Translations under genes and position numbers: made by a program | The notes under the pieces: model-generated | What the model saw: the letters and a program-made list of their open reading frames with translations, nothing else | What the model was told of the DNA's origin: nothing | The model's database searches: none | Shown here: positions 1 to 64,000 of the stretch, piece after piece | Layout: the number at the start of each line of letters is the position of its first letter | How positions within the stretch are numbered: position 1 is the first letter of the stretch | Assembly (NCBI GenBank): GCA_913778765.1 | Contig: CAJYXO010000032.1 | Span: 1-64,000 of the forward strand | Source of the DNA: an uncultured Massilia sp. | GTDB taxonomy: Bacteria > Pseudomonadota > Gammaproteobacteria > Burkholderiales > Burkholderiaceae_D | Length of the DNA stretch: 64,000 nt | Reading direction: 5' to 3'

Positions 1-128
1 TAACTGGTTGTGGACCTACAATCACGACCGGCCCAACATGGCGCTCGGCGGTATCACGCCAAAACAGAAATTGGCACTTGCCGCTTAACCTCTACTTTTA
101 GCGCGCTCTAAAAATGGGGGGATTACCC
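1..128 (+). mobile_element. Right end of an IS3-family insertion sequence
   Basis: The transposase tail is followed by about 40 bases ending in AAAAATGGGGGGATTACC, which resembles the terminal inverted repeat region beyond orfB in IS3-family elements. The exact outer base cannot be fixed because the left end is outside the window; 128 is an estimate. The next open frame begins inside this end (ATG at 114), which suggests that the element truncated that gene. Confidence 0.5.
2..88 (+). CDS. IS3-family transposase (OrfB), C-terminal end only
   Basis: The first 28 codons are open and end at TAA. They encode the typical C-terminus of the IS3-family DDE integrase-like transposase, with the run WTYNHDRPNMALGG followed by ITPKQKLA. 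In this family that stretch lies just past the catalytic DDE core, so the rest of the gene lies left of the window. The protein would cut and join the element ends. It is seen here only as a tail, so activity cannot be judged. Confidence 0.85.
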   Translation, partial: NWLWTYNHDRPNMALGGITPKQKLALAA

Positions 129-473
129 TTCGACCTTATTGAAGAAACCGTACGCTTTCAATTTGTGCAGCTTGGGAAAGCATATCGAGACCTATTAATA
201 CATGCACTGCGACAAACAGGAAACACTGATCTCGTGCCAAAGATATTCGACTTTGCACTGGCTTTGGAACTTGGGGTTTCATCAAAGACTGGCACAGCCT
301 ATGTTGAACTCGGCCTCTCGAGAATTGCCGCGTCTGCGCTCGAACGCCTGTCGCCTAATGACGGCCCCCTCACAGTCGAGGCTGCACGTCAGCTTCTTCG
401 AGAGTTGAATGTCGAAAGCGCAAACCTTAGTCCAATTATAGTCACGGAGCTGCATCGCCTAGGTCTCGTATGA
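114..473 (+). pseudogene. 3' remnant of a helicase-like gene truncated by the IS
   Basis: A 119-residue open frame whose first few codons lie in the presumed IS end. The remainder (from about PFDLIEETVRF) is helical and carries the pattern ELGVSSKTGTAYVELGLSR. I associate this pattern, from memory and weakly, with C-terminal regions of large DEAD/DEAH-type or defence-related helicases. The most economical reading is the C-terminus of a larger gene interrupted by the IS. It has no convincing ribosome-binding site of its own. An independent small hypothetical protein is the alternative. Confidence 0.4.
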
Positions 474-496
474 ACCTAAGCTCAAGCATAAAAGTA

Positions 497-1582
497 TTAT
501 CTCGAGAAACCCAGATCTCGGTCTTTGCTTCGCTGAGGCTTGAGTTCTGGCTCGCGCTCGAGATGCGGATGGCGTCCCTCTGTCTCGGGAGGGCGTTGCC
601 GCTCCTTTTTGGCTAGCCTTAGTTGGGCCAGCCGTTGCCAGTCTTTTTCGGCCTTGTACGCCTCGTACTTGGCTCGGAAGTCGGCCCGCCCGCTGTCCAG
701 GTGTGCCTGGAATGCCTGCCGCTTCTGCACTTCTTGAGCGTCGCGCTGCGCGATCGCAGCCGCCAGGTCGCCTGACAGGTCCAGGATCGATCGGTCAGCG
801 GCCTGGCCCTGCCGCTCCAAGTGGCCCGCCACCTTGGCCGCCGCGAGCCTTTCGACAATCTCGCATTCGAAGTCCAGCCGCTTGCGGCACGGCTTACCGG
901 TTCTTCGCTCGATGGCAGTCGCGGTTGGGCCCATGTGCTGGGTCGGTGTCCGCTCGATGCCCTGCGCCTCCAACGTCCGGTGATCGATCCTTGCGTCGTG
1001 ACCCAGTGCCTGTAGCCGCTCGTTCGTCAGCTCGGCCCATCTGGTGCGAATTCGATTGATCTCGTTGGCCTTGCCCACGCCACCGCCCATGTTATGCGCC
1101 ACCAGGTCCAGCTCGCGCACCTTGTTACCCAGGCCATCGCTCTCGATGCGGTTGGAGGTGGTCAGGATGTGCGCATGGTGGTTCCGGTTGTCCCCCGCCT
1201 GGTCTGGCGCGTGGATCGCGACGTCGGCCGCGATCCCGTAGCGGTCGGCCAGCTCCTGGGCGAAGTCCACCGCCAGCCGGCGCCGCTGGCCGGCGTCCAG
1301 TTCTTCGGGCAGGGCCACCAGGAACTCGCGCGCGACCTGGGCGTCGGCGCGCTTGTTCTTCGCCTCGACAGCGTTCCAAAGTTCGGTGCGCGTCGGCTGC
1401 CACGTTGAGCCGGATGGCATCACGAGATCGGCGGACTGCAGGCCGCGCTTTCTCGTGAAGTCGTGGACCTCGCCTGTACGCTGGTCGACGATCTGCTCGC
1501 AAGCGCGATAGGCCGCCGCCGCGGTCGAGCTGCGCCCGGCCTTGCGGCTGATGATCTTTGCCGACAGGTGATAGATCGCCAT
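497..1582 (-). CDS. mobA: MobA/MobL-family relaxase (MobQ class)
   Basis: A 361-residue plasmid-type relaxase that would nick the oriT and remain covalently attached to the transferred strand. The N-terminus MAIYHLSAKIISRK is the usual start of the MobA/MobL (Ti TraA-like) family. The metal-binding three-histidine motif is visible as NRNHHAHI around residues 132-139. The ATG at 1582 was preferred over an upstream in-frame start because the family begins at this MAIYHL. The protein stops soon after the relaxase domain and a charged Lys/Arg/Glu tail, so it lacks the helicase domain of full TraA. The oriT lies about 55-85 bp upstream, and a TraD-like gene diverges from the other side. Confidence 0.88.
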   Translation of the reverse strand: MAIYHLSAKIISRKAGRSSTAAAAYRACEQIVDQRTGEVHDFTRKRGLQSADLVMPSGSTWQPTRTELWNAVEAKNKRADAQVAREFLVALPEELDAGQRRRLAVDFAQELADRYGIAADVAIHAPDQAGDNRNHHAHILTTSNRIESDGLGNKVRELDLVAHNMGGGVGKANEINRIRTRWAELTNERLQALGHDARIDHRTLEAQGIERTPTQHMGPTATAIERRTGKPCRKRLDFECEIVERLAAAKVAGHLERQGQAADRSILDLSGDLAAAIAQRDAQEVQKRQAFQAHLDSGRADFRAKYEAYKAEKDWQRLAQLRLAKKERQRPPETEGRHPHLEREPELKPQRSKDRDLGFSR

Positions 1583-1635
1583 GGCGCGCTCGCTGTTGAC
1601 GTTGGGGTTGTCCTTGGCCCGCCGCAGGCGCGCAC

Positions 1636-1668
1636 GCAAACCGACAGGTTTGCATTAAGTGCGCCCTT
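1636..1668. other. Origin of transfer (oriT), IncQ/MobQ type
   Basis: A perfect 7-bp inverted repeat GCAAACC (1636-1642) / GGTTTGC (1647-1653) with a 4-base loop is followed after two bases by TAAGTGCGCCCT (1656-1667). The hairpin plus this core matches the nic region organisation of IncQ-type (RSF1010/R1162, pSC101) origins, where the MobQ relaxase nicks within the TGCGCCCT part. It sits in the divergent gap between mobA and the TraD-like gene, exactly where such an oriT is expected. Confidence 0.85.
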
Positions 1669-1846
1669 GGTCTCGCTTCGCTCGTGCTCGGGACGCGGCA
1701 GGCGCTACCACTGTCTCAGCTGGCCGGGCTCATCGGCGTGAGCTATCTCAGGCGGGCTCAACCGGCATCGCGTGGTCCAGATCTAGCGCAACCCGAATGG
1801 CATAAGCGAGGTGAACACTAGAGCCTGAACTTGCTTTGGAGCGGAC

Positions 1847-2143
1847 ATGAGCAATCCCATCGACAAGGCGCAGCAGCGAATCGACGAGCTACAGCAAAAG
1901 CTGAAACAGGCGAGGGCCCTGAAAAGCCGGATCGAAGCGCGGCAGAGGGGGGCTGAAGCCAAGCAAAAGCGGGCAGAGGAGACGCGACGAAAAATCCTCG
2001 CAGGAGCGCTCGCGCTCGAGATGATGGATCGCGACGAAGGCGTGAGGGCACGCTTCATGGCGCGCCTGGACAGGTTCCTCACTCGTGCGGACGACCGGGC
2101 CCTCTTTGGGCTACCGCCACGTACTCAAGTGCCGACGACCTGA
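1847..2143 (+). CDS. TraD-like conjugal transfer accessory protein
   Basis: A 98-residue, highly charged protein. Residues 5-50 are a predicted coiled coil rich in Gln, Lys, Arg and Glu. They are followed by the RRKILAGALALEMM segment and a C-terminal FLTRADDRALFGLP motif typical of the small TraD family (PF06412) that accompanies TraA/MobA-type relaxases. It probably assists relaxosome assembly at the adjacent oriT. The ATG has a GGAG box six bases upstream. It is transcribed divergently from mobA across the oriT, the usual layout of MobQ modules. The role is inferred from family and position. Confidence 0.78.
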   Translation: MSNPIDKAQQRIDELQQKLKQARALKSRIEARQRGAEAKQKRAEETRRKILAGALALEMMDRDEGVRARFMARLDRFLTRADDRALFGLPPRTQVPTT

Positions 2144-2326
2144 GTTGCTCCAGCATCGACCGGTCAACTTTTGACGGATAGCGAACTGGACTGAAGTTGG
2201 CGCACGAGTTCGGAAGCGCAACGCAGGCAGTGCGCCAGGAATTTGGTGGGGACGGACCGCACCCAGCACGGCGTCGCGCGCAACGGAGATTGGTTCTGAT
2301 TGGCCGGGGAGGCGTATGGCGCGCGT

Positions 2327-3379
2327 TCATCGCAGGGATTGCGCCCGGTGTTGTATTAGGGATTGCTCGGCCTCGGACTGCTCTGGATTCCATGTTTTCC
2401 ATTGCTCGGCCTCGGCGTGAAACGCTTGGCTATCGACGGTTCGAGGTCTCCACAATGCTACCTCGGGGTTAGCGGTTCGACCGAAAACATACCGATGGGC
2501 ATGCTCAACCGTGAACTGCTGTATCTGAGCGGCCAGCTCCACCGGTGCGACGGTTCCTCTTGGTAGCTGTCGTTTGGCCCCGATCTGCGTGTACATGAGG
2601 TGGGCAGGGCTTAGCGGCATAAAGATCACAGTACCTGGGCTGGCCCAACCACCTCTAAAGTCGTAATCTTCCGCGTCCCTGTAGTTGAGGCGTACAACAG
2701 GGTTATCGCTCGTGAGCCATTCGATTCCGGGCGGGCTGAGCAAAATAGTCCAGCGGTGATTGTTTAGTACATCGAGAGTTCTGTTCAGCACGTGCTTGAG
2801 GCTCCATAGCCACATGCTGCGTCCTATCGTCGCTTCGACACGAAGCATTCCGCCATCTTTATCCGCATTGGTCTCAATGACTGTACGTACAGGGAAAAGC
2901 TCGGCGTTCTCAAGGGGATCGGCCGTTGGGAAAGCAATGCCTGTGCGCTTGGCTACCTCTAGCTTTTGCACCGCTTCAGCCGCAACTTCATTGATAAGGG
3001 AAGGCAATGTCTCGTTCCATCGTTTCAACTGCCCCACCAGCTGGGCAGGAGTCCTAACATCCTGAGCAGCAAGAAAGCGAATTAACCGCCTCCAATCTTC
3101 TGCACTAAGTTGTCGATCAGTCACCGCCTGTTGAAGTGGTCTTGCCGCTGGCGTCTCAAATTCCGTTTCGAACCATGTTTCAATATCATCGGTCTCGCCA
3201 CCTACTGCCATTCGCGTGTAGAGGTGCTCATGGTAACCAATGCCTTTAGGCGAATGCGGCTTCCACTCGTACGTGTTTTGGTGCGGCACCAGAACGCGAT
3301 AGGTCAATACTTTCCCTTGCACATTGGCCCAACGCTTCAGATAACTGTCCGGTACATAATGATTGTCGCGCTTAATCAA
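2327..3379 (-). CDS. DUF4238 domain-containing protein
   Basis: A 350-residue protein starting with NHYVPDSYLKRWA, the hallmark N-terminal HYVPxxYL signature of DUF4238 (PF14022), whose function is not established. The start is a TTG at 3379 with a GGTGG-like site upstream; it places the signature at residue 7, as in the family. It lies 61 bp downstream of the TIR gene on the same strand and is probably co-transcribed with it. Two 15-bp direct repeats (2362-2376 and 2401-2415, ATTGCTCGGCCTCGG) 39 bp apart encode an AEQ-type repeat near the C-terminus. Its position in an island of antiviral-type genes makes a defence role plausible but unproven. Confidence 0.75.
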   Translation of the reverse strand: MIKRDNHYVPDSYLKRWANVQGKVLTYRVLVPHQNTYEWKPHSPKGIGYHEHLYTRMAVGGETDDIETWFETEFETPAARPLQQAVTDRQLSAEDWRRLIRFLAAQDVRTPAQLVGQLKRWNETLPSLINEVAAEAVQKLEVAKRTGIAFPTADPLENAELFPVRTVIETNADKDGGMLRVEATIGRSMWLWSLKHVLNRTLDVLNNHRWTILLSPPGIEWLTSDNPVVRLNYRDAEDYDFRGGWASPGTVIFMPLSPAHLMYTQIGAKRQLPRGTVAPVELAAQIQQFTVEHAHRYVFGRTANPEVALWRPRTVDSQAFHAEAEQWKTWNPEQSEAEQSLIQHRAQSLR

Positions 3380-3440
3380 ACTACCACCCTAACAAAAAGT
3401 TATCGCTCAGCGACAGTCGTTAATCACAGGCGGTGTCTCT

Positions 3441-4307
3441 CTAGAACGGCACATCGTCATCCATGTCAGCGAAGTTTGGAGCTGGGCGGGCGAGCGGCTT
3501 AGGGGCCGGCGCTGTGCTGTATGCAGACTCGTTCTGCAAAAACACGTCCAGACCGTCCTCGGTGATTGAGTACGCATAGAACTCATCGCCATCGTTGTCG
3601 ACTTCAACGTTTCTTTCGACATACCCCAAGCGACCTAATTTGATTGCGCTGAGCCGAACCGCGCTTGGGGCCTGACGTCCCATGTGCGAAGAAATACTGA
3701 ACAGTGAAAGGCGCCGCGGATACTCAGTATGGCTCGCTGCACATTCGCCCAGGAACATCAGGTCAGTGCTTGAAAGACTGTACTCGGGCGGGTTGGCGAC
3801 ATGTCTAGGTGCTCCGTCTCCCCGTGCGTGCAAGCCACGCTGAATCGGGCCGTGGCGAGCTATTTCATCTCGTATCTGCTTGCACGCAGCGTTTAGTGCC
3901 GAGGCAAGTTCGCCGTCCGGCCGGTCCGGAACGTAATCCGCATGAGTCACGCCCAAGAGATCCGACGGTAAGTGCATGTCCACGTTTCGCGGGCGAACAA
4001 TGTAGCACCGCTCCTTTCCGAGCGCGCCGATGAAGAGGCCAAGCTCGAATAGAACATTGTCACGTACGACGTGAGCTTCTTGCTCCCTAATGACAGCCAC
4101 ATCATCGGGGGTGAACACAAACACTGCGAAGTCAACTGCCGAAGACTTTTTCACGAGGTCATCGAGAGCACTTGACCCCGGCCTGAACGTCCCAGTCCGC
4201 CAAAGGGTGGGGAAGGTATCGTGGTCGAGGTTTAGGTTGATCGCGTCGGCAACCTTCAACCCTTCCTTCGATGACGCAATGAACACGCTTGGCTTCGTTG
4301 ATTCCAT
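3441..4307 (-). CDS. TIR-domain effector (CAP12/Pycsar type) with C-terminal winged helix
   Basis: A 288-residue protein. Residues 7-150 match the bacterial TIR-like nucleotide-hydrolase domain of CBASS Cap12 and Pycsar effectors (PF10137): VFIASSKEGLKVA near the start, VFTPDDVAVIR at about 64-74, and VVRDNVLFELGLFIG at 80-94. Glu88 sits where the family's NADase Glu lies. A C-terminal region (about 175-265) resembles a winged helix, with a hydrophilic tail to residue 288. Family knowledge predicts NAD+ depletion on activation. No cyclase gene for CBASS or Pycsar is visible nearby, so the activating signal is unknown. The ATG at 4307 was chosen over an upstream TTG because GAAGGA lies eight bases before it. 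Confidence 0.82.
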   Translation of the reverse strand: MESTKPSVFIASSKEGLKVADAINLNLDHDTFPTLWRTGTFRPGSSALDDLVKKSSAVDFAVFVFTPDDVAVIREQEAHVVRDNVLFELGLFIGALGKERCYIVRPRNVDMHLPSDLLGVTHADYVPDRPDGELASALNAACKQIRDEIARHGPIQRGLHARGDGAPRHVANPPEYSLSSTDLMFLGECAASHTEYPRRLSLFSISSHMGRQAPSAVRLSAIKLGRLGYVERNVEVDNDGDEFYAYSITEDGLDVFLQNESAYSTAPAPKPLARPAPNFADMDDDVPF

Positions 4308-4340
4308 GTCGACGTTCCTTCGTTGCAATTCAGTATCAGC

Positions 4341-4371
4341 AGTATAGCGCTTTGAATTGCATTAGTAGCAA
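4341..4371 (-). promoter_or_regulatory. Candidate promoter of the TIR-DUF4238 pair
   Basis: On the minus strand, a near-consensus -10 hexamer TATACT (4341-4346) lies 34 bases before the TIR start codon. A TTGCTA (4366-4371) upstream has a long 19-bp spacing, so only the -10 element is persuasive. Confidence 0.35.
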
Positions 4372-4479
4372 AGCCCTGGTCGATCATTCGAAGGTGCGCC
4401 TCGACGATAGGATAGAGGACTAGGATACCCTGTTGAAGTACCGTTTTGGGGGTAGCGGATGGGGCACGCCATGTAATCA

Positions 4480-4662
4480 CTATGGGGCTTTGCTAACGCT
4501 TCTTAGCCCCGGTTGCGATAATCCAAGCCTTGCCGGTAGGTTCCATGCAGAAGTCTCATACCAAACGCCGTCACGTGGGGTGCGGATGCCCCGTTCATTC
4601 AACACGTTAGTGATCGCACCAGGCGATGTAGTCCTGCACTTGCCTAACCTTACAGTGCTCAC
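4480..4662 (-). pseudogene. Serine-recombinase C-terminal fragment
   Basis: In the 378-bp gap between the TIR and reverse-transcriptase genes, a 60-codon minus-strand frame contains GAITNVLNERGIRTPR followed by WYETSAWNLPARLG. This matches the pattern of the short helix-turn-helix DNA-binding tail of resolvase/invertase recombinases (AIxxxLNxRGIRTPRGGxW). The catalytic domain is absent, so this is a remnant. The rest of the gap holds a short GGGGCT/AGCCCC dyad (4484-4510) and the TIR promoter region, with nothing else convincing. It records an earlier recombination event within the island. Confidence 0.45.
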
Positions 4663-4685
4663 CGCAACTTAGTTTTCCTGTGGAG

Positions 4686-7600
4686 CTATTTCTCTGCTCT
4701 TCTCTTACTGGACATACTATAGCCGATAGGTGCGGGTTTGAACTTCCTATCGCCCCCTTTTCTTCGCTGCTCTTTTCTTAGTTGGCTATGTTCGATGTTT
4801 CCTAGAACATAATAGTCACTAATCCCGCCCTTTACCTGCACCACATCACGAGAGTAGTCCTGAATCATAGGGGCACGTATTCGACTATCCCCATAAAGGC
4901 GATTGTTGATCTGCACAACATAAGCGTGGAGATCTGACGCCGTTGCTTCGACAAGAGAAGCGAAAGTTTTTGTATCGGGGTTCCATTCCAATGCAAAAAG
5001 TGCGTCGACACGTCCGCGTAATTCATTTCGATGACTAATATTCGTAAGGTCGCTGCATATTAAAACGGAAAAGAAGAAATTATTGTGTTGATAAACCGTT
5101 GGTAACGCCCCATGGCCACTTGGAATAAACATTGGCCTGCTTTTGCGACCTAATTTTTTTAGGTTTGCGCGCTCGCCATGAGCCGGCTCGAATTTCGGCT
5201 GAAGAATAATAATATGACTTGCATACCCGGTCCAACGTGTTGTCAACGATATCAGGCAGTCGTTCCTGATATTTCGAGAGGTGCGATCTTTATGATATTC
5301 AACACCTGCAAGAAAAGATACTCCGTTAGATGATAATTTCTTCGCGGCACGTAACGCCCAACGTATAGGTATCGTTAGTTCTGGCATGACAATATAGTCT
5401 GGACGTAATGTTTCTCCTAATATGCGATTAAGTAAGCCATTGAATATTTCATAGCGTTCTAAGGATCGGTCATGCCGATTCTGCGCTGCTGCCGTCCATT
5501 GCTGCTCAGTTGTTTCGCGGCTTGTGGCCGCGATACGTACTGATGGCTTACCTTTGCCAGGGGCGAGGAACTCTACGTGCCTATCATCTTCCGCGGGCGG
5601 TAAAAACCCAATGGGATCGATAGAGCGAACACGAGCCCCGCGTAACGCACCAATTGCCTGCTCAAATAATGCGCGGTCATGTAGCAACCTTGGCGCAATT
5701 AATGCAATCTCGTCGAATGTTAACGGACGGGTTGGAAAGGCTAATGCCGGCCAGTGGGGAACTTTCAGCTTGGCAGCTTCTTCGCGAAATTTACGAATCG
5801 CCCCTAAGCGAATTTGGCGTCGAATCGAAAACTGACGTGGGACAGGTGGACCGTTTTCGTCTTCTTGTTGGTCACTGTACCAGTAATCCTTGTACGGACG
5901 GCGCCCCCAGTCCGCAAGCAAGATTTGCTTCGCTTGGCGTTGTAAGCTTTCCAAGGTGCTTGGTAATCGTACAGTGGCACTTAGCTTTTTCAAGTCTCGA
6001 ATAGCTCGGAAGTATTTCTGATTCACGTCTGTCGTGCGCACGCTAGCTGCTCGCATCCCCGCTTGCAAGAGTGCATGACTATATTGCTCTAGACATAAGT
6101 CGAACTGGCGCTTTTCTTTACGCAAACCCAAGCTCGTCGTTTTCTTCAACATTTCGACAGTGGTTGAGAGAGACTTAACTAATGATCTTGCTTCAGCGTG
6201 ATCACCACTGGCAAGCATCAACCCAAAAATTCTCGGTATATAGCTAAAAAACTGGAAAAAGCCGGCTGGGGTAACGATATGTCGACGCGAAAGGGAATAG
6301 AACTCTTGGCGTAATGAGGCCCAAGTGTCGGGTGCAAGATCGGTCGCATATGTTTCGATGTCGCTTAAAAGCAGAGAAAATCCCAGTCTTCGAACGGACA
6401 CTACGTCGGCTTTTCGCAACGCGTCTACCTGAAGTGTTGCATCAGGTGTCGCTAACAGAGCACGAGAAGCCATTTCATTTGCCTTGTGAGGAACTGCTGG
6501 TAAAAGGCGGTATTCACTAGATTGTGCCCGTATTTGTGCGCGGATATAGTGGATTAGATCCGCGCCATGCTCTGACGATAACGAGAATATTTTTTGCTTC
6601 GTTCCAGCAAAGCGAAGTTCTGAATCCTTTGCGTACGGTAGATTTAGCTTTAGCGAATTTGGCCCATCGCCGTTAACCTCGCTTTTTAACATTGGTGATA
6701 GCGTACTAGAAAGGCGCTGAGCTACACTGAATGCGCTAAGGTCTTGGCTATCTGCATCCAATACTAAGAAGATGTCGTCGACGTAACGCCCGTAATAGAC
6801 TGGGCGAACTTGATCAAGAACTGCTTCATCAAATTTTGCAAGTAATACGTTGGCAATAATTTTGGATGCAGAAAGTCCTACGGGGATAGCTCCGGTTGGT
6901 CTAACTTTATAGTCTGGCGTCTTGCGATACCAAGTTCCTATGGCATCAAGCAGCCATTGGGTAAACCTTCTTTCAGATGCGGTTAAAGTAAGATTGATCG
7001 CCTTTAGAAAACCACGGCGAAGTATAAATTCAGGTGTGACGCGATGGTAGAACTTCTCTATGTCCATCGTTATCGCCAGAACGTTTCTTCCTTTTTCTAG
7101 GCTTCGCTCCATAGCCGATAAGCCCCGTTCCCGCCAATCCTGGTAGGCGGAAAAATATGGGGCGAAGAGGCTAGGCGGAAGCAAGTTTAATTCTGTTTCG
7201 CCAAATGTTTCAGTGTCAGCGGAAGATGTCCTCCGAAGTCTATTGCCGAATGAGACGTCTTGATTCAAAACTGCGTCAAATTTTTGTCCGACTTTTACGA
7301 TCCACAATGCCGAAATGATTTGGAAGTCAACGGTTGGGCGAATGACTAATCGTAAGCTGGCGGTGGCCCGACGGTTATTTTTCGTGAATCTTCTGTCCCA
7401 GTCTTCTAATGGATCAAGTGCGCGGAAATGTCCGTCAGCTGTGTCATCCCACAATGTTTCGTCAATTGATTTTGGTAGATACGCGTGGTCTCCGATGAAA
7501 TTTATATCAAGTGGCCAGTCGGGGTTCGCCGTATTTAGACGGGAAAGCAGTGTCGTTAAATTGGTGTGTAGATTTTGTTCGTATCTTGTAAAAGCGATCG

Positions 7601-7790
7601 CGTGAAAATGGGTATTTTCATAAAAGGCCTCGGCTTTGGCTTTTCGGTAGGCGAGATAGAGGTCGGCGATAGTGAATAGCTTTGGCGAGCGCGGCATATT
7701 AAGCAGGATCAGAGGTAAGATAGCGAATTTTACGCTAGGTTTGATTGGCTGTTCAAAAACCTCTGCAATCTCTAATATGCTGGCTGCCAT
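4686..7790 (-). CDS. Defence-associated reverse transcriptase fused to nitrilase (DRT type 1, UG1-like)
   Basis: A 1034-residue two-domain protein. The reverse-transcriptase part (about 30-420) shows motif A TMDIEKFYHRV with Asp243 and motif C YVDD at 336-339. A helical middle follows. The C-terminal part (about 740-1010) is a carbon-nitrogen hydrolase: MPEL Glu804, QPKFEPAH Lys866 and VLICSDLTN Cys912 fit the Glu-Lys-Cys triad. RT plus nitrilase is the architecture of the antiphage DRT1/UG1 family, so an antiviral role is a strong inference. The ATG at 7790 is annotated; a TTG at 7799 and an ATG at 7697 just before the conserved LFTIADLYLAYRKAK are alternatives, none with a clear Shine-Dalgarno. 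Codon use is markedly A+T-rich compared with the flanking chromosome, consistent with transfer. Confidence 0.88.
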   Translation of the reverse strand: MAASILEIAEVFEQPIKPSVKFAILPLILLNMPRSPKLFTIADLYLAYRKAKAEAFYENTHFHAIAFTRYEQNLHTNLTTLLSRLNTANPDWPLDINFIGDHAYLPKSIDETLWDDTADGHFRALDPLEDWDRRFTKNNRRATASLRLVIRPTVDFQIISALWIVKVGQKFDAVLNQDVSFGNRLRRTSSADTETFGETELNLLPPSLFAPYFSAYQDWRERGLSAMERSLEKGRNVLAITMDIEKFYHRVTPEFILRRGFLKAINLTLTASERRFTQWLLDAIGTWYRKTPDYKVRPTGAIPVGLSASKIIANVLLAKFDEAVLDQVRPVYYGRYVDDIFLVLDADSQDLSAFSVAQRLSSTLSPMLKSEVNGDGPNSLKLNLPYAKDSELRFAGTKQKIFSLSSEHGADLIHYIRAQIRAQSSEYRLLPAVPHKANEMASRALLATPDATLQVDALRKADVVSVRRLGFSLLLSDIETYATDLAPDTWASLRQEFYSLSRRHIVTPAGFFQFFSYIPRIFGLMLASGDHAEARSLVKSLSTTVEMLKKTTSLGLRKEKRQFDLCLEQYSHALLQAGMRAASVRTTDVNQKYFRAIRDLKKLSATVRLPSTLESLQRQAKQILLADWGRRPYKDYWYSDQQEDENGPPVPRQFSIRRQIRLGAIRKFREEAAKLKVPHWPALAFPTRPLTFDEIALIAPRLLHDRALFEQAIGALRGARVRSIDPIGFLPPAEDDRHVEFLAPGKGKPSVRIAATSRETTEQQWTAAAQNRHDRSLERYEIFNGLLNRILGETLRPDYIVMPELTIPIRWALRAAKKLSSNGVSFLAGVEYHKDRTSRNIRNDCLISLTTRWTGYASHIIILQPKFEPAHGERANLKKLGRKSRPMFIPSGHGALPTVYQHNNFFFSVLICSDLTNISHRNELRGRVDALFALEWNPDTKTFASLVEATASDLHAYVVQINNRLYGDSRIRAPMIQDYSRDVVQVKGGISDYYVLGNIEHSQLRKEQRRKGGDRKFKPAPIGYSMSSKRRAEK

Positions 7791-8208
7791 CGCCCGCAAG
7801 GACTGTACGAATCTTCGTAGACGTCAACAGCAAGGCAACGAGAAACTGAGCGGAAGGGGGGGGCTACAAGGGCATAAGAAAGCGTGCAGCACAACGAAGC
7901 GATTTTGAGCACCCCGTGTAGGGGCGATAGTTGGAACTACGTAATCGCTGCTACAGGCCTGTTCACGGTCTACCTCGGCGGACTAGACCAACGCGAATCC
8001 GAGACGAAGGGGCGGCTTAGATCGTCAAGCGAGCCTAATCTCGCATGCTGCGTAGTATGTTCCGTTAGGTAGTGCCCTATGGGGTCTGTGCAGGATTGGG
8101 TGAGTCACTGGCGCAAAAGACGTAGCCGGCAAGTAGAGCTAATAAGTCTGTCGTTTCCCTAGATGAGGCTAGTCTACGTGGGTCAGGCCGACAGTATGGC
8201 TTGGCTAC
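7791..8208. other. Gene-free stretch upstream of DRT1, with a foldable element
   Basis: No convincing gene is seen. A compact multi-stem candidate lies at 7899-7948: outer stem GCGATT/AATCGC, inner hairpin CCCC-GTGTA-GGGG (7912-7924) and palindrome TAGTTGGAACTA (7928-7939). It is about 110-160 bp upstream of the DRT1 start, in the position of a leader or small RNA. A G-run (7857-7863) lies nearer the gene. The remainder has no feature I can name. Confidence 0.3.
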
Positions 8209-8424
8209 TCAGTCGTCCTTTGGCTGCCGTTGCGCAGCCTTGGCCCTTATCCAAGCAAGGACTTCACTGTAGACCCAAGCCGACGATTTCTTCGAAAGCT
8301 TGACCTGGGTCGGAAACTCGCCCTTCTGAATGCTTGCATACAGAGCGCTCCGCGACATGCCGGAAATGTGGAGCACCTCGTCAATTCGAATGAGACGGTC
8401 GGCTGGCGACAGATGGGTTTCCAT
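8209..8424 (-). CDS. AlpA-family regulator / excisionase-like protein
   Basis: A 71-residue single-domain DNA-binding protein. LIRIDEVLHISGMSRSALYA followed by KGEFPTQVKLSKKSSAWV and then EVLAWI is the AlpA/MerR-like helix-turn-helix plus wing of PF05930 (CP4-57 regulator). Such proteins typically activate integrase or act as the recombination directionality factor of integrative elements. The ATG at 8424 is preceded by GAAGGAG with eight-base spacing. It lies about 400 bp from the proposed tRNA-Ser attachment site, as expected for an element-end gene. No integrase is present in the window. Confidence 0.85.
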   Translation of the reverse strand: METHLSPADRLIRIDEVLHISGMSRSALYASIQKGEFPTQVKLSKKSSAWVYSEVLAWIRAKAAQRQPKDD

Positions 8425-8805
8425 TGCTGGGCTCCTTCAAGGTAAAAGTGGCGAAGCAATACTCTTCGCCGCTTGCCATCATAGCAATGTAGTGTTACCC
8501 ATCTTTGAGAAGGACCGCTAACAGAAAGATCGAGCCTTGATACTGTTCAGTTTCTATGCCGTCTTCAATGCCTTTTCGTTGCCTGCGGGCAGAATCTCTT
8601 CAAATTGCCTTGGGGCGTCGGCGTAATCAATTCTGCCTTTTAGGAAACCTGTTAAGGTATGCGTTAACGTTAGCTCTACGTCAAAATTTACCGACCAGGT
8701 AGGTCAGCAATCGGTCAGAGTCAGACGCCTAGGGGCATGTTTGGGGGTACAACGAACTCCAGAATGGAGGAAACCCCAGCATCCATGCGGGCTGCCGGCC
8801 CCGAT
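8425..8805. other. Non-coding end of the island
   Basis: The region is A+T-rich up to about 8,700 and rises in G+C near 8,760. On the minus strand a 50-codon open stretch (8709-8554, TAG at 8554) reads like protein (for example LPAGNEKALKTA before the stop) but has no ATG, GTG or TTG start in a sensible place. It may be a decayed gene end. A TGGGGGTAC motif at 8742-8750, of the kind often seen near tyrosine-integrase attachment sites, precedes the tRNA fragment. Confidence 0.35.
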
Positions 8806-8827
8806 GGGAATCCCCCTCTCTCCGCCA
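8806..8827 (+). other. tRNA-Ser 3'-end fragment, probable attachment site (att)
   Basis: AATCCCCCTCTCTCCGCCA at 8809-8827 equals the T-stem 3' strand, acceptor 3' strand, G discriminator and encoded CCA of a tRNA-Ser. The 5' half, anticodon and T-loop are missing upstream, so this is a partial copy, not a gene. A strong terminator follows at once, as after an intact tRNA. Together these fit the distal att site created when an element integrates into a tRNA 3' end. The intact tRNA-Ser would lie left of the window. Confidence 0.6.
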
Positions 8828-8835
8828 GAATCCCC

Positions 8836-8860
8836 AAGGCCGCCCTCAAGCGGCCTTTTT
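8836..8860. terminator. Rho-independent terminator behind the tRNA fragment
   Basis: Perfect 8-bp stem AAGGCCGC (8836-8843) / GCGGCCTT (8850-8857), six-base loop, then a T run to 8860. It is probably the original terminator of the tRNA-Ser gene. It also abuts the stop of the convergent LysR gene and may serve both strands. Confidence 0.8.
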
Positions 8861-9789
8861 CATTCCCGCGGCCCGTCCACCTGCTCCCAAGGCCGCAACC
8901 CCAGCGCCCCTTGCAGCAACTCCAGAAACCGCATGGTCCGCGCCGACCGCTGCCGCCGGTCCGACCCCAGCAGCGCCACGATATCCGCCCCGGGCAGCGC
9001 ATGATCCGGCAACAGCCGCAGCAAGGCCCCGCTCTGGATCTCGCGCGCCACATCCCACTCCGAGCGCATCATGATCCCGTAACCCTTCAGCGCCCACTGC
9101 TTGACAACCCGGCCATCGTTGCTGGTCAGGCGCGGCCTGATCCGGATCGACGTGAAGTCGGAAGAGCCCGGCGCCTGCAGCCGCCACATCGTCACGTCCT
9201 CGGCGTTTTCCTGCAGCGAGATGCAGGTGTGATGCCGCAAATCGTCGATACAGCTTGGTTGCCCATGCCGCGCGACGTAATCCGGCGAGCCGCACAGGAA
9301 GCGGCGGTTCTTCGCCAGCACCGTCTGCAGCATCGAGGAATCGCGCAGGGCGCCGATGTGGATCACGATGTCCCAGGCGTCGAGGCTTTGGCGGTTCGGG
9401 CTGTCCGACAGCACCAGTTCCACCGATACGTTCCTGTGCTGGGCCTGGAATTGCGCGGCGAGTTCCGCCACGTATTCATTGCCGAAGCCCAGCGGCGCCA
9501 GGATGCGCAAGCGGCCGACCAGCTCGTTCTTGCGGTCGTGCAGGGATTCCTGCAGCTCGTCCATGTCGGCCAGGATCAGGCGGGCGCGCTCGGCCAGCAA
9601 TTGGCCTTCGTCGGTCAGCGTCGTCGTTCTTCCCTGGCGGTTGAGCAGTTTCAGCTTCAGCTTGTCTTCGATCCCCTGCAGGCGCTGGGTCACCGACGAG
9701 GGCGTGACGTTGAGCATGCGCGCGGTGCCGGCGAGCGAGGGCTGGCTGGCCAGCACGCAAAAGAAGCGCAGATCGTCGCTGTTGATCAT
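8860..9789 (-). CDS. LysR-family transcriptional regulator
   Basis: A 309-residue LysR regulator. The N-terminal winged helix covers residues 1-60 (DLRFFCVLASQPSLAGTARM, then TPSSVTQRLQGIEDKLKLKL) and the periplasmic-binding-protein-like effector domain runs from about 88 to 295. The effector is not predictable. It diverges from the S41-like peptidase with a 99-bp gap, the classic arrangement for a LysR protein controlling its neighbour and itself. It is the first chromosomal gene right of the island, and its stop overlaps the terminator T run. Confidence 0.92.
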   Translation of the reverse strand: MINSDDLRFFCVLASQPSLAGTARMLNVTPSSVTQRLQGIEDKLKLKLLNRQGRTTTLTDEGQLLAERARLILADMDELQESLHDRKNELVGRLRILAPLGFGNEYVAELAAQFQAQHRNVSVELVLSDSPNRQSLDAWDIVIHIGALRDSSMLQTVLAKNRRFLCGSPDYVARHGQPSCIDDLRHHTCISLQENAEDVTMWRLQAPGSSDFTSIRIRPRLTSNDGRVVKQWALKGYGIMMRSEWDVAREIQSGALLRLLPDHALPGADIVALLGSDRRQRSARTMRFLELLQGALGLRPWEQVDGPRE

Positions 9790-9888
9790 TCAGTTCAGCC
9801 TTAATGAATGAATTAGAAATGTTTATCCTAATCCATATTTAGCCTTGCTAGACTGCATCCTTATCAAAAAGCGAAGAGGACCGAGACG

Positions 9889-11262
9889 ATGCCGAGACGA
9901 TGGAAGTCTGCCGTAGCAATACTGTGCCTGCTGGGCGCCATGCAATCCGCGCTGGCCCAGACCGAAGCAGTCTACGCCCCGGCGGCGCTGCAACAGGACC
10001 TGCGCTTCCTGCGCGAGGAGATCGACAGGATCCATCCCGAGCCCGGCCTGTTCGTCAGCCGCGAAACGCTGCGCAAGGCCTACGCCAGGTTGGAGGAGCA
10101 GCTGCAGCAGCCGATGAATCGCGACCAGGCCTGGCGCGCCTTCTCCACATTGAATCCGGTGTTCGCCGATGGCCACATGTTCGTGGTGCAGCCGGACTGG
10201 GACGCCCAGACACGGCAGCATCTGGCCGCGGGCGGCCTGCTGTTCCCTTACGAAGTGCAGGTCGATGCGGCCGGCGGCATGCTCATCCGCAGCGGGCTCG
10301 ATGGCAGCGCCGGCGCGCTGGCCGGTACGCGCATCGAAACCATTAACGGCGTGCCGGCTTCCCAGGTGGCGAAGGAACTGCTGGCGCTGATGGCGGGCGA
10401 CACGCCGGCGCTGCGCGCCAATCTGCTGTCGCGCCGCCTGTGGTTCTATTACTGGAAGACCTATGGCGCGCCGCGCCAGTTCGACCTGGTCGTCGCCGGA
10501 CCAGATGGACCGAGGCAGTTGAAGGTCGCAGCCAGCAACGCGATACCGGCCTCCTTGCCGGCCAGCGGAAATGAAGGCTTCGACAAAACCTACCGCTTCG
10601 CACTGTTGCCCGGCGGGGCCGCGCTGCTGACGGTCAACCAGTTCGCCTGGCCGAACCAGCAGGCCTTCTATGCCTTCACCAGGGACGCGTTCACGAAAAT
10701 TCGCGATGCGCAGGTCAAGACCCTGATCATCGATGTCCGCGAAAACACCGGCGGCGACGACGACATGTGGAAGAAGGGCATCCTGCCCTACATCGCCGAC
10801 AAGCCCTTCCGCAACGCGTCCAGCTACGTCAAGAAGGTCATTGCCGGGCGCCAGAGCGGCGCCGAGAAGGTCGGCGACGTCGTCCACGGTTTCGGCGACA
10901 CCTGGATCGAGCCCGAGCCCGCGAATCCGCTGCGCTTTTCTGGCAAGACCTATGTGCTGGTCGGCCGCATCACCTATTCGTCCGCTGTCCTGTTCAGCAA
11001 TGTGGCGCAGGACTTCGGCTTCGCCCGGCTGGTGGGGGCCGGCGGCTATGCGCGGACCCGCCAGACCGGCGGCGTCGTGTCCATCGTCCTGCCGAACACG
11101 CGGCTCGGCGTCACGATCCCGCGCTTCGTGGTCGACCGTCCGTCGGGCGAGCGGGAACCGGCGCTGGTCCACCCGGACATCGTCCTGCCGGACAGTCCCT
11201 TCGACCGCATGGTCACGGTGAACGCCTTGCTCGACCGGATTTCAACTAAACAAAGCCTCTGA
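9889..11262 (+). CDS. Secreted S41-family peptidase-like protein
   Basis: 457 residues with a clear signal peptide (cleavage after about residue 24, SALAQ). An N-terminal helical domain precedes a region starting AGTRIETINGVPA (about 147-159) that looks PDZ-like, and a C-terminal processing-peptidase-like domain follows. RITYSSAVLFSN places the likely catalytic serine at 364/365, and LIIDVRENTGGDDD is the usual strand-turn of S41 proteins. It probably acts on peptides or cell-envelope proteins in the periplasm; the substrate is unknown. It is divergent from the LysR gene, which likely regulates it. The ATG at 9889 gives the intact signal peptide. Confidence 0.82.
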   Translation: MPRRWKSAVAILCLLGAMQSALAQTEAVYAPAALQQDLRFLREEIDRIHPEPGLFVSRETLRKAYARLEEQLQQPMNRDQAWRAFSTLNPVFADGHMFVVQPDWDAQTRQHLAAGGLLFPYEVQVDAAGGMLIRSGLDGSAGALAGTRIETINGVPASQVAKELLALMAGDTPALRANLLSRRLWFYYWKTYGAPRQFDLVVAGPDGPRQLKVAASNAIPASLPASGNEGFDKTYRFALLPGGAALLTVNQFAWPNQQAFYAFTRDAFTKIRDAQVKTLIIDVRENTGGDDDMWKKGILPYIADKPFRNASSYVKKVIAGRQSGAEKVGDVVHGFGDTWIEPEPANPLRFSGKTYVLVGRITYSSAVLFSNVAQDFGFARLVGAGGYARTRQTGGVVSIVLPNTRLGVTIPRFVVDRPSGEREPALVHPDIVLPDSPFDRMVTVNALLDRISTKQSL

Positions 11263-11336
11263 CGAAGGCCAGCGCTGGACTTGCATTTAGGCCATTGCTA
11301 CCATGCCACATCGACAATGCCTCGAGGTGCCGCAGC

Positions 11337-12629
11337 ATGGAACTAAGCGCAAGTCCACCAGAGCAGCAGCCCACGCAAGACGCCGCCCGCGAGGTCGTCA
11401 CCGGCATGCTCTTCGTCGGCCTGCTGTTCTTCATCCTCGGCTTCGTCACCTGGCTGAACGGCTCGCTGATTCCCTTCCTGAAGATCGTCTGCGGCCTGAA
11501 TAATTTCCAGGCCCTGTGGGTCACCTTCGCCTTCTACATCGCCTACACCGTCATGGCCCTGCCGTCGGCCGCAGTGCTGAAGCGCACCGGCTACAAGCGC
11601 GGGATGACGCTGGGCCTGGGCATCATGGGCATCGGCGCCTTGCTGTTCATCCCGGCCGCGCAGACCACCCAGTACGGCCTGTTCCTGGCCGCCCTGTTCA
11701 CGCTGGCCACCGGCATGACGCTGATGCAGACCGCCATCAATCCCTACATCGTCTGCCTCGGCCCGCGCGACAGCGCCGCCATGCGGATCAGTATCATGGG
11801 CCTCTTCAACAAGGGCGCCGGCGTGGTCGTGCCGCTGGTCTTCACCTCCCTGATGCTGAAGGATATCGACACCGCCTCCCAGGCGGTGCTGGCGCAGCGC
11901 CTGGTCTTCCCGTACGCCTGCATGGCCGCGCTGCTGTTCGCCATCATGGCCTTCATCCACTTCTCGAAGCTGCGCGAGATTCCCCTGGACGCGGAGGATG
12001 CCGACAGCCGCATCGACGCCACCTCGGTCCTGCAGTTCCCGCAGCTGGTGCTGGGCGCGCTGGCGCTGTTCGGCTACGTCGGCGTGGAAGTGATCGCCGG
12101 CGACACCATCGGCCTGTATGGCCACGAACTCAAGGTCGCGAACTTCGGTGTGCTGACCTCGTACACGATGGTGTGCATGGTGCTCGGCTACCTGATCGGC
12201 GTGGCGGCGATTCCGCGCTGGCTGTCGCAGCCGCGCGCGCTGATGCTGTCCGGACTCGCCGGCCTGCTGCTGACCGCCGGCGTGGCGCTCGGCTCGACGC
12301 AGGACACCGGCCTGTCGGCGGTGCTGGTCGGCTGGAGCGGCGCGCCGCTGGTGCCGGATACCGTGATGTGCCTGGCGCTGCTGGGCCTCGCCAATGCGAT
12401 GGTATGGCCGGCGATCTGGCCGTTGGCCCTGCAGGGATTGGGCCGCTACACCGCCAGCGGTTCGGCCGTGCTGGTGATGGCGATCGCCGGCGGCGCGCTG
12501 CTGCCGCTGCTGTACGGCCACCTGTCGGACATCGTCACGCCGCGCAGCGCCTACTGGCTGCTGCTGCCTTGCTATGCGCTGATCTTCTGGTACGCGGCCA
12601 GCGGTCACACGATCCGCCGCTGGCGCTGA
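11337..12629 (+). CDS. nagP: Sugar MFS transporter, NagP-like (N-acetylglucosamine)
   Basis: A 430-residue, 12-helix major facilitator of the FucP/GluP/NagP (glucose-galactose permease) family. Diagnostic segments are GFVTWLNGSLIPFLK in helix 1 and QTAINPYIVCLGP in helix 4. It would import a sugar with protons across the inner membrane. The adjacent GH20 hexosaminidase, 13 bp downstream, points to N-acetylglucosamine released from chitin oligomers; that specificity is inferred from context. The ATG at 11337 follows GAGGTG at seven bases and gives the normal family N-terminus; an upstream in-frame start was rejected. Confidence 0.85.
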   Translation: MELSASPPEQQPTQDAAREVVTGMLFVGLLFFILGFVTWLNGSLIPFLKIVCGLNNFQALWVTFAFYIAYTVMALPSAAVLKRTGYKRGMTLGLGIMGIGALLFIPAAQTTQYGLFLAALFTLATGMTLMQTAINPYIVCLGPRDSAAMRISIMGLFNKGAGVVVPLVFTSLMLKDIDTASQAVLAQRLVFPYACMAALLFAIMAFIHFSKLREIPLDAEDADSRIDATSVLQFPQLVLGALALFGYVGVEVIAGDTIGLYGHELKVANFGVLTSYTMVCMVLGYLIGVAAIPRWLSQPRALMLSGLAGLLLTAGVALGSTQDTGLSAVLVGWSGAPLVPDTVMCLALLGLANAMVWPAIWPLALQGLGRYTASGSAVLVMAIAGGALLPLLYGHLSDIVTPRSAYWLLLPCYALIFWYAASGHTIRRWR

Positions 12630-12642
12630 AGGGGAGGGAAGC

Positions 12643-15195
12643 TTGCGTCACCACTTATTCGCCGCATGCGCGCTGGTTTTTCTGGCTGCGCCGTTTGCCA
12701 ACGCCGAAGCGCCGGCAGCCCCGGCAAAGGAAGCGCCGGCCGCGACACAAGGCGCCAGCGCCACCAGGCTCCAGCTGCGCTGGGAGCTGCAGCGCAACCT
12801 GTTCAGCGCACAGCCGCCGCACGGCCGCTCTCAGGCCCGCCTGATCCTCACCAACCGCGACAGCCGGCCCTTGCCGGCGCAGGGCTGGTCGCTCTACTTC
12901 AACTGCCTGGACCGGCTGGAACCCGGCCCGCTGCCGACCGGCCTGGTCCTCGAACAGGTCGCCGGCAGCCTGTTCCGCCTGCGCCCGGGACCCGGCTTCG
13001 CAGGCGTGGCGCCGGGACAGACGCTGGACATCGTCTACTTCTATCCCGACCTGGTGATCAAGCTGGCGAAGGCGCCCACCGGGCCCTACCTGGTCTACGA
13101 CAGCGCGCCCGATGTCGGCGTGGCGATCGGCGACTTCGCATTGCTGCCCACCGACAGGCCAGAGCAGCTCGACCGCGGCGGCAGCGGCGCCAAACCGGTC
13201 GTGACGCCAGCCGACACCTGGCGCCGCAACGCCCGCGCCGACCTGCTGCCGCCATCCGAGGTGCCGCCGGTGCTGCCGACACCGCTGCAGCTGCAGCCGG
13301 GACAAGGCAGGCTGCTGCTGACGGACATGCCCGTCATCCAGGCGCCTGCCGGCTTGAAAAACGAGGCCGCGCTGGCGCGCTCGCTGTTCCCGTCAAGCCT
13401 GGCGACGGGCGGACCAGCCCTCAAGCTGGGAATCGGCGCCATACCAGGCCAGGCCTCGTCCGAAGCCTACCGCTTGAGCGTCGATGCCAGGACCGGCATC
13501 GCCATCACCGGCGCCAGCCCCGCCGGCGTGTTCTACGGCCTGCAGACCCTGCGCGACCTGCTGCCGCTGCCGGGCGCCGCGGACCTCGCATTGAAAGAAG
13601 TGACGATCGTCGACGCCCCGCGCTTCGGCTACCGCGGCTTCCAGCTCGACGTCGCCCGCAACTTCCACGGCAAGCAGACGGTGTTCAAGTGGCTCGACCT
13701 GATGGCGCGCTACAAGCTGAACCGGTTCCACTTCCACCTGACCGACGACGAGGGCTGGCGCCTCGAGATCGCCGGCCTGCCGGAGCTGACCGGCATCGGC
13801 GCGGTGCGCGGCCACAGCGCCAGGCCCGGTGTGCGCCTGCAGCCGGCCTACGGCTCGGGGCCCGATCCGCGCGACCCCAGCGGCAGCGGCTACTTCAGCC
13901 GCGCCGACTACATCGACATCCTGCGCTACGCCCAGGCGCGCCACATCGAGGTGATCCCCGAAATCGAGATGCCCGGCCACATGCGCGCCGCCGTGCAGGC
14001 GATGGAAGCGCGCTACCGTCGCCTGCAAGCGGCCGGGGACAGGAGCGCGGCCAGGTATTTGCTGAACGATTTTGACGACCGCTCGACCTACCGCTCGGCC
14101 CAGTACTTCACCGACAACGTCATCAATCCCGGCCTCGATTCCACCTTCCGCTTCATCGACCACGTGGTGGCGCAGATCGTCGCCATGCACAAGCAGGCCG
14201 GCGTGCCGCTGCACACCATCCACATGGGCGGCGACGAACTCGCGAACGGCGCCTGGGAGAAGTCGCCGGCTGCGCTCTCGCGCATGCGCAGGGAAAAGCT
14301 GGAGAGCAGCGCCGACCTGTGGGACTACTTTTACGACCGCGTCGATGGCATCCTGCGCAAGCACGGCTTGTCGACCTCGGGCTGGGAAGAGCTGGCGGCG
14401 CGCAAGACCACGCTGGCCGGGCGCAGCAAGCTGATTCCGAATCCGCGCTTCACCCAGCGCGGCTTCACGGCCTGGGTGTGGAACAACACGCGCGGCGCCG
14501 AGGACTTCGCGAATCGCCTCGCGAACGGCGGCTATGACGTCGTGCTGGCGCCGGTGTCCGCCATGTACCTGGACATGGCGGCGAACCCGAATCCGGAAGA
14601 GCCGGGCGTCAACTGGAACGATTACGTCGAGCTGGACAGGGTCTACGACTTCACTCCCTTCGACATGCTGAAGGACGCCGATGAGAAGGCGCGCATCGGC
14701 AAGGACGGCCTGACCGACTACGGCAAGCGCCACGTGCGTGGGCTGGAGGCCACGCTGTTCACCGAGACCGTGCGCGACGCCGGCCGCATCGACTACCTGG
14801 TCATGCCGCGCCTGGTCGCACTGGCCGAGCGGGCCTGGGCCGCGGACCCCGACTGGGCGCGCGAAGCGGATGCGGACAAGGCGGCCGCGCTGCACCGCAA
14901 GGCGTGGTCGGGCTTCGTGAATGCGCTGGGCCAGCGGGTGCTGCCGCGCCTCGACCTGGACGGCAGCAGCGTGGCCTATCGCATCGCACCACCCGGCCTG
15001 ATGCTGGATGGCGGGCAGGTGCTGGTCAACCACGTCCTGCCCGGCATCGACCTGCGCTACACGACCGACGGCAGCGATCCCACGGCCACCAGCAAGCCGG
15101 TGACGGGACCGATTACCGAAACAGGCGTGATCAGGGTAGCGGCCTTCGACCGCAACGGCCGGCGCGGACTGGTGGCCGGCATCGATCGGCGTTGA
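12643..15195 (+). CDS. Secreted beta-N-acetylhexosaminidase (GH20)
   Basis: 850 residues. The signal peptide (about 1-21) is followed by a CHB_HEX N-terminal carbohydrate-binding domain, a GH20b domain, a catalytic TIM barrel (about 330-760) and a CHB_HEX C-terminal domain with the TTDGSDPT pattern. The catalytic pair is Asp531-Glu532 in MGGDELANGAW; HFHLTDDEGWRLEI and EIEMPGHMRA are other GH20 signatures. It cleaves terminal GlcNAc from chitobiose-type oligomers in the periplasm or outside the cell. It starts at a TTG at 12643 with a strong GGGGAGGG site. It likely forms a two-gene operon with the NagP-like transporter, which would import the released sugar. Confidence 0.93.
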   Translation: MRHHLFAACALVFLAAPFANAEAPAAPAKEAPAATQGASATRLQLRWELQRNLFSAQPPHGRSQARLILTNRDSRPLPAQGWSLYFNCLDRLEPGPLPTGLVLEQVAGSLFRLRPGPGFAGVAPGQTLDIVYFYPDLVIKLAKAPTGPYLVYDSAPDVGVAIGDFALLPTDRPEQLDRGGSGAKPVVTPADTWRRNARADLLPPSEVPPVLPTPLQLQPGQGRLLLTDMPVIQAPAGLKNEAALARSLFPSSLATGGPALKLGIGAIPGQASSEAYRLSVDARTGIAITGASPAGVFYGLQTLRDLLPLPGAADLALKEVTIVDAPRFGYRGFQLDVARNFHGKQTVFKWLDLMARYKLNRFHFHLTDDEGWRLEIAGLPELTGIGAVRGHSARPGVRLQPAYGSGPDPRDPSGSGYFSRADYIDILRYAQARHIEVIPEIEMPGHMRAAVQAMEARYRRLQAAGDRSAARYLLNDFDDRSTYRSAQYFTDNVINPGLDSTFRFIDHVVAQIVAMHKQAGVPLHTIHMGGDELANGAWEKSPAALSRMRREKLESSADLWDYFYDRVDGILRKHGLSTSGWEELAARKTTLAGRSKLIPNPRFTQRGFTAWVWNNTRGAEDFANRLANGGYDVVLAPVSAMYLDMAANPNPEEPGVNWNDYVELDRVYDFTPFDMLKDADEKARIGKDGLTDYGKRHVRGLEATLFTETVRDAGRIDYLVMPRLVALAERAWAADPDWAREADADKAAALHRKAWSGFVNALGQRVLPRLDLDGSSVAYRIAPPGLMLDGGQVLVNHVLPGIDLRYTTDGSDPTATSKPVTGPITETGVIRVAAFDRNGRRGLVAGIDRR

Positions 15196-15202
15196 GCCGG
15201 TG

Positions 15203-15637
15203 CTAGCGCGGACGCAGCCGCCGCTGCCCCTGGCGCCGGCGCTCCTCGCGCGGCAGGCCGTGGGTGGCGAACGAGGGCATGGCGCCATTGCCGTCGATGC
15301 CGAATTCGATCACGCGGCGCAGCGAGCGCAGCGTGACCGGCTTGTAGAGCACCGCGCTGCAGCCGGTGTAGTGGCTGGCGACGTGGCTTTTCTCGTCCAG
15401 CAGCAGGATCACCGGGGCCTGCGGCGCCAGGCGGGTCATCTCGCCGACGACGGAGCGGCGGTCGTCCGCATTGAAGGTGGTGTAGGTCAGGATCAGGTCG
15501 AAGCGCACGGCCTGGGCCGTGTTCAGGGCTGCGCGCGGGCTGTCCGTGGTCGCCACGATATAGCCGAGCGATGTCAGCAGGGCGGCGATGTCGCCGCGGG
15601 CCACCGGGTCATGTTCTATGAGTAGTGCACATCGCAT
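15203..15637 (-). CDS. Receiver-like protein lacking the phospho-acceptor Asp
   Basis: A 144-residue single receiver fold. LLIEHDPVARGDIAALL matches the first strand and helix, and VLYKPVTLRSL carries the conserved lysine. At the end of the third strand, where FDLILLD is normal, the sequence is FDLILTYTTF: Tyr and Thr replace the phosphorylatable Asp. A conventional His-Asp relay is therefore unlikely, and it may act as a phosphorylation-independent interaction domain. The tail is rich in Arg and Gln. It converges on the GH20 gene with seven bases between the stops. No kinase is adjacent. Confidence 0.72.
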   Translation of the reverse strand: MRCALLIEHDPVARGDIAALLTSLGYIVATTDSPRAALNTAQAVRFDLILTYTTFNADDRRSVVGEMTRLAPQAPVILLLDEKSHVASHYTGCSAVLYKPVTLRSLRRVIEFGIDGNGAMPSFATHGLPREERRRQGQRRLRPR

Positions 15638-15754
15638 CGTCTATCCTCCTGATGGAGGGATGACGACGGTTGCAAGGATTGCAAGCGTGGAGTTGTAACA
15701 ATTTATCTCATCCGTAGACGGAGCGGCAGGTGACTGCCGGTCCGTACGGATGAT

Positions 15755-16402
15755 TTACGCAGCCTTGTTGCGGCGGCGGCGCGCCGCCAGCCCGGCCAGC
15801 GCGCCGATCGCCAGTGTAGCCAGGCCGGCCGGTTCCGGCACGGCCTGGGCCTGGGAATGCGCCATGGTCCCGGTGGCATGCAGGGTGCCCTGGTCGCCGC
15901 CGCAGGAAGGATAGGCGAAGCCGCAGCCAAACTCTTCGTCGCTGTGGGCTGACATGAGCGTGAACAGGCTGCCGTCGCTCTGCATGCTGAAATCCGAGAA
16001 GCCGTCGGTGGCGAAGATCGAGCCGCTCAGCTGCCCGTTCGCCAGGAAGGACAGCGACAGCGACAGGCGGTCGAGGCCCCAGCGGGTTTCGTCGCCGATG
16101 GCATAGTCGATGCGGTTCCATTGCTGGCTGCCGTCGTCGCCGGCATACCAGTAGCGCAGCCCCAGCAGGCCGTCCTGCTGCTGGTCGCAGTTACCGTAGC
16201 CGCACATGTTCACCAGGTTCAGCTCGAAGGCGCCCTGGGCGACCGCGGCGTCGCTGAATTCGAGTTCGAGGCGCAGGCCGTCCGGCGTCGACGCCGAGTG
16301 GCTCGTCTGCTGCCAGGTATAGAGCACGTTGGCCGAGGCGGCGTGGCTGAAGAGGGCGGCGGCGGCCAGGGCCAGGGTCTTGCTCAGGGTCTTGCGCAAC
16401 AT
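15755..16402 (-). CDS. PEP-CTERM sorting domain protein
   Basis: A 215-residue exported protein. A signal peptide (MLRKTLSKTLALAAAALF, cleavage after about residue 24) precedes a Ser/Gly/Asp-rich region with four cysteines (NMCGYGNCD and GCGFAYPSCGG). The C-terminus is a classic PEP-CTERM tail: VPEPAGLATLAIGALAG plus an Arg-rich end. Family knowledge says such tails are processed by an exosortase and that the proteins are surface-displayed with exopolysaccharide. No exosortase is in the window. The ATG at 16402 follows GGAGG; an upstream in-frame start was rejected because it would bury the signal peptide. Confidence 0.85.
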   Translation of the reverse strand: MLRKTLSKTLALAAAALFSHAASANVLYTWQQTSHSASTPDGLRLELEFSDAAVAQGAFELNLVNMCGYGNCDQQQDGLLGLRYWYAGDDGSQQWNRIDYAIGDETRWGLDRLSLSLSFLANGQLSGSIFATDGFSDFSMQSDGSLFTLMSAHSDEEFGCGFAYPSCGGDQGTLHATGTMAHSQAQAVPEPAGLATLAIGALAGLAARRRRNKAA

Positions 16403-16576
16403 ATTCGTTCCTCCGACAAATGATTCGAATAGGCAAGCAAGGAGTGGGCCTGGTTTTTTATGTCTTTGATTCCTAAAGATATTTAACATTTCCAGGGTTC
16501 AGCAGCCACCCTGCATGTAAAAACCGCCGACAGTGCGCAAGCGAACATAGCGGCCTGGTTGCAAGCAGGAAGCCTT

Positions 16577-16615
16577 GCATCGGCGTCTCCTGTCCAGCCT
16601 GGGAGACGCCGATGC
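16577..16615 (-). terminator. Perfect 14-bp hairpin downstream of the MoCo subunit gene
   Basis: GCATCGGCGTCTCC (16577-16590) pairs perfectly with 16602-16615 around an 11-base loop. It lies 18 bases beyond the paoC-like stop codon on the minus strand. There is no T run, so it may stabilise the 3' end or terminate with Rho rather than act as a canonical intrinsic terminator. Confidence 0.55.
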
Positions 16616-16632
16616 TGCCACAGTCGTGACGC

Positions 16633-18953
<2,321 letters not shown>

Positions 18954-18957
<4 letters not shown>

Positions 18958-19970
18958 TCTCGTTCTCCCCTGGCGTATTCGGTGCCGCGCACGGCGGTCT
19001 GTAAGGCCTGGACGATGGCGTTCTTCGCCAGCGGCAGCTTGAAGTCGTTCTCGCCCCAGCCGCGCGCGCCTTGCAGGATGCGTTCGGCCGCCTGCGTGAA
19101 CGCGGCTTCGCTGGCCGGCTTGCCTTCGAGTTCGCGCTCGGCTTCCTCGACGCGCCAGGGCTTGTGGGCCACGCCGCCCAGCGCGATGCGGGCCGCGCGG
19201 ATGGTGTCGCCGTCCATGTCCAGCGCGGCCGCCACCGACACCAGCGCGAACGCATACGACAGGCGCTCGCGCACCTTGATGTAGGCCGAGTGATCGACGA
19301 AGCGTTTGGCATCCGGCAGGTCGATGTGGACGATCAGTTCGCCCGGCTGCAGGGTGCTGTCGAGGTCAGGACGGTCGCCGGGCAGGCGGTGGAATTCGGC
19401 GAAAGGGATCGCGCGTTCGCCGCTGCTGGAGCGCACATGGACGACGGCGTCGAGCGCGCGCAGGGCCACGCACATGTCGGACGGGTGGGTCGCGATGCAC
19501 TGCTCGCTGGTGCCGAGGATCGCCAGCTGGCGGTTGATGCCGTGCTTGGCCGGACAGCCGGTGCCTGGATCGCGCTTGTTGCAGGGCACGCCGACGTCGT
19601 AGAAATAGACGCAGCGGGTGCGCTGCAGCAGGTTGCCGCCGTTGGTCGCCATGTTGCGCAGCTGGGGCGAGGCGCCGGCCAGGATCGCGCTGGAGAGCAG
19701 GGGATAACGGTCGCGCACCAGCGGGTGGTAGGCGGTATCGGCGTTGCGGGCCAGCGCGCCCAGGCGCAGGCCGCCATTGCCGGCTTCCTCGATGCGGTCC
19801 AGGCCCGCTTGCGCGATCAGGTTGATGTCGACCACCTGCGGCGGCGACATGACCCCCTCCTTCATGAGGTCAAGTAAATTCGTGCCGCCCGCGATCGGAC
19901 GCGCACCGCCGGCCAGGCCGGCCAGGACGCCGTCGAGGTCCTGTGGTCGGGTCAGGGTAAACGGCTTCAT
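18954..19970 (-). CDS. paoB: Aldehyde/xanthine oxidoreductase FAD-binding subunit (PaoB-like)
   Basis: A 338-residue FAD subunit. The FAD-binding signature is ARPIAGGTNLLDLMKEGV near residues 26-43, with RNMATNGGNLLQRTRC further on. The cysteines in RTRCVYFYDVGVPCNKR and TGCPAKHG match PaoB-type proteins, which carry an extra [4Fe-4S] cluster. It transfers electrons from the FeS subunit to an acceptor. ATG at 19970 was chosen because it overlaps the preceding FeS-subunit stop (ATGA) and starts at MKPFTLTRPQDLD; the open frame extends further upstream but only as a shadow. Confidence 0.9.
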
Positions 19971-20494
19971 ACGAGCACCGATCCGGTCGTGAAGGGCTTG
20001 CCTTCGTCGAGGGCGCCGGCGTCGAGCTCCAGCACGCTCGCCACCGCGCGCACGATCTGCGGGTAGGCGCCGCAGCGGCACAGGTTGCCGCTCATGAGCT
20101 CGCGCACGTCGGCGATGGTCTTCGCCTGGCCTTCCTTGACCAAGCCGGCGGCCGAGCAGATCTGGCCGGGCGTGCAGTAGCCGCACTGGAAGGCGTCGCA
20201 ATCGATGAAGGCCTGCTGCAGCGGGTGCAGCTGTTCGCCTTTGGCGAGGCCTTCGACCGTGGTGATCTCGTGGCCGTCCTGCATGGCGGCGAGGGTCAGG
20301 CAGGCGTTCACGCGGCGGCCGTCGATCAGCACGGTGCAGGCGCCGCACTGGCCGTGGTCGCAGCCTTTCTTGGTGCCGGTCAGGCCGGCGCGTTCGCGCA
20401 GGAGGTCGAGCAGGGTAACCCAGGATTCGACGTCGAATTCCCGCTCTTGCCCGTTGATGCGCAGGTGGATCGGGTGCTGCTGGTGAGGGTCCAT
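19967..20494 (-). CDS. paoA: Aldehyde/xanthine oxidoreductase [2Fe-2S] subunit (PaoA-like)
   Basis: A 175-residue iron-sulfur subunit with all eight cluster cysteines in the usual order: GCDHGQCGACTV with a later NACL for the plant-ferredoxin cluster, then FQCGYCTPGQ and NLCRCGAYP for the second cluster. Unlike E. coli PaoA it has no twin-arginine signal: the N-terminus goes straight to HLRINGQEREFDVE. The complex here is therefore probably cytoplasmic. It is the first gene of the operon, with a promoter expected in the 469-bp upstream gap. Confidence 0.92.
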   Translation of the reverse strand: MDPHQQHPIHLRINGQEREFDVESWVTLLDLLRERAGLTGTKKGCDHGQCGACTVLIDGRRVNACLTLAAMQDGHEITTVEGLAKGEQLHPLQQAFIDCDAFQCGYCTPGQICSAAGLVKEGQAKTIADVRELMSGNLCRCGAYPQIVRAVASVLELDAGALDEGKPFTTGSVLV

Positions 20495-20963
20495 GGCCGT
20501 CCTTTCGTCGGTGAAGCGCTCACCTTACGGGGACCGTCCTTCCGGCTCGGTTAGATGACACACATACTGTTTGATTACTTTGACGATGGACCGGCTTGAC
20601 GTTTCGCTTATTCAGCATAATCGCGCGTGTTGTTATCGAGATAATCTTTGCGCGGCGCCGGCGCCTTCGTCAACTCGGATGTTGTGTGCAGCCAACTCGT
20701 CTGCCCGGCGCAGGGCGTGGATGCGGAACACGCAAATCTGCCGGGTTCGTGGGCGATTTCCCTGCCTGCCGCTCTCACGGCAGCGGGGGGGTTATTGTCT
20801 CATCGATAATAATTGCTCATTGGAAATCATAGTGGGTATACTGCACAGCCCGTTTGAAATCCACTAGAATCATTCTCTTGGTAAGCGTTTATCTAGGACG
20901 CTACCGATCCGCCGGCTGGATCCTGCCGGACCTTTCTTTGGCCGCGACGCGGCATGCTTGCTT
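20495..20963. other. Divergent promoter region between paoABC and a GGDEF gene
   Basis: 469 bp without a convincing gene. It must hold the paoABC promoter (left) and the promoter of the GGDEF protein (right). A small CTGCCG/CGGCAG hairpin lies at 20766-20783. The part from 20790 to 20880 is A+T-rich, with TAGAAT at 20865 as a possible -10 for the rightward gene. No riboswitch-like or RNA-gene pattern was recognised. Confidence 0.4.
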
Positions 20964-22883
20964 ATGCTCAGTCAACAAGAACTCGTAGAACAGGAGCGCG
21001 TCAAGGCATTGCGCGCACTGGGCGTGCTGGACACGCCCCAGGAAGACCGCTTCGACCGCTTCACCCGGATTGCCGCCGCCGCCTTCGGGGCGCCGATCGC
21101 GCTGGTGTCCCTGGTCGATGCCGACCGCCAGTGGTTCAAGTCGCGCACCGGTTTCCAGACCTGCGAGACCCCGCGTTCGATGTCCTTCTGCAGCCATGCC
21201 GTCGCGCTGGACGACCTGCTGGTGGTGCCGGACACCCATCTCGACGAGCGCTTTGCCGACAATCCCCTGGTGGCGGGCGAGCCCTTCATCCGTTTCTACG
21301 CCGGCCAGCCGGTGCACAGCGTCGACGGCCAGCCGCTCGGCACCCTCTGCATCATCGACCGCGCGCCGCGCCAGTTCGGCGACGCCGACAAGCGCATGCT
21401 GCGCGACCTCGCGCAGATGGTGCAGGATGAACTGAACCGCAGCGTGGTCGTGGCCGCGCGCGACGCCGCCCAGCTCGCGCTGCGCGAACTGAACGTGCAG
21501 CTCGAACGCCGTGTCGAAGACCGCACCCGCGAACTGCACGCGAAGAACCGCCAGCTCGAACAGGAAGCGCAGCAGCGCACGGCGGTCCAGCAGGCCCTGG
21601 TGCAGAAGCAGGCGCTGCTCGACGCGGTGCTCGAATCGGTGGACGTCGGCGTGGTCGCCTGCGCCGCCGACGGCGCCCTGACCCTGTTCAACCGCGCGGC
21701 CCGCGACCTGCATGGCCTGGACGTGGCCGGACTTCAGCCCTCGGAATGGGCCGCGCACTACCACCTGTTCGAAGAAGACGGCATCACCCCGCTGACCGAA
21801 GCCAGGATCCCGCTGGCGCGCGCGCTGCGCGGCGAGAGCGTTGAGGATGCGCCGATGGTGATCGCGCGCGAACTCGACGACGACAGCCTGCGCACGTCCC
21901 GGGTGCTGGCCAGCGGCCGCGCGCTGAAAGGCGCGAACGGCGAGCCGCTCGGCGCCGTGGTGGCGATGAAGGACGTCACCGAACTGGCCGAATCGCGCGC
22001 CCGCGTGATCGAAAGCGAGGAGCGCCTGCGCACCATCGCCGACAACGTGCCGGCCCTGATCGCCTACATCGACACCAATATGCGCTATGCCTTCGCCAAC
22101 CAGCGCTACCAGGAATGGTTTGGCGTGAAGAGCGCCGACATGCTGGGCAAGACCGTGCCGGAAGCGATGGGCGAAGCCTTCTACGCGCCACGCCAGGCGG
22201 CCCTGGAGCGCTGCCTGGCCGGCCATGCGGCGGCCCTCGAGATCGAGGAAGAGCGCCGCGGACGGCGCCGCGTGATCAGCACCACCTATCTGCCGCACCT
22301 GCGCGGCGGGATGGTGCAAGGCATCTATGTGCTGTCGACCGACGCCACCTCGGCGCGCGAATACGAGCGCCAGCTGCACGCGCTGGCCCACTCCGACCAC
22401 CTGACCGGCCTGCCGAACCGCCGCAGCTTCGAAGAGCGCCTGGTGCAGGCGATCGCACGTTCGCGCCGCAGCGCGATGGCGATGGCCCTGGTCTACCTCG
22501 ACGTCGACCACTTCAAGCAGATCAACGACAGCCTCGGCCACGCCGCCGGCGACACCGTGCTGCGCGAGTTCGCCAAGCGCCTCTCGAGCACCGTGCGCGC
22601 GACCGACACCGTGGCGCGCCTGGCCGGCGACGAGTTCGTGATCGTGCTCGAGCAGGTCGGCTCGGCCCGCGAGTGCGCGCGCATCGCCGACAAGCTGCTG
22701 GACGCCCTGCGCGCCGATTTCCTGGTCGACGGCCAGCCGCGCCAGGTCACGGCCAGCATCGGCATCGCCTGGTCGGCCTATCCGGAGCAGGCGGCGCTGT
22801 CCCATGCCGCCGACGAAGCCCTGTACGAGGCCAAGCGGGCAGGGCGCAATACGGCGGCGGTGCTGACCGCCGCGGGACACTGA
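20964..22883 (+). CDS. GAF-PAS-PAS-GGDEF diguanylate cyclase
   Basis: 639 residues without obvious membrane segments. An N-terminal GAF domain (about 20-170, with PRSMSFCSHA and GTLCIIDRAPRQF) leads to a coiled coil (about 175-215). Two PAS domains follow (about 220-335 and 350-465), then a GGDEF domain (about 470-635). The active-site motif is AGDEF at 554-558, a permitted variant, and an inhibitory I-site RATD sits five residues before it. The product would be cyclic di-GMP under control of a cytoplasmic signal. The ATG at 20964 was preferred to a TTG two codons upstream. Confidence 0.9.
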   Translation: MLSQQELVEQERVKALRALGVLDTPQEDRFDRFTRIAAAAFGAPIALVSLVDADRQWFKSRTGFQTCETPRSMSFCSHAVALDDLLVVPDTHLDERFADNPLVAGEPFIRFYAGQPVHSVDGQPLGTLCIIDRAPRQFGDADKRMLRDLAQMVQDELNRSVVVAARDAAQLALRELNVQLERRVEDRTRELHAKNRQLEQEAQQRTAVQQALVQKQALLDAVLESVDVGVVACAADGALTLFNRAARDLHGLDVAGLQPSEWAAHYHLFEEDGITPLTEARIPLARALRGESVEDAPMVIARELDDDSLRTSRVLASGRALKGANGEPLGAVVAMKDVTELAESRARVIESEERLRTIADNVPALIAYIDTNMRYAFANQRYQEWFGVKSADMLGKTVPEAMGEAFYAPRQAALERCLAGHAAALEIEEERRGRRRVISTTYLPHLRGGMVQGIYVLSTDATSAREYERQLHALAHSDHLTGLPNRRSFEERLVQAIARSRRSAMAMALVYLDVDHFKQINDSLGHAAGDTVLREFAKRLSSTVRATDTVARLAGDEFVIVLEQVGSARECARIADKLLDALRADFLVDGQPRQVTASIGIAWSAYPEQAALSHAADEALYEAKRAGRNTAAVLTAAGH

Positions 22884-22894
22884 GCCGGCGCCGC

Positions 22895-23874
22895 CTAGAT
22901 CTCGATCTGGGTGCCCAGTTCGATCACCCGGTTGGTCGGAATGCGGTAATAGTCGGCGGCATCGCGCGCATTGCGTTGCATCGCCACGAACAGGTGCTCG
23001 CGCCAGGGCGCCATGCCCTCACCGGGCGTCGAGATCACGGTCTGGCGCGCGATGAAGAACGAGGTCTGCATCATCTCGAACGGCAGTGCCTGGGCGCCGC
23101 ACAGCGCCAGCATCGCCGGAATGTCCGGTTCGTCCTTGAAACCGAACGTGACGTCGAGCTGGTGGCAGCCATGCCCGAGCGGCGTCACCCGCACCCGCGC
23201 ATCGTCCTCGACGAAGGGGGTGTCGCCGATGTGCACTGTCAGGAACACGATCCGCTCGTGCAAGACCTTGTTGTGCGACAGGTTGTGCAGCATCGCATAC
23301 GGCACGCCGTCGGTTTCGCCGCGCCCAGCGCGAGAAAGGCGGCGCCGCGGTTGTCGCTGAAGAAGCGCACCGCGTGCCACGGGTTGATCGCGACCAGGAT
23401 GACGATGGTCAGCGGCGCCACGTAGGGCTGCAGCGCCGGCGTCGCGACTTCCAGGCCTTCCACCGCCGACAGCACCGAGATGGCCGGCGTGATCACGCTG
23501 TCGCCGTAGAACAAGGCCGCACCGAAGACGCCGATCAGGAGCAGGGCGCGGTGCAGCTTCTGGCGCCCGCCGACGGCGCCCAGCGCCAGCGCCAGCAGCG
23601 CCATGATCCCGCCTTCGCCGCGATTGTCGGCCCGCAGCACCAGCGTCACGTACTTGAACGAGACGATGACGCTCAAACCCCAAAAAATCAGCGACACGAC
23701 GCCCACCAGGTTGGCGGGCGTGAGCGCCAGGCCGTGCGCCGGGTCGAACACGGTCTTGAGCGAATACAGCGGACTGGTGCCGATGTCGCCGTAAACGACG
23801 CCGATGGCCGCCAGGGCCAGGCCGGCCGTCTTCCTGCTGTTGCGATGTGGTGAAGCCAATACGGAACTCCGCAT
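22895..23874 (-). pseudogene. kup: Kup-type potassium transporter, internally deleted
   Basis: The N-terminal 180 or so codons from ATG 23874 are a good Kup start: [20 protein letters not shown], then [19 protein letters not shown]. After TIVILVA the sequence jumps to [12 protein letters not shown], skipping roughly 45 residues usually found there. Near 23,310 it jumps again, now out of frame, to [20 protein letters not shown], and the C-terminal cytoplasmic part then continues in the other frame to the stop at 22895. More than 200 central residues, including most transmembrane helices, are absent from a protein that is normally about 620 residues. A functional transporter is very unlikely. 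Confidence 0.88.
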
Positions 23875-24018
23875 GATACCGAGGCGCCCATCCTAGCGGC
23901 CGCCGCATAAAAATTTTGTAAATAAATCGTTTATCCGGCCCTGGCATCTTTTTAGAAAATCTTGATGCCCCGCCGCCTACACTGCCCTGCATCGCAACAT
24001 GCAAGGAGTGCAGCGGCC

Positions 24019-24672
24019 ATGATCGTCACCATCGCCACCCATGCGCCCACCGACGCCGCCGGACTGGTGGCGGAAAACCTGGCGCTGCTGCGCGCCCGCA
24101 GCGGCCGCAAGGTGCTGCTGCTGGACGCCACCTCGCGCCAGTCCTGCCGCCAATGGGCCACGGAGCGCGAACGCCTGCGCCTCGGTCCAAGGCTGACGGC
24201 GCGGACCGTGCGCGGTTTCGGCCTGTCCGACGAACTGGAGCAGCTGTACCCGCATTTCGGCGACGTCGTCATCGACACCGATGGCGGCAGCGGCCACGAG
24301 TGCCGCGCCGCCCTGATCATGGCGCAGATCGCGGTGGTGCCGCTGGCGCCGGACCAGGCCGACGTCGGCAACCGCTACGACCTGATCGCCCGGCTCAACA
24401 GCGCCCGCATGTTCAATCCGCGCCTGCGGGTGCTGTTCGTCACCGCTGGAAGCGAGTGCGATCCGGCGCCGCGCGAGCTGCGCGCCATGCGCGCTTACGC
24501 GGCGCAGGTCATGGCGGGCGGCGTGGCCGGCACCATCCTGCATTTGCCTGCGCTGCTGTGGGGAGCCAGCCGGCCCGGCCGCTGCGCCAGCGACATCGAA
24601 AGCAGTACCGGCGCCGCCGAGATGGCGGCGCTGTATGAGGAGGTCTTCCAGGCCGCCTGTTTACAACAATAA
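24019..24672 (+). CDS. ParA/MinD-like protein with degenerate P-loop
   Basis: A 217-residue protein with the outline of a ParA-type NTPase: MIVTIATHAPTDAAGLVAENLALLRARSGRKVLLLDA at the N-terminus, DVVIDTDGG as the Walker-B-like strand and IAVVPLAPDQADV later. The Walker A position, normally KGGVGKTT, reads THAPTDAAG and lacks both signature lysines, so ATP-driven partitioning is doubtful. The ATG at 24019 follows AAGGAG by ten bases; an upstream in-frame ATG was rejected. It is divergent from the kup pseudogene and 16 bp upstream of the TorF porin, so it may be co-transcribed with it. Confidence 0.65.
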   Translation: MIVTIATHAPTDAAGLVAENLALLRARSGRKVLLLDATSRQSCRQWATERERLRLGPRLTARTVRGFGLSDELEQLYPHFGDVVIDTDGGSGHECRAALIMAQIAVVPLAPDQADVGNRYDLIARLNSARMFNPRLRVLFVTAGSECDPAPRELRAMRAYAAQVMAGGVAGTILHLPALLWGASRPGRCASDIESSTGAAEMAALYEEVFQAACLQQ

Positions 24673-24688
24673 GGAAGCAGAGTTCAAC

Positions 24689-25453
24689 ATGAGCAAAACC
24701 GTTCTCACCCTGGCCACCTTCGCCTTCCTGGCGACGCCGCTGTACGCGCAGGAAGCCCAGGAAACCCAGGAAGCCCAGCCGGAGCACAGCGTCAGCTTCA
24801 ACGCCGCCGTGACCTCGGACTACCGCTACCGCGGCATCTCGCAGACCCGCCTGCAGCCGGCCCTGCAGGGCGGCGCCGACTACACCCACAATCCCAGTGG
24901 CCTGTATGCCGGCACCTGGCTGTCCACCATCAAGTGGACCAAGGATGCGGGCGGCGGCGGCGACATCGAATGGGACCTGTATGCGGGCAAGCGCGGCAAG
25001 CTGGGCGCCGATGCCAGCTACGACGTGGGCGTGCTGGGCTATGTGTACCCGTCGAACGGCCTGAAGCACGTGGCGGGCTTCGCCGACGCCGATACGGCGG
25101 AACTCTACGGCCAGCTGGGCTTCGGCCCCGCCTACGCCAAGTATTCGCTGGCGCTGACCAACCTGTTCGGCTTCGTCGACAGCCGCCGCAGCGGCTACCT
25201 GGACCTCGGCGCCAACATCGACCTGGGCCAGGGATTGACCCTGAACCTGCATGCCGGCCGCCAGGACGTGCGCCACCACGATGCCGCCAGCTATACCGAC
25301 TACAAGCTCGGCCTGGCCAAGGACTTCGGCGTCGCCACCCTGGCGGTCGCCTTCGTCGGCACCAACGCCGGCGAAGCCGCCTACGCCTCGCCGGCCAACG
25401 GCAAGTTCCTCGGCAAGAAGGCGCTGGTCGTCAGCGCCGCCAAGACGTTCTGA
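24689..25453 (+). CDS. TorF-family putative porin
   Basis: A 254-residue outer-membrane beta-barrel protein with a signal peptide ending LYAQE. The diagnostic N-terminal strand FNAAVTSDYRYRGISQTR and the repeated alternating strands identify the TorF/gcw_chp family (TIGR02001). It ends in an aromatic residue, AKTF, typical of BAM substrates. The substrate is unknown. It sits 23 bp before the kdp small-peptide gene and could be expressed with it, linking an outer-membrane channel to the potassium operon; that link is inference. The ATG at 24689 gives the intact signal peptide. Confidence 0.82.
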   Translation: MSKTVLTLATFAFLATPLYAQEAQETQEAQPEHSVSFNAAVTSDYRYRGISQTRLQPALQGGADYTHNPSGLYAGTWLSTIKWTKDAGGGGDIEWDLYAGKRGKLGADASYDVGVLGYVYPSNGLKHVAGFADADTAELYGQLGFGPAYAKYSLALTNLFGFVDSRRSGYLDLGANIDLGQGLTLNLHAGRQDVRHHDAASYTDYKLGLAKDFGVATLAVAFVGTNAGEAAYASPANGKFLGKKALVVSAAKTF

Positions 25454-25476
25454 CCAACCGGCGCAAGGAGGAAACC

Positions 25477-25569
25477 ATGGATTTCGTCTTCATCGGTGCG
25501 ATCGTGCTGTTCGCCGCCCTGATCCTGGGCATGGCAAGCGGCTGCGCACGACTGGGAGCGCGCAAATGA
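25477..25569 (+). CDS. 30-residue membrane peptide heading the kdp operon
   Basis: A short gene with a strong AAGGAGG site before ATG 25477. It encodes a hydrophobic helix (residues 3-21, [19 protein letters not shown]) and a basic tail (CARLGARK). Its TGA overlaps the ATG of kdpF (ATGA), so the two are translationally coupled. It is not KdpF itself, which follows. Position and overlap suggest an accessory to the KdpFABC complex or an operon-leader peptide. I do not recognise it as a named family. Confidence 0.6.
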
Positions 25570-25655
25570 CGCTCTTCTACCTGATCGGCACGCTCGCTGC
25601 GGGCGGCCTGCTGGTGTACCTGCTGTACGCCATGTTCAATGCGGAGGAACTGTGA
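25566..25655 (+). CDS. kdpF: K+-transporting ATPase subunit F
   Basis: A 29-residue single-helix peptide, [20 protein letters not shown] followed by YAMFNAEEL. This is the standard KdpF sequence pattern and length. KdpF stabilises the KdpABC complex in the inner membrane. It overlaps the upstream peptide by four bases and touches the kdpA start (TGATG), so translation is coupled. Confidence 0.9.
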
Positions 25656-27460
25656 TGGACATTCGTTCGCTGGCGCTGCCGGCCGTGTTTTTCGTGATCC
25701 TGCTGGCCTTGTCCTGGCCGCTGGGCATCCTGCTGGCCCGCGTGGCCGGGAGCGGCCGCGTGCGCGGCCTCGGCTGGCTGCGAGGCGTCGAGTCGGCACT
25801 GTACCGCGCCGCCGGCGTCGACCCGGAGCAGGGCATGGGCTGGAAGGCCTACGCCGCCGCGCTGCTGGTCTTCAATGCGGCCGGCACCCTGGTGGTCTAC
25901 CTGTTGCAGCGGGTCCAGGCCTGGCTGCCCCTGAATCCCCAGGGGCTCGGCAACGTCAGCCCCGACTCCGCCTTCAACACCGCGGTCAGCTTCGTCAGCA
26001 ATACCAACTGGCAGGGCTACGGCGGCGAGCAGACCATGAGCTACCTGACCCAGATGCTGGCGCTGACCTGCCAGAACTTCTTCTCGGCCGCCACCGGCAT
26101 CGCCGTGGTGTTCGCGCTGATCCGGGGCTTCAGCGCCAGGTCCGCCAAATCGATCGGCAACTTCTGGACCGACCTGACGCGCAGCACCCTGTACGTGCTG
26201 CTGCCGTTGTCGCTGGTATTCGCGGTGTTTCTGATGGGGCAGGGCGTGATCCAGAACTTCGCCGGCTACCAGCAGGTCGCGCTGCTCGAGCCGCTGACCT
26301 ATACCCAGCCGAAGTCCGGCGCCGACGGCCAGCCCGTGCTCGACGCGCAAGGCCAGCCGCTTACCGAGAGCGTCACGACCGCAACCCAGACCCTCGCGAT
26401 GGGCCCGGTGGCGTCCCAGGAAGCGATCAAGATGCTGGGCACGAACGGCGGCGGCTTCTTCAACGCCAACTCGGCCCATCCCTACGAGAACCCGACCGCG
26501 CTGTCGAACCTGTTCCAGATGGTGTCGATCTTCCTGATCCCGGCCGGCCTGTGCTTCGCCTTCGGACGGATGGTGGGCGATGCCCGCCAGGGCTGGACCA
26601 TCCTGGCCGCGATGACGCTGCTGTTCGTGGTCATGGCGGGCGGCGTCATGCTCGCCGAACACCAGGCGCATCCGGCCTTGCAGGCCATGGGCGTCGACCA
26701 GGCGGCCAGCAGCCTGCAGTCGGGCGGCAACATGGAAGGCAAGGAAACCCGCTTCGGCATCGACGCTTCCGCGCTGTTTGCCGCCGTCACCACCGCCGCC
26801 TCCTGCGGCGCGGTGAACGCGATGCATGATTCCTTCACCCCGCTCGGCGGCGCGGTGCCGCTGGTGCTGATGCAGTTCGGCGAGGTGGTGTTCGGCGGCG
26901 TCGGCTCCGGCCTGTACGGCATGCTGGTGTTCGCGATCATGGCGGTGTTCATCGCCGGCCTGATGATCGGCCGCACCCCGGAATACCTGGGCAAGAAGAT
27001 CCAGGCCTACGAGATGAAAATGACCTCGATCGCGATCCTGGTGACGCCGGTGCTGGTACTGGCCGGCACCGCGATCGCCGTGATGCTCGACGCCGGCAAG
27101 GTCGGCGTCGCCAACCCGGGCGCCCACGGCTTCGCGGAGATCCTGTACGCGTTCAGCTCGGCCGCCAACAACAACGGCAGCGCCTTCGCCGGCCTGTCCG
27201 CCAACACGCCGTTCTACAACTGGATGCTGGCGATCGCCATGTGGTTCGGCCGCTTTGGCGTGATCGTGCCCGTGCTGGCGATCGCGGGCTCGCTGGCGGC
27301 CAAGCAGCGCCTGCAGACCACGGCGGGCACCATGCCCACCCATGGACCGATGTTCGTGGGCCTGCTGGCCGGCGTGGTCGTGCTGGTCGGCGTGCTGAAC
27401 TACGTGCCGGCGCTTGCCCTCGGCCCGGTCGCCGAACACCTGCAGCTCTTCGCAAAATAA
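25655..27460 (+). CDS. kdpA: K+-transporting ATPase subunit A
   Basis: A 601-residue channel-like subunit of the high-affinity KdpFABC potassium pump, with about ten transmembrane helices. Selectivity-filter type repeats are visible: [44 protein letters not shown] and [15 protein letters not shown]+ enters through this subunit and is passed to KdpB. The ATG at 25655 overlaps the kdpF stop; a GTG one codon earlier is the alternative. Length is slightly above the E. coli protein (557). Confidence 0.97.
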
Positions 27461-27475
27461 GAATTGGAGTACCCC

Positions 27476-29590
27476 ATGTCCCAACAACCTACTTCGACGG
27501 CGCAACTGCCGGTCGGCCCGCAGGGCGGCGGCAAGCGCCTGAGCATGTTCGACACTTCCCTGGCCGGTCCGGCGCTGCTCGACGCCTTCAAGAAACTCGG
27601 CGTGCGCACCCAGCTGCGCAGCCCGGTCATGTTCGTGGTCTACGTCGGCAGCATCGTCACCACCCTGCTGTACGTGCAGGCCCTGCTGGGCAAGGGCGAG
27701 GCCCCCGCCGGCTTCATCCTCGCCTGCGCCGTGTGGCTGTGGTTCACGGTGCTGTTCGCGAACTTTGCCGAAGCGCTGGCCGAAGGCCGCAGCAAGGCCC
27801 AGGCGGCCTCTCTGCGCGGCCTGAAGCAGAGCGTGATGGCCAAGAAGATGGCCACGCCCAAGCACGGCAGCGGCTGGCTGCCTTGCCCCGCCACCGACCT
27901 GCGCAAGGGGAATCACGTCCTGATCGAAGCTGGCGACGTGGTGCCGATCGACGGCGAGGTCGTCGAAGGCGTCGCCTCGGTCGACGAGAGCGCCATCACC
28001 GGGGAATCGGCGCCCGTGATCCGCGAATCCGGTGGCGACTTTTCCAGCGTCACCGGCGGCACCCGCGTCCTGTCCGACTGGCTGATCGTGAAGGTCAGCG
28101 CCAACCCGGGCGAGACCTTCCTCGACCGCATGATCGCGATGGTAGAGGGCGCGAAGCGCAAGAAGACGCCCAACGAGATTGCCCTGACCATCCTGCTGGT
28201 GGCCTTGAGCATCGTGTTCCTGGTCGTGACCGTGACCCTGCTGCCATTCTCGCTGTATTCGGTCGAGATGGCGAAAGCGGGGGCGCCCGTCACGATCACG
28301 GTCCTGATCGCGCTGCTGGTCTGCCTGATCCCGACCACCATCGGCGGGCTGTTGTCGGCGATCGGCGTGGCCGGCATGAGCCGCATGATGCGCGCCAACG
28401 TGATCGCCACCTCGGGCCGCGCGGTGGAAGCCGCCGGCGACGTCGACGTGCTCCTGCTCGACAAGACCGGCACCATCACCCTCGGCAACCGCCAGGCGTC
28501 CGCCTTCCTGCCGGCGCCCGGCGTGAGCGAACGCGAGCTGGCCGACGTGGCCCAGCTGGCGTCGCTGGCCGACGAGACGCCGGAAGGGCGCAGCATCGTG
28601 GTGCTGGCCAAGCAGAAGTTCAACATCCGCGAGCGCGCGCTGGAAAGCCTGCAGGCGGTGTTCCTGCCGTTCTCCGCCAACACCCGCATGAGCGGCGTCG
28701 ATGCCGGCGAGCGCCAGGTCCGCAAGGGCGCGGCCGACGCGGTGCGCCGGCACGTCGAGGCGCAGGGCATGCCGTTCCCGCCCGAAGTGACGCACGCGGT
28801 CGAAGAAGCCGCGCGCCGCGGCAGCACCCCGCTGGTGGTGGCCGACGGCGCCCGCGTAATGGGCGTGGTCGAGCTGAAGGACATCGTCAAGGGCGGCATC
28901 AAGGAGCGCTTCGCCGAGCTGCGCCGGATGGGCATCAAGACCGTCATGATCACCGGCGACAACAGCCTGACCGCCGCCGCCATCGCGGCCGAGGCCGGCG
29001 TCGACGACTTCCTGGCCGAGGCCACGCCGGAGGACAAGCTCAAGCTGATCCGCCGCTACCAGGACGAAGGCCGGATGGTGGCGATGACCGGCGACGGCAC
29101 CAACGACGCCCCGGCGCTGGCCCAGGCCGACGTCGCGGTGGCGATGAACTCCGGCACCCAGGCCGCCAAGGAAGCCGGCAACATGGTCGACCTCGATTCG
29201 AATCCGACCAAGCTGCTGGAGATCGTCGAAATCGGCAAGCAGATGCTGATGACCCGCGGTTCGCTGACCACCTTCTCGATCGCCAACGACGTCGCCAAGT
29301 ACTTCGCGATCATTCCGGCGGCCTTCGTCGGCGCCTATCCGCAGCTGAAGGCGCTCGACGTCATGCACCTCGCCAGCCCGGCCTCGGCGATCATGTCGGC
29401 CCTGATCTTCAATGCGCTGATCATCGTGTTCCTGATCCCGCTGGCGCTGCGCGGGGTACGCTACCGCGCGATCGGCGCCACGGCCCTGCTGCGCCGCAAC
29501 CTGCTGGTTTACGGTATCGGCGGTATCATTCTGCCGTTCATCGGCATCAAGTTGATCGACATGCTGCTCGCAGCATTCAAGCTCGTCTGA
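27476..29590 (+). CDS. kdpB: K+-transporting P-type ATPase subunit B
   Basis: The 704-residue catalytic P-type ATPase subunit. Visible motifs are the actuator ITGESAPV, the phosphorylation site DKTGTIT with Asp329, and [10 protein letters not shown] in the hinge. It hydrolyses ATP to drive K+ through KdpA. The start at ATG 27476 has GGAG upstream, 15 bp after the kdpA stop. It is slightly longer at the N-terminus than E. coli KdpB (682). Confidence 0.97.
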
Positions 29591-29604
29591 ACAAGGAGTC
29601 GCCC

Positions 29605-30189
29605 ATGTTTTCCCTCATTCGTCCCGCGCTGGTCCTGCTTGGCGCCCTCAGCCTGTTGTGCGGCCTGCTGTACCCGGCCGCGGTTGCCGGCATCGGCCGC
29701 GCGGCCTTCGCCCACCAGGCCGGCGGCAGCCTGCTGGACGCCGGCGGCAAGACGGTCGGCTCGACCCTGATCGGCCAGCCATTCTCGGCGCCGCGCTACT
29801 TCTGGGGCCGGCCGTCGGCCACCGCGCCGATGGCGAACAACGGCGCCGGCTCCGGCGGCTCGAACCAGGGGCCGACCAATCCGGCTTTGCTCGACGCCGT
29901 CAAGGCGCGCGTCGAAGCCCTGAAACAGGCCGACCCCGGCAACCGCGCGCCGGTGCCGGTCGACCTGGTCACGGCGTCGGCCAGCGGCGTCGACCCGGAC
30001 ATCAGCATCGCCGCCGCCGAGTACCAGGCGGCGCGCGTCGCGGCGGCGCGCAAGCTGCCGGAGGCCCAGGTGCGCGCGCTGATCGCGGCGCAGCGCAAGG
30101 AGCCGGTGCTGGGCTTCCTCGGCGAGCCGCGCGTCAACGTGCTGGCGCTGAACCTGGCGCTGGACGGCCAGGCGCCGCGCATGCGATGA
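29605..30189 (+). CDS. kdpC: K+-transporting ATPase subunit C
   Basis: A 194-residue subunit with one N-terminal transmembrane helix (about 7-27). The periplasmic part carries [30 protein letters not shown] and [17 protein letters not shown], all standard for KdpC. It promotes ATP binding and complex stability. It lies 14 bp after kdpB and 10 bp before kdpD, so it belongs to the same operon. Confidence 0.97.
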
Positions 30190-30199
30190 GGCGGACCGC

Positions 30200-32923
30200 A
30201 TGAGCTTTTCCGGCGAGGACACCCGGCGCGATCCGGACGCGCTGCTGGCCCAGGTGCAGGAGCAGGAGCGGCGCGCGGCGCGCGGCCGCCTGCGCATCTA
30301 TTTCGGCGCCTCGGCGGGGGTCGGCAAGACCTTTGCGATGCTGTCCGCCGCACGCCAGCTGGCGGCCGCCCGCACGGTGGTGGTCGGGATCGTCGAGACC
30401 CATGGCCGCGCCGAGACCGAAGCCTTGCTGGAGGGGCTCGAGCAGCTGCCGCGCAAGCGTATCGACTACCGCGGCAAGGCCTTGTCCGAATTCGACATCG
30501 ACGGCGCGTTGGCCAGGCGGCCGGACCTGGTGCTGGTCGACGAACTGGCGCACTCGAACGTGGCCGGTTCGCGCCACCCGAAGCGCTGGCAGGATATCGA
30601 AGAGCTGCTGGCGTCCGGCATCGACGTCTTCACGACAGTCAACGTGCAGCACCTGGAAAGCCTGAACGACGTCGTCGGCGGGATTACCGGCGTGCGCGTG
30701 GCGGAAACGGTGCCGGACAAGGTGTTCGACGAAGCCGACGAGGTCATTTTGGTGGACCTGCCTGCCGACGAACTGCTGGCGCGCCTGAAGCTCGGCAAGG
30801 TGTACCAGGCGGCGCAGGCCGAACGGGCAGGACGGAACTTCTTCCGCAAGGGGAACCTGATCGCGCTGCGTGAGCTGGCGCTGCGCCGCACCGCCGAGCG
30901 GATCGGCGACGACGTGCGTGCCTACCGGGTCGAGAAATCGATCGATCCCGTCTGGCGCACGGGCACGGCGCTGCTGGCCTGCGTCGGACCGGGCGCCGGC
31001 GCGGAAGGCGTGGTGCGCAGCGCGGCCCGTCTGGCGGCCCAACTGGGCGCGGAATGGCATGCGGTCTACGTCGAAACGCCGGCTCTGCAACGGCTGGATG
31101 CCGGCCGCCGCGAGCGGATCCTGGCGGCGCTGAAGCTGGCGCGCGACCTGGGCGCCGTCACCGCCGTGCTGTCGGGCGACCGCATGGCGCCGGCGGTGGT
31201 GGATTATGCGCGCAGCCACAACCTGTCGCGGATCGCGCTCGGCCGCGGCCGGACCAACTGGCCGTGGCAGCTGGCGGGAAGCCGGCAGATCGCAGGCCTC
31301 GCGCCCGACGTCGAACTGCTCGAAGTCGCCGTGGCGCAGGACGCAGCGTCGGCGGGCCGGCTGGATGAGCCGGCGGCGGCCGGAAGCGCGGCGCGCCAAG
31401 CCGTGGCCCCCCACGGGGTGGCGGTGCTGGCCAGCCTCGGCATGGCGCTGGCGGCCAACGCCACCACCGCCTGGCTCGACCTGGCCAACATCGCCATGCT
31501 GTTCCTGCTGGTCGTGCTGCTGGTGGCGGTGCGCCTCGGCCGCGGGCCGTCGGTCACCGCGACCTGCGTCGGCGTGGCCTGTTTCGACTTCTTCTTCGTA
31601 CCGCCGCGCTTCACCCTGGCGATCTCGGATTTCCAGTACCTGGTCACCTTTGGCGTGATGCTGGCGGTCGGCCTGATCACCGGGCAGCTGACGGCCGGCC
31701 TGCGCTTCCAGGCGCGGGTCGCGGCCCGGCGCGAAAGCCGTACGCGCGCGCTGTACGAGTTCGCGCGCGCGCTGTCCGGCGTGCTCCAGACCGAGCAGAT
31801 CCAGGAAGCCACGCGCGACGCCGTCGGCCCCGCCTTCGGTGCGCGCACCGTTCTCCTGCTGCCGGACGCCGGCGGGCGCCTGCATCCGGCGGCGGACGAG
31901 GAAGCCGGCGCTGTCGCTGGCCTCGATGTCGGTGTCGCGCAATGGGCATTCGATCACGGCGCCAGCGCCGGCCTGGGCACCGATACCTTGCCCGGCAGCC
32001 CACTGTTCTACATGCCGCTGGTGGCGCCGATGCGCACCAGGGGCGTGCTGGCGATCATGCCGCGCACGCCGGGCTGGCTGCTGGCGCCGGAACAGCGCCA
32101 GCAGCTCGACACCTTCGCAGCGCTGGCCGCGATCGCGCTGGAACGCGTGCACTACATCGAGGTCGCGCAGGAAGCCTTGGTGAAGATCGAATCGGAGCGC
32201 CTGCGCAATTCGCTGCTGGCGGCCTTGTCGCACGACTTGCGGACGCCGCTCACGTCGCTGATGGCGCAGGCCGAGTCGCTGGCGGCGTCGGCGCCGCCGC
32301 TGGCGCCTGCGCAGCGCGCCATGGCGGAAGCGCTGCACGAGGAGATGGTGAGGATGAGCATGCTGGTGACGAACCTGCTCGACATGGCGCGCATCGAAAC
32401 CGGCGAGGTCAAGCTCAGGCTGCAGTGGCTGCCGGCCGAGGAGGTCATCGGCAGCGCCTTGCGCGCAAGCCGCGCGGCGTTGGCCGGGCGCGTGGTGCAG
32501 ACGCGGGCGCCGGCCGACCTGCCGCTGGTGCAGTACGACGCCGTCCTGATCGAACGGGTACTCTGCAACCTTCTCGAGAATGCCGGCAAGTACACGCCGC
32601 CGGGCGCCAGCGTGACCGTGTCGGCCGAGCGCCGCGGCGCATGGCTCGAGATGGCGGTCACCGACGACGGGCCTGGCCTGCCGCCGGGCCAGGAAGAGGC
32701 GGTGTTCGAGAAATTCATGCGCGGCGAGCGCGAATCGGCCAAGCCCGGCGTCGGCCTGGGGCTGGCGATCTGCCGCGCGATCGTCGGCGCGCATGGCGGA
32801 ACGATCCGGGCGGCCAACCTGCCCGGCGGCGGGGCATCCTTCGTCTTCACGCTGCCGCTGGGGACGCCGCCGGCGATGCCCGCCCTGGACGATGAACTGG
32901 AAATCGAGGAACATGATGAGTGA
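30200..32923 (+). CDS. kdpD: Osmosensitive K+ sensor histidine kinase
   Basis: 907 residues. An N-terminal KdpD domain has Walker A GASAGVGKTFAML (about 38-50) and DELAHSN. A USP-like domain follows, then four close transmembrane helices (about 405-500), a GAF-like region and the kinase core. The phospho-acceptor is His678 in ALSHDLRTPLTSL; ATPase motifs are LLENAGKYTPPG and GVGLGLAICRAIV. It senses low potassium or turgor and phosphorylates KdpE. The stop overlaps the kdpE start by eight bases, so the pair is coupled. Confidence 0.96.
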   Translation: MSFSGEDTRRDPDALLAQVQEQERRAARGRLRIYFGASAGVGKTFAMLSAARQLAAARTVVVGIVETHGRAETEALLEGLEQLPRKRIDYRGKALSEFDIDGALARRPDLVLVDELAHSNVAGSRHPKRWQDIEELLASGIDVFTTVNVQHLESLNDVVGGITGVRVAETVPDKVFDEADEVILVDLPADELLARLKLGKVYQAAQAERAGRNFFRKGNLIALRELALRRTAERIGDDVRAYRVEKSIDPVWRTGTALLACVGPGAGAEGVVRSAARLAAQLGAEWHAVYVETPALQRLDAGRRERILAALKLARDLGAVTAVLSGDRMAPAVVDYARSHNLSRIALGRGRTNWPWQLAGSRQIAGLAPDVELLEVAVAQDAASAGRLDEPAAAGSAARQAVAPHGVAVLASLGMALAANATTAWLDLANIAMLFLLVVLLVAVRLGRGPSVTATCVGVACFDFFFVPPRFTLAISDFQYLVTFGVMLAVGLITGQLTAGLRFQARVAARRESRTRALYEFARALSGVLQTEQIQEATRDAVGPAFGARTVLLLPDAGGRLHPAADEEAGAVAGLDVGVAQWAFDHGASAGLGTDTLPGSPLFYMPLVAPMRTRGVLAIMPRTPGWLLAPEQRQQLDTFAALAAIALERVHYIEVAQEALVKIESERLRNSLLAALSHDLRTPLTSLMAQAESLAASAPPLAPAQRAMAEALHEEMVRMSMLVTNLLDMARIETGEVKLRLQWLPAEEVIGSALRASRAALAGRVVQTRAPADLPLVQYDAVLIERVLCNLLENAGKYTPPGASVTVSAERRGAWLEMAVTDDGPGLPPGQEEAVFEKFMRGERESAKPGVGLGLAICRAIVGAHGGTIRAANLPGGGASFVFTLPLGTPPAMPALDDELEIEEHDE

Positions 32924-33611
32924 TTTTGTCGGCATTGCCCTGCTGGTGGAGGACGAACCGCATATTCGCCGCTTCGTGCGCGGCGCGCTGGAGCAGGAAG
33001 GTTGGCAGGTGCACGAAGCGGCGACGCTCCAGCGCGGCCTGGTGGAAGCGGGAACCCGCAAGCCGGACCTCGTCATCCTCGACCTGGGACTGCCCGACGG
33101 CGACGGCGTCGATTTCATCGGCGACCTGCGCAAATGGTCGGCGGTGCCCGTCATCGTGCTGTCGGCGCGCGTCAACGAAGACGAGAAGATCCGTGCGCTC
33201 GACCAGGGCGCCGACGACTACCTGACCAAGCCGTTCGGCGTCGGCGAACTGCTGGCGCGGGTGCGCGCATCGCGGCGGCGTCAGCGCGGGCCGGCCACCG
33301 GGGGCGATGGCAAGGTGCGCTTCGGTGACGTCGAAGTGGATGTGCAGAACCGGGCCGTCGTCAAGGCGGGCCGGCCGGTCCGGCTGACGCCGACCGAACA
33401 CCGCCTGCTGGCGGTACTGGTGGCCAACCCCGGCAAAGTGATGACCACGCCGCAGCTGCTGCGCGCGGTATGGGGGCCGCACCAGGCGGACAATGCCCAT
33501 TATCTGCGCGTCTACATGGGGCATTTGCGCCATAAGCTGGAAGACAATCCCGCGCAGCCGCGCTACATGATGACGGAAACCGGCGTCGGCTACCGGTTCC
33601 AGCTTCCGTGA
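32916..33611 (+). CDS. kdpE: KdpE response regulator (OmpR family)
   Basis: A 231-residue response regulator. The receiver domain (1-118) has acidic residues EDE and phospho-acceptor Asp56 in LVILDLGLPDGDG. The OmpR-type winged-helix DNA-binding domain (about 130-230) includes LTPTEHRLLAVL and YLRVYMGHLRHKLE. It activates kdpFABC under potassium limitation. ATG 32916 was preferred over ATG 32913 because of the better distance to the GAGGA box; both are plausible. Confidence 0.96.
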   Translation: MSDFVGIALLVEDEPHIRRFVRGALEQEGWQVHEAATLQRGLVEAGTRKPDLVILDLGLPDGDGVDFIGDLRKWSAVPVIVLSARVNEDEKIRALDQGADDYLTKPFGVGELLARVRASRRRQRGPATGGDGKVRFGDVEVDVQNRAVVKAGRPVRLTPTEHRLLAVLVANPGKVMTTPQLLRAVWGPHQADNAHYLRVYMGHLRHKLEDNPAQPRYMMTETGVGYRFQLP

Positions 33612-33676
33612 CGGCGATGGACAGATTTGGCCAGGGCATTTATGCTGCGGCGATAAGCCAAGCCCACCCTTAGCCG

Positions 33677-35233
33677 ATGCCGCCCAGTTCCGCGCCCCGC
33701 CTGAAACACTTGAACAAGTTACGCCGCCCCGTCATCGGGCGCCTGATTGTTTTTCTCGCCTGCTTTTGCGCTCTGCTGCTCGGCATCCAGGGCTGGAGCC
33801 TGTGGGCGTCGCACCAGGGCCAGCTCGAGGAAAGCACGGCCAGCACCTCGAACATGGCGCGCGCGCTGGCGGCCCAGGCCCAGACCTCGTTCAAGGTCGC
33901 CGATGCGATCCTGGCCGAGACGGTCGAACGCGTCGAGCACGACGGCGTCGCCGGCGCAGCGGGCGACCGCCTGCACGAGCGCTTCCTGCACATCGCCGGC
34001 CAGTCGGCCGAAGTCCAGGGGCTGTTCGTGTATGGCGCCGACGGCAGCTGGCAGGTGACGGCGCTGCCGGACGGGGTCAAGTACAACAACGCCGACCGCG
34101 ACTACTTCCAGTATCATCGGGCTAATTCAGGCCGCGCTACCCGCATCGGCAAGCCGGTTCGCAGCCGCTCGACCGGCGTGATGGTGATCCCGGTATCGCG
34201 CCGCATCGACCGTCCGGACGGCAGCTTCGGCGGCGTCGCGCTGGTGACCCTGAATCTCGCTTACTTTGGCCGTTTCTACGACAGCTTCGACATCGGCAGC
34301 GCCGGCACCATCCTGCTGGCGCTCGATGACGGCACCCTGATCTGCCGGCGGCCTTACAAGGACAGCCTGGTCGGCACCGACATCCGCAAGGGGCCGATCT
34401 TCACGATGATGAAAAGCGCCGGTCCGGTCGGCAGTGCGATGCTGAAATCGAAGATCGACGGCGTCGTCCGGCTGTACAGCTATCGCCACCTGGACGGCTA
34501 TCCGCTGGTGGTGGCCAGCGCCCAGGCGAGGGAGGAAATCCTCGATAACTGGTGGCGCACGGCGATCAAGACCAGCAGCGTGGTGGCGTTCGCGATCGCG
34601 GTGCTGGGCTGGGGCGGCGCGCGCATGGTCCACCAGGTCCGCATCCGCGAAAAGCTCGAGGGCGAATTGCGCCGCGCCGGCGATAGCCTGGCCCAGCACA
34701 ACCAGGCCCTGAAGACGCTGGCCGAGAGCGACGGCCTGACCGGCCTGGCCAACCGCCGCCTGTTCGAAGAAGCGCTGGCCGGCGAACTGGCGCGGGCGCG
34801 CCGCAACGGCAGCCGCTTCGCGCTGATCCTGACCGACGTCGACTTCTTCAAGAAGTACAACGACCGCTACGGCCACGTGGCCGGCGACGATTGCCTGCGC
34901 CAGGTGGCGGCGGCGATCGCGGGCGGCGCGCGCCGTCCGGGCGACCTGGCGGCGCGCTACGGCGGCGAGGAATTCGCGGTGATCCTTCCGGACACCGACT
35001 TGGATGGCGCGGCAACGGTGGCCGAGGCGATCCGCGCGGCGGTGAAGAAGCAGGGAATCGCACATGCCGACAGCCGCGACGGCTGGGTGTCGATCAGCCT
35101 GGGCGTGGTGGCCGGCGCCGCCGGCGGCGAGCCTGACAGCGCCTGGATCGAGGCCGCCGACCGCCTGCTGTACGAAGCCAAGGCCGCTGGGCGCGACCGG
35201 GTCGCGGCGCGGGCCATGCTTGCAAGTACCTAG
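33677..35233 (+). CDS. Membrane-bound sensor diguanylate cyclase (dCache-GGDEF)
   Basis: 518 residues. Helix 1 (about 22-44), a periplasmic sensing domain of dCache type (about 50-290, with VKYNNADRDYFQYHR and SRSTGVMVIPVSRRI) and helix 2 (about 296-316) precede a GGDEF domain. The catalytic motif is GGEEF at 429-433 with the inhibitory RPGD five residues before it, so an active, feedback-inhibited cyclase is expected. It starts 65 bp after kdpE and may be read through from that operon. The ligand of the periplasmic domain is unknown. Confidence 0.9.
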   Translation: MPPSSAPRLKHLNKLRRPVIGRLIVFLACFCALLLGIQGWSLWASHQGQLEESTASTSNMARALAAQAQTSFKVADAILAETVERVEHDGVAGAAGDRLHERFLHIAGQSAEVQGLFVYGADGSWQVTALPDGVKYNNADRDYFQYHRANSGRATRIGKPVRSRSTGVMVIPVSRRIDRPDGSFGGVALVTLNLAYFGRFYDSFDIGSAGTILLALDDGTLICRRPYKDSLVGTDIRKGPIFTMMKSAGPVGSAMLKSKIDGVVRLYSYRHLDGYPLVVASAQAREEILDNWWRTAIKTSSVVAFAIAVLGWGGARMVHQVRIREKLEGELRRAGDSLAQHNQALKTLAESDGLTGLANRRLFEEALAGELARARRNGSRFALILTDVDFFKKYNDRYGHVAGDDCLRQVAAAIAGGARRPGDLAARYGGEEFAVILPDTDLDGAATVAEAIRAAVKKQGIAHADSRDGWVSISLGVVAGAAGGEPDSAWIEAADRLLYEAKAAGRDRVAARAMLAST

Positions 35234-35254
35234 CGCGCGATCTACTATCCTTCC

Positions 35255-35725
35255 ATGACTGCCAAGACCACGCCCCTGCTCGACGACCAGCTCTGCTTTG
35301 CCCTGTACTCGGCCGGGCTGGCGATGAACAAGGTGTACCGCAAGCTGTTGCGCAAGCTCGGCCTGACCTATCCGCAATACCTGGTCATGCTGGTGCTGTG
35401 GGAGCGCGACGGCGTGACCGTGTCCGACATCGGCGCGCGCCTGTTCCTCGATTCGGCCACCCTGACGCCCCTGCTCAAGCGGCTGGAGGCTGCCGGCCTG
35501 GTGGCGCGCAAACGTGCGGCGCAGGACGAGCGCCAGGTGCTGGTCAGCCTGACCGGGGCCGGCCGCGCGATGCGTGCCGATGCCGCCGCGGTCCAGGAAG
35601 GCGTGATCTGCGCCGCCGCCTGCGTGCCCGCCGACCTGCCGCTGCTCAAGCGCCAGCTGGAGTCGCTGCGCGGCGCGCTGGCCGATCACACCGGCGAGGC
35701 CGATCGGGGCGACAAGGCCGCCTAG
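35255..35725 (+). CDS. ohrR: OhrR-like MarR-family peroxide-sensing regulator
   Basis: 156 residues. The N-terminus [20 protein letters not shown] contains the reactive cysteine at the OhrR position (Cys14). [18 protein letters not shown] and [19 protein letters not shown] are the conserved winged-helix parts of OhrR. The protein normally represses an organic-hydroperoxide resistance gene (ohr) until its cysteine is oxidised. No ohr is visible in the neighbouring genes, so its target lies elsewhere. It starts 21 bp downstream of the GGDEF gene, and its stop overlaps the stop of the convergent EAL gene by four bases. Confidence 0.87.
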
Positions 35726-37839
35726 CCGATCTCCGTGTCCGGCTGGGTGCAGCCGGGATCGGCCTGCTGCGGCGTGGCGCGCTGGGCCAGCAGCAAGGCC
35801 TGGAAGTCGGCGGCGCGCATCGGCTTGCCGATCAGGTAGCCCTGCAGGACGTCGCACTCGGTGGAGCGGATCGCGCAGGCCTGGGCTTCGGTCTCGATGC
35901 CTTCGCAGATCACCGCCAGCTTGAGCGACTTGGCGAAGGCGATCACGCCGTTGACGATGTCCAGGCAGCGCCGGTCTTCCTCGATCTCCTGCACGAAGGA
36001 GCGGTCGATCTTGATCGCCGTGATCGGGAACTGGCGCAGGTAGGACAGGTTCGAATAGCCGGTGCCGAAATCGTCGAGCGCGATGCGGAAGCCTTCTTCC
36101 TGCAGCGAGCGCAGCACGGCGGCGGCCTTGTCGATGTCCTGGGTCAGCATGCTTTCCGTGACTTCCAGCTTGATGCAGCCGGTGTCCAGGCCGTAGTGCG
36201 CCACCAGGTTCTTCAGCAGCGTCGGCAGGTTCTCGTCGCTGAGCTGGCGCGCCGACACGTTCACCGCCATCTGCAGCCGGTAGCCCAGCAGCTCCCATTC
36301 GCGCGCCTGGCGGCAGGCTTCCTCGCAGACCCAGGCCCCGACCGCGGTGATGGCCGGCGAGTCCTCGAGCATCGGCAGGAAGGCGCCCGGCGCGATCGTG
36401 CCCAGGCGCGGATGCTCCCAGCGCAGCAGGGCTTCGGCGCCGACCACCGCGCCGTTGGCGGCGCTGATCTGCGGCTGGTAGAACAGCACGAACTGGCGCC
36501 GCTCGAGGGCCGAAAAGACGTCCTGGCGCAGCTGCAGGCGCTGCTTGATCATCTGCGCCGACTCCGGCGAGAACACGCTGAAGGTATGGCGGCCGTTGTC
36601 CTTGGCCGCGTACATGGCGGCGTCGGCGTTGTTCAGCAGTTCGTCCGGCGTGTGCTGGCCAGCCTTGCCGAGCGCGATCCCGATGCTGGCGCCGACCGTC
36701 ACCTTCAGGTGGTCGACCGCGATCGGCTCGGCCATCCGCTGCAGCACAACGGCCGCGAGCCGACGCGCACGGTCGACGTCGGCGTTGGCCATCACGAACA
36801 CGAATTCGTCGCCGCTGATGCGCGCCACGGTGGTGTCGGCATCGCCGAAGGCGGCCAGGCGGCGGCCGATCTCCTGCAGCGCCAGGTCGCCGGACTGGTG
36901 GCCGTGGGCGTCGTTGACTTCCTTGAAGTGGTCGAGGTCGATGAACAGCACGCCGACCATGCTGTCGCTGGCCAGGCGGTCGTCGAGCGCGCGCAGGCAG
37001 CTGAAGCGGTTGTGCAGGCCGGTCAGGCTGTCGTGGGTGGCCAGGTGCATCAGGCGCGCCTCCGCCTCCTTGCGCTCGGTGATGTTCGCATAGAACACCG
37101 TCAGGCCGTCCTTCGAGGGATAGGCGCGCGCCTCGACCCAGATGCCCAGGGGTTCGTAGTAGCTCTCGCAACTGGCGGCTTCCTGCCGCTCCACCGCGTG
37201 GTAATAGGTCCGGTGAAAAGGACCGCCGACCGCTTCGGGAAAGGCCTCCCAGATCACCTTGCCCAGCAAGTCCTGCGGGATGCGCTGGAGCCAGGCCGCG
37301 CCCTTGCTGTTGATGTAGGTGAAGCGCCATGCGTGGTCGAGCGAGAAGCAGCCATCGGAAATGCTTTCCAGGACGGTGCTGAGGCGCTCGCGCGCGCGCG
37401 CCACCTCGTCCTGCGCCTGGATGGCGGCGCTGACGTCTTCCAGGAAGGCGGCAAAATTGAGGACGGCGCCGTCGCCGTCGTGCACCGGGAACACATGCAT
37501 ACGGCTCCAGAACAGCGTGCCGTCCTTGCGGTAGTTGCGCAGCGTGCAGGTGTTGCCGCGGCCGGCTTCGACGGCTTCGCGCAGGGCGGCCAGCGCCGGC
37601 TGGCTGCGGTCGCCGTTCTGCAGGAAGCGCGGGTTGCGGCCGACGACTTCGTCGAGCGCATAGCCCGAGACGGCCTCGAAGGCCGGGTTCACCCACACGA
37701 TCGGATTGTCGTCCTGCTCCGCATCCGTGATGATGATGGCCGTGCTGCTGGCGCGGATCAGTCCTTTGAAAAACGCTGCAGGCTTGTCCTCGAGGTTGAC
37801 GAGGGTGAGCTGGCTGTACTCCCACGAGAGATTCGACAT
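35722..37839 (-). CDS. PAS-PAS-GGDEF-EAL c-di-GMP signalling protein
   Basis: 705 residues, no membrane helix. Two PAS domains (about 25-135, LOV-like spacing, and 145-265) precede GGDEF and EAL domains. The GGDEF motif is SGDEF without an RxxD inhibitory site in the usual place. The EAL domain looks catalytically complete: Glu469 in [35 protein letters not shown] and EGIETEAQ. It most likely degrades cyclic di-GMP, with the GGDEF part either active or regulatory. The LOV-like PAS lacks the photo-active NCRFL cysteine motif (it reads NPRFLQ). Confidence 0.9.
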
Positions 37840-37937
37840 GGCGCTCCTGTTTCAGGCTTGAGGGACTGAACACTGCACGCCGCCAGTGTAATCCTTGCAA
37901 GGACTTGGCGGAGCACGCGAGCGGGCCCGTCGGCAGA

Positions 37938-38735
37938 TCAGGAGGCCATGCCGAGCGCCGCCATCTTGACGCGCAGGGCTGCGCGGTCGGCGTCGATCCG
38001 GCTGCCGTTCGTGCGGCTCGACAAGGCGCTCTTCTCTTTACGGCCAAGGAAGTAGGCGATGCGTTCCGCGTTTGCCCCGGAAGGGTGGGGAAGACCGTGC
38101 AGGATGCGCCCTTCGTCGAGCATGCCGCGGCGCGCCAGCCACGACAGCGCCAGGCTCACCTTCGGACCGAGCGGCACGAACACGGCGTCGCGCAGCTGCG
38201 CCGCTTCCTGTCCGAAGTAGTCGATTAATTGCGACTGCAATAGCGGTGTGGTGAGCATGTTCGGACTGGCGCCGTTGTAGTTGATGCCGTCGACGAAGAC
38301 CGGCTGGCGCAGCGCCCCGGTCACGTGCATCAGGCCGGCGTCAAGGCCGAACAGCGAGGCGCAGCTGTCGATCCCGAGCCAGCGCTGCAGGCCCACGTGA
38401 TCGAGCAGGGCCACCAGATTGGGACGGATCGCGCCGCTGAAGGCGCCCGTGTACTTGGCGGCGCGCAGCAGCGCCTGCAGGTCCAGGCCTTCGCGCAAGC
38501 CCTGCTGGGCGGCGCGCACCGCGTTCTTCCATTGCACGAAGCCCGGCGAGATCCCGACCACCACCACGCGGGCCGCGGGATTCACGTAGTCGAAGGGAAT
38601 GTAGTGGGCCGTGACGCGGCCTTCGCGCGCGAGCAGGAAGGCATCGGGAATCTGGGCGGGCGCGGCGATCGCGGCGAGATCAAGGGCGGCGATCAGGTCG
38701 GCGAACCGGGAGAACTGGGCAAGCTGGGCAGGCAT
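37938..38735 (-). CDS. Uracil-DNA-glycosylase-fold protein, function unassigned
   Basis: A 265-residue protein with two motifs in the order seen in the uracil-DNA glycosylase superfamily: VVVVGISPGFVQWK (about 57-70; compare GxxPG) and LHGLPHPSGANAERI (compare HPSG at the second motif). No clear catalytic Asp/Asn follows the first motif, and the middle part is unlike canonical Ung or Mug. It could be a base-excision enzyme variant or a non-catalytic relative. It is divergent from galM with an 82-bp gap and shows no functional link to its neighbours. Confidence 0.55.
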   Translation of the reverse strand: MPAQLAQFSRFADLIAALDLAAIAAPAQIPDAFLLAREGRVTAHYIPFDYVNPAARVVVVGISPGFVQWKNAVRAAQQGLREGLDLQALLRAAKYTGAFSGAIRPNLVALLDHVGLQRWLGIDSCASLFGLDAGLMHVTGALRQPVFVDGINYNGASPNMLTTPLLQSQLIDYFGQEAAQLRDAVFVPLGPKVSLALSWLARRGMLDEGRILHGLPHPSGANAERIAYFLGRKEKSALSSRTNGSRIDADRAALRVKMAALGMAS

Positions 38736-38817
38736 GGCCGCATTGTGCCATGGCGCGCCGAAGCGGCGGGGGCTCGTGCTAGCATCCCGTCATCACGCTC
38801 TCACAGGACGCATAACC

Positions 38818-39897
38818 GTGCACGCGCAAACCGACTCAACCCCAGGCATCACCCAGGCGCCCTTCGGCACTTTGCCCGACGGCGCGCAGGTCACGCAATT
38901 CACCCTCGTCAACCGTCATGGCATGACGGTGAAGATCCTCGACTTCGGCGGCATCATCACCCAGATCCACGTGCCCGACCGCGACGGCCGCTTTGCCGAC
39001 GTCGCCCTCGGCTTCGACGAACTGGCGCCTTATCTGGGCGAGAGCCCGTATTTCGGCGCCCTGATCGGCCGCTACGGCAACCGCATCGCCAAGGGACGAT
39101 TTGTGATCGGCAGTCACAAATACGAACTGGCCACCAACAACGGCAACAATCACCTCCACGGCGGCAACCGCGGCTTCGACAAGGTCCTGTGGCAGGCCAG
39201 CGTGGAAGGGCGGGACCTGCGCCTGCGCTACTTCAGCAAGGACGGCGAGGAAGGCTATCCGGGCAACCTGCAGGCCGACGTTGTCTACAGCCTCACGAAC
39301 GACAACGAGATCGCGGTGCGCTTCAGCGCCACCACCGACCAGCCGACCCCGGTGAACCTGACCCAGCACAGCTACTTCAACCTGGCGGGCATCGAAGGCT
39401 GCGGCGACATCCTCGGTCACGAACTCGTCATCGATGCCGCCGGCTTCATCCCCATCGATGCCGAATCGATCCCGCTCGGCCATGTGCAGCCGGTCGAGGG
39501 CACGCCCTTCGACTTCCGCCGGGCGCGCACGATCGGTTCGCAGATCGGCGCGCAGGACCGGCAACTGGCCAACGGCCAGGGCTACGACCACTGCTTCGTG
39601 CTCGACCGGCCGGCCGGCAGCCGCGCGCTGCGGCGCGCGGTGCGGGTACGCGATCCGGGCAGCGGACGCGTGCTGGAACTGCTGACCCAGGAGCCGGGCG
39701 TGCAGTTCTACAGCGGGAATTTCCTCGACGGAAAGCTGGCGGGCAAGGGCTGCGCCTATCCGTTCCGCGGCGGCTTCGCCATCGAGCCCGAGCACTTTCC
39801 GGACTCCCCCAACCAGCCTGCATTTCCAAATACCATCCTGCAGCCCGGCCAGACCTATGCGACCGAGTCGCGCTTCCGGTTTTCCGTAGAAAACTAG
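38818..39897 (+). CDS. galM: Galactose mutarotase (aldose 1-epimerase)
   Basis: A 359-residue cytoplasmic-type GalM. Signatures are YGNRIAKGRF, NNHLHGGNRGFDKVLW, the catalytic His in LTQHSYFNLAG, and the C-terminal EPGVQFYSGNFLDG followed by GFAIEPEHFPDSPN, whose Glu is the catalytic base. It interconverts alpha and beta anomers of galactose before GalK. It starts at a GTG (38818) with AGGA nine bases upstream; the frame is open further left but reads through the neighbouring promoter. It lies 15 kb from galT/galK, so it is not in their operon. Confidence 0.92.
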   Translation: MHAQTDSTPGITQAPFGTLPDGAQVTQFTLVNRHGMTVKILDFGGIITQIHVPDRDGRFADVALGFDELAPYLGESPYFGALIGRYGNRIAKGRFVIGSHKYELATNNGNNHLHGGNRGFDKVLWQASVEGRDLRLRYFSKDGEEGYPGNLQADVVYSLTNDNEIAVRFSATTDQPTPVNLTQHSYFNLAGIEGCGDILGHELVIDAAGFIPIDAESIPLGHVQPVEGTPFDFRRARTIGSQIGAQDRQLANGQGYDHCFVLDRPAGSRALRRAVRVRDPGSGRVLELLTQEPGVQFYSGNFLDGKLAGKGCAYPFRGGFAIEPEHFPDSPNQPAFPNTILQPGQTYATESRFRFSVEN

Positions 39898-39910
39898 GCA
39901 AGCCTGTATA

Positions 39911-39936
39911 GATGGGTGTTGCGCAGGACACCCATC
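39911..39936 (+). terminator. 9-bp hairpin behind galM
   Basis: GATGGGTGT (39911-39919) pairs perfectly with ACACCCATC (39928-39936) around eight bases, 14 bases after the galM stop. The following sequence has only a short A/T run (39942-39950) rather than a U tract, so it is a likely but atypical terminator. Confidence 0.5.
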
Positions 39937-40054
39937 GTCTCAAAAATTTTGCTCTGTGTTAATTTTTCTCCATCGACTCCCGTCGAATTCGGCCGTAACC
40001 TCAGTGCCGTAGGCACAATAAATACGTCCGATCGCGTTAAAGTTTGGAGAGAAA

Positions 40055-41776
40055 ATGACATTCAAGGATTTGAAGATCGGCACCCGCCTGGGCATCGGCT
40101 TTGGCGCGGTCTGCCTGGCGCTGGTGTTCGTCGTGGGACAGAGCGTGGTGAGTCTCAGCCGCGTCAACGACGCCAGCGACACGATCGTCGACAAGCGCAT
40201 TCCACGCCTCGACGACGCCAACCGCCTGCTGGCCGAGGTGAACGACATCGCCATCGCCTTGCGGAATGCGATGATGAGCGAGGATCCTGCCGACCGCGCG
40301 AGCCAAGTCGAGGAAATCATGTCTTCGCGCAAAGACGCCGAAACCATCCTCGCCAGCCTCGACAAGGTCCTGGAAAGCGAAAAAGGGCGCGCCCTGCTGC
40401 GCCGGCAGCAGGACCTGAACGCACGGTATGCGAAGGCGCAGGACGAGCTTCTCGGCCTGCTCAAAGCCAACGACGTCGAGGGCGCCAAGGCCCGCCTGAA
40501 GGCCGTGCGGCCGCTGCTGGTGGAGTACAAGAAAGTCATCGCCGACCAGATCCAGGCGCAGAAGGATCTGGCCAACCAGGACTCGGACCAGGCCACCGAC
40601 ACCTATCTCTTTGCGCGCAACCTGATGCTGGGACTGGGCGTGCTGGCGCTGGCCGTCGCCGGCGCGCTGGCCTGGTGGATCAGCGCCTCGATCGTGCGCC
40701 CGATGCGCCGCGCGCTGGACGTCGCGAACGCCGTCGCCGCCGGCGACCTGACCACCCGCGTCGAGGCCGACAGCCGCGACGAGACCGGCCAGCTGCTGCA
40801 GGCCCTGAAGACCATGAACGCCAACCTGGTGAAGACCGTCACCACCGTGCGCAACGGCACCGAGGCGATCGGCACCGCGTCTACCGAAGTCGCGGCCGGC
40901 AACCAGGATCTGTCGAGCCGCACCGAGCAGCAGGCCAGCTCGCTGGAAGAGACGGCGTCGTCGATGGAAGAACTGACTTCGACGGTCAAGCAGAACGCCG
41001 ACAACGCGCGCCAGGCCAACACCCTGGCCGAGGCGGCATCCGGTGTCGCCGCCCGCGGCGGCCAGGTGATCCATGAAGTCGTGGCCACCATGGAGCAGAT
41101 CCATGAAGCCTCGGGCAAGATCACCGACATCATCGCGGTCATCGACGGCATCGCCTTCCAGACCAACATCCTGGCCCTGAATGCCGCCGTCGAAGCGGCG
41201 CGTGCCGGCGAGCAGGGCCGCGGCTTCGCGGTCGTCGCCGGCGAAGTGCGTTCGCTGGCCCAGCGCAGCGCCGCCGCCGCCAAGGAAATCAAGACCCTGA
41301 TCGACGACTCCAGCGAGAAGGTCGGCACCGGCAGCCGCCTGGTGAAGGAAGCCGGCAGCACCATGGGCGACATCGTCGACAGCGTGCGCCGCGTGACCGA
41401 CATCCTCAACGAGATCACCTCGGCCAGCCAGGAGCAGAGCGCCGGCATCGAGCAGATCAACGAAGCCATCACCCAGATGGACACCGTGACCCAGCAGAAC
41501 GCCGCCCTGGTCGAACAGGCCGCCGCGGCCTCGCAATCCATGCAGGACGAAGCCGCGCGCCTGTCGGCGGCGGTGGCGGTGTTCAAGCTCGATCACGGCG
41601 CGGCGCCAGCCGCTGCCCTTGCCGCACAGTCGCCGGCGCCGGCGCGTGCGGCCTTGCCGGCGGCGCGTCCCGCGCCTGCGAAGCGGGCCGCTCCGGTGAA
41701 GCCGGCCGCGAAAGCGGCGCGCGCTTCCCGTCCTTCGCCGGCTGCGCCGGCGGAGAGCGATTGGGAAGAGTTCTGA
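40055..41776 (+). CDS. Methyl-accepting chemotaxis protein
   Basis: A 573-residue chemoreceptor. Helix 1 (about 9-31), a four-helix-bundle periplasmic domain to about 188 and helix 2 (about 190-211) precede a HAMP domain. The signalling core has the hairpin tip [20 protein letters not shown] around residues 369-388. The C-terminus is Ala/Pro-rich and ends in DWEEF, a tether pentapeptide for CheR/CheB. The ligand cannot be predicted. A small GTGCC/GGCAC hairpin (40004-40016) lies in the upstream region. Confidence 0.95.
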
Positions 41777-41804
41777 TCCCTGGCCATTCCCGCCAGCTCT
41801 GGCA

Positions 41805-41923
41805 CGTCATTCCCGCGCAGGCGGGAATCCAAGTTGCACGCATCTCGACAGCGCAAGCAAAACTTCGATCCCCGCCTGCGCGGGGATGACGGTTGCTGGA
41901 TCCCCGCCTGCGCGGGGATGACG
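41805..41923. repeat. REPIN-like cluster: three REP palindromes
   Basis: Three GC-rich palindromes: 41805-41829 (CGTCATTCCCGCGCAGGCGG and on), 41867-41891 and 41899-41923. The last two are identical 25-mers built on GATCCCCGCCTGCGCGGGGA. The first is inverted relative to the second, and the pair encloses a 37-base spacer starting ATCCAAGTTG. This is the layout of a REPIN (paired REP sequences), followed by a single extra REP. A diverged copy is at 43649. Confidence 0.8.
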
Positions 41924-42007
41924 TTCATGCGCCCCCGCTGATTATGTTAGGCTGTCCGACGCGCCTCCCGCAGGCGCGTCTCGGCAACCGTCTTTACAAG
42001 GATCAGC

Positions 42008-42703
42008 ATGACTGGCTTCGCTATCACCCCGCCCGACGTCCCCGCGCTCGCGATCTTCGGCTCCGACCAGACCTTCCCGCTGCGCCGCGTGTTCTGCGTC
42101 GGCCGCAACTACGCCTCCCACGCGCGCGAGATGGGCGCCGACCCGGACCGCGAACCGCCGTTCTTCTTCACCAAGCCCGCCGACGCGGTGGTGCCGGCCA
42201 GCGGCACGCTGCCGTATCCGCCGGCGACGAAGGAGCTGCACCATGAAGTCGAACTGGTGGTGGCGCTGAAAGAGGGCGGCGCCGACATCGCGCCGGACCA
42301 GGCGCTGGACAAGGTGTGGGGCTATGCGGTCGGCCTCGACCTGACCCGCCGCGATCTGCAGGTTGTCGCCAAGAAAGAGGGCCGGCCCTGGGACATGTCG
42401 AAAGGCTTCGACGCCTCGGCGCCCTGCAGCCCGCTGCAGCCGGTGTCCTGCACCGGCCATCCGCAGCAGGGCCGCATCTGGCTCGAAGTGAACGGCCAGC
42501 TCAAGCAGGAAGGCAACCTGAACGAAATGATCTGGCCGGTGGCCGACGTGATCGCCTACCTGTCGCGCTTCGTCACCCTGGCGCCGGGCGACCTGATCTT
42601 CACCGGCACGCCGGCTGGCGTCGACGCCCTCAAGCCGGGCGACCGGCTGCGCGGCGGCGTCGACGAGGTGACGACCTTCGAACTCACCATCGGCAGCCGA
42701 TGA
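42008..42703 (+). CDS. Fumarylacetoacetate hydrolase family protein (fumarylpyruvate hydrolase-like)
   Basis: 231 residues. Conserved FAH-fold parts are VFCVGRNYASHAREMG, PPFFFTKPADAVV and the metal-binding HHEVELVVAL, with IFTGTPAGVDALKPGD near the end. Closest in pattern to small single-domain enzymes such as fumarylpyruvate hydrolase, which cleave acylpyruvates in aromatic-ring catabolism; no gentisate dioxygenase or isomerase is nearby, so the substrate is open. Its TGA overlaps the ATG of the next dehydrogenase gene. Confidence 0.88.
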   Translation: MTGFAITPPDVPALAIFGSDQTFPLRRVFCVGRNYASHAREMGADPDREPPFFFTKPADAVVPASGTLPYPPATKELHHEVELVVALKEGGADIAPDQALDKVWGYAVGLDLTRRDLQVVAKKEGRPWDMSKGFDASAPCSPLQPVSCTGHPQQGRIWLEVNGQLKQEGNLNEMIWPVADVIAYLSRFVTLAPGDLIFTGTPAGVDALKPGDRLRGGVDEVTTFELTIGSR

Positions 42704-43626
42704 AGCCGGGGCTGCTGCAGATCGGCAGCTTCCCGCCCGAGGTGCAGTCGCAGATCGACGCCGAGTTCGAACGGATCGGCATCGACGACGTCGAACGCGA
42801 CCCTGCGCGCGCCGCGGCGATCCGCGCCATCGTCACGCGCAGCAACCTGGAAGTGCCGGCGGCGCTGGTCGAACGCCTGCCGGCGCTGGAGATCATCGCC
42901 ACCAACGGCGTCGGCTACGACCTGATCCCGCTCGAACTGGCCGCGCGGCGCGGTATCGTCGTCACCAACACCCCGGACGTGCTGAACGCCGCGGTGGCCG
43001 AACTGGCCGTCGGCGCGCTGCTGTCCCTGCTGCGCAAGCTGCCCCAGGCCGACCGCTACGTGCGCGAAGGCCGCTGGGCCCAGGCCAATTTTTCACTCAC
43101 CGCCAGCCTGGCCGGCAAGCAGGTCGGCATCGCCGGCCTGGGACGCATCGGCAAGGACATCGCGCGGCGCCTGGCGCCCTTCGGCGTCAATCTTGCGTAC
43201 CACGGCCGCACCGACCAGCAGCTGGCCTGGCGCTTCGAACCCGACCTGGCGCTGCTGGCGCGCGACGCCGACATCCTGATCGTGGCGGCGCCCGGAGGAC
43301 CCGAGACTGCGCGCATGGTCGACGCCCGCGTGCTGGATGCGCTCGGGCCGCAGGGCTATCTGGTGAACGTGGCGCGCGGTTCGCTGGTGGATGAAGAGGC
43401 GCTGCTGGCGGCCCTGCGGGAAAACCGCATCGCCGGCGCGGCGCTCGACGTGTTCGACGGCGAGCCGGACATCGATGCGCGTTTCTTTGGGCTGGAGAAC
43501 GTGCTCCTGATGCCGCACATCGGCAGCGCCACCGTGGAGACGCGGGCGGCGATGGCGCGGCTGATGCTGGATAATCTGCGGGGGTGGTTCAGGGGCGGCA
43601 GGGTGCTCACCCAGGTGAGTAAATAA
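42700..43626 (+). CDS. D-isomer-specific 2-hydroxyacid dehydrogenase
   Basis: 308 residues of the glyoxylate/hydroxypyruvate reductase type. The NAD(P)-binding motif is VGIAGLGRIGKDIARRL (about 144-160). The catalytic Arg lies in NVARGSLVDEEAL, the Glu in LDVFDGEPD and the His in LLMPHIGSAT. It reduces 2-oxoacids such as hydroxypyruvate or glyoxylate to D-hydroxyacids. It is translationally coupled to the FAH-family gene by an ATGA overlap, suggesting that the two act on related oxoacid metabolites. Confidence 0.92.
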   Translation: MKPGLLQIGSFPPEVQSQIDAEFERIGIDDVERDPARAAAIRAIVTRSNLEVPAALVERLPALEIIATNGVGYDLIPLELAARRGIVVTNTPDVLNAAVAELAVGALLSLLRKLPQADRYVREGRWAQANFSLTASLAGKQVGIAGLGRIGKDIARRLAPFGVNLAYHGRTDQQLAWRFEPDLALLARDADILIVAAPGGPETARMVDARVLDALGPQGYLVNVARGSLVDEEALLAALRENRIAGAALDVFDGEPDIDARFFGLENVLLMPHIGSATVETRAAMARLMLDNLRGWFRGGRVLTQVSK

Positions 43627-43648
43627 ACGTCGTCCCCGCCTTCACCAA

Positions 43649-43734
43649 CGTCATCCCCGCGAAGGCGGGGATCCAAGTTGTGCGCGTCTCGACAGCTCGA
43701 ACAAACCTGGGTCCCCGCCTGCGCGGGAACGACG
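43649..43734. repeat. REPIN-like element, second copy
   Basis: Two palindromes in inverted orientation, 43649-43672 (CGTCATCCCCGCGAAGGCGG and on) and 43709-43734, enclose a spacer starting ATCCAAGTTG that is close in sequence to the one in the 41805 copy. It lies between the convergent dehydrogenase and emrA-like genes. The first half, CGTCGTCCCCGCC at 43628-43640, may be another decayed REP. Confidence 0.75.
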
Positions 43735-43738
43735 TAAC

Positions 43739-44896
43739 TCAATTGGCCATGTTCTTGGCCACGATCGCATCCGTCGCCGCCTGCGCCTGCTGCAGCGGCT
43801 GGTTCAGCACACTGGTCGCATAGGTCGGCGCCGGCGCCGCCACGGTGCCCAGCGCGCTGCCGCCCTGGTTGGCGATGTCGACGTCGACGGTGGCCGACAG
43901 GCCCACGCGCAGCGGGTGCGCGGCCAGTTCCTTCGGGTCGAGCGAGATCCGCACCGGCACGCGCTGCACCACCTTGATCCAGTTGCCGCTGGCGTTCTGC
44001 GCCGGCAGCAGCGAAAAGGCGCTGCCGGTGCCGGCCGCCAGGCCGACCACCTTGCCGTGGTAGGTCACCTTGCCGCCGTAGATGTCGGCCTCGATGGTGG
44101 CCGGCTGGCCGACGCGGATGCCGCGCAGTTCCGATTCCTTGAAATTGGCGTCGATCCACAACTGGTCGAGCGGCACGATCGACAGCAGCGGCGCGCCCGG
44201 CGCGATGCGGCTGCCCACCTGCACGCTGCGTTTGGCCACGTAGCCGCTCACCGGCGCGACGATGGCGTTGCGGCGCGCCGCCAGCCAGGCCGACAGGTAA
44301 TCGGCCTTGGCCGCCAGCACGGTCGGGTGATTCGCCGGGTCGACGCCGGCCACGGCGACGCGGGCGGCCGCCACCTGCTTCAGCGCCACGTCCAGCGCGG
44401 CCTTGGCATCGTCGACGGCGCGGCGCGCATGCGCCACGTCTTCGCCCGACACCACGTTGTCCGCCGCCAGCGGCGCGCGGCGCGCCAGGTCTTCCTGCGC
44501 GGCCTTCAACGACACGCGGCGCTGCTCGACCACGGCGTTCAGCTGCTCGACGTTCGAATAACGCTCGCGCTGCTGGCGCACGGCGCTGCCGAGGCGCGCT
44601 TCGGCCTGGGCCAGGTTCACTTCCGCATCGGACGGGTCGAGGCGCACGATCTCGGCGCCGGCCTTCACCAGCTGGGTTTCGTCGGCGCGGATCTCGACCA
44701 CGCTGCCGGTCACCTGCGAGGACACGTTGACGAGGTTGCCGCCCACATAGGCGTTGTCGGTTTCGACGCGCTTCGACGCGACCAGCAGGTAATAGGCGCC
44801 ATAGGCCACGCCGGCGGCGAGGAAGGCGACGGTGATGCCGGCCAGGACGGCGCGGCGCTTGCCTTTGTTCGGGACTTGGTTGGTTTCGGTGCTCAT
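43739..44896 (-). CDS. emrA: EmrA/HlyD-type periplasmic adaptor
   Basis: A 385-residue membrane-fusion protein. One N-terminal transmembrane helix (about 14-36) precedes DNAYVGGNLVNVSSQVTGSV, the biotinyl-lipoyl-like start. A long coiled-coil hairpin (about 85-195) and a beta-barrel part with VSGYVAKRSVQVGSRI follow. It bridges the EmrB-type exporter and the outer-membrane factor. The start ATG overlaps the preceding outer-membrane factor stop (ATGA). It is the last gene of a four-gene marR-emrB-OMF-emrA operon. Confidence 0.92.
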   Translation of the reverse strand: MSTETNQVPNKGKRRAVLAGITVAFLAAGVAYGAYYLLVASKRVETDNAYVGGNLVNVSSQVTGSVVEIRADETQLVKAGAEIVRLDPSDAEVNLAQAEARLGSAVRQQRERYSNVEQLNAVVEQRRVSLKAAQEDLARRAPLAADNVVSGEDVAHARRAVDDAKAALDVALKQVAAARVAVAGVDPANHPTVLAAKADYLSAWLAARRNAIVAPVSGYVAKRSVQVGSRIAPGAPLLSIVPLDQLWIDANFKESELRGIRVGQPATIEADIYGGKVTYHGKVVGLAAGTGSAFSLLPAQNASGNWIKVVQRVPVRISLDPKELAAHPLRVGLSATVDVDIANQGGSALGTVAAPAPTYATSVLNQPLQQAQAATDAIVAKNMAN

Positions 44897-46374
44897 GGTC
44901 TTGGGGTCTTGGATGAATTGGTTTTGTTTGCGCTGGTACTGGTCGCGTGATAGCCGCCGCCCAGCGCCTTCACCAGCGCGACCTGGGTCTGCAGGCGGGC
45001 GTCCGTCAGTTGCAGGTCAGTGTCCTGCTGGCGCAATAGCGTCATCTTCGCCTGCAGCACGCCGGCGCGTTCCAGCAGGCCGCGCTTCATGCGCGCCTCG
45101 GCGCTGCCGACCAGCTTGCGGCTGGCGTCCAGCGTCGCCTGGTGGGTTGTCGCTTCCTGTTCCAGGCCCTGCAGGGTCGCGCCTTCCTGCGCCACTTCGC
45201 GCACCGCGGCCAGCACGGCTTCGTTGTATTCGGCCACCAGTTCGTCGCGGTTGCCGCGAGCCACGGCTAGCTGCGCTTTCAGGCGGCCGCTGTCGAACAG
45301 CGGGAGGTCGAGGGTGGCGCCGAGCAGCGGCGTGCGGCTCGGCCAGCGCAGCAGCTTGCCGAGCGAGACCGCATCGAGGCCGAGCGCGCCGACCAGGTTG
45401 ATGTCGGGGCGGAAGGCGGCTTCGCTGGCGGCCACGCGGCCGAGCTGGGCCTCGACGCGCCAGCGTGAAGCCTGCAGGTCCGGACGGCGCGCCAGCAGCG
45501 CCATGCCGAGTTCGCGCGGCAGCGCATTCGCGGCGGGCGCCGGTTTGAAGCGGGCCAGGTCGGCCAGCGCGGCGGCGTCGCCGCCCGTCAGCGCGCGCAG
45601 CACTTCCCGTTCGCGCCGCGCCTGGGTGGCCAGGCGCGCCGACTGTTCCTCCAGCAGGCTCAGGTCCAGCTCCGCGCCGCGCAGCTGCTCATCGGTGGCC
45701 AGGCCGTGGGCGATGCGGGCCTTGCGGCCGGCCACGATCTCGCGCTGCACGCCGGCCAGGGCCTGGGCGTTGTCCTGGCGCACCCACAGCATCTGCAGAC
45801 GGAAGTAGCTCTGGGCGACGCTGGCGGCGATCGCCTGCGCTGCCTGGGCCGCTTCGGCCTTGCGCGCATTTTCTTCGCCCAGGCTTGCCGCCACCAGCGA
45901 GCGGTGCTTGCCCCACCAGTCGACATCGTAGGTGGCGCGCACCTGCACGTTGGCGTCGTTGAAGTAGTTGCCGCCGATCGGCGGCGGGAAGAAGCCGTTC
46001 GAGGAATAGCGCTGGCGGTTCAGGCCCGTCGCCAGTTCGACCTTGGCGCCTTCGTCGGCCCGCTCGGCGGTCACGATGGCCTGGGCGCCGGCCACGCGCG
46101 CCTGCACCACGGCCAGGCTCGGGTTGTCCTGCAGGGCGCGGGCGATCAGGCCGTTCAGTTGCGGGTCGCCGTAGGCCTGCCACCATTGTTCGGCGGGCCA
46201 GGCGTCCGCCGGCAGAACGATGCCCGGCGCGTGCTGGGCTTTCGCGGCCAGGTCGATGGCGGCGGCTTTATTGGTATCGAGCGGCACGCTGATGCAGCCG
46301 GCCAGCAGGGCCAGCACCGCCGCAGCGAGCGCGCCGTTCTTCAGATTCAAGGATGTGTATCGCACTTGTTCCAA
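44893..46374 (-). CDS. Outer-membrane efflux lipoprotein (OprM/NodT family)
   Basis: 493 residues of the TolC-like outer-membrane factor family. The signal peptide ends in the lipobox LLAGC, so it is a lipoprotein. Two OEP repeats with long helices follow, and the signature MALLARRPDLQASRWRVEAQ lies mid-protein. It forms the exit duct for the EmrAB pump. The annotated start is a TTG only ten bases after the emrB stop; a GTG three codons on (46365) is equally possible, and both leave the lipobox intact. Confidence 0.9.
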   Translation of the reverse strand: MEQVRYTSLNLKNGALAAAVLALLAGCISVPLDTNKAAAIDLAAKAQHAPGIVLPADAWPAEQWWQAYGDPQLNGLIARALQDNPSLAVVQARVAGAQAIVTAERADEGAKVELATGLNRQRYSSNGFFPPPIGGNYFNDANVQVRATYDVDWWGKHRSLVAASLGEENARKAEAAQAAQAIAASVAQSYFRLQMLWVRQDNAQALAGVQREIVAGRKARIAHGLATDEQLRGAELDLSLLEEQSARLATQARREREVLRALTGGDAAALADLARFKPAPAANALPRELGMALLARRPDLQASRWRVEAQLGRVAASEAAFRPDINLVGALGLDAVSLGKLLRWPSRTPLLGATLDLPLFDSGRLKAQLAVARGNRDELVAEYNEAVLAAVREVAQEGATLQGLEQEATTHQATLDASRKLVGSAEARMKRGLLERAGVLQAKMTLLRQQDTDLQLTDARLQTQVALVKALGGGYHATSTSANKTNSSKTPRP

Positions 46375-46383
46375 CTTTCCAGA

Positions 46384-47940
46384 TTAATCGAGGTGCGCAG
46401 CTTCGACCGGGGCCGGGCCGGTTGACGCCTTCGGCGGACGGATCAGGATCAGCAGCGGGATCACGGCGGCGGTGAGCAGCATCATCAGCCAGTAGTCGTC
46501 GACGTAGGCGATCATCGAGGCCTGGCGCGTGATCTCGTTGTTGATCATCGCGGCGCCGAGCTGGCTTCCCATGTTGTAGACGCTGCCCGGATCGCTGATC
46601 GCCGAGTTCGCGTTCGTGATCTGGGTGGTCAGCGAGGCGTGGGCGATCTGGGTGTTCCGCACCAGCAGGGCCTGCACCAGCGCGATGCCGATCGAGGAAC
46701 CGATGTTGCGGATCAGGCTGTACAGGGCCGTGCCTTCGGCGCGCATCTGCGGCGACAGGGTCGCGAAGGTGGCGGCCGACAGCGGCACGAAGACCAGGCC
46801 CAGGCCGACGCCCTGGATCACGCCGGGCCACACGATGTCCGAGGTCGACAGCACCAGCGTGTACTGGGTCATCTGCCACAAGGAGAAGGCGGTGATGGCG
46901 AAGCCGCTGCCGAGCAGCAGGCGGAAGTCGACCTTGCCGGTCAGCTTGCCGACCACCAGCATGGCCGCCATCGTGCCCAGGCCGGACGGCGCCGTCACCA
47001 GGCCGGCCAGCGCCGCCGGATAGCCCATCAGGCCCTGCAGCATGGTCGGCATCAGCGCGCGGGTCGCGAACAGCACCATGCCGACAATGAAGATCAGCAG
47101 CAGGCCGGTGACGTAGTTCGAGTTCTTCAGCAGGCGGAAGTCGACGAAGGTCTGGCCGGCCGGGCGCGTCAGCGAGTGGCCGATGAAGTAGGCGAAGGAC
47201 AGCGTGGTCAGCACCAGCTCGACCCAGGTTTCAGGGGATGCGAACCAGTCGTTCTGCTCGCCGCGGTCGAGCAGCATCTGCAGCGCGCCGATCGCCACCG
47301 ACAGCGTGACGAAGCCGAACATGTCGAAGCGCACGCGGCGCGCGGCCGGGGCGGCATGGATGTAGCGCCAGATGCCGTAGAAGGCGACGGCGCCGATCGG
47401 CAGGTTGATGAAGAAGACCCAGCGCCAGCTGTAGCTGTCGGTCAGCCAGCCGCCCAGGGTCGGGCCGAGGATCGGGCCGATCATCACGCCCATGCCCCAT
47501 ACCGCCATCGCCGAGCCGTGCTTCTCCTTCGGATTGATGTCCAGCAGCACCGACTGCGACAGCGGCACCAGGGCCGCGCCGAACACGCCCTGCAGCATGC
47601 GCGAGACGACGATCTCGGTCAGGTTCATCGACAGTCCGCACAGGGCCGAGGCGATGGTGAAGCCGGCCACCGAAAACAGGAATACCTTCTTCAGGCCGAA
47701 GCGGTCGACCAGCCAGCCGTTCAGCGGCGTGGCGATGGCAGCGGCCACGATGAAGGAGGTCAGCACCCAGGTGATCTGGTCCTGCGAGGCGGACAGCGCG
47801 CCCTGCATGTGCGGCAGGGCGACGTTGGCGATGGTGCCGTCGAGGGCCTGGATGATCGTCGCCAGCATGATCGAGACGGTGATCATGGTGCGGTTGATCG
47901 GCGGATTCGCCGGTGTTGCATGCACCGCGGCTGCGCTCAC
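46384..47940 (-). CDS. emrB: DHA2-family MFS drug exporter (EmrB-like)
   Basis: A 518-residue, 14-helix MFS transporter. DHA2 features are LDGTIANVALPHMQGAL in helix 1 and GPILGPTLGGWLTD in motif C. It exports hydrophobic drugs or other lipophilic compounds by proton antiport through EmrA and the outer-membrane factor. The start is a GTG at 47940, with a GAGGAG site five bases upstream, overlapping the stop of the MarR gene; the frame is open further upstream only because it shadows that gene. Confidence 0.93.
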   Translation of the reverse strand: MSAAAVHATPANPPINRTMITVSIMLATIIQALDGTIANVALPHMQGALSASQDQITWVLTSFIVAAAIATPLNGWLVDRFGLKKVFLFSVAGFTIASALCGLSMNLTEIVVSRMLQGVFGAALVPLSQSVLLDINPKEKHGSAMAVWGMGVMIGPILGPTLGGWLTDSYSWRWVFFINLPIGAVAFYGIWRYIHAAPAARRVRFDMFGFVTLSVAIGALQMLLDRGEQNDWFASPETWVELVLTTLSFAYFIGHSLTRPAGQTFVDFRLLKNSNYVTGLLLIFIVGMVLFATRALMPTMLQGLMGYPAALAGLVTAPSGLGTMAAMLVVGKLTGKVDFRLLLGSGFAITAFSLWQMTQYTLVLSTSDIVWPGVIQGVGLGLVFVPLSAATFATLSPQMRAEGTALYSLIRNIGSSIGIALVQALLVRNTQIAHASLTTQITNANSAISDPGSVYNMGSQLGAAMINNEITRQASMIAYVDDYWLMMLLTAAVIPLLILIRPPKASTGPAPVEAAHLD

Positions 47941-48386
47941 AGTTGCTCCTCGATGCGGGTGCGCAGCAGTTCCAGCACCACGGCGGCGGCTTCGAGCTGG
48001 GCCGGGTCGATGTCGCCGAGCAGGGAGGCGCGCACGGCGCCCGCCTGTTTCTTGACCTGCTGGTACAGCGTGGCGCCGGCCTCGGTCAGGTGGACCAGCT
48101 TGACGCGGCGGTCGGTGGGGGAGGGCGCGCGCGTGACCAGGCCTTCGCGCTCGAGGCGGTCGAGCATCGAGACCATCGACGGACCTTCCACGCCCACCAG
48201 ATCGGCCAGCGCGCGCTGCGACTGCGGGCCGCTGCATTTGGCGATCATCGCGATGGTCATCCAGCCGGCCTGGCCGATGCCGAGGTGCTTCAGTTGCTTG
48301 TCGATCAGGAGGCGCCAGCCGCGCGCGGTGCTGTGCACGGCGGCGGAGAAGCGTTCCCCGATCGGGGATTCAGGTAGATCGCTCAT
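47937..48386 (-). CDS. MarR-family regulator of the efflux operon
   Basis: A 149-residue winged-helix repressor. DNA-binding parts are QRALADLVGVEGPSMVSMLD and the wing TRAPSPTDRRVKLVHLT. It heads the operon with emrB overlapping its stop, the typical arrangement for a drug-responsive autorepressor (EmrR/MprA, MexR and similar). Palindromic sequences just upstream are the likely operator. The inducing ligand is not predictable from sequence. Confidence 0.9.
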   Translation of the reverse strand: MSDLPESPIGERFSAAVHSTARGWRLLIDKQLKHLGIGQAGWMTIAMIAKCSGPQSQRALADLVGVEGPSMVSMLDRLEREGLVTRAPSPTDRRVKLVHLTEAGATLYQQVKKQAGAVRASLLGDIDPAQLEAAAVVLELLRTRIEEQL

Positions 48387-48387
48387 T

Positions 48388-48416
48388 GTTAGGCATCGAA
48401 TCGATAGGATTCTAAC
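48388..48416. promoter_or_regulatory. Candidate MarR operator
   Basis: A perfect short palindrome ATCGAATCGAT (48395-48405) lies within flanking arms GTTAG (48388-48392) and CTAAC (48412-48416), 2-30 bases before the marR start. Position and symmetry suit an autoregulatory MarR site. On the minus strand a possible promoter TTTACA-17 bp-TAAACT lies just upstream. Confidence 0.4.
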
Positions 48417-48525
48417 GAGTTTAAATTATGCAAGTCGAGTTGTAAAGGACAGACGTGGGTTGTCGGTCGTGTCAGAATTGTCTTAACGCTCAGTGATTGT
48501 CAGTTTTTGCATGAAGGAGGCCCCC

Positions 48526-49383
48526 GTGTCGCAAACCGCCCTGCTGACCGTCCATGGGATGGGAGAAACGCCGCGCGACTATGCCGAGAAGCTGTTCGAG
48601 GCGGTGGCGGGGCGGCTGGGTGCGCTGGTCGCCCAGGTCGACTTCCGCTCGGTCTATTACCAGGACATCCTGAAGCCGAACCAGGAAACGGTGTGGGCGA
48701 AGGTGAGCGACACGACCCGCCTGCATTACGCCGACCTGCGCCGCTTCCTGCTGTTCGGCTTCGGCGACGCCGCCGGGCTGGAGAACCGCAAGGAGATCGA
48801 CGGCTCGGTGTACGAACTGGCGCAGGAGGCGATCGCGCGCCAGTTGCTGGGCGTGGCCCGGCACGACCCGTCGACCTCGATCGTATTCTTGGCGCAGTCG
48901 CTGGGCTGCCAGGTGCTGTCGAGCTATATCTACGATGCGCAGAAGGCGCTGGGCGGCGGCTTGGTGCAGGCCGGGATCTGGAAGGACATCGACGCTTGGG
49001 CCCTGCGTGCGCTGGGCGAGCGGCTGAGCGAACCCGAGAAGCGCTTCCTGGCCGGCGCCACCTGCGCCGCCTTTGTCACGACCGGCTGCAACATTCCGAT
49101 CTTCTGCGCCGCGCACAGGCAGATGGACATCAAGCCGATCGCGCGCCCGACCGAGCGCTTCGAGTGGATCAACCTGTACGACCCCGACGACGCGCTGGGC
49201 TGGCCGCTGCAGCCGCTGTCGCCGGGCTACGCGGCGCTGGTCGACGACCGCGCCATCAACGCGGGGCAGGGCGCAGTCACGTGGATCCTGAAAAGCTGGA
49301 ACCCGCTGTCGCACTCGGCCTACTGGGGCGACGCCCAGGTCCTCGACCTGCTGGCCCAGCGCCTGCGCCTCGAAGTCGCCTGA
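48526..49383 (+). CDS. Alpha/beta-hydrolase-like protein of unknown role
   Basis: A 285-residue cytoplasmic-type protein. LLTVHGMGETPRDYAEKLF resembles the oxyanion-hole strand of alpha/beta hydrolases, and IVFLAQSLGCQVLSSYIYD carries a nucleophile-elbow-like xxSxG (AQSLG). A possible catalytic His lies in NPLSHSAYWGD. The substrate is unknown. The GTG at 48526 was chosen because GAAGGAGG lies just before it; an ATG five codons upstream is inside that site. Confidence 0.62.
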   Translation: MSQTALLTVHGMGETPRDYAEKLFEAVAGRLGALVAQVDFRSVYYQDILKPNQETVWAKVSDTTRLHYADLRRFLLFGFGDAAGLENRKEIDGSVYELAQEAIARQLLGVARHDPSTSIVFLAQSLGCQVLSSYIYDAQKALGGGLVQAGIWKDIDAWALRALGERLSEPEKRFLAGATCAAFVTTGCNIPIFCAAHRQMDIKPIARPTERFEWINLYDPDDALGWPLQPLSPGYAALVDDRAINAGQGAVTWILKSWNPLSHSAYWGDAQVLDLLAQRLRLEVA

Positions 49384-49391
49384 AACCGAAT

Positions 49392-50414
49392 TTAAACGGG
49401 ATCGAGCGTGAACACTGCCCGCACTTCGCCGGCGACGTTGCCGCGGGCGTTGCGGATGGCTGGGGCGCGGTAGGGTTCGAGGAGTTCGCGGCGGCGGGCG
49501 TCCAGCAGGCCGAGCTGTTCGAGGGCGCTGAAGGTGGCCGGGTGCAGGGCGCGGACGGCGCCGTCCGCCACCTTGATCGCGATGCCCAGGCCGGCCGATC
49601 GGATGCCGATCGCCTGCACCGCGTCGGCGCCGATCTTGGCCACCCAGTCGCCCTGGCCGGCGCCCATCCAAGCCAGGTCGGTGCGCGCTTCGCCGGACAC
49701 CAGGTCGGGGCGCCCGGTCATCGCGTCGAACAGGTCGCCCAGGGCGCTGCCCAGGCGGGCGTCGCGGCCGCCCTGCGCCAGCCGCGCATACAGGTGGGCC
49801 AGGCGCGCCAGCGGCATCGCATAGTTGGGGGCCGAACAGCCGTCGATGCCGAACGGCAGACTGTTTTCGGCGATCTGCACCGCCTCCGACAAGGTGGCGC
49901 GGATCGCCTGCTGCAGCGGATGCGCCGGGTCGACATAGCCGCGGGTCGGGGCGTCGTGCAGGCGGCACCAGGCCAGGAAGCCGCTGTGCTTGCCCGAGCA
50001 GTTGTGGTGCACGCTGCGCCAGCGCCGTCCCGCGGGCGCGGGCAGGCCGACCGCGTCGTAATACAACGGCGTCGCGCAGCCGCATTCCAGATGCGATTCG
50101 TCCAGCCCGATCTTGCCGAGGATGGACTCGACGCCCGCCAGGTGCTTTTCCTCGCCCGAATGGCTGGCGCACAGCAGCGCCAGTTCGTCGAGCGTGAGGC
50201 CGAAGCGCGCCGGGCCGTCGGCCAGCACGAAGGGCAGGGCCTGGAAGGGTTTCAACGCCGAGCGCGTGAACACCATGGCATCGGGGTCGCCGCTCGCATA
50301 CAGCAGGCGGCCGGCGGCATCGACCACGGCGATCGAACCGAAGTGGATATTCTCGACCGGATAGCCGGCCTCGGGGTAGCCACGCGTGGTGGCGACGAGC
50401 GGAACGGGGTGCAT
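49392..50414 (-). CDS. Class 3 L-asparaginase (Rhizobium etli AsnII type)
   Basis: 340 residues of the PF06089 family, distinct from bacterial types I and II. The two SxxK-like motifs of this serine-lysine enzyme family are visible: FTRSALKPFQA (about 49-59) and HHNCSGKHSGF (about 136-146). Other conserved parts are LCASHSGEEKH and IDGCSAPNYAMPL. It hydrolyses asparagine to aspartate and ammonia in the cytoplasm. It converges on the hydrolase-like gene with an eight-base gap, and no operon partner is seen. Confidence 0.9.
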   Translation of the reverse strand: MHPVPLVATTRGYPEAGYPVENIHFGSIAVVDAAGRLLYASGDPDAMVFTRSALKPFQALPFVLADGPARFGLTLDELALLCASHSGEEKHLAGVESILGKIGLDESHLECGCATPLYYDAVGLPAPAGRRWRSVHHNCSGKHSGFLAWCRLHDAPTRGYVDPAHPLQQAIRATLSEAVQIAENSLPFGIDGCSAPNYAMPLARLAHLYARLAQGGRDARLGSALGDLFDAMTGRPDLVSGEARTDLAWMGAGQGDWVAKIGADAVQAIGIRSAGLGIAIKVADGAVRALHPATFSALEQLGLLDARRRELLEPYRAPAIRNARGNVAGEVRAVFTLDPV

Positions 50415-50695
50415 GCCGCCAGTCTAGCGGAAGCTTGAAAGCCCCGGTGCACGCACGGTTTTCTATATGTATTGCCAACATTCCGGCGCACGTTTTCGAC
50501 GGTTCATCCCGCGTTTTCGACACTTCGGCGGATACCGCCTGACGCCTGCGAAGGGCCTGCCTACACTTGCTTCACTCGCCGCACATTCTGGGATGCGGCG
50601 ATATGAAAAACGGTGGACCATGCGCGTACTCGACGATTGTTTTGATGAGACGCAGCCGGTCCGTTATTTATATCGAATAGTGAATTGGAGCAATC

Positions 50696-51073
50696 ATGCG
50701 TATCAAACACCTGCTGGCCTTCCTCGGCGCCGCCGCCGCTTCCACCGCCGTCCTCGCCGCACCGGCGCCGGTGTCCGTCAGCGACGATGGCAACACCGTC
50801 ACCGTGTACGGCGACAGCAGCCCGCTGGTGCGCCTGTCGCCGGGCCAGGCCGAGGACTTGAGCGGTTCATTCCGGCTGCAGGATGGCCGCGTGCTGCGCC
50901 TGACCAACCAGAGCAACAAGGTCTACATGGAAGTGGACGGCAAGCGCGAAGAACTGCTGCCCGTGTCGCGCACCGAGTTCGTGGCGCGCAACAGCGGCGA
51001 CCGCGTCGCGCTCGACGCGGAGGCCTTCGCACAGAATGTGAGCCTGTCCCAGCTGCGCGCCAGGGCCAAGTAA
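50696..51073 (+). CDS. Exported protein of unknown function
   Basis: A 125-residue protein with a clear signal peptide (MRIKHLLAFLGAAAAS, cleavage near AAPAP, residue 21). The mature part is a short beta-rich region (VSVSDDGNTVTVYGDSS and GRVLRLTNQSNKVYMEVDG) followed by a helical tail. No cysteine, metal site or lipobox is present. The ATG at 50696 has TTGGAGC seven bases upstream and a TATTTATAT-type A+T-rich promoter region at about 50665-50673. The 281-bp upstream gap holds two GTTTTCGAC repeats 21 bp apart (50491 and 50512) and nothing else identified. Confidence 0.72.
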   Translation: MRIKHLLAFLGAAAASTAVLAAPAPVSVSDDGNTVTVYGDSSPLVRLSPGQAEDLSGSFRLQDGRVLRLTNQSNKVYMEVDGKREELLPVSRTEFVARNSGDRVALDAEAFAQNVSLSQLRARAK

Positions 51074-51138
51074 CAGGACAGGAAAACAGAACGACAGCCG
51101 GCCTGGCCGCTGGGACCGGGCCGGCCCATTATTTGACG

Positions 51139-51996
51139 TCAAATAGGAGCGCCGAAACGCCCTGCCTGATAGTCCACGATCGCCTGGTTGATTTCTTCGC
51201 GCGTGTTCATCACGAACGGCCCGTGCGACACCACCGGTTCGCGGATCGGGAAGGCATGGCCCAGCAGCAGCACGGCATCCTGCTCGGCGAGGATCTCGAT
51301 CTCGTCGCCGTCGATGCTGAATTCGGCCAGGTGGAAGGGACTGATGATGTCCGGCGCGATCTGGACCACGCCGCGCACGACGTACAGGAACACGTTCCTT
51401 TCGAACAGGCCGTCGATGCGGAAGCGGCTGCCGGCCTTCATCTCCACGGTGCTCATGAACACGCCGGTCAGCGATTCGATCGGACCGGTCACGCCGCCGT
51501 AGCTGCCCGACACCAGGTTCACCCGCACGTCGCCTCCCGCGCTTTCCACCACCGGGATCCGGTCGCGCTGCAGGCCGGTGTAGCGCGGTTCCGTCATCTT
51601 CAGCGACGGCGGCAGGTTCACCCACAGCTGCAGGATCTCGAGCGGGCCGCCGTCCCGCATGAATTCGCGCGGCGACACCTCCGCATGCACCAGCCCGCGT
51701 CCCGCCGTCATCCACTGCACGCCGCCCGGGCCGATCACGCTTTCGTGGCCGGCGCTGTCGCGGTGGGCCAGCAGGCCGTCGAGGATGAAGGTGACGGTTT
51801 CGAAGCCGCGGTGCGGATGCGGACCGAAAGGCAGGCCGCGGTTGTGCGGCGGATAGACCTGCGGCCCGTGGTGATTCAGGAAGAGGAAGGGATCGATCTG
51901 CTCGATGTGCGGGCCCGGCACCGGACGCTGGGTGATCAGGTCGCCGATGTCGTCGCGCATGGCGGGGTGCAGCCGCTGGATGATCTTGTGGCTCAT
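51139..51996 (-). CDS. Pirin family protein
   Basis: A 285-residue bicupin. The N-terminal cupin carries the metal ligands in FGPHPHRGFETVTFI (His-x-His) and in WMTAGRGLVHAEVSP (His, Glu). Pirins bind Fe and some have quercetinase activity; others are redox-sensing cofactors. The actual role here cannot be set from sequence. ATG 51996 follows AAAAGGA by six bases, and the frame is open upstream only as a shadow of the dipeptidase region. Confidence 0.9.
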   Translation of the reverse strand: MSHKIIQRLHPAMRDDIGDLITQRPVPGPHIEQIDPFLFLNHHGPQVYPPHNRGLPFGPHPHRGFETVTFILDGLLAHRDSAGHESVIGPGGVQWMTAGRGLVHAEVSPREFMRDGGPLEILQLWVNLPPSLKMTEPRYTGLQRDRIPVVESAGGDVRVNLVSGSYGGVTGPIESLTGVFMSTVEMKAGSRFRIDGLFERNVFLYVVRGVVQIAPDIISPFHLAEFSIDGDEIEILAEQDAVLLLGHAFPIREPVVSHGPFVMNTREEINQAIVDYQAGRFGAPI

Positions 51997-52107
51997 GCGG
52001 GTCCTTTTCGTGTTGTTTGCCTGGTCTTCCACGATACCGGAATGTGCGCCCGCGCGTCGGTCGGCACGCCATGCTATTCTCCTTGCGCTTATGCAATAAG
52101 GAGACAC

Positions 52108-53625
52108 ATGAAAACAAGAATCACCCTGGCCGCGCTGCTGCTGGCCTGCGCCGGCGCCGCACACGGCGCGCCGGCCGTTCCCGGCGAGGCCGCCGTCAAG
52201 GCCGCCAAGCACGCCGTCACCGCCTACCGCGACGACGTCGTCGACACCCTCGCCAAGATGGTCAGCTACAACACCGTGGCCGACAAGGACCTGCCGGCGG
52301 ACCGCAACCCCCAGCACATCGCTTTCAAGAATTACCTGAAGAGCGAGGCCGCGCGCCTCGGCCTCGACTTCGCCGACGAAGGCTATGTGGTCGTGATCGG
52401 CCTCGGCGCGGCCGACGCCCAGGAAAAGGTCGGCATGATCGCCCACGGCGACGTGCAGCCGGTCGACCCGGCCAAGTGGAAGAAGTCGCCGTTCGAACTC
52501 GACCGCACCAGCGAGCCGGGCCGGCTGCTGGCGCGCGGCGCCGAGGACGACAAGGGACCGATCGCCACCGCCCTGTACGCGATGAAGTCGCTGAAGGACC
52601 TGCAGCTGCCGCTGTCGAAGCGCATCGAACTCTACGTCTACATGGCCGAGGAATCGGACTGGGCGCCGCTCGAGCAGTTCGTGAAGACCCACACGCTGCC
52701 GCAGGTGAACATCACGCTCGACGCCGAGTACCCGGCGGTGACGGCGGAAAAGGGCTACGGCACCGTGACCGTCGTGTTCCCGAAGACCGCCGCGGCCCTG
52801 GGCGCCGATGAAGCCAGCATCGCGCAGTTCGGCGGCGGCTTCTTCGGCAGCCAGATCCCCGAGGATGCGCAGGCACTGGTCGCCAACGCCACGCCGGCCC
52901 TCGAAGCGCGCATCAAGCAGCGCGCCGCCAGGCAGGCCGACATGCACTACACCTTCGAACGCAAGGGCAATGACCTGGCGATTGTCGCCAAGGGTGTGTC
53001 CGCGCATTCGTCCAAGCCCGAGGACGGCCTGAACGCGATCAGCATGCTGGCCGACGCGCTGGCGGTGAGCACCTGGCCCGACACGCCGTCCGGCGCCCTG
53101 GTCAACTTCCTCAACGAGATGGTCGGCACCGGCTTCTACGGCGAGAAGTTCGGCAGCATCGCCTACCGCGACGCCTTCATGGGGCCGATGACCTTCGCCC
53201 CCACCGTCATCAAGCAGACCGGGCAGGGACCGGCACTGTCGATCAACATCCGCCGCCCGCAGGGCAAGACCGGGCAGCAGCTGACCAACGAGATCAATGC
53301 CGCGCTGGCGCAATGGCAGGGCAGGCATGCGCTGCAGCTGGCGGACAGCAAGGTGATGGTCGGCGACCCCTGGATCCAGCAGGATGCACCGCAGCTGCCG
53401 GTGCTGATGAATGTGTTTTCCTACTTCACCGGCGTCAAGGATCCGAAGCCGGTCGCGGTCGGCGGCGGCACCAATTCGCGCATGTTCCCGCGCGCCGTCA
53501 GCTTCGGCCCGGCGATGCCGCACACGGTGTACACCGGCCACTCCGAACATGAGTTCATCGCCCTCAAGCAGCTCCTGCTGAACCTCGAGATGTACACGGC
53601 CGTCCTGGCCGAACTGGCCCAGTAA
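52108..53625 (+). CDS. Secreted M20-family dipeptidase (PepV-like)
   Basis: 505 residues. The signal peptide (1-21, ending AAHGA) directs it to the periplasm, unlike cytoplasmic PepV. Metal ligands of M20 dizinc peptidases are visible: MIAHGDVQPVDP (His, Asp), RGAEDDKGPIATALY (Asp bridging), YMAEESDWAP (catalytic Glu and neighbour) and the late GHSEHEFI (His). An inserted lid or dimerisation domain (about 190-380) includes VSAHSSKPEDGLNAI. It probably hydrolyses dipeptides. ATG 52108 follows AAGGAG. Confidence 0.9.
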   Translation: MKTRITLAALLLACAGAAHGAPAVPGEAAVKAAKHAVTAYRDDVVDTLAKMVSYNTVADKDLPADRNPQHIAFKNYLKSEAARLGLDFADEGYVVVIGLGAADAQEKVGMIAHGDVQPVDPAKWKKSPFELDRTSEPGRLLARGAEDDKGPIATALYAMKSLKDLQLPLSKRIELYVYMAEESDWAPLEQFVKTHTLPQVNITLDAEYPAVTAEKGYGTVTVVFPKTAAALGADEASIAQFGGGFFGSQIPEDAQALVANATPALEARIKQRAARQADMHYTFERKGNDLAIVAKGVSAHSSKPEDGLNAISMLADALAVSTWPDTPSGALVNFLNEMVGTGFYGEKFGSIAYRDAFMGPMTFAPTVIKQTGQGPALSINIRRPQGKTGQQLTNEINAALAQWQGRHALQLADSKVMVGDPWIQQDAPQLPVLMNVFSYFTGVKDPKPVAVGGGTNSRMFPRAVSFGPAMPHTVYTGHSEHEFIALKQLLLNLEMYTAVLAELAQ

Positions 53626-53633
53626 GTAGCGCC

Positions 53634-53660
53634 GGGCCCGGCGTTCGTCCGGGCCCTTTT
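53634..53660 (+). terminator. Strong intrinsic terminator behind the dipeptidase
   Basis: Perfect 8-bp stem GGGCCCGG (53634-53641) / CCGGGCCC (53649-53656), seven-base loop, then TTTT. It lies just after the M20 stop and separates it from the galactose cluster. Confidence 0.88.
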
Positions 53661-53959
53661 CTTCCCCGCCGTCCTTCGGCACCGCATTTCGATGTGTAGG
53701 TCGCCGTCTCGCCAAAACCTGCGACATTTTCTAATCCTTGCGTAGGTATGAGCCTACAAAGCTGCCGGCGCCATAGGGGAGAATGATCCCTGTTTTACGT
53801 CTTCCCTAGGAGAGCAGGCCTACCTGCCTGTCCCCGCTGCGAGGCCTCCGCATGAGCTTGTTGATGGCCGGAAAAGCTTGCCCTGACACCCGGAAAATGT
53901 GGCGTAAACGCCATGATAGGATCGGTTCCTGACTGCGACTGCGCTACTAGCCGACACCT
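53661..53959 (+). promoter_or_regulatory. Upstream region of the galT operon
   Basis: About 300 bp without a gene. An imperfect dyad GTAGG-TATGAG-CCTAC lies at 53743-53758, with a related GTAGG at 53697-53701, so an operator is possible. No clear -35/-10 pair or CRP-like site stands out. galT begins after a purine-poor leader without an obvious ribosome-binding site. Confidence 0.35.
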
Positions 53960-55054
53960 ATGCACATCCAAGAACTCGTAAAGCCCGACGGACGACAACT
54001 CACCCTCTACAGTAACCAGCCGATCCCGGCCGGCCTCGTTGCGCCGAGCCCGTTTCCGGATCCGCAAAACGCCAACCCCCACCTGCGCTGGCATCCGCTG
54101 CGCGGCGAGTGGGTGACCTATGCGGCGTTCCGCCAGAACAGGACTTACCAGCCGCCGCCGCAGTACAACCCGCTGGCGGCGACCAGCGATCCGCAGCACC
54201 CGACCGAAATGCCGGCCGGCGACTACGAGATCGCCGTGTTCGACAACCGCTTTCCCTCGCTGGCGCTGGAATCGCACGACCCGCCGACCCTGACGGTGCC
54301 GACCGCGCCCGCCAACGGCCATTGCGAGGTGGTGGTGTTCACCCAGGACCCGCAGGCCTCGTTGAGCCGGCTGCCGCTGTCGCGCATCGAGCTGCTGCTG
54401 CAGGTGTGGGGCGACCGCACCACCCGTATCGGCGGCAAGAACCACATCCAGTACGTGCTGCCGTTCGAGAACCGCGGCGCCGAAGTGGGCGTGACCCTGC
54501 ACCATCCGCACGGCCAGATCTACTGCTATCCCTTCGTGCCCAGCGTGCCGGCGCGCCAGCTGGCCCAGGAGCGCGAGTACTACCTGCAGCACGGCTCCAG
54601 CCTGCTGTGCGACATGGCGCGCGACGAAGCCGCCGACGGCAAGCGCGTGCTGTACCAGGACGATTACGCGATCGCCTTCGTGCCGGCCTGCGCGCGCTAT
54701 CCCTACGAGGTGTGGGTGATGCCGACCGGTCCGTGCAAGGACTTCGCCGCGCTCACGCCGCCGCAGCGCGAGAGCCTGGCGCGCGCCCTCAAGACCGTGC
54801 TGCTCAAGTACGACAACCTGTGGGACCGTCCTTTCCCCTACCTGATGGCCTGGTACCAGGCGCCCACCGACGGCGCCGAGCATCCGGAAACCCAGCTGCA
54901 CTGCCAGTTCTATCCGCCGTACCGCACCCGCGACCGCCTCAAGTACCTGGCCGGCACCGAGCTGGCGGCCGGCATGTTCGCGATGGACGTGCTGCCGGAA
55001 ACCACGGCCTACGAACTGCAGCAGGTCGAGGTCAATCTGGAGGACGGCGCATGA
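53960..55054 (+). CDS. galT: UDP-glucose:hexose-1-phosphate uridylyltransferase
   Basis: The 364-residue GalT of the Leloir pathway. It exchanges galactose-1-phosphate for glucose-1-phosphate on UDP. Catalytic HxHGQ-type motif: LHHPHGQIYCYP (around residues 176-187). WHPLRGEWVTYAAFR and ETQLHCQFYPPYR are other signatures; the N-terminal zinc-site region is present but without all classical cysteines. The gene leads an operon in which each following start overlaps the preceding stop (galT-M24-like-galK). Confidence 0.93.
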   Translation: MHIQELVKPDGRQLTLYSNQPIPAGLVAPSPFPDPQNANPHLRWHPLRGEWVTYAAFRQNRTYQPPPQYNPLAATSDPQHPTEMPAGDYEIAVFDNRFPSLALESHDPPTLTVPTAPANGHCEVVVFTQDPQASLSRLPLSRIELLLQVWGDRTTRIGGKNHIQYVLPFENRGAEVGVTLHHPHGQIYCYPFVPSVPARQLAQEREYYLQHGSSLLCDMARDEAADGKRVLYQDDYAIAFVPACARYPYEVWVMPTGPCKDFAALTPPQRESLARALKTVLLKYDNLWDRPFPYLMAWYQAPTDGAEHPETQLHCQFYPPYRTRDRLKYLAGTELAAGMFAMDVLPETTAYELQQVEVNLEDGA

Positions 55055-56154
55055 GCGTCAGCGCCGATCCGCTGGCGGTACGCGGCGCGGAGGCCGCGTC
55101 CAAGCTCGCCCTGCTGCGCGAGGTGCTGGCCCAGGCGGGCGCCGGCGCCATCCGCCTGCGCGGCGACGACTGGTTCGCCTGGGCCACCGCCGGCGGCGTG
55201 CCGATGGCGCCGGCCGGCCTCGAAAACGGCATGGCCGGGCTGCTGGTCACCGCGGGCGAAGCCTGCGTGCTCACCGACGAGGTCGAGGCCGAGCGCCTGC
55301 GCCAGGAGGAGGTGCCGCCGGGTTTCACCTTCCACATCGCGCCCTGGACCGAACACGAGCTGCATGAGACCTATGTGCTGGGTGCGGCCGCCGGCCGGAC
55401 CGTGCTGTCCGACCGCCCCGGTCCCGGCGAACAGCCGCTGCCGGCCAGCCTGAAGCTGCGCCGCATGGTGCTGGGCGCGGAAGAACAGGAACGCTACCGC
55501 CAGCTGGCGCATGAAGCGGCGGCGGCAATCGGCGAAGCGCTGCGCGCCGCCCGTCCCGACTGGACCGAATACCAGCTCGCCGGGGAGGGTGCGCGCGCCC
55601 TGCTGCGGCGCGGCATCCAGCCGGCGCTGGTGCTGGCCGCCGGCGAACGTCGCGCCGGCAAATGGCGCCGGCCGACGCCGACCCATGAGGCGCTGGGCGG
55701 CCGCGCGACCCTGTCGTGCTGCGCGCGGCGCCACGGCCTGGTCGCCAGGCTGTCGCGCTCGGTCAGCTTCGGCGCCGCGCCCGGCGAGCAGGACGAGCTG
55801 CTGCGCCTGGAGGCCACCGGCCTCGACGCGGTGCGTCCCGGCCAGTCGCTGGCGGCGGTCTACCACGCCTTCGAGGCCGCCTACCGCCACGCCAACCGCC
55901 CGGATGCGATCCGCGAGCGGCGCCAGGGCGGCATCACCGGCTACGAGGTCTGCGCGCTCGCCGCCAGCCCCAGCACCGCCACCGGGCTGGAGACGGGCAT
56001 GGCCTTCGCCTTCAACCCCGGCTTCGACGGCGTCCAGGTCGAAGACACCTTCTTGCTCGGCCCCGACGGGCTCGAGAACCTGACGCTGGACCCGCAGTGG
56101 CCGGCGACGAACATCGGCGGCCGGGTGCGGCCGCTTTGGCTGGAGCTGACATGA
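55051..56154 (+). CDS. M24 peptidase-fold protein with lost metal site, in the gal operon
   Basis: A 367-residue protein with the two-domain outline of Xaa-Pro aminopeptidases: a creatinase-like N-domain (1-140) and a pita-bread C-domain. The five metal ligands are mostly gone: LSCCARRHGLVARLSRS replaces the two-Asp strand, QGGITGYEV replaces the His-containing loop, and FAFNPGF has Asn where Glu normally is; only VEDTFLLG keeps its Glu. A peptidase role is therefore unlikely. It overlaps both galT and galK by ATGA, so it is translated with them. A sugar-related or regulatory role is inferred from context only. Confidence 0.75.
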   Translation: MSVSADPLAVRGAEAASKLALLREVLAQAGAGAIRLRGDDWFAWATAGGVPMAPAGLENGMAGLLVTAGEACVLTDEVEAERLRQEEVPPGFTFHIAPWTEHELHETYVLGAAAGRTVLSDRPGPGEQPLPASLKLRRMVLGAEEQERYRQLAHEAAAAIGEALRAARPDWTEYQLAGEGARALLRRGIQPALVLAAGERRAGKWRRPTPTHEALGGRATLSCCARRHGLVARLSRSVSFGAAPGEQDELLRLEATGLDAVRPGQSLAAVYHAFEAAYRHANRPDAIRERRQGGITGYEVCALAASPSTATGLETGMAFAFNPGFDGVQVEDTFLLGPDGLENLTLDPQWPATNIGGRVRPLWLELT

Positions 56155-57237
56155 CAAGTGCAGAAACCTTCTTCGGCGGCGCCCCGGAGGCGTTCGCACA
56201 GGCACCCGGCCGGGTCAACCTGCTGGGCGAACACACCGATTACAACGACGGCTTCATGCTGCCGGTCGCCACCCCGCAGAAGACCGGCGTCGCGCTGGCC
56301 CGCAGCCAGGACGACCAGCACCACCTGTATTCGGGCACGCTGGACGGCAACGTGACCTTCGCCGCGAAGGGCGGCAGCGCGCCGCAGGGTTTCGGCAGCT
56401 ACATCGAAGGCTGCATCCGGCTGGTCGAGGCGACGGGTGTCGAGATCCCGCCGCTGCGGGTGTTCGTCACGACCGACCTGCCGGTCGGCTCCGGCCTGTC
56501 GTCGTCGGCGGCGCTGGAAGTCGCGACCCTGCGCGCGCTGCGCCAGCTGCTCGGTTTCAAGCTCGACGACGTCAAGCTGGCGCAGATCGCGCAGCGCGCC
56601 GAGATCGACTATGCCCATGTGAACTGCGGGATCATGGACCAGATGGCGTCCAGCCTGTGCGACGAAAAGCACATGCTGTTCATCGACGCCCGTTCGCTCG
56701 AGCACCGGCTGGTGCAGATGCCCGAAGGAACCGAGCTGATCGTGATCGATTCGGGCGTGCCGCGCACCCTGGCCGCCAGCAAGTACAACGAGCGCCGCGC
56801 CGAATGCGAGGAAGCCTCGCGCAAGCTGGGCGTGAAGGCCCTGCGCGACGTCACCGCGCCGCAGTTGGTAGAGCAATTGCCCGAACCGCTGCGCCGGCGC
56901 GCCCGCCACGTGGTGCTGGAAGACCTGCGCGTGCTGGAAGCGGCGAAGGGCGTGTCGCCGGAACGCTTCGGCGAACTGATGAACGCATCGCACGACAGCC
57001 TGCGCGACGACTACGAAGTCTCGATCCGCGAACTCGACCTGCTGGTGGAGGCCTTGCGCGCCGCCCCCGGCGTGCTCGGCGCACGCCTGACCGGCGCCGG
57101 TTTCGGCGGCGCCTGCGTGGCCCTGTGCCGCGCCGGCCAGGCCGCGCAGGCAGCACAGACCGCACTCTCCAATTACAACAAAGAGGGACGCAAGGGACGC
57201 ATCCTGATCCCGGTCCCGCCCCAAGGAAAGGAAAACA

Positions 57238-57251
<14 letters not shown>
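56151..57251 (+). CDS. galK: Galactokinase
   Basis: A 366-residue GHMP kinase. GRVNLLGEHTDYNDGFMLP (about 20-38) is the galactose-binding signature, PVGSGLSSSAALEVA is the ATP-binding motif 2, and LTGAGFGGACVAL is motif 3. It phosphorylates alpha-galactose at C1. The start overlaps the M24-like gene (ATGA), and its last 14 bases overlap the GH2 gene. Together with galT, and galM elsewhere, it provides most of the Leloir pathway; galE is not in the window. Confidence 0.95.
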
Positions 57252-59043
<1,792 letters not shown>

Positions 59044-59153
59044 CATGCGCTCGTGAAGGCGCTCTTCTCGGCGTAGGCGGTCGGTCCGCAGCACTGGATT
59101 GTTCGATCAACCGCCCGCCCGCCGCATCCCGCGGGCGCTGAAGGAGTGAGGTC

Positions 59154-61760
59154 ATGACAAGCATCGTCGTTTTCAGCCATCTGCGCTGGGATTTCGTGTT
59201 CCAGCGGCCGCAGCACCTGTTGTCGCGCCTGGCGCAGCATTATCCGGTCCTGTTCGTCGAGGAGCCGGAATACGAGGACGGCGCGCCGTTCATGCAGCGG
59301 TCCCACCCCGCGCCGAACGTGACCGTGTGCCGCGCGCGCACGCCGATCCAGGCCCAAGGCTTCCACGACGACCAGCTGCGCCTGCTGCAGCCGATGGTGG
59401 CCCGGCTGGCGCCGCCAGGAGAGCAGCTCATCGCCTGGTTCTACACGCCGATGGCCCTGCCGCTGCTGCAGGCCTTGCCGCCGGCGCTGGTGGTCTACGA
59501 TTGCATGGACGAGCTGGCCTCGTTCAGGAATCCCCCGAAACAGCTGCTGCAGCGCGAGAGCGCCCTGCTGAACATCGCCGACCTCGTGTTCGCCGGCGGC
59601 CCCAGCCTGTACGAAGCGAAGAAGCACCGCCACGCGAGCGTGCACTGCTTCTCCAGCAGCGTCGACGTGGCGCATTTCCGGCAGGCCCTCGACCGCGGCC
59701 GCGTCCATCCCCAGCAAACCGGGATCCCGCGTCCGCGCCTGGGCTTCTACGGCGTGCTGGACGAGCGCTTCGATCCCGAGCTGGTGGGGGCCGTCGCCGA
59801 TGCGCATCCGGAATGGCAGATCGTACTGGCCGGCCCCGTCGTGAAGATCGACGAGGAGCGCCTGCCGCGCCGCGCCAACATCCATTACCTGGGCCAGCAG
59901 CCCTACGGCGCCTTGCCCGATCTGCTGGCCGGCTGGGACGTCTGCCTGATGCCCTTCGCGATCAACGAGGCGACCAGGTTCATCAGCCCGACCAAGGTGC
60001 TGGAATACATGGCGGCGCGGCTGCCGATCGTCAGCACGCCGATCGCCGACGTCGTTAATCCCTACGGCCACGTGGTGGCGATCGCCAGCGGGGCGGACGA
60101 ATTCACCGCCGCCTGCGAAGCGGCGCTGGCGCTGACCGACGAGCAGCGCCAGCGGATGCTGGCGGCCATGGACGCGGTGGTCGCCGCGACTTCCTGGGAC
60201 AACACCGCCCGGCGCATGCACGCGCTGCTCGAAGCAACGCCGGCGCGCGGCGAGGGCAGGGGCCTGCACGCGTCCGCGGCGTCCGGACCGTCGGCGGCCG
60301 CCGCCGGGGCCTTCGCGCCGAACGTGAATCCGATGCGCGGCCAGGGCGCGCGCCATGTCGGCGCCGTGATCGTGGGCGGCGGCCCGACCGGCCTGTCGGC
60401 GGCCTATCACCTGGGCCCGGACACCCTGCTGCTGGAGCGGCACGACAGCGTCGGCGGCTGGTGCCGCTCGATCGAAGACCACGGCTTCACCTTCGATCAC
60501 GCCGGCCACATCATGTTCTCGAACGATCCCTACGTGCTCAGGATGGTTGAGCTGCTGCTGGGCGATAACGTGCACTGGCAGAACCGCGAAGCCTGGGTCT
60601 ACAGCAAGGGTGTGTATACGCGCTATCCCTTCCAGGGAGCGCTGTACGGCCTGCCGCCCAAGGTCATCGCCGAATGCATGATGGGGGCGATCGAGGCGCG
60701 CTACGGCTCCGGCGAATCCGACGCCGCCGATGCGCAGGCCATCGACGACTGCTGCGCCGACGGCACCACCGACGTCTGCAACACCGACCGCGCCGTCAAG
60801 GGGCAGGTGAAGAACTTCGAACAGTTCATCTACAAGGTCTGGGGCAAGGGCATTGCGAAGCACTTCGCGATTCCCTACAACCGCAAGCTCTGGACCGTGC
60901 CGCTGTCCGACATGGAAACCTCCTGGCTGGGCGGGCGCGTGCCGCTGCCGAACCTGGAAGAGATCGTGCAGGGTGCGCTCGAGCCAATGCCGGCGCCGGT
61001 GGGGCCGAACGCGCGCTTCGGCTACCCGCTGCAGGGCGGCTTCCAGGCCCTCATGAATGGTTTCCTGCCGCATATCAAGGGCAAGATCGAACTCGGCGCC
61101 GAGGTCGTGCAGGTGCTGCCGCGCGAGCACATCGTCGCCCTGGCCGACGGCCGGCGCTTCCGCTACGACGACCTGATTTCGACGATGCCGCTGCCGGAGC
61201 TGATCAAGGCCATCGGCAAGGAAGCGCCGGAAGCCGTGCGCACGGCGGCGAAGGGACTGCGCCATGTGTCGATCCGCTGCGTCAACGTCGGGATCGACCG
61301 GGTGGCCACCGACAAGCACTGGATCTACTACCCGGAAGACACGATCTTCCACCGCATCTTCGTGCAGGGAAATGCCGCGCCGGCATGCAATCCGCCGGGC
61401 GGTTTCGGCTTCACCTGCGAGATCTCGTATTCGCCGACGAAACCGCTGCCGCTCGACGGCGAGGCGCTGATCGCGCGTGCGATCGACGATTGCCGCAAGG
61501 CCGGCTTCATCCGCGACGACGACCGCATCCTGACCGCGAACCAGGTCGACCTGCCTTACGCCTACGTGCTGTACGACCACCAGCGCGCGCGCAACGTCGA
61601 AACCTGCAAGGCCTGGCTGAAGCAGTTCGACATCACCCTGGTCGGCCGCTACAGCGAGTGGGAGTACTACAACGCCGACCACGCCCTGCTGGCCGGCAAG
61701 CGCGGCGCCGACAGCGTCCTGGCCAAGCGCAGGCGCGCACAGAAAGTCGGCGCGGAGTAA
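59154..61760 (+). CDS. Fused glycosyltransferase and UDP-galactopyranose-mutase-like FAD protein
   Basis: 868 residues in two domains. Residues 1-370 are a GT-B glycosyltransferase-like part (DFVFQRPQHLLSRLA near the start, FINEATRFISPTKVLEYMA-like donor site at about 270-286). An Ala/Ser/Gly-rich linker runs about 370-395. From about 400 an FAD-binding Rossmann motif, AVIVGGGPTGLSAAYHL, opens an amine-oxidase/UDP-galactopyranose-mutase-like domain with GGWCRSIEDHGFTFDHAGH and YTRYPFQGALYGLPPK. The fusion could make and transfer galactofuranose, but this is inference. It starts 110 bp after the GH2 stop, behind a weak leader. Confidence 0.8.
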   Translation: MTSIVVFSHLRWDFVFQRPQHLLSRLAQHYPVLFVEEPEYEDGAPFMQRSHPAPNVTVCRARTPIQAQGFHDDQLRLLQPMVARLAPPGEQLIAWFYTPMALPLLQALPPALVVYDCMDELASFRNPPKQLLQRESALLNIADLVFAGGPSLYEAKKHRHASVHCFSSSVDVAHFRQALDRGRVHPQQTGIPRPRLGFYGVLDERFDPELVGAVADAHPEWQIVLAGPVVKIDEERLPRRANIHYLGQQPYGALPDLLAGWDVCLMPFAINEATRFISPTKVLEYMAARLPIVSTPIADVVNPYGHVVAIASGADEFTAACEAALALTDEQRQRMLAAMDAVVAATSWDNTARRMHALLEATPARGEGRGLHASAASGPSAAAAGAFAPNVNPMRGQGARHVGAVIVGGGPTGLSAAYHLGPDTLLLERHDSVGGWCRSIEDHGFTFDHAGHIMFSNDPYVLRMVELLLGDNVHWQNREAWVYSKGVYTRYPFQGALYGLPPKVIAECMMGAIEARYGSGESDAADAQAIDDCCADGTTDVCNTDRAVKGQVKNFEQFIYKVWGKGIAKHFAIPYNRKLWTVPLSDMETSWLGGRVPLPNLEEIVQGALEPMPAPVGPNARFGYPLQGGFQALMNGFLPHIKGKIELGAEVVQVLPREHIVALADGRRFRYDDLISTMPLPELIKAIGKEAPEAVRTAAKGLRHVSIRCVNVGIDRVATDKHWIYYPEDTIFHRIFVQGNAAPACNPPGGFGFTCEISYSPTKPLPLDGEALIARAIDDCRKAGFIRDDDRILTANQVDLPYAYVLYDHQRARNVETCKAWLKQFDITLVGRYSEWEYYNADHALLAGKRGADSVLAKRRRAQKVGAE

Positions 61761-61763
61761 GCG

Positions 61764-62747
61764 ATGGGGCGGTGCGCCTGGCCGGCCACGCTGCTCGCGC
61801 TGTCCCTGGCCTGGCTGCCGGAGGCGCCGGCAGCCTCGCCGGCCGCGGCTGCGCCATCGGCTTCGGCATCGGCGGAATACCTGCCTTACGGTTCGGTACT
61901 GGACAACCCGCGTCCGGTGGCGGCGCCGCACCAGGGCGGCCTGTTCCGCATCAGCCATGGCGGGCGGGTGGCCTATCTGTTCGGTACCGTGCACGTCGGC
62001 ACGCGCGGCTTCTATCCCTTGCCGCCCGAGGTCAGCCGCGCGCTGGGCAGCGCCAACCGGGTCGTGGTCGAACTCGACACGCGCGCCGACGACGCCTGGC
62101 TGCGCGCGCTCGCCCTGCACGGCAGGTATGCGGCCGGCGACGACATCCGCCGCCACCTGCCGGCGCCGACCCTGCGGACGCTGACCGCGGTGCTGCATGC
62201 GCGCGGCATCAGCCTGGCCAGCATGGCCGGCTATAAACCCTGGCTGGTGGCCAACCTGCTGCTGAGCGCGGAGCTGGAAGGCAAGGGCTACCGCCGCAGC
62301 GACGGCGTCGAGCGGACGCTGCTGGCCCAGGCGCAGCGCCGCAGGATCAAGGTGGCCGAGCTGGAAAGCGCCGAATACCAGCTGGCCTTGTACGACAGCA
62401 TGGACGAGGCCAGCGCCGCACGCTATCTGCAGGACGTGCTGGATGGCCTGGCCGACGGGCGCGCGCTGCGAACGGCCGAGGCCGTGATCGAGGCCTGGGC
62501 GTCGGGCGACGTGCGCGCCCTGGACGTGGTGCTACAGCAAAGCACCGCCGGCCCAGGCGCGGTGGCGGAGTTCACCCGCCGCGTGCTGCTGGAACGGCGC
62601 AATCCCGACATGGCGGATCACATCGAGCGCCTGATGCGCCAGGACAGCGTCACCTTCGTCGGCGTGGGCTTGCTGCACCTGCTTGGCGCGAATGGTTTGC
62701 CCCAGCTGCTGGCACAGCGGGGCTATCTGGTGGAGCGGGTCTATTGA
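61764..62747 (+). CDS. TraB/GumN family protein
   Basis: A 327-residue exported protein with a signal peptide (1-24, ending APAAS). The TraB/GumN signature is AYLFGTVHVGTRGFYPLP (about 69-86) and the C-terminal VTFVGVGLLHLLGANGLPQL. GumN-type proteins sit near polysaccharide genes but have no established reaction; a metalloprotease-like (Tiki) fold has been proposed for the superfamily. It begins three bases after the glycosyltransferase-FAD gene, so they share a transcript. Confidence 0.85.
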   Translation: MGRCAWPATLLALSLAWLPEAPAASPAAAAPSASASAEYLPYGSVLDNPRPVAAPHQGGLFRISHGGRVAYLFGTVHVGTRGFYPLPPEVSRALGSANRVVVELDTRADDAWLRALALHGRYAAGDDIRRHLPAPTLRTLTAVLHARGISLASMAGYKPWLVANLLLSAELEGKGYRRSDGVERTLLAQAQRRRIKVAELESAEYQLALYDSMDEASAARYLQDVLDGLADGRALRTAEAVIEAWASGDVRALDVVLQQSTAGPGAVAEFTRRVLLERRNPDMADHIERLMRQDSVTFVGVGLLHLLGANGLPQLLAQRGYLVERVY

Positions 62748-62758
62748 GGGGCCTTTGT

Positions 62759-63559
62759 TCAGTGCTGAATGACGCCGCCGGCATGGTTGACCCGGTCTCC
62801 GCTGCGGAAGTCCGGCGTGGTTTCCTGGGTGATGACCTGGGTGCTGCCATCGTCCATTCGCAGGGTGACGCGGTAGACGCGGTCGGTCGAGGAGCTGCCG
62901 GTGGTGCTGGCCGCGCCGCTGCCGCCCACCGCCGCCGCACCGACCGCGCCCGCACCGGCGACACCGCCGGCCGTGCGCGGCACCACCTCGACTGCCAGGA
63001 CGGTGGCGTTCGGGCTCGAGCCGGCGGCCGTCGATCCGGTGGCGCCCGACGCACCCCAGGCGCCCTGGCCGGTGGTGGCGCTGGCGGTGCCGCCGCTGGT
63101 GCCGGTCGTGGTGGTGCCGGTACCGCTGCCGCTGTCCATGCCGCTGCTGGTGCCGGAGCTGCCCGAGGTGCCCGCCGTGCCCGAGCTGCCGGACGTACCG
63201 GAACCGGACTGGTCGTAGCCCGAACCGGTGGCGGTGCCCGAGCTGCCGGAGGTGCCCGAAGTACCGGAGCTGCCGGAACTGCCCGAACTACCGGAACTGC
63301 CGGAACTGCCCGAGCTGCCGCTGCCGCCGCCCCAGCCGGCCGAACCGCTGGAACCGGTGCCGGCGCCGGTGCCGGACATGCCGCCGCTGCCGCCGCTGCT
63401 GGTGGCGCTGCCGCTGTCCATGCCGCTGCTGCTGCCGGAACTGCCGACGCTGCCGCTGCTGCCGCTACTATCGCTGCCTTGCATGGAACTGCACGCGGAC
63501 AGGCCGAAAGCCAGCGCCAGCAAGCCCGCCAGGAGACCACTCTGGTGTTTTTGCCTCAT
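62759..63559 (-). CDS. Ser/Gly-repeat lipoprotein with SlyB-like C-terminus
   Basis: 266 residues. The signal peptide ends in lipobox LSACSS (Cys23), so it is lipid-anchored. Residues 30-175 are low-complexity Gly/Ser/Thr repeats, mostly GSS and GTS triplets. The C-terminal part VVPRTAGGVAGAGAVGAAA is a glycine-zipper-like segment, and VYRVTLRMDDGSTQVITQ with FRSGDRV resembles SlyB/OmpA-linked outer-membrane lipoproteins. It converges on the TraB/GumN gene. The repeats are encoded by 9-base units and may vary in number between strains. Confidence 0.78.
   Translation of the reverse strand: MRQKHQSGLLAGLLALAFGLSACSSMQGSDSSGSSGSVGSSGSSSGMDSGSATSSGGSGGMSGTGAGTGSSGSAGWGGGSGSSGSSGSSGSSGSSGSSGTSGTSGSSGTATGSGYDQSGSGTSGSSGTAGTSGSSGTSSGMDSGSGTGTTTTGTSGGTASATTGQGAWGASGATGSTAAGSSPNATVLAVEVVPRTAGGVAGAGAVGAAAVGGSGAASTTGSSSTDRVYRVTLRMDDGSTQVITQETTPDFRSGDRVNHAGGVIQH
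63229..63320 (-). repeat. 9-bp coding repeats in the lipoprotein gene
   Basis: About ten tandem nonamers, mostly of the form GAACTGCCG/GAGCTGCCC with third-position changes, encode successive Gly-Ser-Ser units. Units are in frame, so gain or loss would change length without shifting the frame. Confidence 0.75.
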
Positions 63560-63724
63560 GATTCACTCCTTCTGATGGGAAACGTTATCAGGGTTTGTGC
63601 GTGACGATGCCGCGTGCCACCCTGATAAGAGGGGTGTTCAGGATCGACGTTCCAGTTGACTCGGGTTGGGCATGAGCCACGTCAAGGACATGACTGGTTC
63701 AAAGAATTCGTGTCAACCGGAGAC

Positions 63725-64000
63725 TCAGCGCCGCGGTTCGGGCACGCTTTTCGGCACCACCAGGGTCAGCAGCAAGGACACCAGCACGGCCGCGCCGCAA
63801 TCGACGGCCCAGTCGCGCACGTCGGCGCCGCGGTAGGGGAAGAAGCTCTGGATGAACTCGTCGCCGGCGCCCATCAGGGCGATCGCCAGCACGGCCTTGA
63901 CGGCGCGCGCGGCCGGGCTGCCGGTGCTGCCCAGCCAGCACAGCAGGGTGAGGATGGCATATGCCACCGAGTGCAGGACGACGCCGGGCGCATAGTGCCC
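63725..64000 (-). CDS. VanZ-like membrane protein, 5' end outside the window
   Basis: The last 91 codons of a leftward gene are open from the window edge to the stop at 63725. The segment GHYAPGVVLHSVAYAILTLL, then GAGDEFIQSFFPYRGADVRDWAVDCGAA, is the conserved VanZ pattern (DExxQxFxPxRxxxxxDxxxxxxG). At least two transmembrane helices are present. VanZ-like proteins are membrane proteins of mostly unknown role; some alter lipoglycopeptide binding. The start codon lies right of 64,000. Confidence 0.82.
   Translation of the reverse strand, partial: GHYAPGVVLHSVAYAILTLLCWLGSTGSPAARAVKAVLAIALMGAGDEFIQSFFPYRGADVRDWAVDCGAAVLVSLLLTLVVPKSVPEPRR

Follow-up and report, generated by a model that had tools for sequence, protein, structure and literature searches.

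A UG5-type reverse transcriptase–nitrilase gene in a tRNA-Ser island of an uncultured Massilia sp.

An intact gene encoding a reverse transcriptase (RT) with a C-terminal nitrilase domain was identified on the minus strand of the window, the 64,000-nucleotide stretch of uncultured Massilia sp. DNA analyzed in this study (Table 1). By sequence comparison it is a UG5-nitrilase RT, a sister of DRT1/UG1, and a defense role is likely. Its product is probably an abortive-infection protein of the UG5-nitrilase group, acting as a single polypeptide in a DRT1-like manner. Because the anti-phage activity of another UG5-nitrilase has already been published, this gene is not the first of its kind but adds a further member to it.

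Gene Prediction and Family Assignment

The minus strand of positions 4686–7799 forms a single unbroken frame of 1037 aa, which opens with a TTG at 7799 and closes with a stop codon ending at 4686, whereas the plus strand over 4686–7790 contains many stops. An earlier note on this DNA, which left the strand unstated, had rightly described RT and nitrilase in one polypeptide and an intact copy; it used the ATG at 7790, which gives 1034 aa. The ATG at 7697 (1003 aa) appears to be the likelier start because conservation in the family begins at about this position and Met-Pro occurs near it in relatives, namely in three of the four nearest full-length ones (L026, L028, and L029; absent in L025). 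No strong ribosome-binding site was evident by eye upstream of the starts at 7697, 7790, or 7799. Residues are numbered here according to the 1003-aa form; the residues named earlier with numbering from ATG 7790 (Asp243, YVDD 336–339, Glu804, Lys866, and Cys912) are all correct and correspond to D212, YVDD 305–308, E773, K835, and C881.

Table 1. Coordinates of the RT-nitrilase gene, its key residues, and the neighboring island features in the window.
Feature	Position	Strand	Evidence or remark
UG5-type RT-nitrilase CDS, 1003 aa	4686..7697	-	Alternative starts 7790 ATG, 7799 TTG
D212, RT motif A aspartate	7062..7064	-	Invariant, 74/74 aligned members
YVDD 305–308, RT motif C	6774..6785	-	Y305, D307, D308 74/74; V306 at least 90%
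S394, invariant serine, candidate priming residue	6516..6518	-	74/74; position near DRT1 S402
Nitrilase/carbon-nitrogen-hydrolase domain, residues ~697–970	4788..5609	-	PADLOC, AlphaFold2 model, Foldseek
E773, nitrilase catalytic Glu	5379..5381	-	74/74 aligned members
K835, nitrilase catalytic Lys	5193..5195	-	74/74 aligned members
C881, nitrilase catalytic Cys	5055..5057	-	74/74 aligned members
C-terminal tail, residues 979–1003, K987-x-x-P990-x-G992	4689..4763	-	Putative lid, by analogy with DRT1
AlpA-like island regulator	8209..8424	-	PF05930 E 6.2e-16
TIR-domain protein, CAP12/Pycsar-type TIR	3441..4328	-	PF10137 E 1.2e-30; PADLOC TIR effector E 2e-49
DUF4238 protein, neighbor	2327..3379	-	PF14022 E 2.9e-28
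MobQ/MobA-MobL relaxase of island	497..1639	-	PF03389 E 1.8e-61; NF041496 234 bits, cut-off 200
tRNA-Ser 3'-end repeat, putative attR-like island boundary	8807..8827	+	Two genome sites at no more than 1 mismatch

The best profile match, well above anything that chance would give, was PADLOC RT_UG5-nitrilase (PDLC03780) at E 2.4e-283, covering residues 42–1034 of the 1037-aa frame and positions 21–897 of the 907-position profile, and PADLOC RTasNitrilase matched at E 4.1e-44 over residues 766–1028 of the same frame. The Drt1a profiles of PADLOC followed far behind (E 3.8e-31, and 1.5e-7 for a second model), so that the label of DRT type 1 given in the earlier note, and with it membership of DRT1/UG1, was rejected. 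Group II intron and retron RTs, which had been considered as other potential best matches, did not take that place. The top sequence match was a UG5-nitrilase; a retron origin was rejected as the Retron St85 model (NCBIfam, cut-off 235 bits) scored 33 bits, and a group II origin as no group II model was found among the three NCBIfam matches and Pfam gave the general RVT_1 only.

Among solved proteins, profile search ranked DRT1 best (9YFD, E 9.3e-15), and profile–profile comparison with DRT1 gave probabilities of 99.7 for the nitrilase part and 98.8 for the RT part. DRT1 (UG1; PMC13275509) and the window protein have a common domain order, homologous RT and nitrilase domains, and a C-terminal K-x-x-P-x-G motif, and in each a serine is conserved after the RT palm, but DRT1 is longer (1229 aa in 9YFD, compared with 1003 aa), and the UG5 RT has been placed in a clade other than that of DRT1 (PMC9122126). 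The view that such proteins are poorly understood holds in part: a structure and a detailed dissection of DRT1 appeared in 2026 (PMC13275509) and UG5-nitrilase anti-phage activity was reported in 2022 (PMC9122126), whereas the former paper leaves as questions the substrate of the DRT1 nitrilase, in its Discussion, and the full trigger of DRT1.

The window protein matches the UG5-nitrilase RTs (PDLC03780; 'RT-nitrilase + 1TM' of the E. coli P4 hotspot) over its full length, RT and nitrilase included. Its identity to a member on an E. coli plasmid is ~32%; that member is not necessarily the one tested against phages. AbiK, AbiA, and DRT4-UG15 have the RT fold in common with it (Foldseek E 3e-7 to 3e-6), but their TM-scores normalized by query length are just 0.22–0.29. 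Some of the three may belong to class 1, and we know of no nitrilase in any of them. Class 1 UG/Abi RTs carry out template-free, protein-primed DNA synthesis (PMC13275509).

Conserved Residues and Predicted Structure

The genome search returned at least 80 loci, to which four (L105–L108) from a viral search with the family alignment were added, giving 84 considered for alignment. Eleven (L027, L032, L043, L064, L084, L086, L090, L094, L100, L107, and L108) were left out owing to an interrupted frame, a contig end, a start that was not found, or, for L108, distance (26% identity). The alignment thus comprised 73 relatives and the window protein (74 members), or 76 sequences with two plasmid members. 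Gene context was scored in 82 loci among the matches listed, namely the 80 together with L105 and L106, and here interrupted and truncated copies were kept. The viral search with the family alignment had yielded 80 loci, of which L105 and L106 were used, L107 and L108 dropped, and the other 76 left unused; a viral search with the single protein found no copies, phage records gave no match, and no DRT1 copies were found among viral contigs.

The catalytic residues of both domains are unchanged across the 74 aligned members, which share 24–61% identity with the window protein (among the matches listed), and E842 is likewise invariant (74/74). The AlphaFold2 model (pLDDT 91.4, pTM 0.92) places a nitrilase/amidase fold in the C-terminal third, as the earlier note had anticipated, and the top ten Foldseek hits include nitrilase/amidase folds as well as UG/Abi RT folds. 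The RT fold by itself is not specific because Foldseek also returned the group II-like G2L4 RT (rank 14, below UG15, DRT4, AbiK, and AbiA) and, lower, DGR and retron RTs. Since a single-sequence Pfam search at E 0.1 gave no nitrilase match, the nitrilase call stands on PADLOC, profile, and fold evidence.

Genomic Island and Neighboring Genes

The gene lies in a mobile tRNA-Ser island with a relaxase and an AlpA-like regulator, which bears out the island setting proposed previously. The boundary repeat has one other genomic site, on contig C124, where it forms the 3' end of tRNA-Ser(GGA) beside an integrase gene. Blastp (E 1e-5) found no match to the TIR or DUF4238 proteins among the neighboring ORFs of relatives (81 of the 82 loci have such ORFs) and matched the relaxase at one locus only, L069. 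These three genes are taken as island passengers and were rejected as conserved partners; the TIR-domain neighbor is probably an independent defense gene.

A functional RT without a defense role, for example a domesticated one, is highly improbable given the family assignment, the position in an island beside a TIR gene, the invariant catalytic sites, and the occurrence of some relatives in defense operons.

Ser394, the C-Terminal Tail, and a Candidate Mechanism

S394 is the sole invariant serine of the 74-member alignment and the sole serine among the 105 columns conserved in at least 95% of the 76-sequence set. Across 12 profile runs it fell exactly on S402, the priming serine of DRT1, in four, three residues off in six, and 21 residues off in one, and was uncovered in one; all three whole-family runs placed it three residues off, and one earlier run gave the exact match. 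Nine of 10 DRT1-like sequences carry a serine in the S402 column, and the remaining one, L220, has its next serine two residues downstream. According to the DRT1 authors, conservation of S402 does not extend to other class 3 DRTs; in DRT5S and DRT5L, also of class 3, DNA is made without added template, and the DRT5 DNA is protein-linked (PMC13275509). The C-terminal motif of DRT1 is also present, with K987, P990, and G992 aligning with K1219, P1222, and G1224, respectively. K987 and P990 are invariant (74/74) and G992 is conserved in at least 90% of aligned members. When the essential lid lysine of DRT1, K1219, is replaced with alanine, defense falls as low as in C-terminal deletions (PMC13275509).

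By homology with DRT1, we infer protein priming, control by oligomer and lid, and abortive infection. In the resting cell, the RT would add a short non-templated DNA chain to its own serine, most likely S394, which sits just past the RT palm in a stretch modeled less confidently. The attached DNA may help the nitrilase domains to form oligomers, whose active site would be shut by the C-terminal tail (K987-x-x-P-x-G) of a neighboring subunit. A phage event, perhaps acting on single-stranded DNA, might release the tail, whereupon the Glu-Lys-Cys nitrilase could attack an amide in a protein or a small molecule that the cell cannot do without, and growth of the infected cell would stop before phage release. 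Being compact, complete, and without a visible partner, the window copy makes a clean test subject, and the family alignment gives single-residue predictions (S394 and K987) that bear on whether UG5-nitrilases follow the mechanism of DRT1.

The lack of a visible partner differs from the published E. coli system, in which a UG5 RT carrying a nitrilase at its C terminus was reported to block phage, in assays at room temperature, together with a membrane partner (PMC9122126, 2022). An alternative is that two genes act together, a membrane protein (Drt1b/RTasTM) doing the killing and the RT-nitrilase regulating it, the window copy being an orphan or having its partner elsewhere. An adjacent Drt1b-type gene was present in four of 82 relatives (two confirmed by PADLOC), three of which fall in the window's own clade, but was not detected in the flanks of the other 78, among the matches listed. 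DRT1 moreover works without Drt1b, as stated in the Discussion of PMC13275509. In the three gaps around the window gene (4329–4690, 7698–8215, and 8421–8806), ORFs of at least 35 aa reach a peak 19-residue hydropathy of at most 1.42; none looks like a membrane protein, and a candidate partner there was rejected. We regard this alternative as unlikely.

A second alternative is that the RT, like DRT2 and DRT9, depends on a non-coding RNA template encoded in cis, with the cDNA as the active product. By annotation, gene-free space is available both upstream (~510 bp, to the AlpA gene) and downstream (~360 bp, to the TIR gene), but in 10 of 60 relatives same-strand ORFs lie no more than 30 bp away both upstream and downstream, which leaves no room for such an RNA, and Rfam at the gathering threshold found no match in positions 1–9000. 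Among the 600 bp upstream of the window gene and the corresponding regions of 12 near relatives, blastn showed no similarity at E 0.01, a weak test because these sequences are diverged. An adjacent non-coding RNA is thus supported neither by Rfam and blastn nor by ORF spacing, and we consider this reading very unlikely.

Association of Relatives with BREX and Type I Restriction

The relatives offer testable clues to how the RT-nitrilase may switch on. Of the 82 relatives, 16 lie inside BREX loci and 15 have type I restriction-modification (R-M)-like genes within 6 kb (among the matches listed), and 4-bp overlaps with the linked genes are frequent. In 10 of the 16 BREX loci, among the matches listed, PglX is divided at about residue 634 into two ORFs that flank the RT-nitrilase; L052, of an environmental Marinobacter, is an example. 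We found no description of RT-nitrilases nested in BREX or type I operons in the parts of the literature covered by our search. This nesting, including that between PglX halves, suggests a link of RT-based and modification-based immunity.

One explanation would be that UG5-nitrilases are effectors silenced by a BREX or type I R-M complex and freed by phage anti-restriction proteins, resembling PrrC, which a linked type I R-M enzyme keeps inactive until a phage anti-restriction peptide activates it (PMC2610378). However, neither system was found in the flanks of 51 of the 82 relatives (47 scored as having none and four with the membrane gene only, among the matches listed) or within positions 1–16000 of the window. 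L099, with a PglX half 3 bp downstream, was scored as having none because no PglZ, BrxC, or BrxL was seen there. The R-M genes of L028 lie ~2 kb away on the opposite strand. The stretch between the PglX halves may be a mere cargo site since other defense genes also sit there (for example SduA_C in L044 and TIR_2 in L053), and the counts are raw frequencies in loci picked for the RT gene, not rates relative to a background. A guard role of this kind is unlikely.

Equally speculative is a combination of this idea with the DRT1-like mechanism, in which the UG5-nitrilase would be a plug-in suicide module whose self-made DNA adduct on the invariant serine locks the nitrilase. The lock would be opened by a partner complex (split-PglX BREX or type I) or, in stand-alone copies such as that of the window, by free phage DNA ends. 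If true, this would be a PrrC-like guard whose antitoxin is self-made DNA.

A divided arrangement was observed within the window's own genus. In one genome (G046; L003 and L019) an RT ORF bearing YVDD and LSGP motifs occurs with a separate ORF that matches the UG5 profile in its nitrilase part, which makes two genes instead of one, and by eye the RT motif is closer to that of DRT1 than to that of UG5-nitrilases.

Family Assignment and Coding Sequence

From its sequence, the window gene is well supported as a UG5-nitrilase and sister of DRT1, an assignment based on both PADLOC and solved-protein matches. Its product matched the PADLOC model RT_UG5-nitrilase over almost its full length (E = 2.4e-283), followed by RTasNitrilase (4.1e-44), a second UG5-nitrilase model (4.5e-42), RT_UG5_small (1.6e-33), and Drt1a (3.8e-31), so that the DRT type 1 label proposed in an earlier note gives way to UG5-nitrilase. 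The top solved protein by sequence was DRT1 (9YFD; phmmer 5.2e-5, three-sequence profile 9.3e-15). Single-sequence Pfam scanning of the protein returned RVT_1 alone (E = 4.8e-8), with no nitrilase domain detected, and NCBIfam returned RT models alone, all sub-threshold. In the Mestre classification, UG5 is a class 3 RT.

The available text of PMC13275509 defines class 3 UG/Abi RTs by an RT plus a nitrilase or phosphohydrolase domain; its main text, as available, neither uses the term "UG5" nor maps DRT5S/DRT5L to UG numbers. According to the portions consulted of PMC9122126, E. coli is protected by a system that pairs a membrane protein with a UG5 RT carrying a nitrilase at its C terminus; this RT is likened to type I DRT but placed in a different clade. 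This kind of protein is therefore already known, and the window copy is a further member.

The RT-nitrilase gene is well supported as intact, and the plus strand across its reading frame is stop-rich. Conservation begins near ATG 7697, and of the four full-length relatives nearest to the window copy, three (L026, L028, and L029) have Met-Pro close to this position, which makes this ATG (1003 aa) the likelier start. The catalytic residues listed in the earlier note are all right when counted from ATG 7790; residue numbers in the following sections refer to the 1003-aa protein.

Conserved Residues and Predicted Fold

Across an alignment of 74 members (24–61% identity to the window protein), RT residues D212, D307, and D308, nitrilase residues E773, K835, E842, and C881, and also S394 and K987 are invariant. 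S394 is the sole invariant serine, and the sole serine among 105 columns conserved at 95% or more in the 76-sequence set, which adds two plasmid members.

The RT and nitrilase folds of the protein are well supported by its AlphaFold2 model (mean pLDDT 91.4, pTM 0.92). As the earlier note had anticipated, nitrilase/amidase folds (6ypa, 4lf0, and 5h8j) were in the Foldseek top ten, together with the UG/Abi RT folds UG15/DRT4, AbiK, and AbiA; G2L4 RT ranked 14th, and DGR and retron RTs ranked lower. 9YFD was not among the 50 matches listed (structure library up to 2026-04-08). S394 is within a modeled helix (375–397), in a stretch that is modeled less confidently (block means of 80 and 74 across 381–400), and confidence falls below 50 at 417–430.

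Comparison with DRT1

As described in the available text of PMC13275509, DRT1 synthesizes template-free DNA upon its own S402, DNA adducts drive its filaments, and defence is lost in RT-dead and C1116A mutants. A C-terminal tail closes its nitrilase site, and K1219A and A1223F equal tail deletions in severity (PMC13275509, same portions). In profile alignment, K1219-x-x-P1222-x-G1224 of DRT1 aligns with K987-x-x-P990-x-G992 of UG5-nitrilase.

S402 is located in EVGTSSIPER of 9YFD, and its column is serine in nine of 10 DRT1-like sequences, the tenth having serine two residues further on. One earlier profile run placed S394 exactly on S402. Over 12 runs, S394 fell exactly on the DRT1 serine in four, three residues off in six (including all three whole-family runs), and 21 off in one, and was uncovered in one. 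Because this register varies and S402 is stated, in the text available, not to be conserved in other class 3 DRTs (PMC13275509), S394 is offered only as a candidate counterpart of the priming serine.

In 10 of the 60 relatives with same-strand ORFs of >150 aa on both sides, the flanking ORF is ≤30 bp away on each side, leaving no room there for an adjacent ncRNA. Rfam at gathering thresholds gave no match in window 1–9000, and upstream regions of the window gene and 12 near relatives shared no similarity by blastn (E 0.01), a weak test at such divergence. Overall, the window protein probably works by a DRT1-like mechanism.

Genomic Settings of Relatives

Within 6 kb of available flanking sequence at 82 loci, where representative genes were identified, we found BREX genes in 16, type I R-M-like genes in 15, a Drt1b-type membrane gene in four, and none of these in 47 (15, 12, 4, and 36, respectively, for the 67 loci with ≥3 kb of flank on both sides). 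The loci were chosen by their RT gene, and the BREX and R-M counts are frequencies among such loci rather than against background. PrrC, in the portions consulted of PMC2610378, is a precedent for an effector silenced by a linked type I R-M enzyme, and a rival, unlikely reading would have the RT-nitrilase silenced likewise by BREX or a type I R-M complex.

At 10 of the 16 BREX loci, PglX is divided at approximately residue 634 into two ORFs that flank the RT-nitrilase, often with junctions overlapping by 1 or 4 bases; PglX is full length in three others and partial or undetected at threshold in three. At L052, the methylase domain falls in the N-terminal half, and Pfam finds nothing in the C-terminal half. 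Since other defence genes also occur between PglX halves (SduA_C, SduA-like, in L044; TIR_2 in L053), this stretch may be a general cargo site. We did not find an RT-nitrilase between PglX halves described in the consulted portions of the open-access literature on BREX/pglX with reverse transcriptase, nitrilase, or UG5.

By eye, an ATPase-like gene is between the halves in L048 and L091. The Drt1b-type membrane gene is 13–55 bp from the RT gene in L034, L090, L105, and L106, on the opposite strand in L105.

Island around the Window Gene

Features of the island and of related loci

Feature	Location	Strand	Remark
DUF4238 protein	2327–3379	minus	adjoins TIR gene
TIR-domain protein, CAP12/Pycsar type	3441–4328	minus	
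Small ORF	4483–4662	minus	between RT-nitrilase and TIR genes
RT-nitrilase ORF	4686–7799	minus	single uninterrupted reading frame
AlpA regulator	8209–8424	minus	same strand as RT-nitrilase
tRNA-Ser 3′-end copy	8807–8827		21 bases
Putative tRNA-Ser(GGA) attachment-site pair	window 8807–8827 and L231:3537–3627		marks island; integrase gene on another contig
Split-PglX loci	L041, L044, L047, L048, L050, L052, L053, L087, L091, L101		RT-nitrilase between halves

The minus-strand order is AlpA regulator, RT-nitrilase, CAP12-type TIR protein, DUF4238 protein, and MobQ/MobA-MobL relaxase. No cyclase gene for the TIR protein was found among the neighbours examined. The small ORF has no Pfam match; its letters resemble a serine recombinase tail, and it is perhaps a remnant.

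G+C is 46–51% over 4001–8000 versus 62–71% over 9001–20000. The 21-base repeat has one other genomic site (one mismatch), the tRNA-Ser(GGA) end adjoining a tyrosine integrase gene on contig C124. These features fit an island that integrated at tRNA-Ser and carries the RT gene close to its right-hand end, with the integrase on a separate contig; the left part is missing because the window starts at the contig start. A search of 41 genomes found eight in which similarity to the window starts at the first bases of the tRNA-Ser tail and continues beyond it.

Distribution of Relatives

Scanning a species-genome collection with a three-member alignment yielded at least 365 confirmed relatives, of which the best 80 span nine phyla (56 Pseudomonadota). 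In a quick-method tree, SH-aLRT support is 100 for a group that unites the window copy, its counterpart from Nitrosomonas ureae (61% identity), and three copies from Acidobacteriota. Among the host and its near neighbours, 101 genomes in all, the window's own was the only full-length UG5-nitrilase match, and 17 had some match at E 0.001, mainly to the RT part. Across 398 genomes of the phylum, UG5_small matched five at 1e-25, the window's own included, and Drt1a seven at 1e-40. Genome G046, from the window's genus, carries separate RT and nitrilase-like ORFs close together on one contig (L003 and L019), the RT ORF with a DRT1-like LSGP motif.
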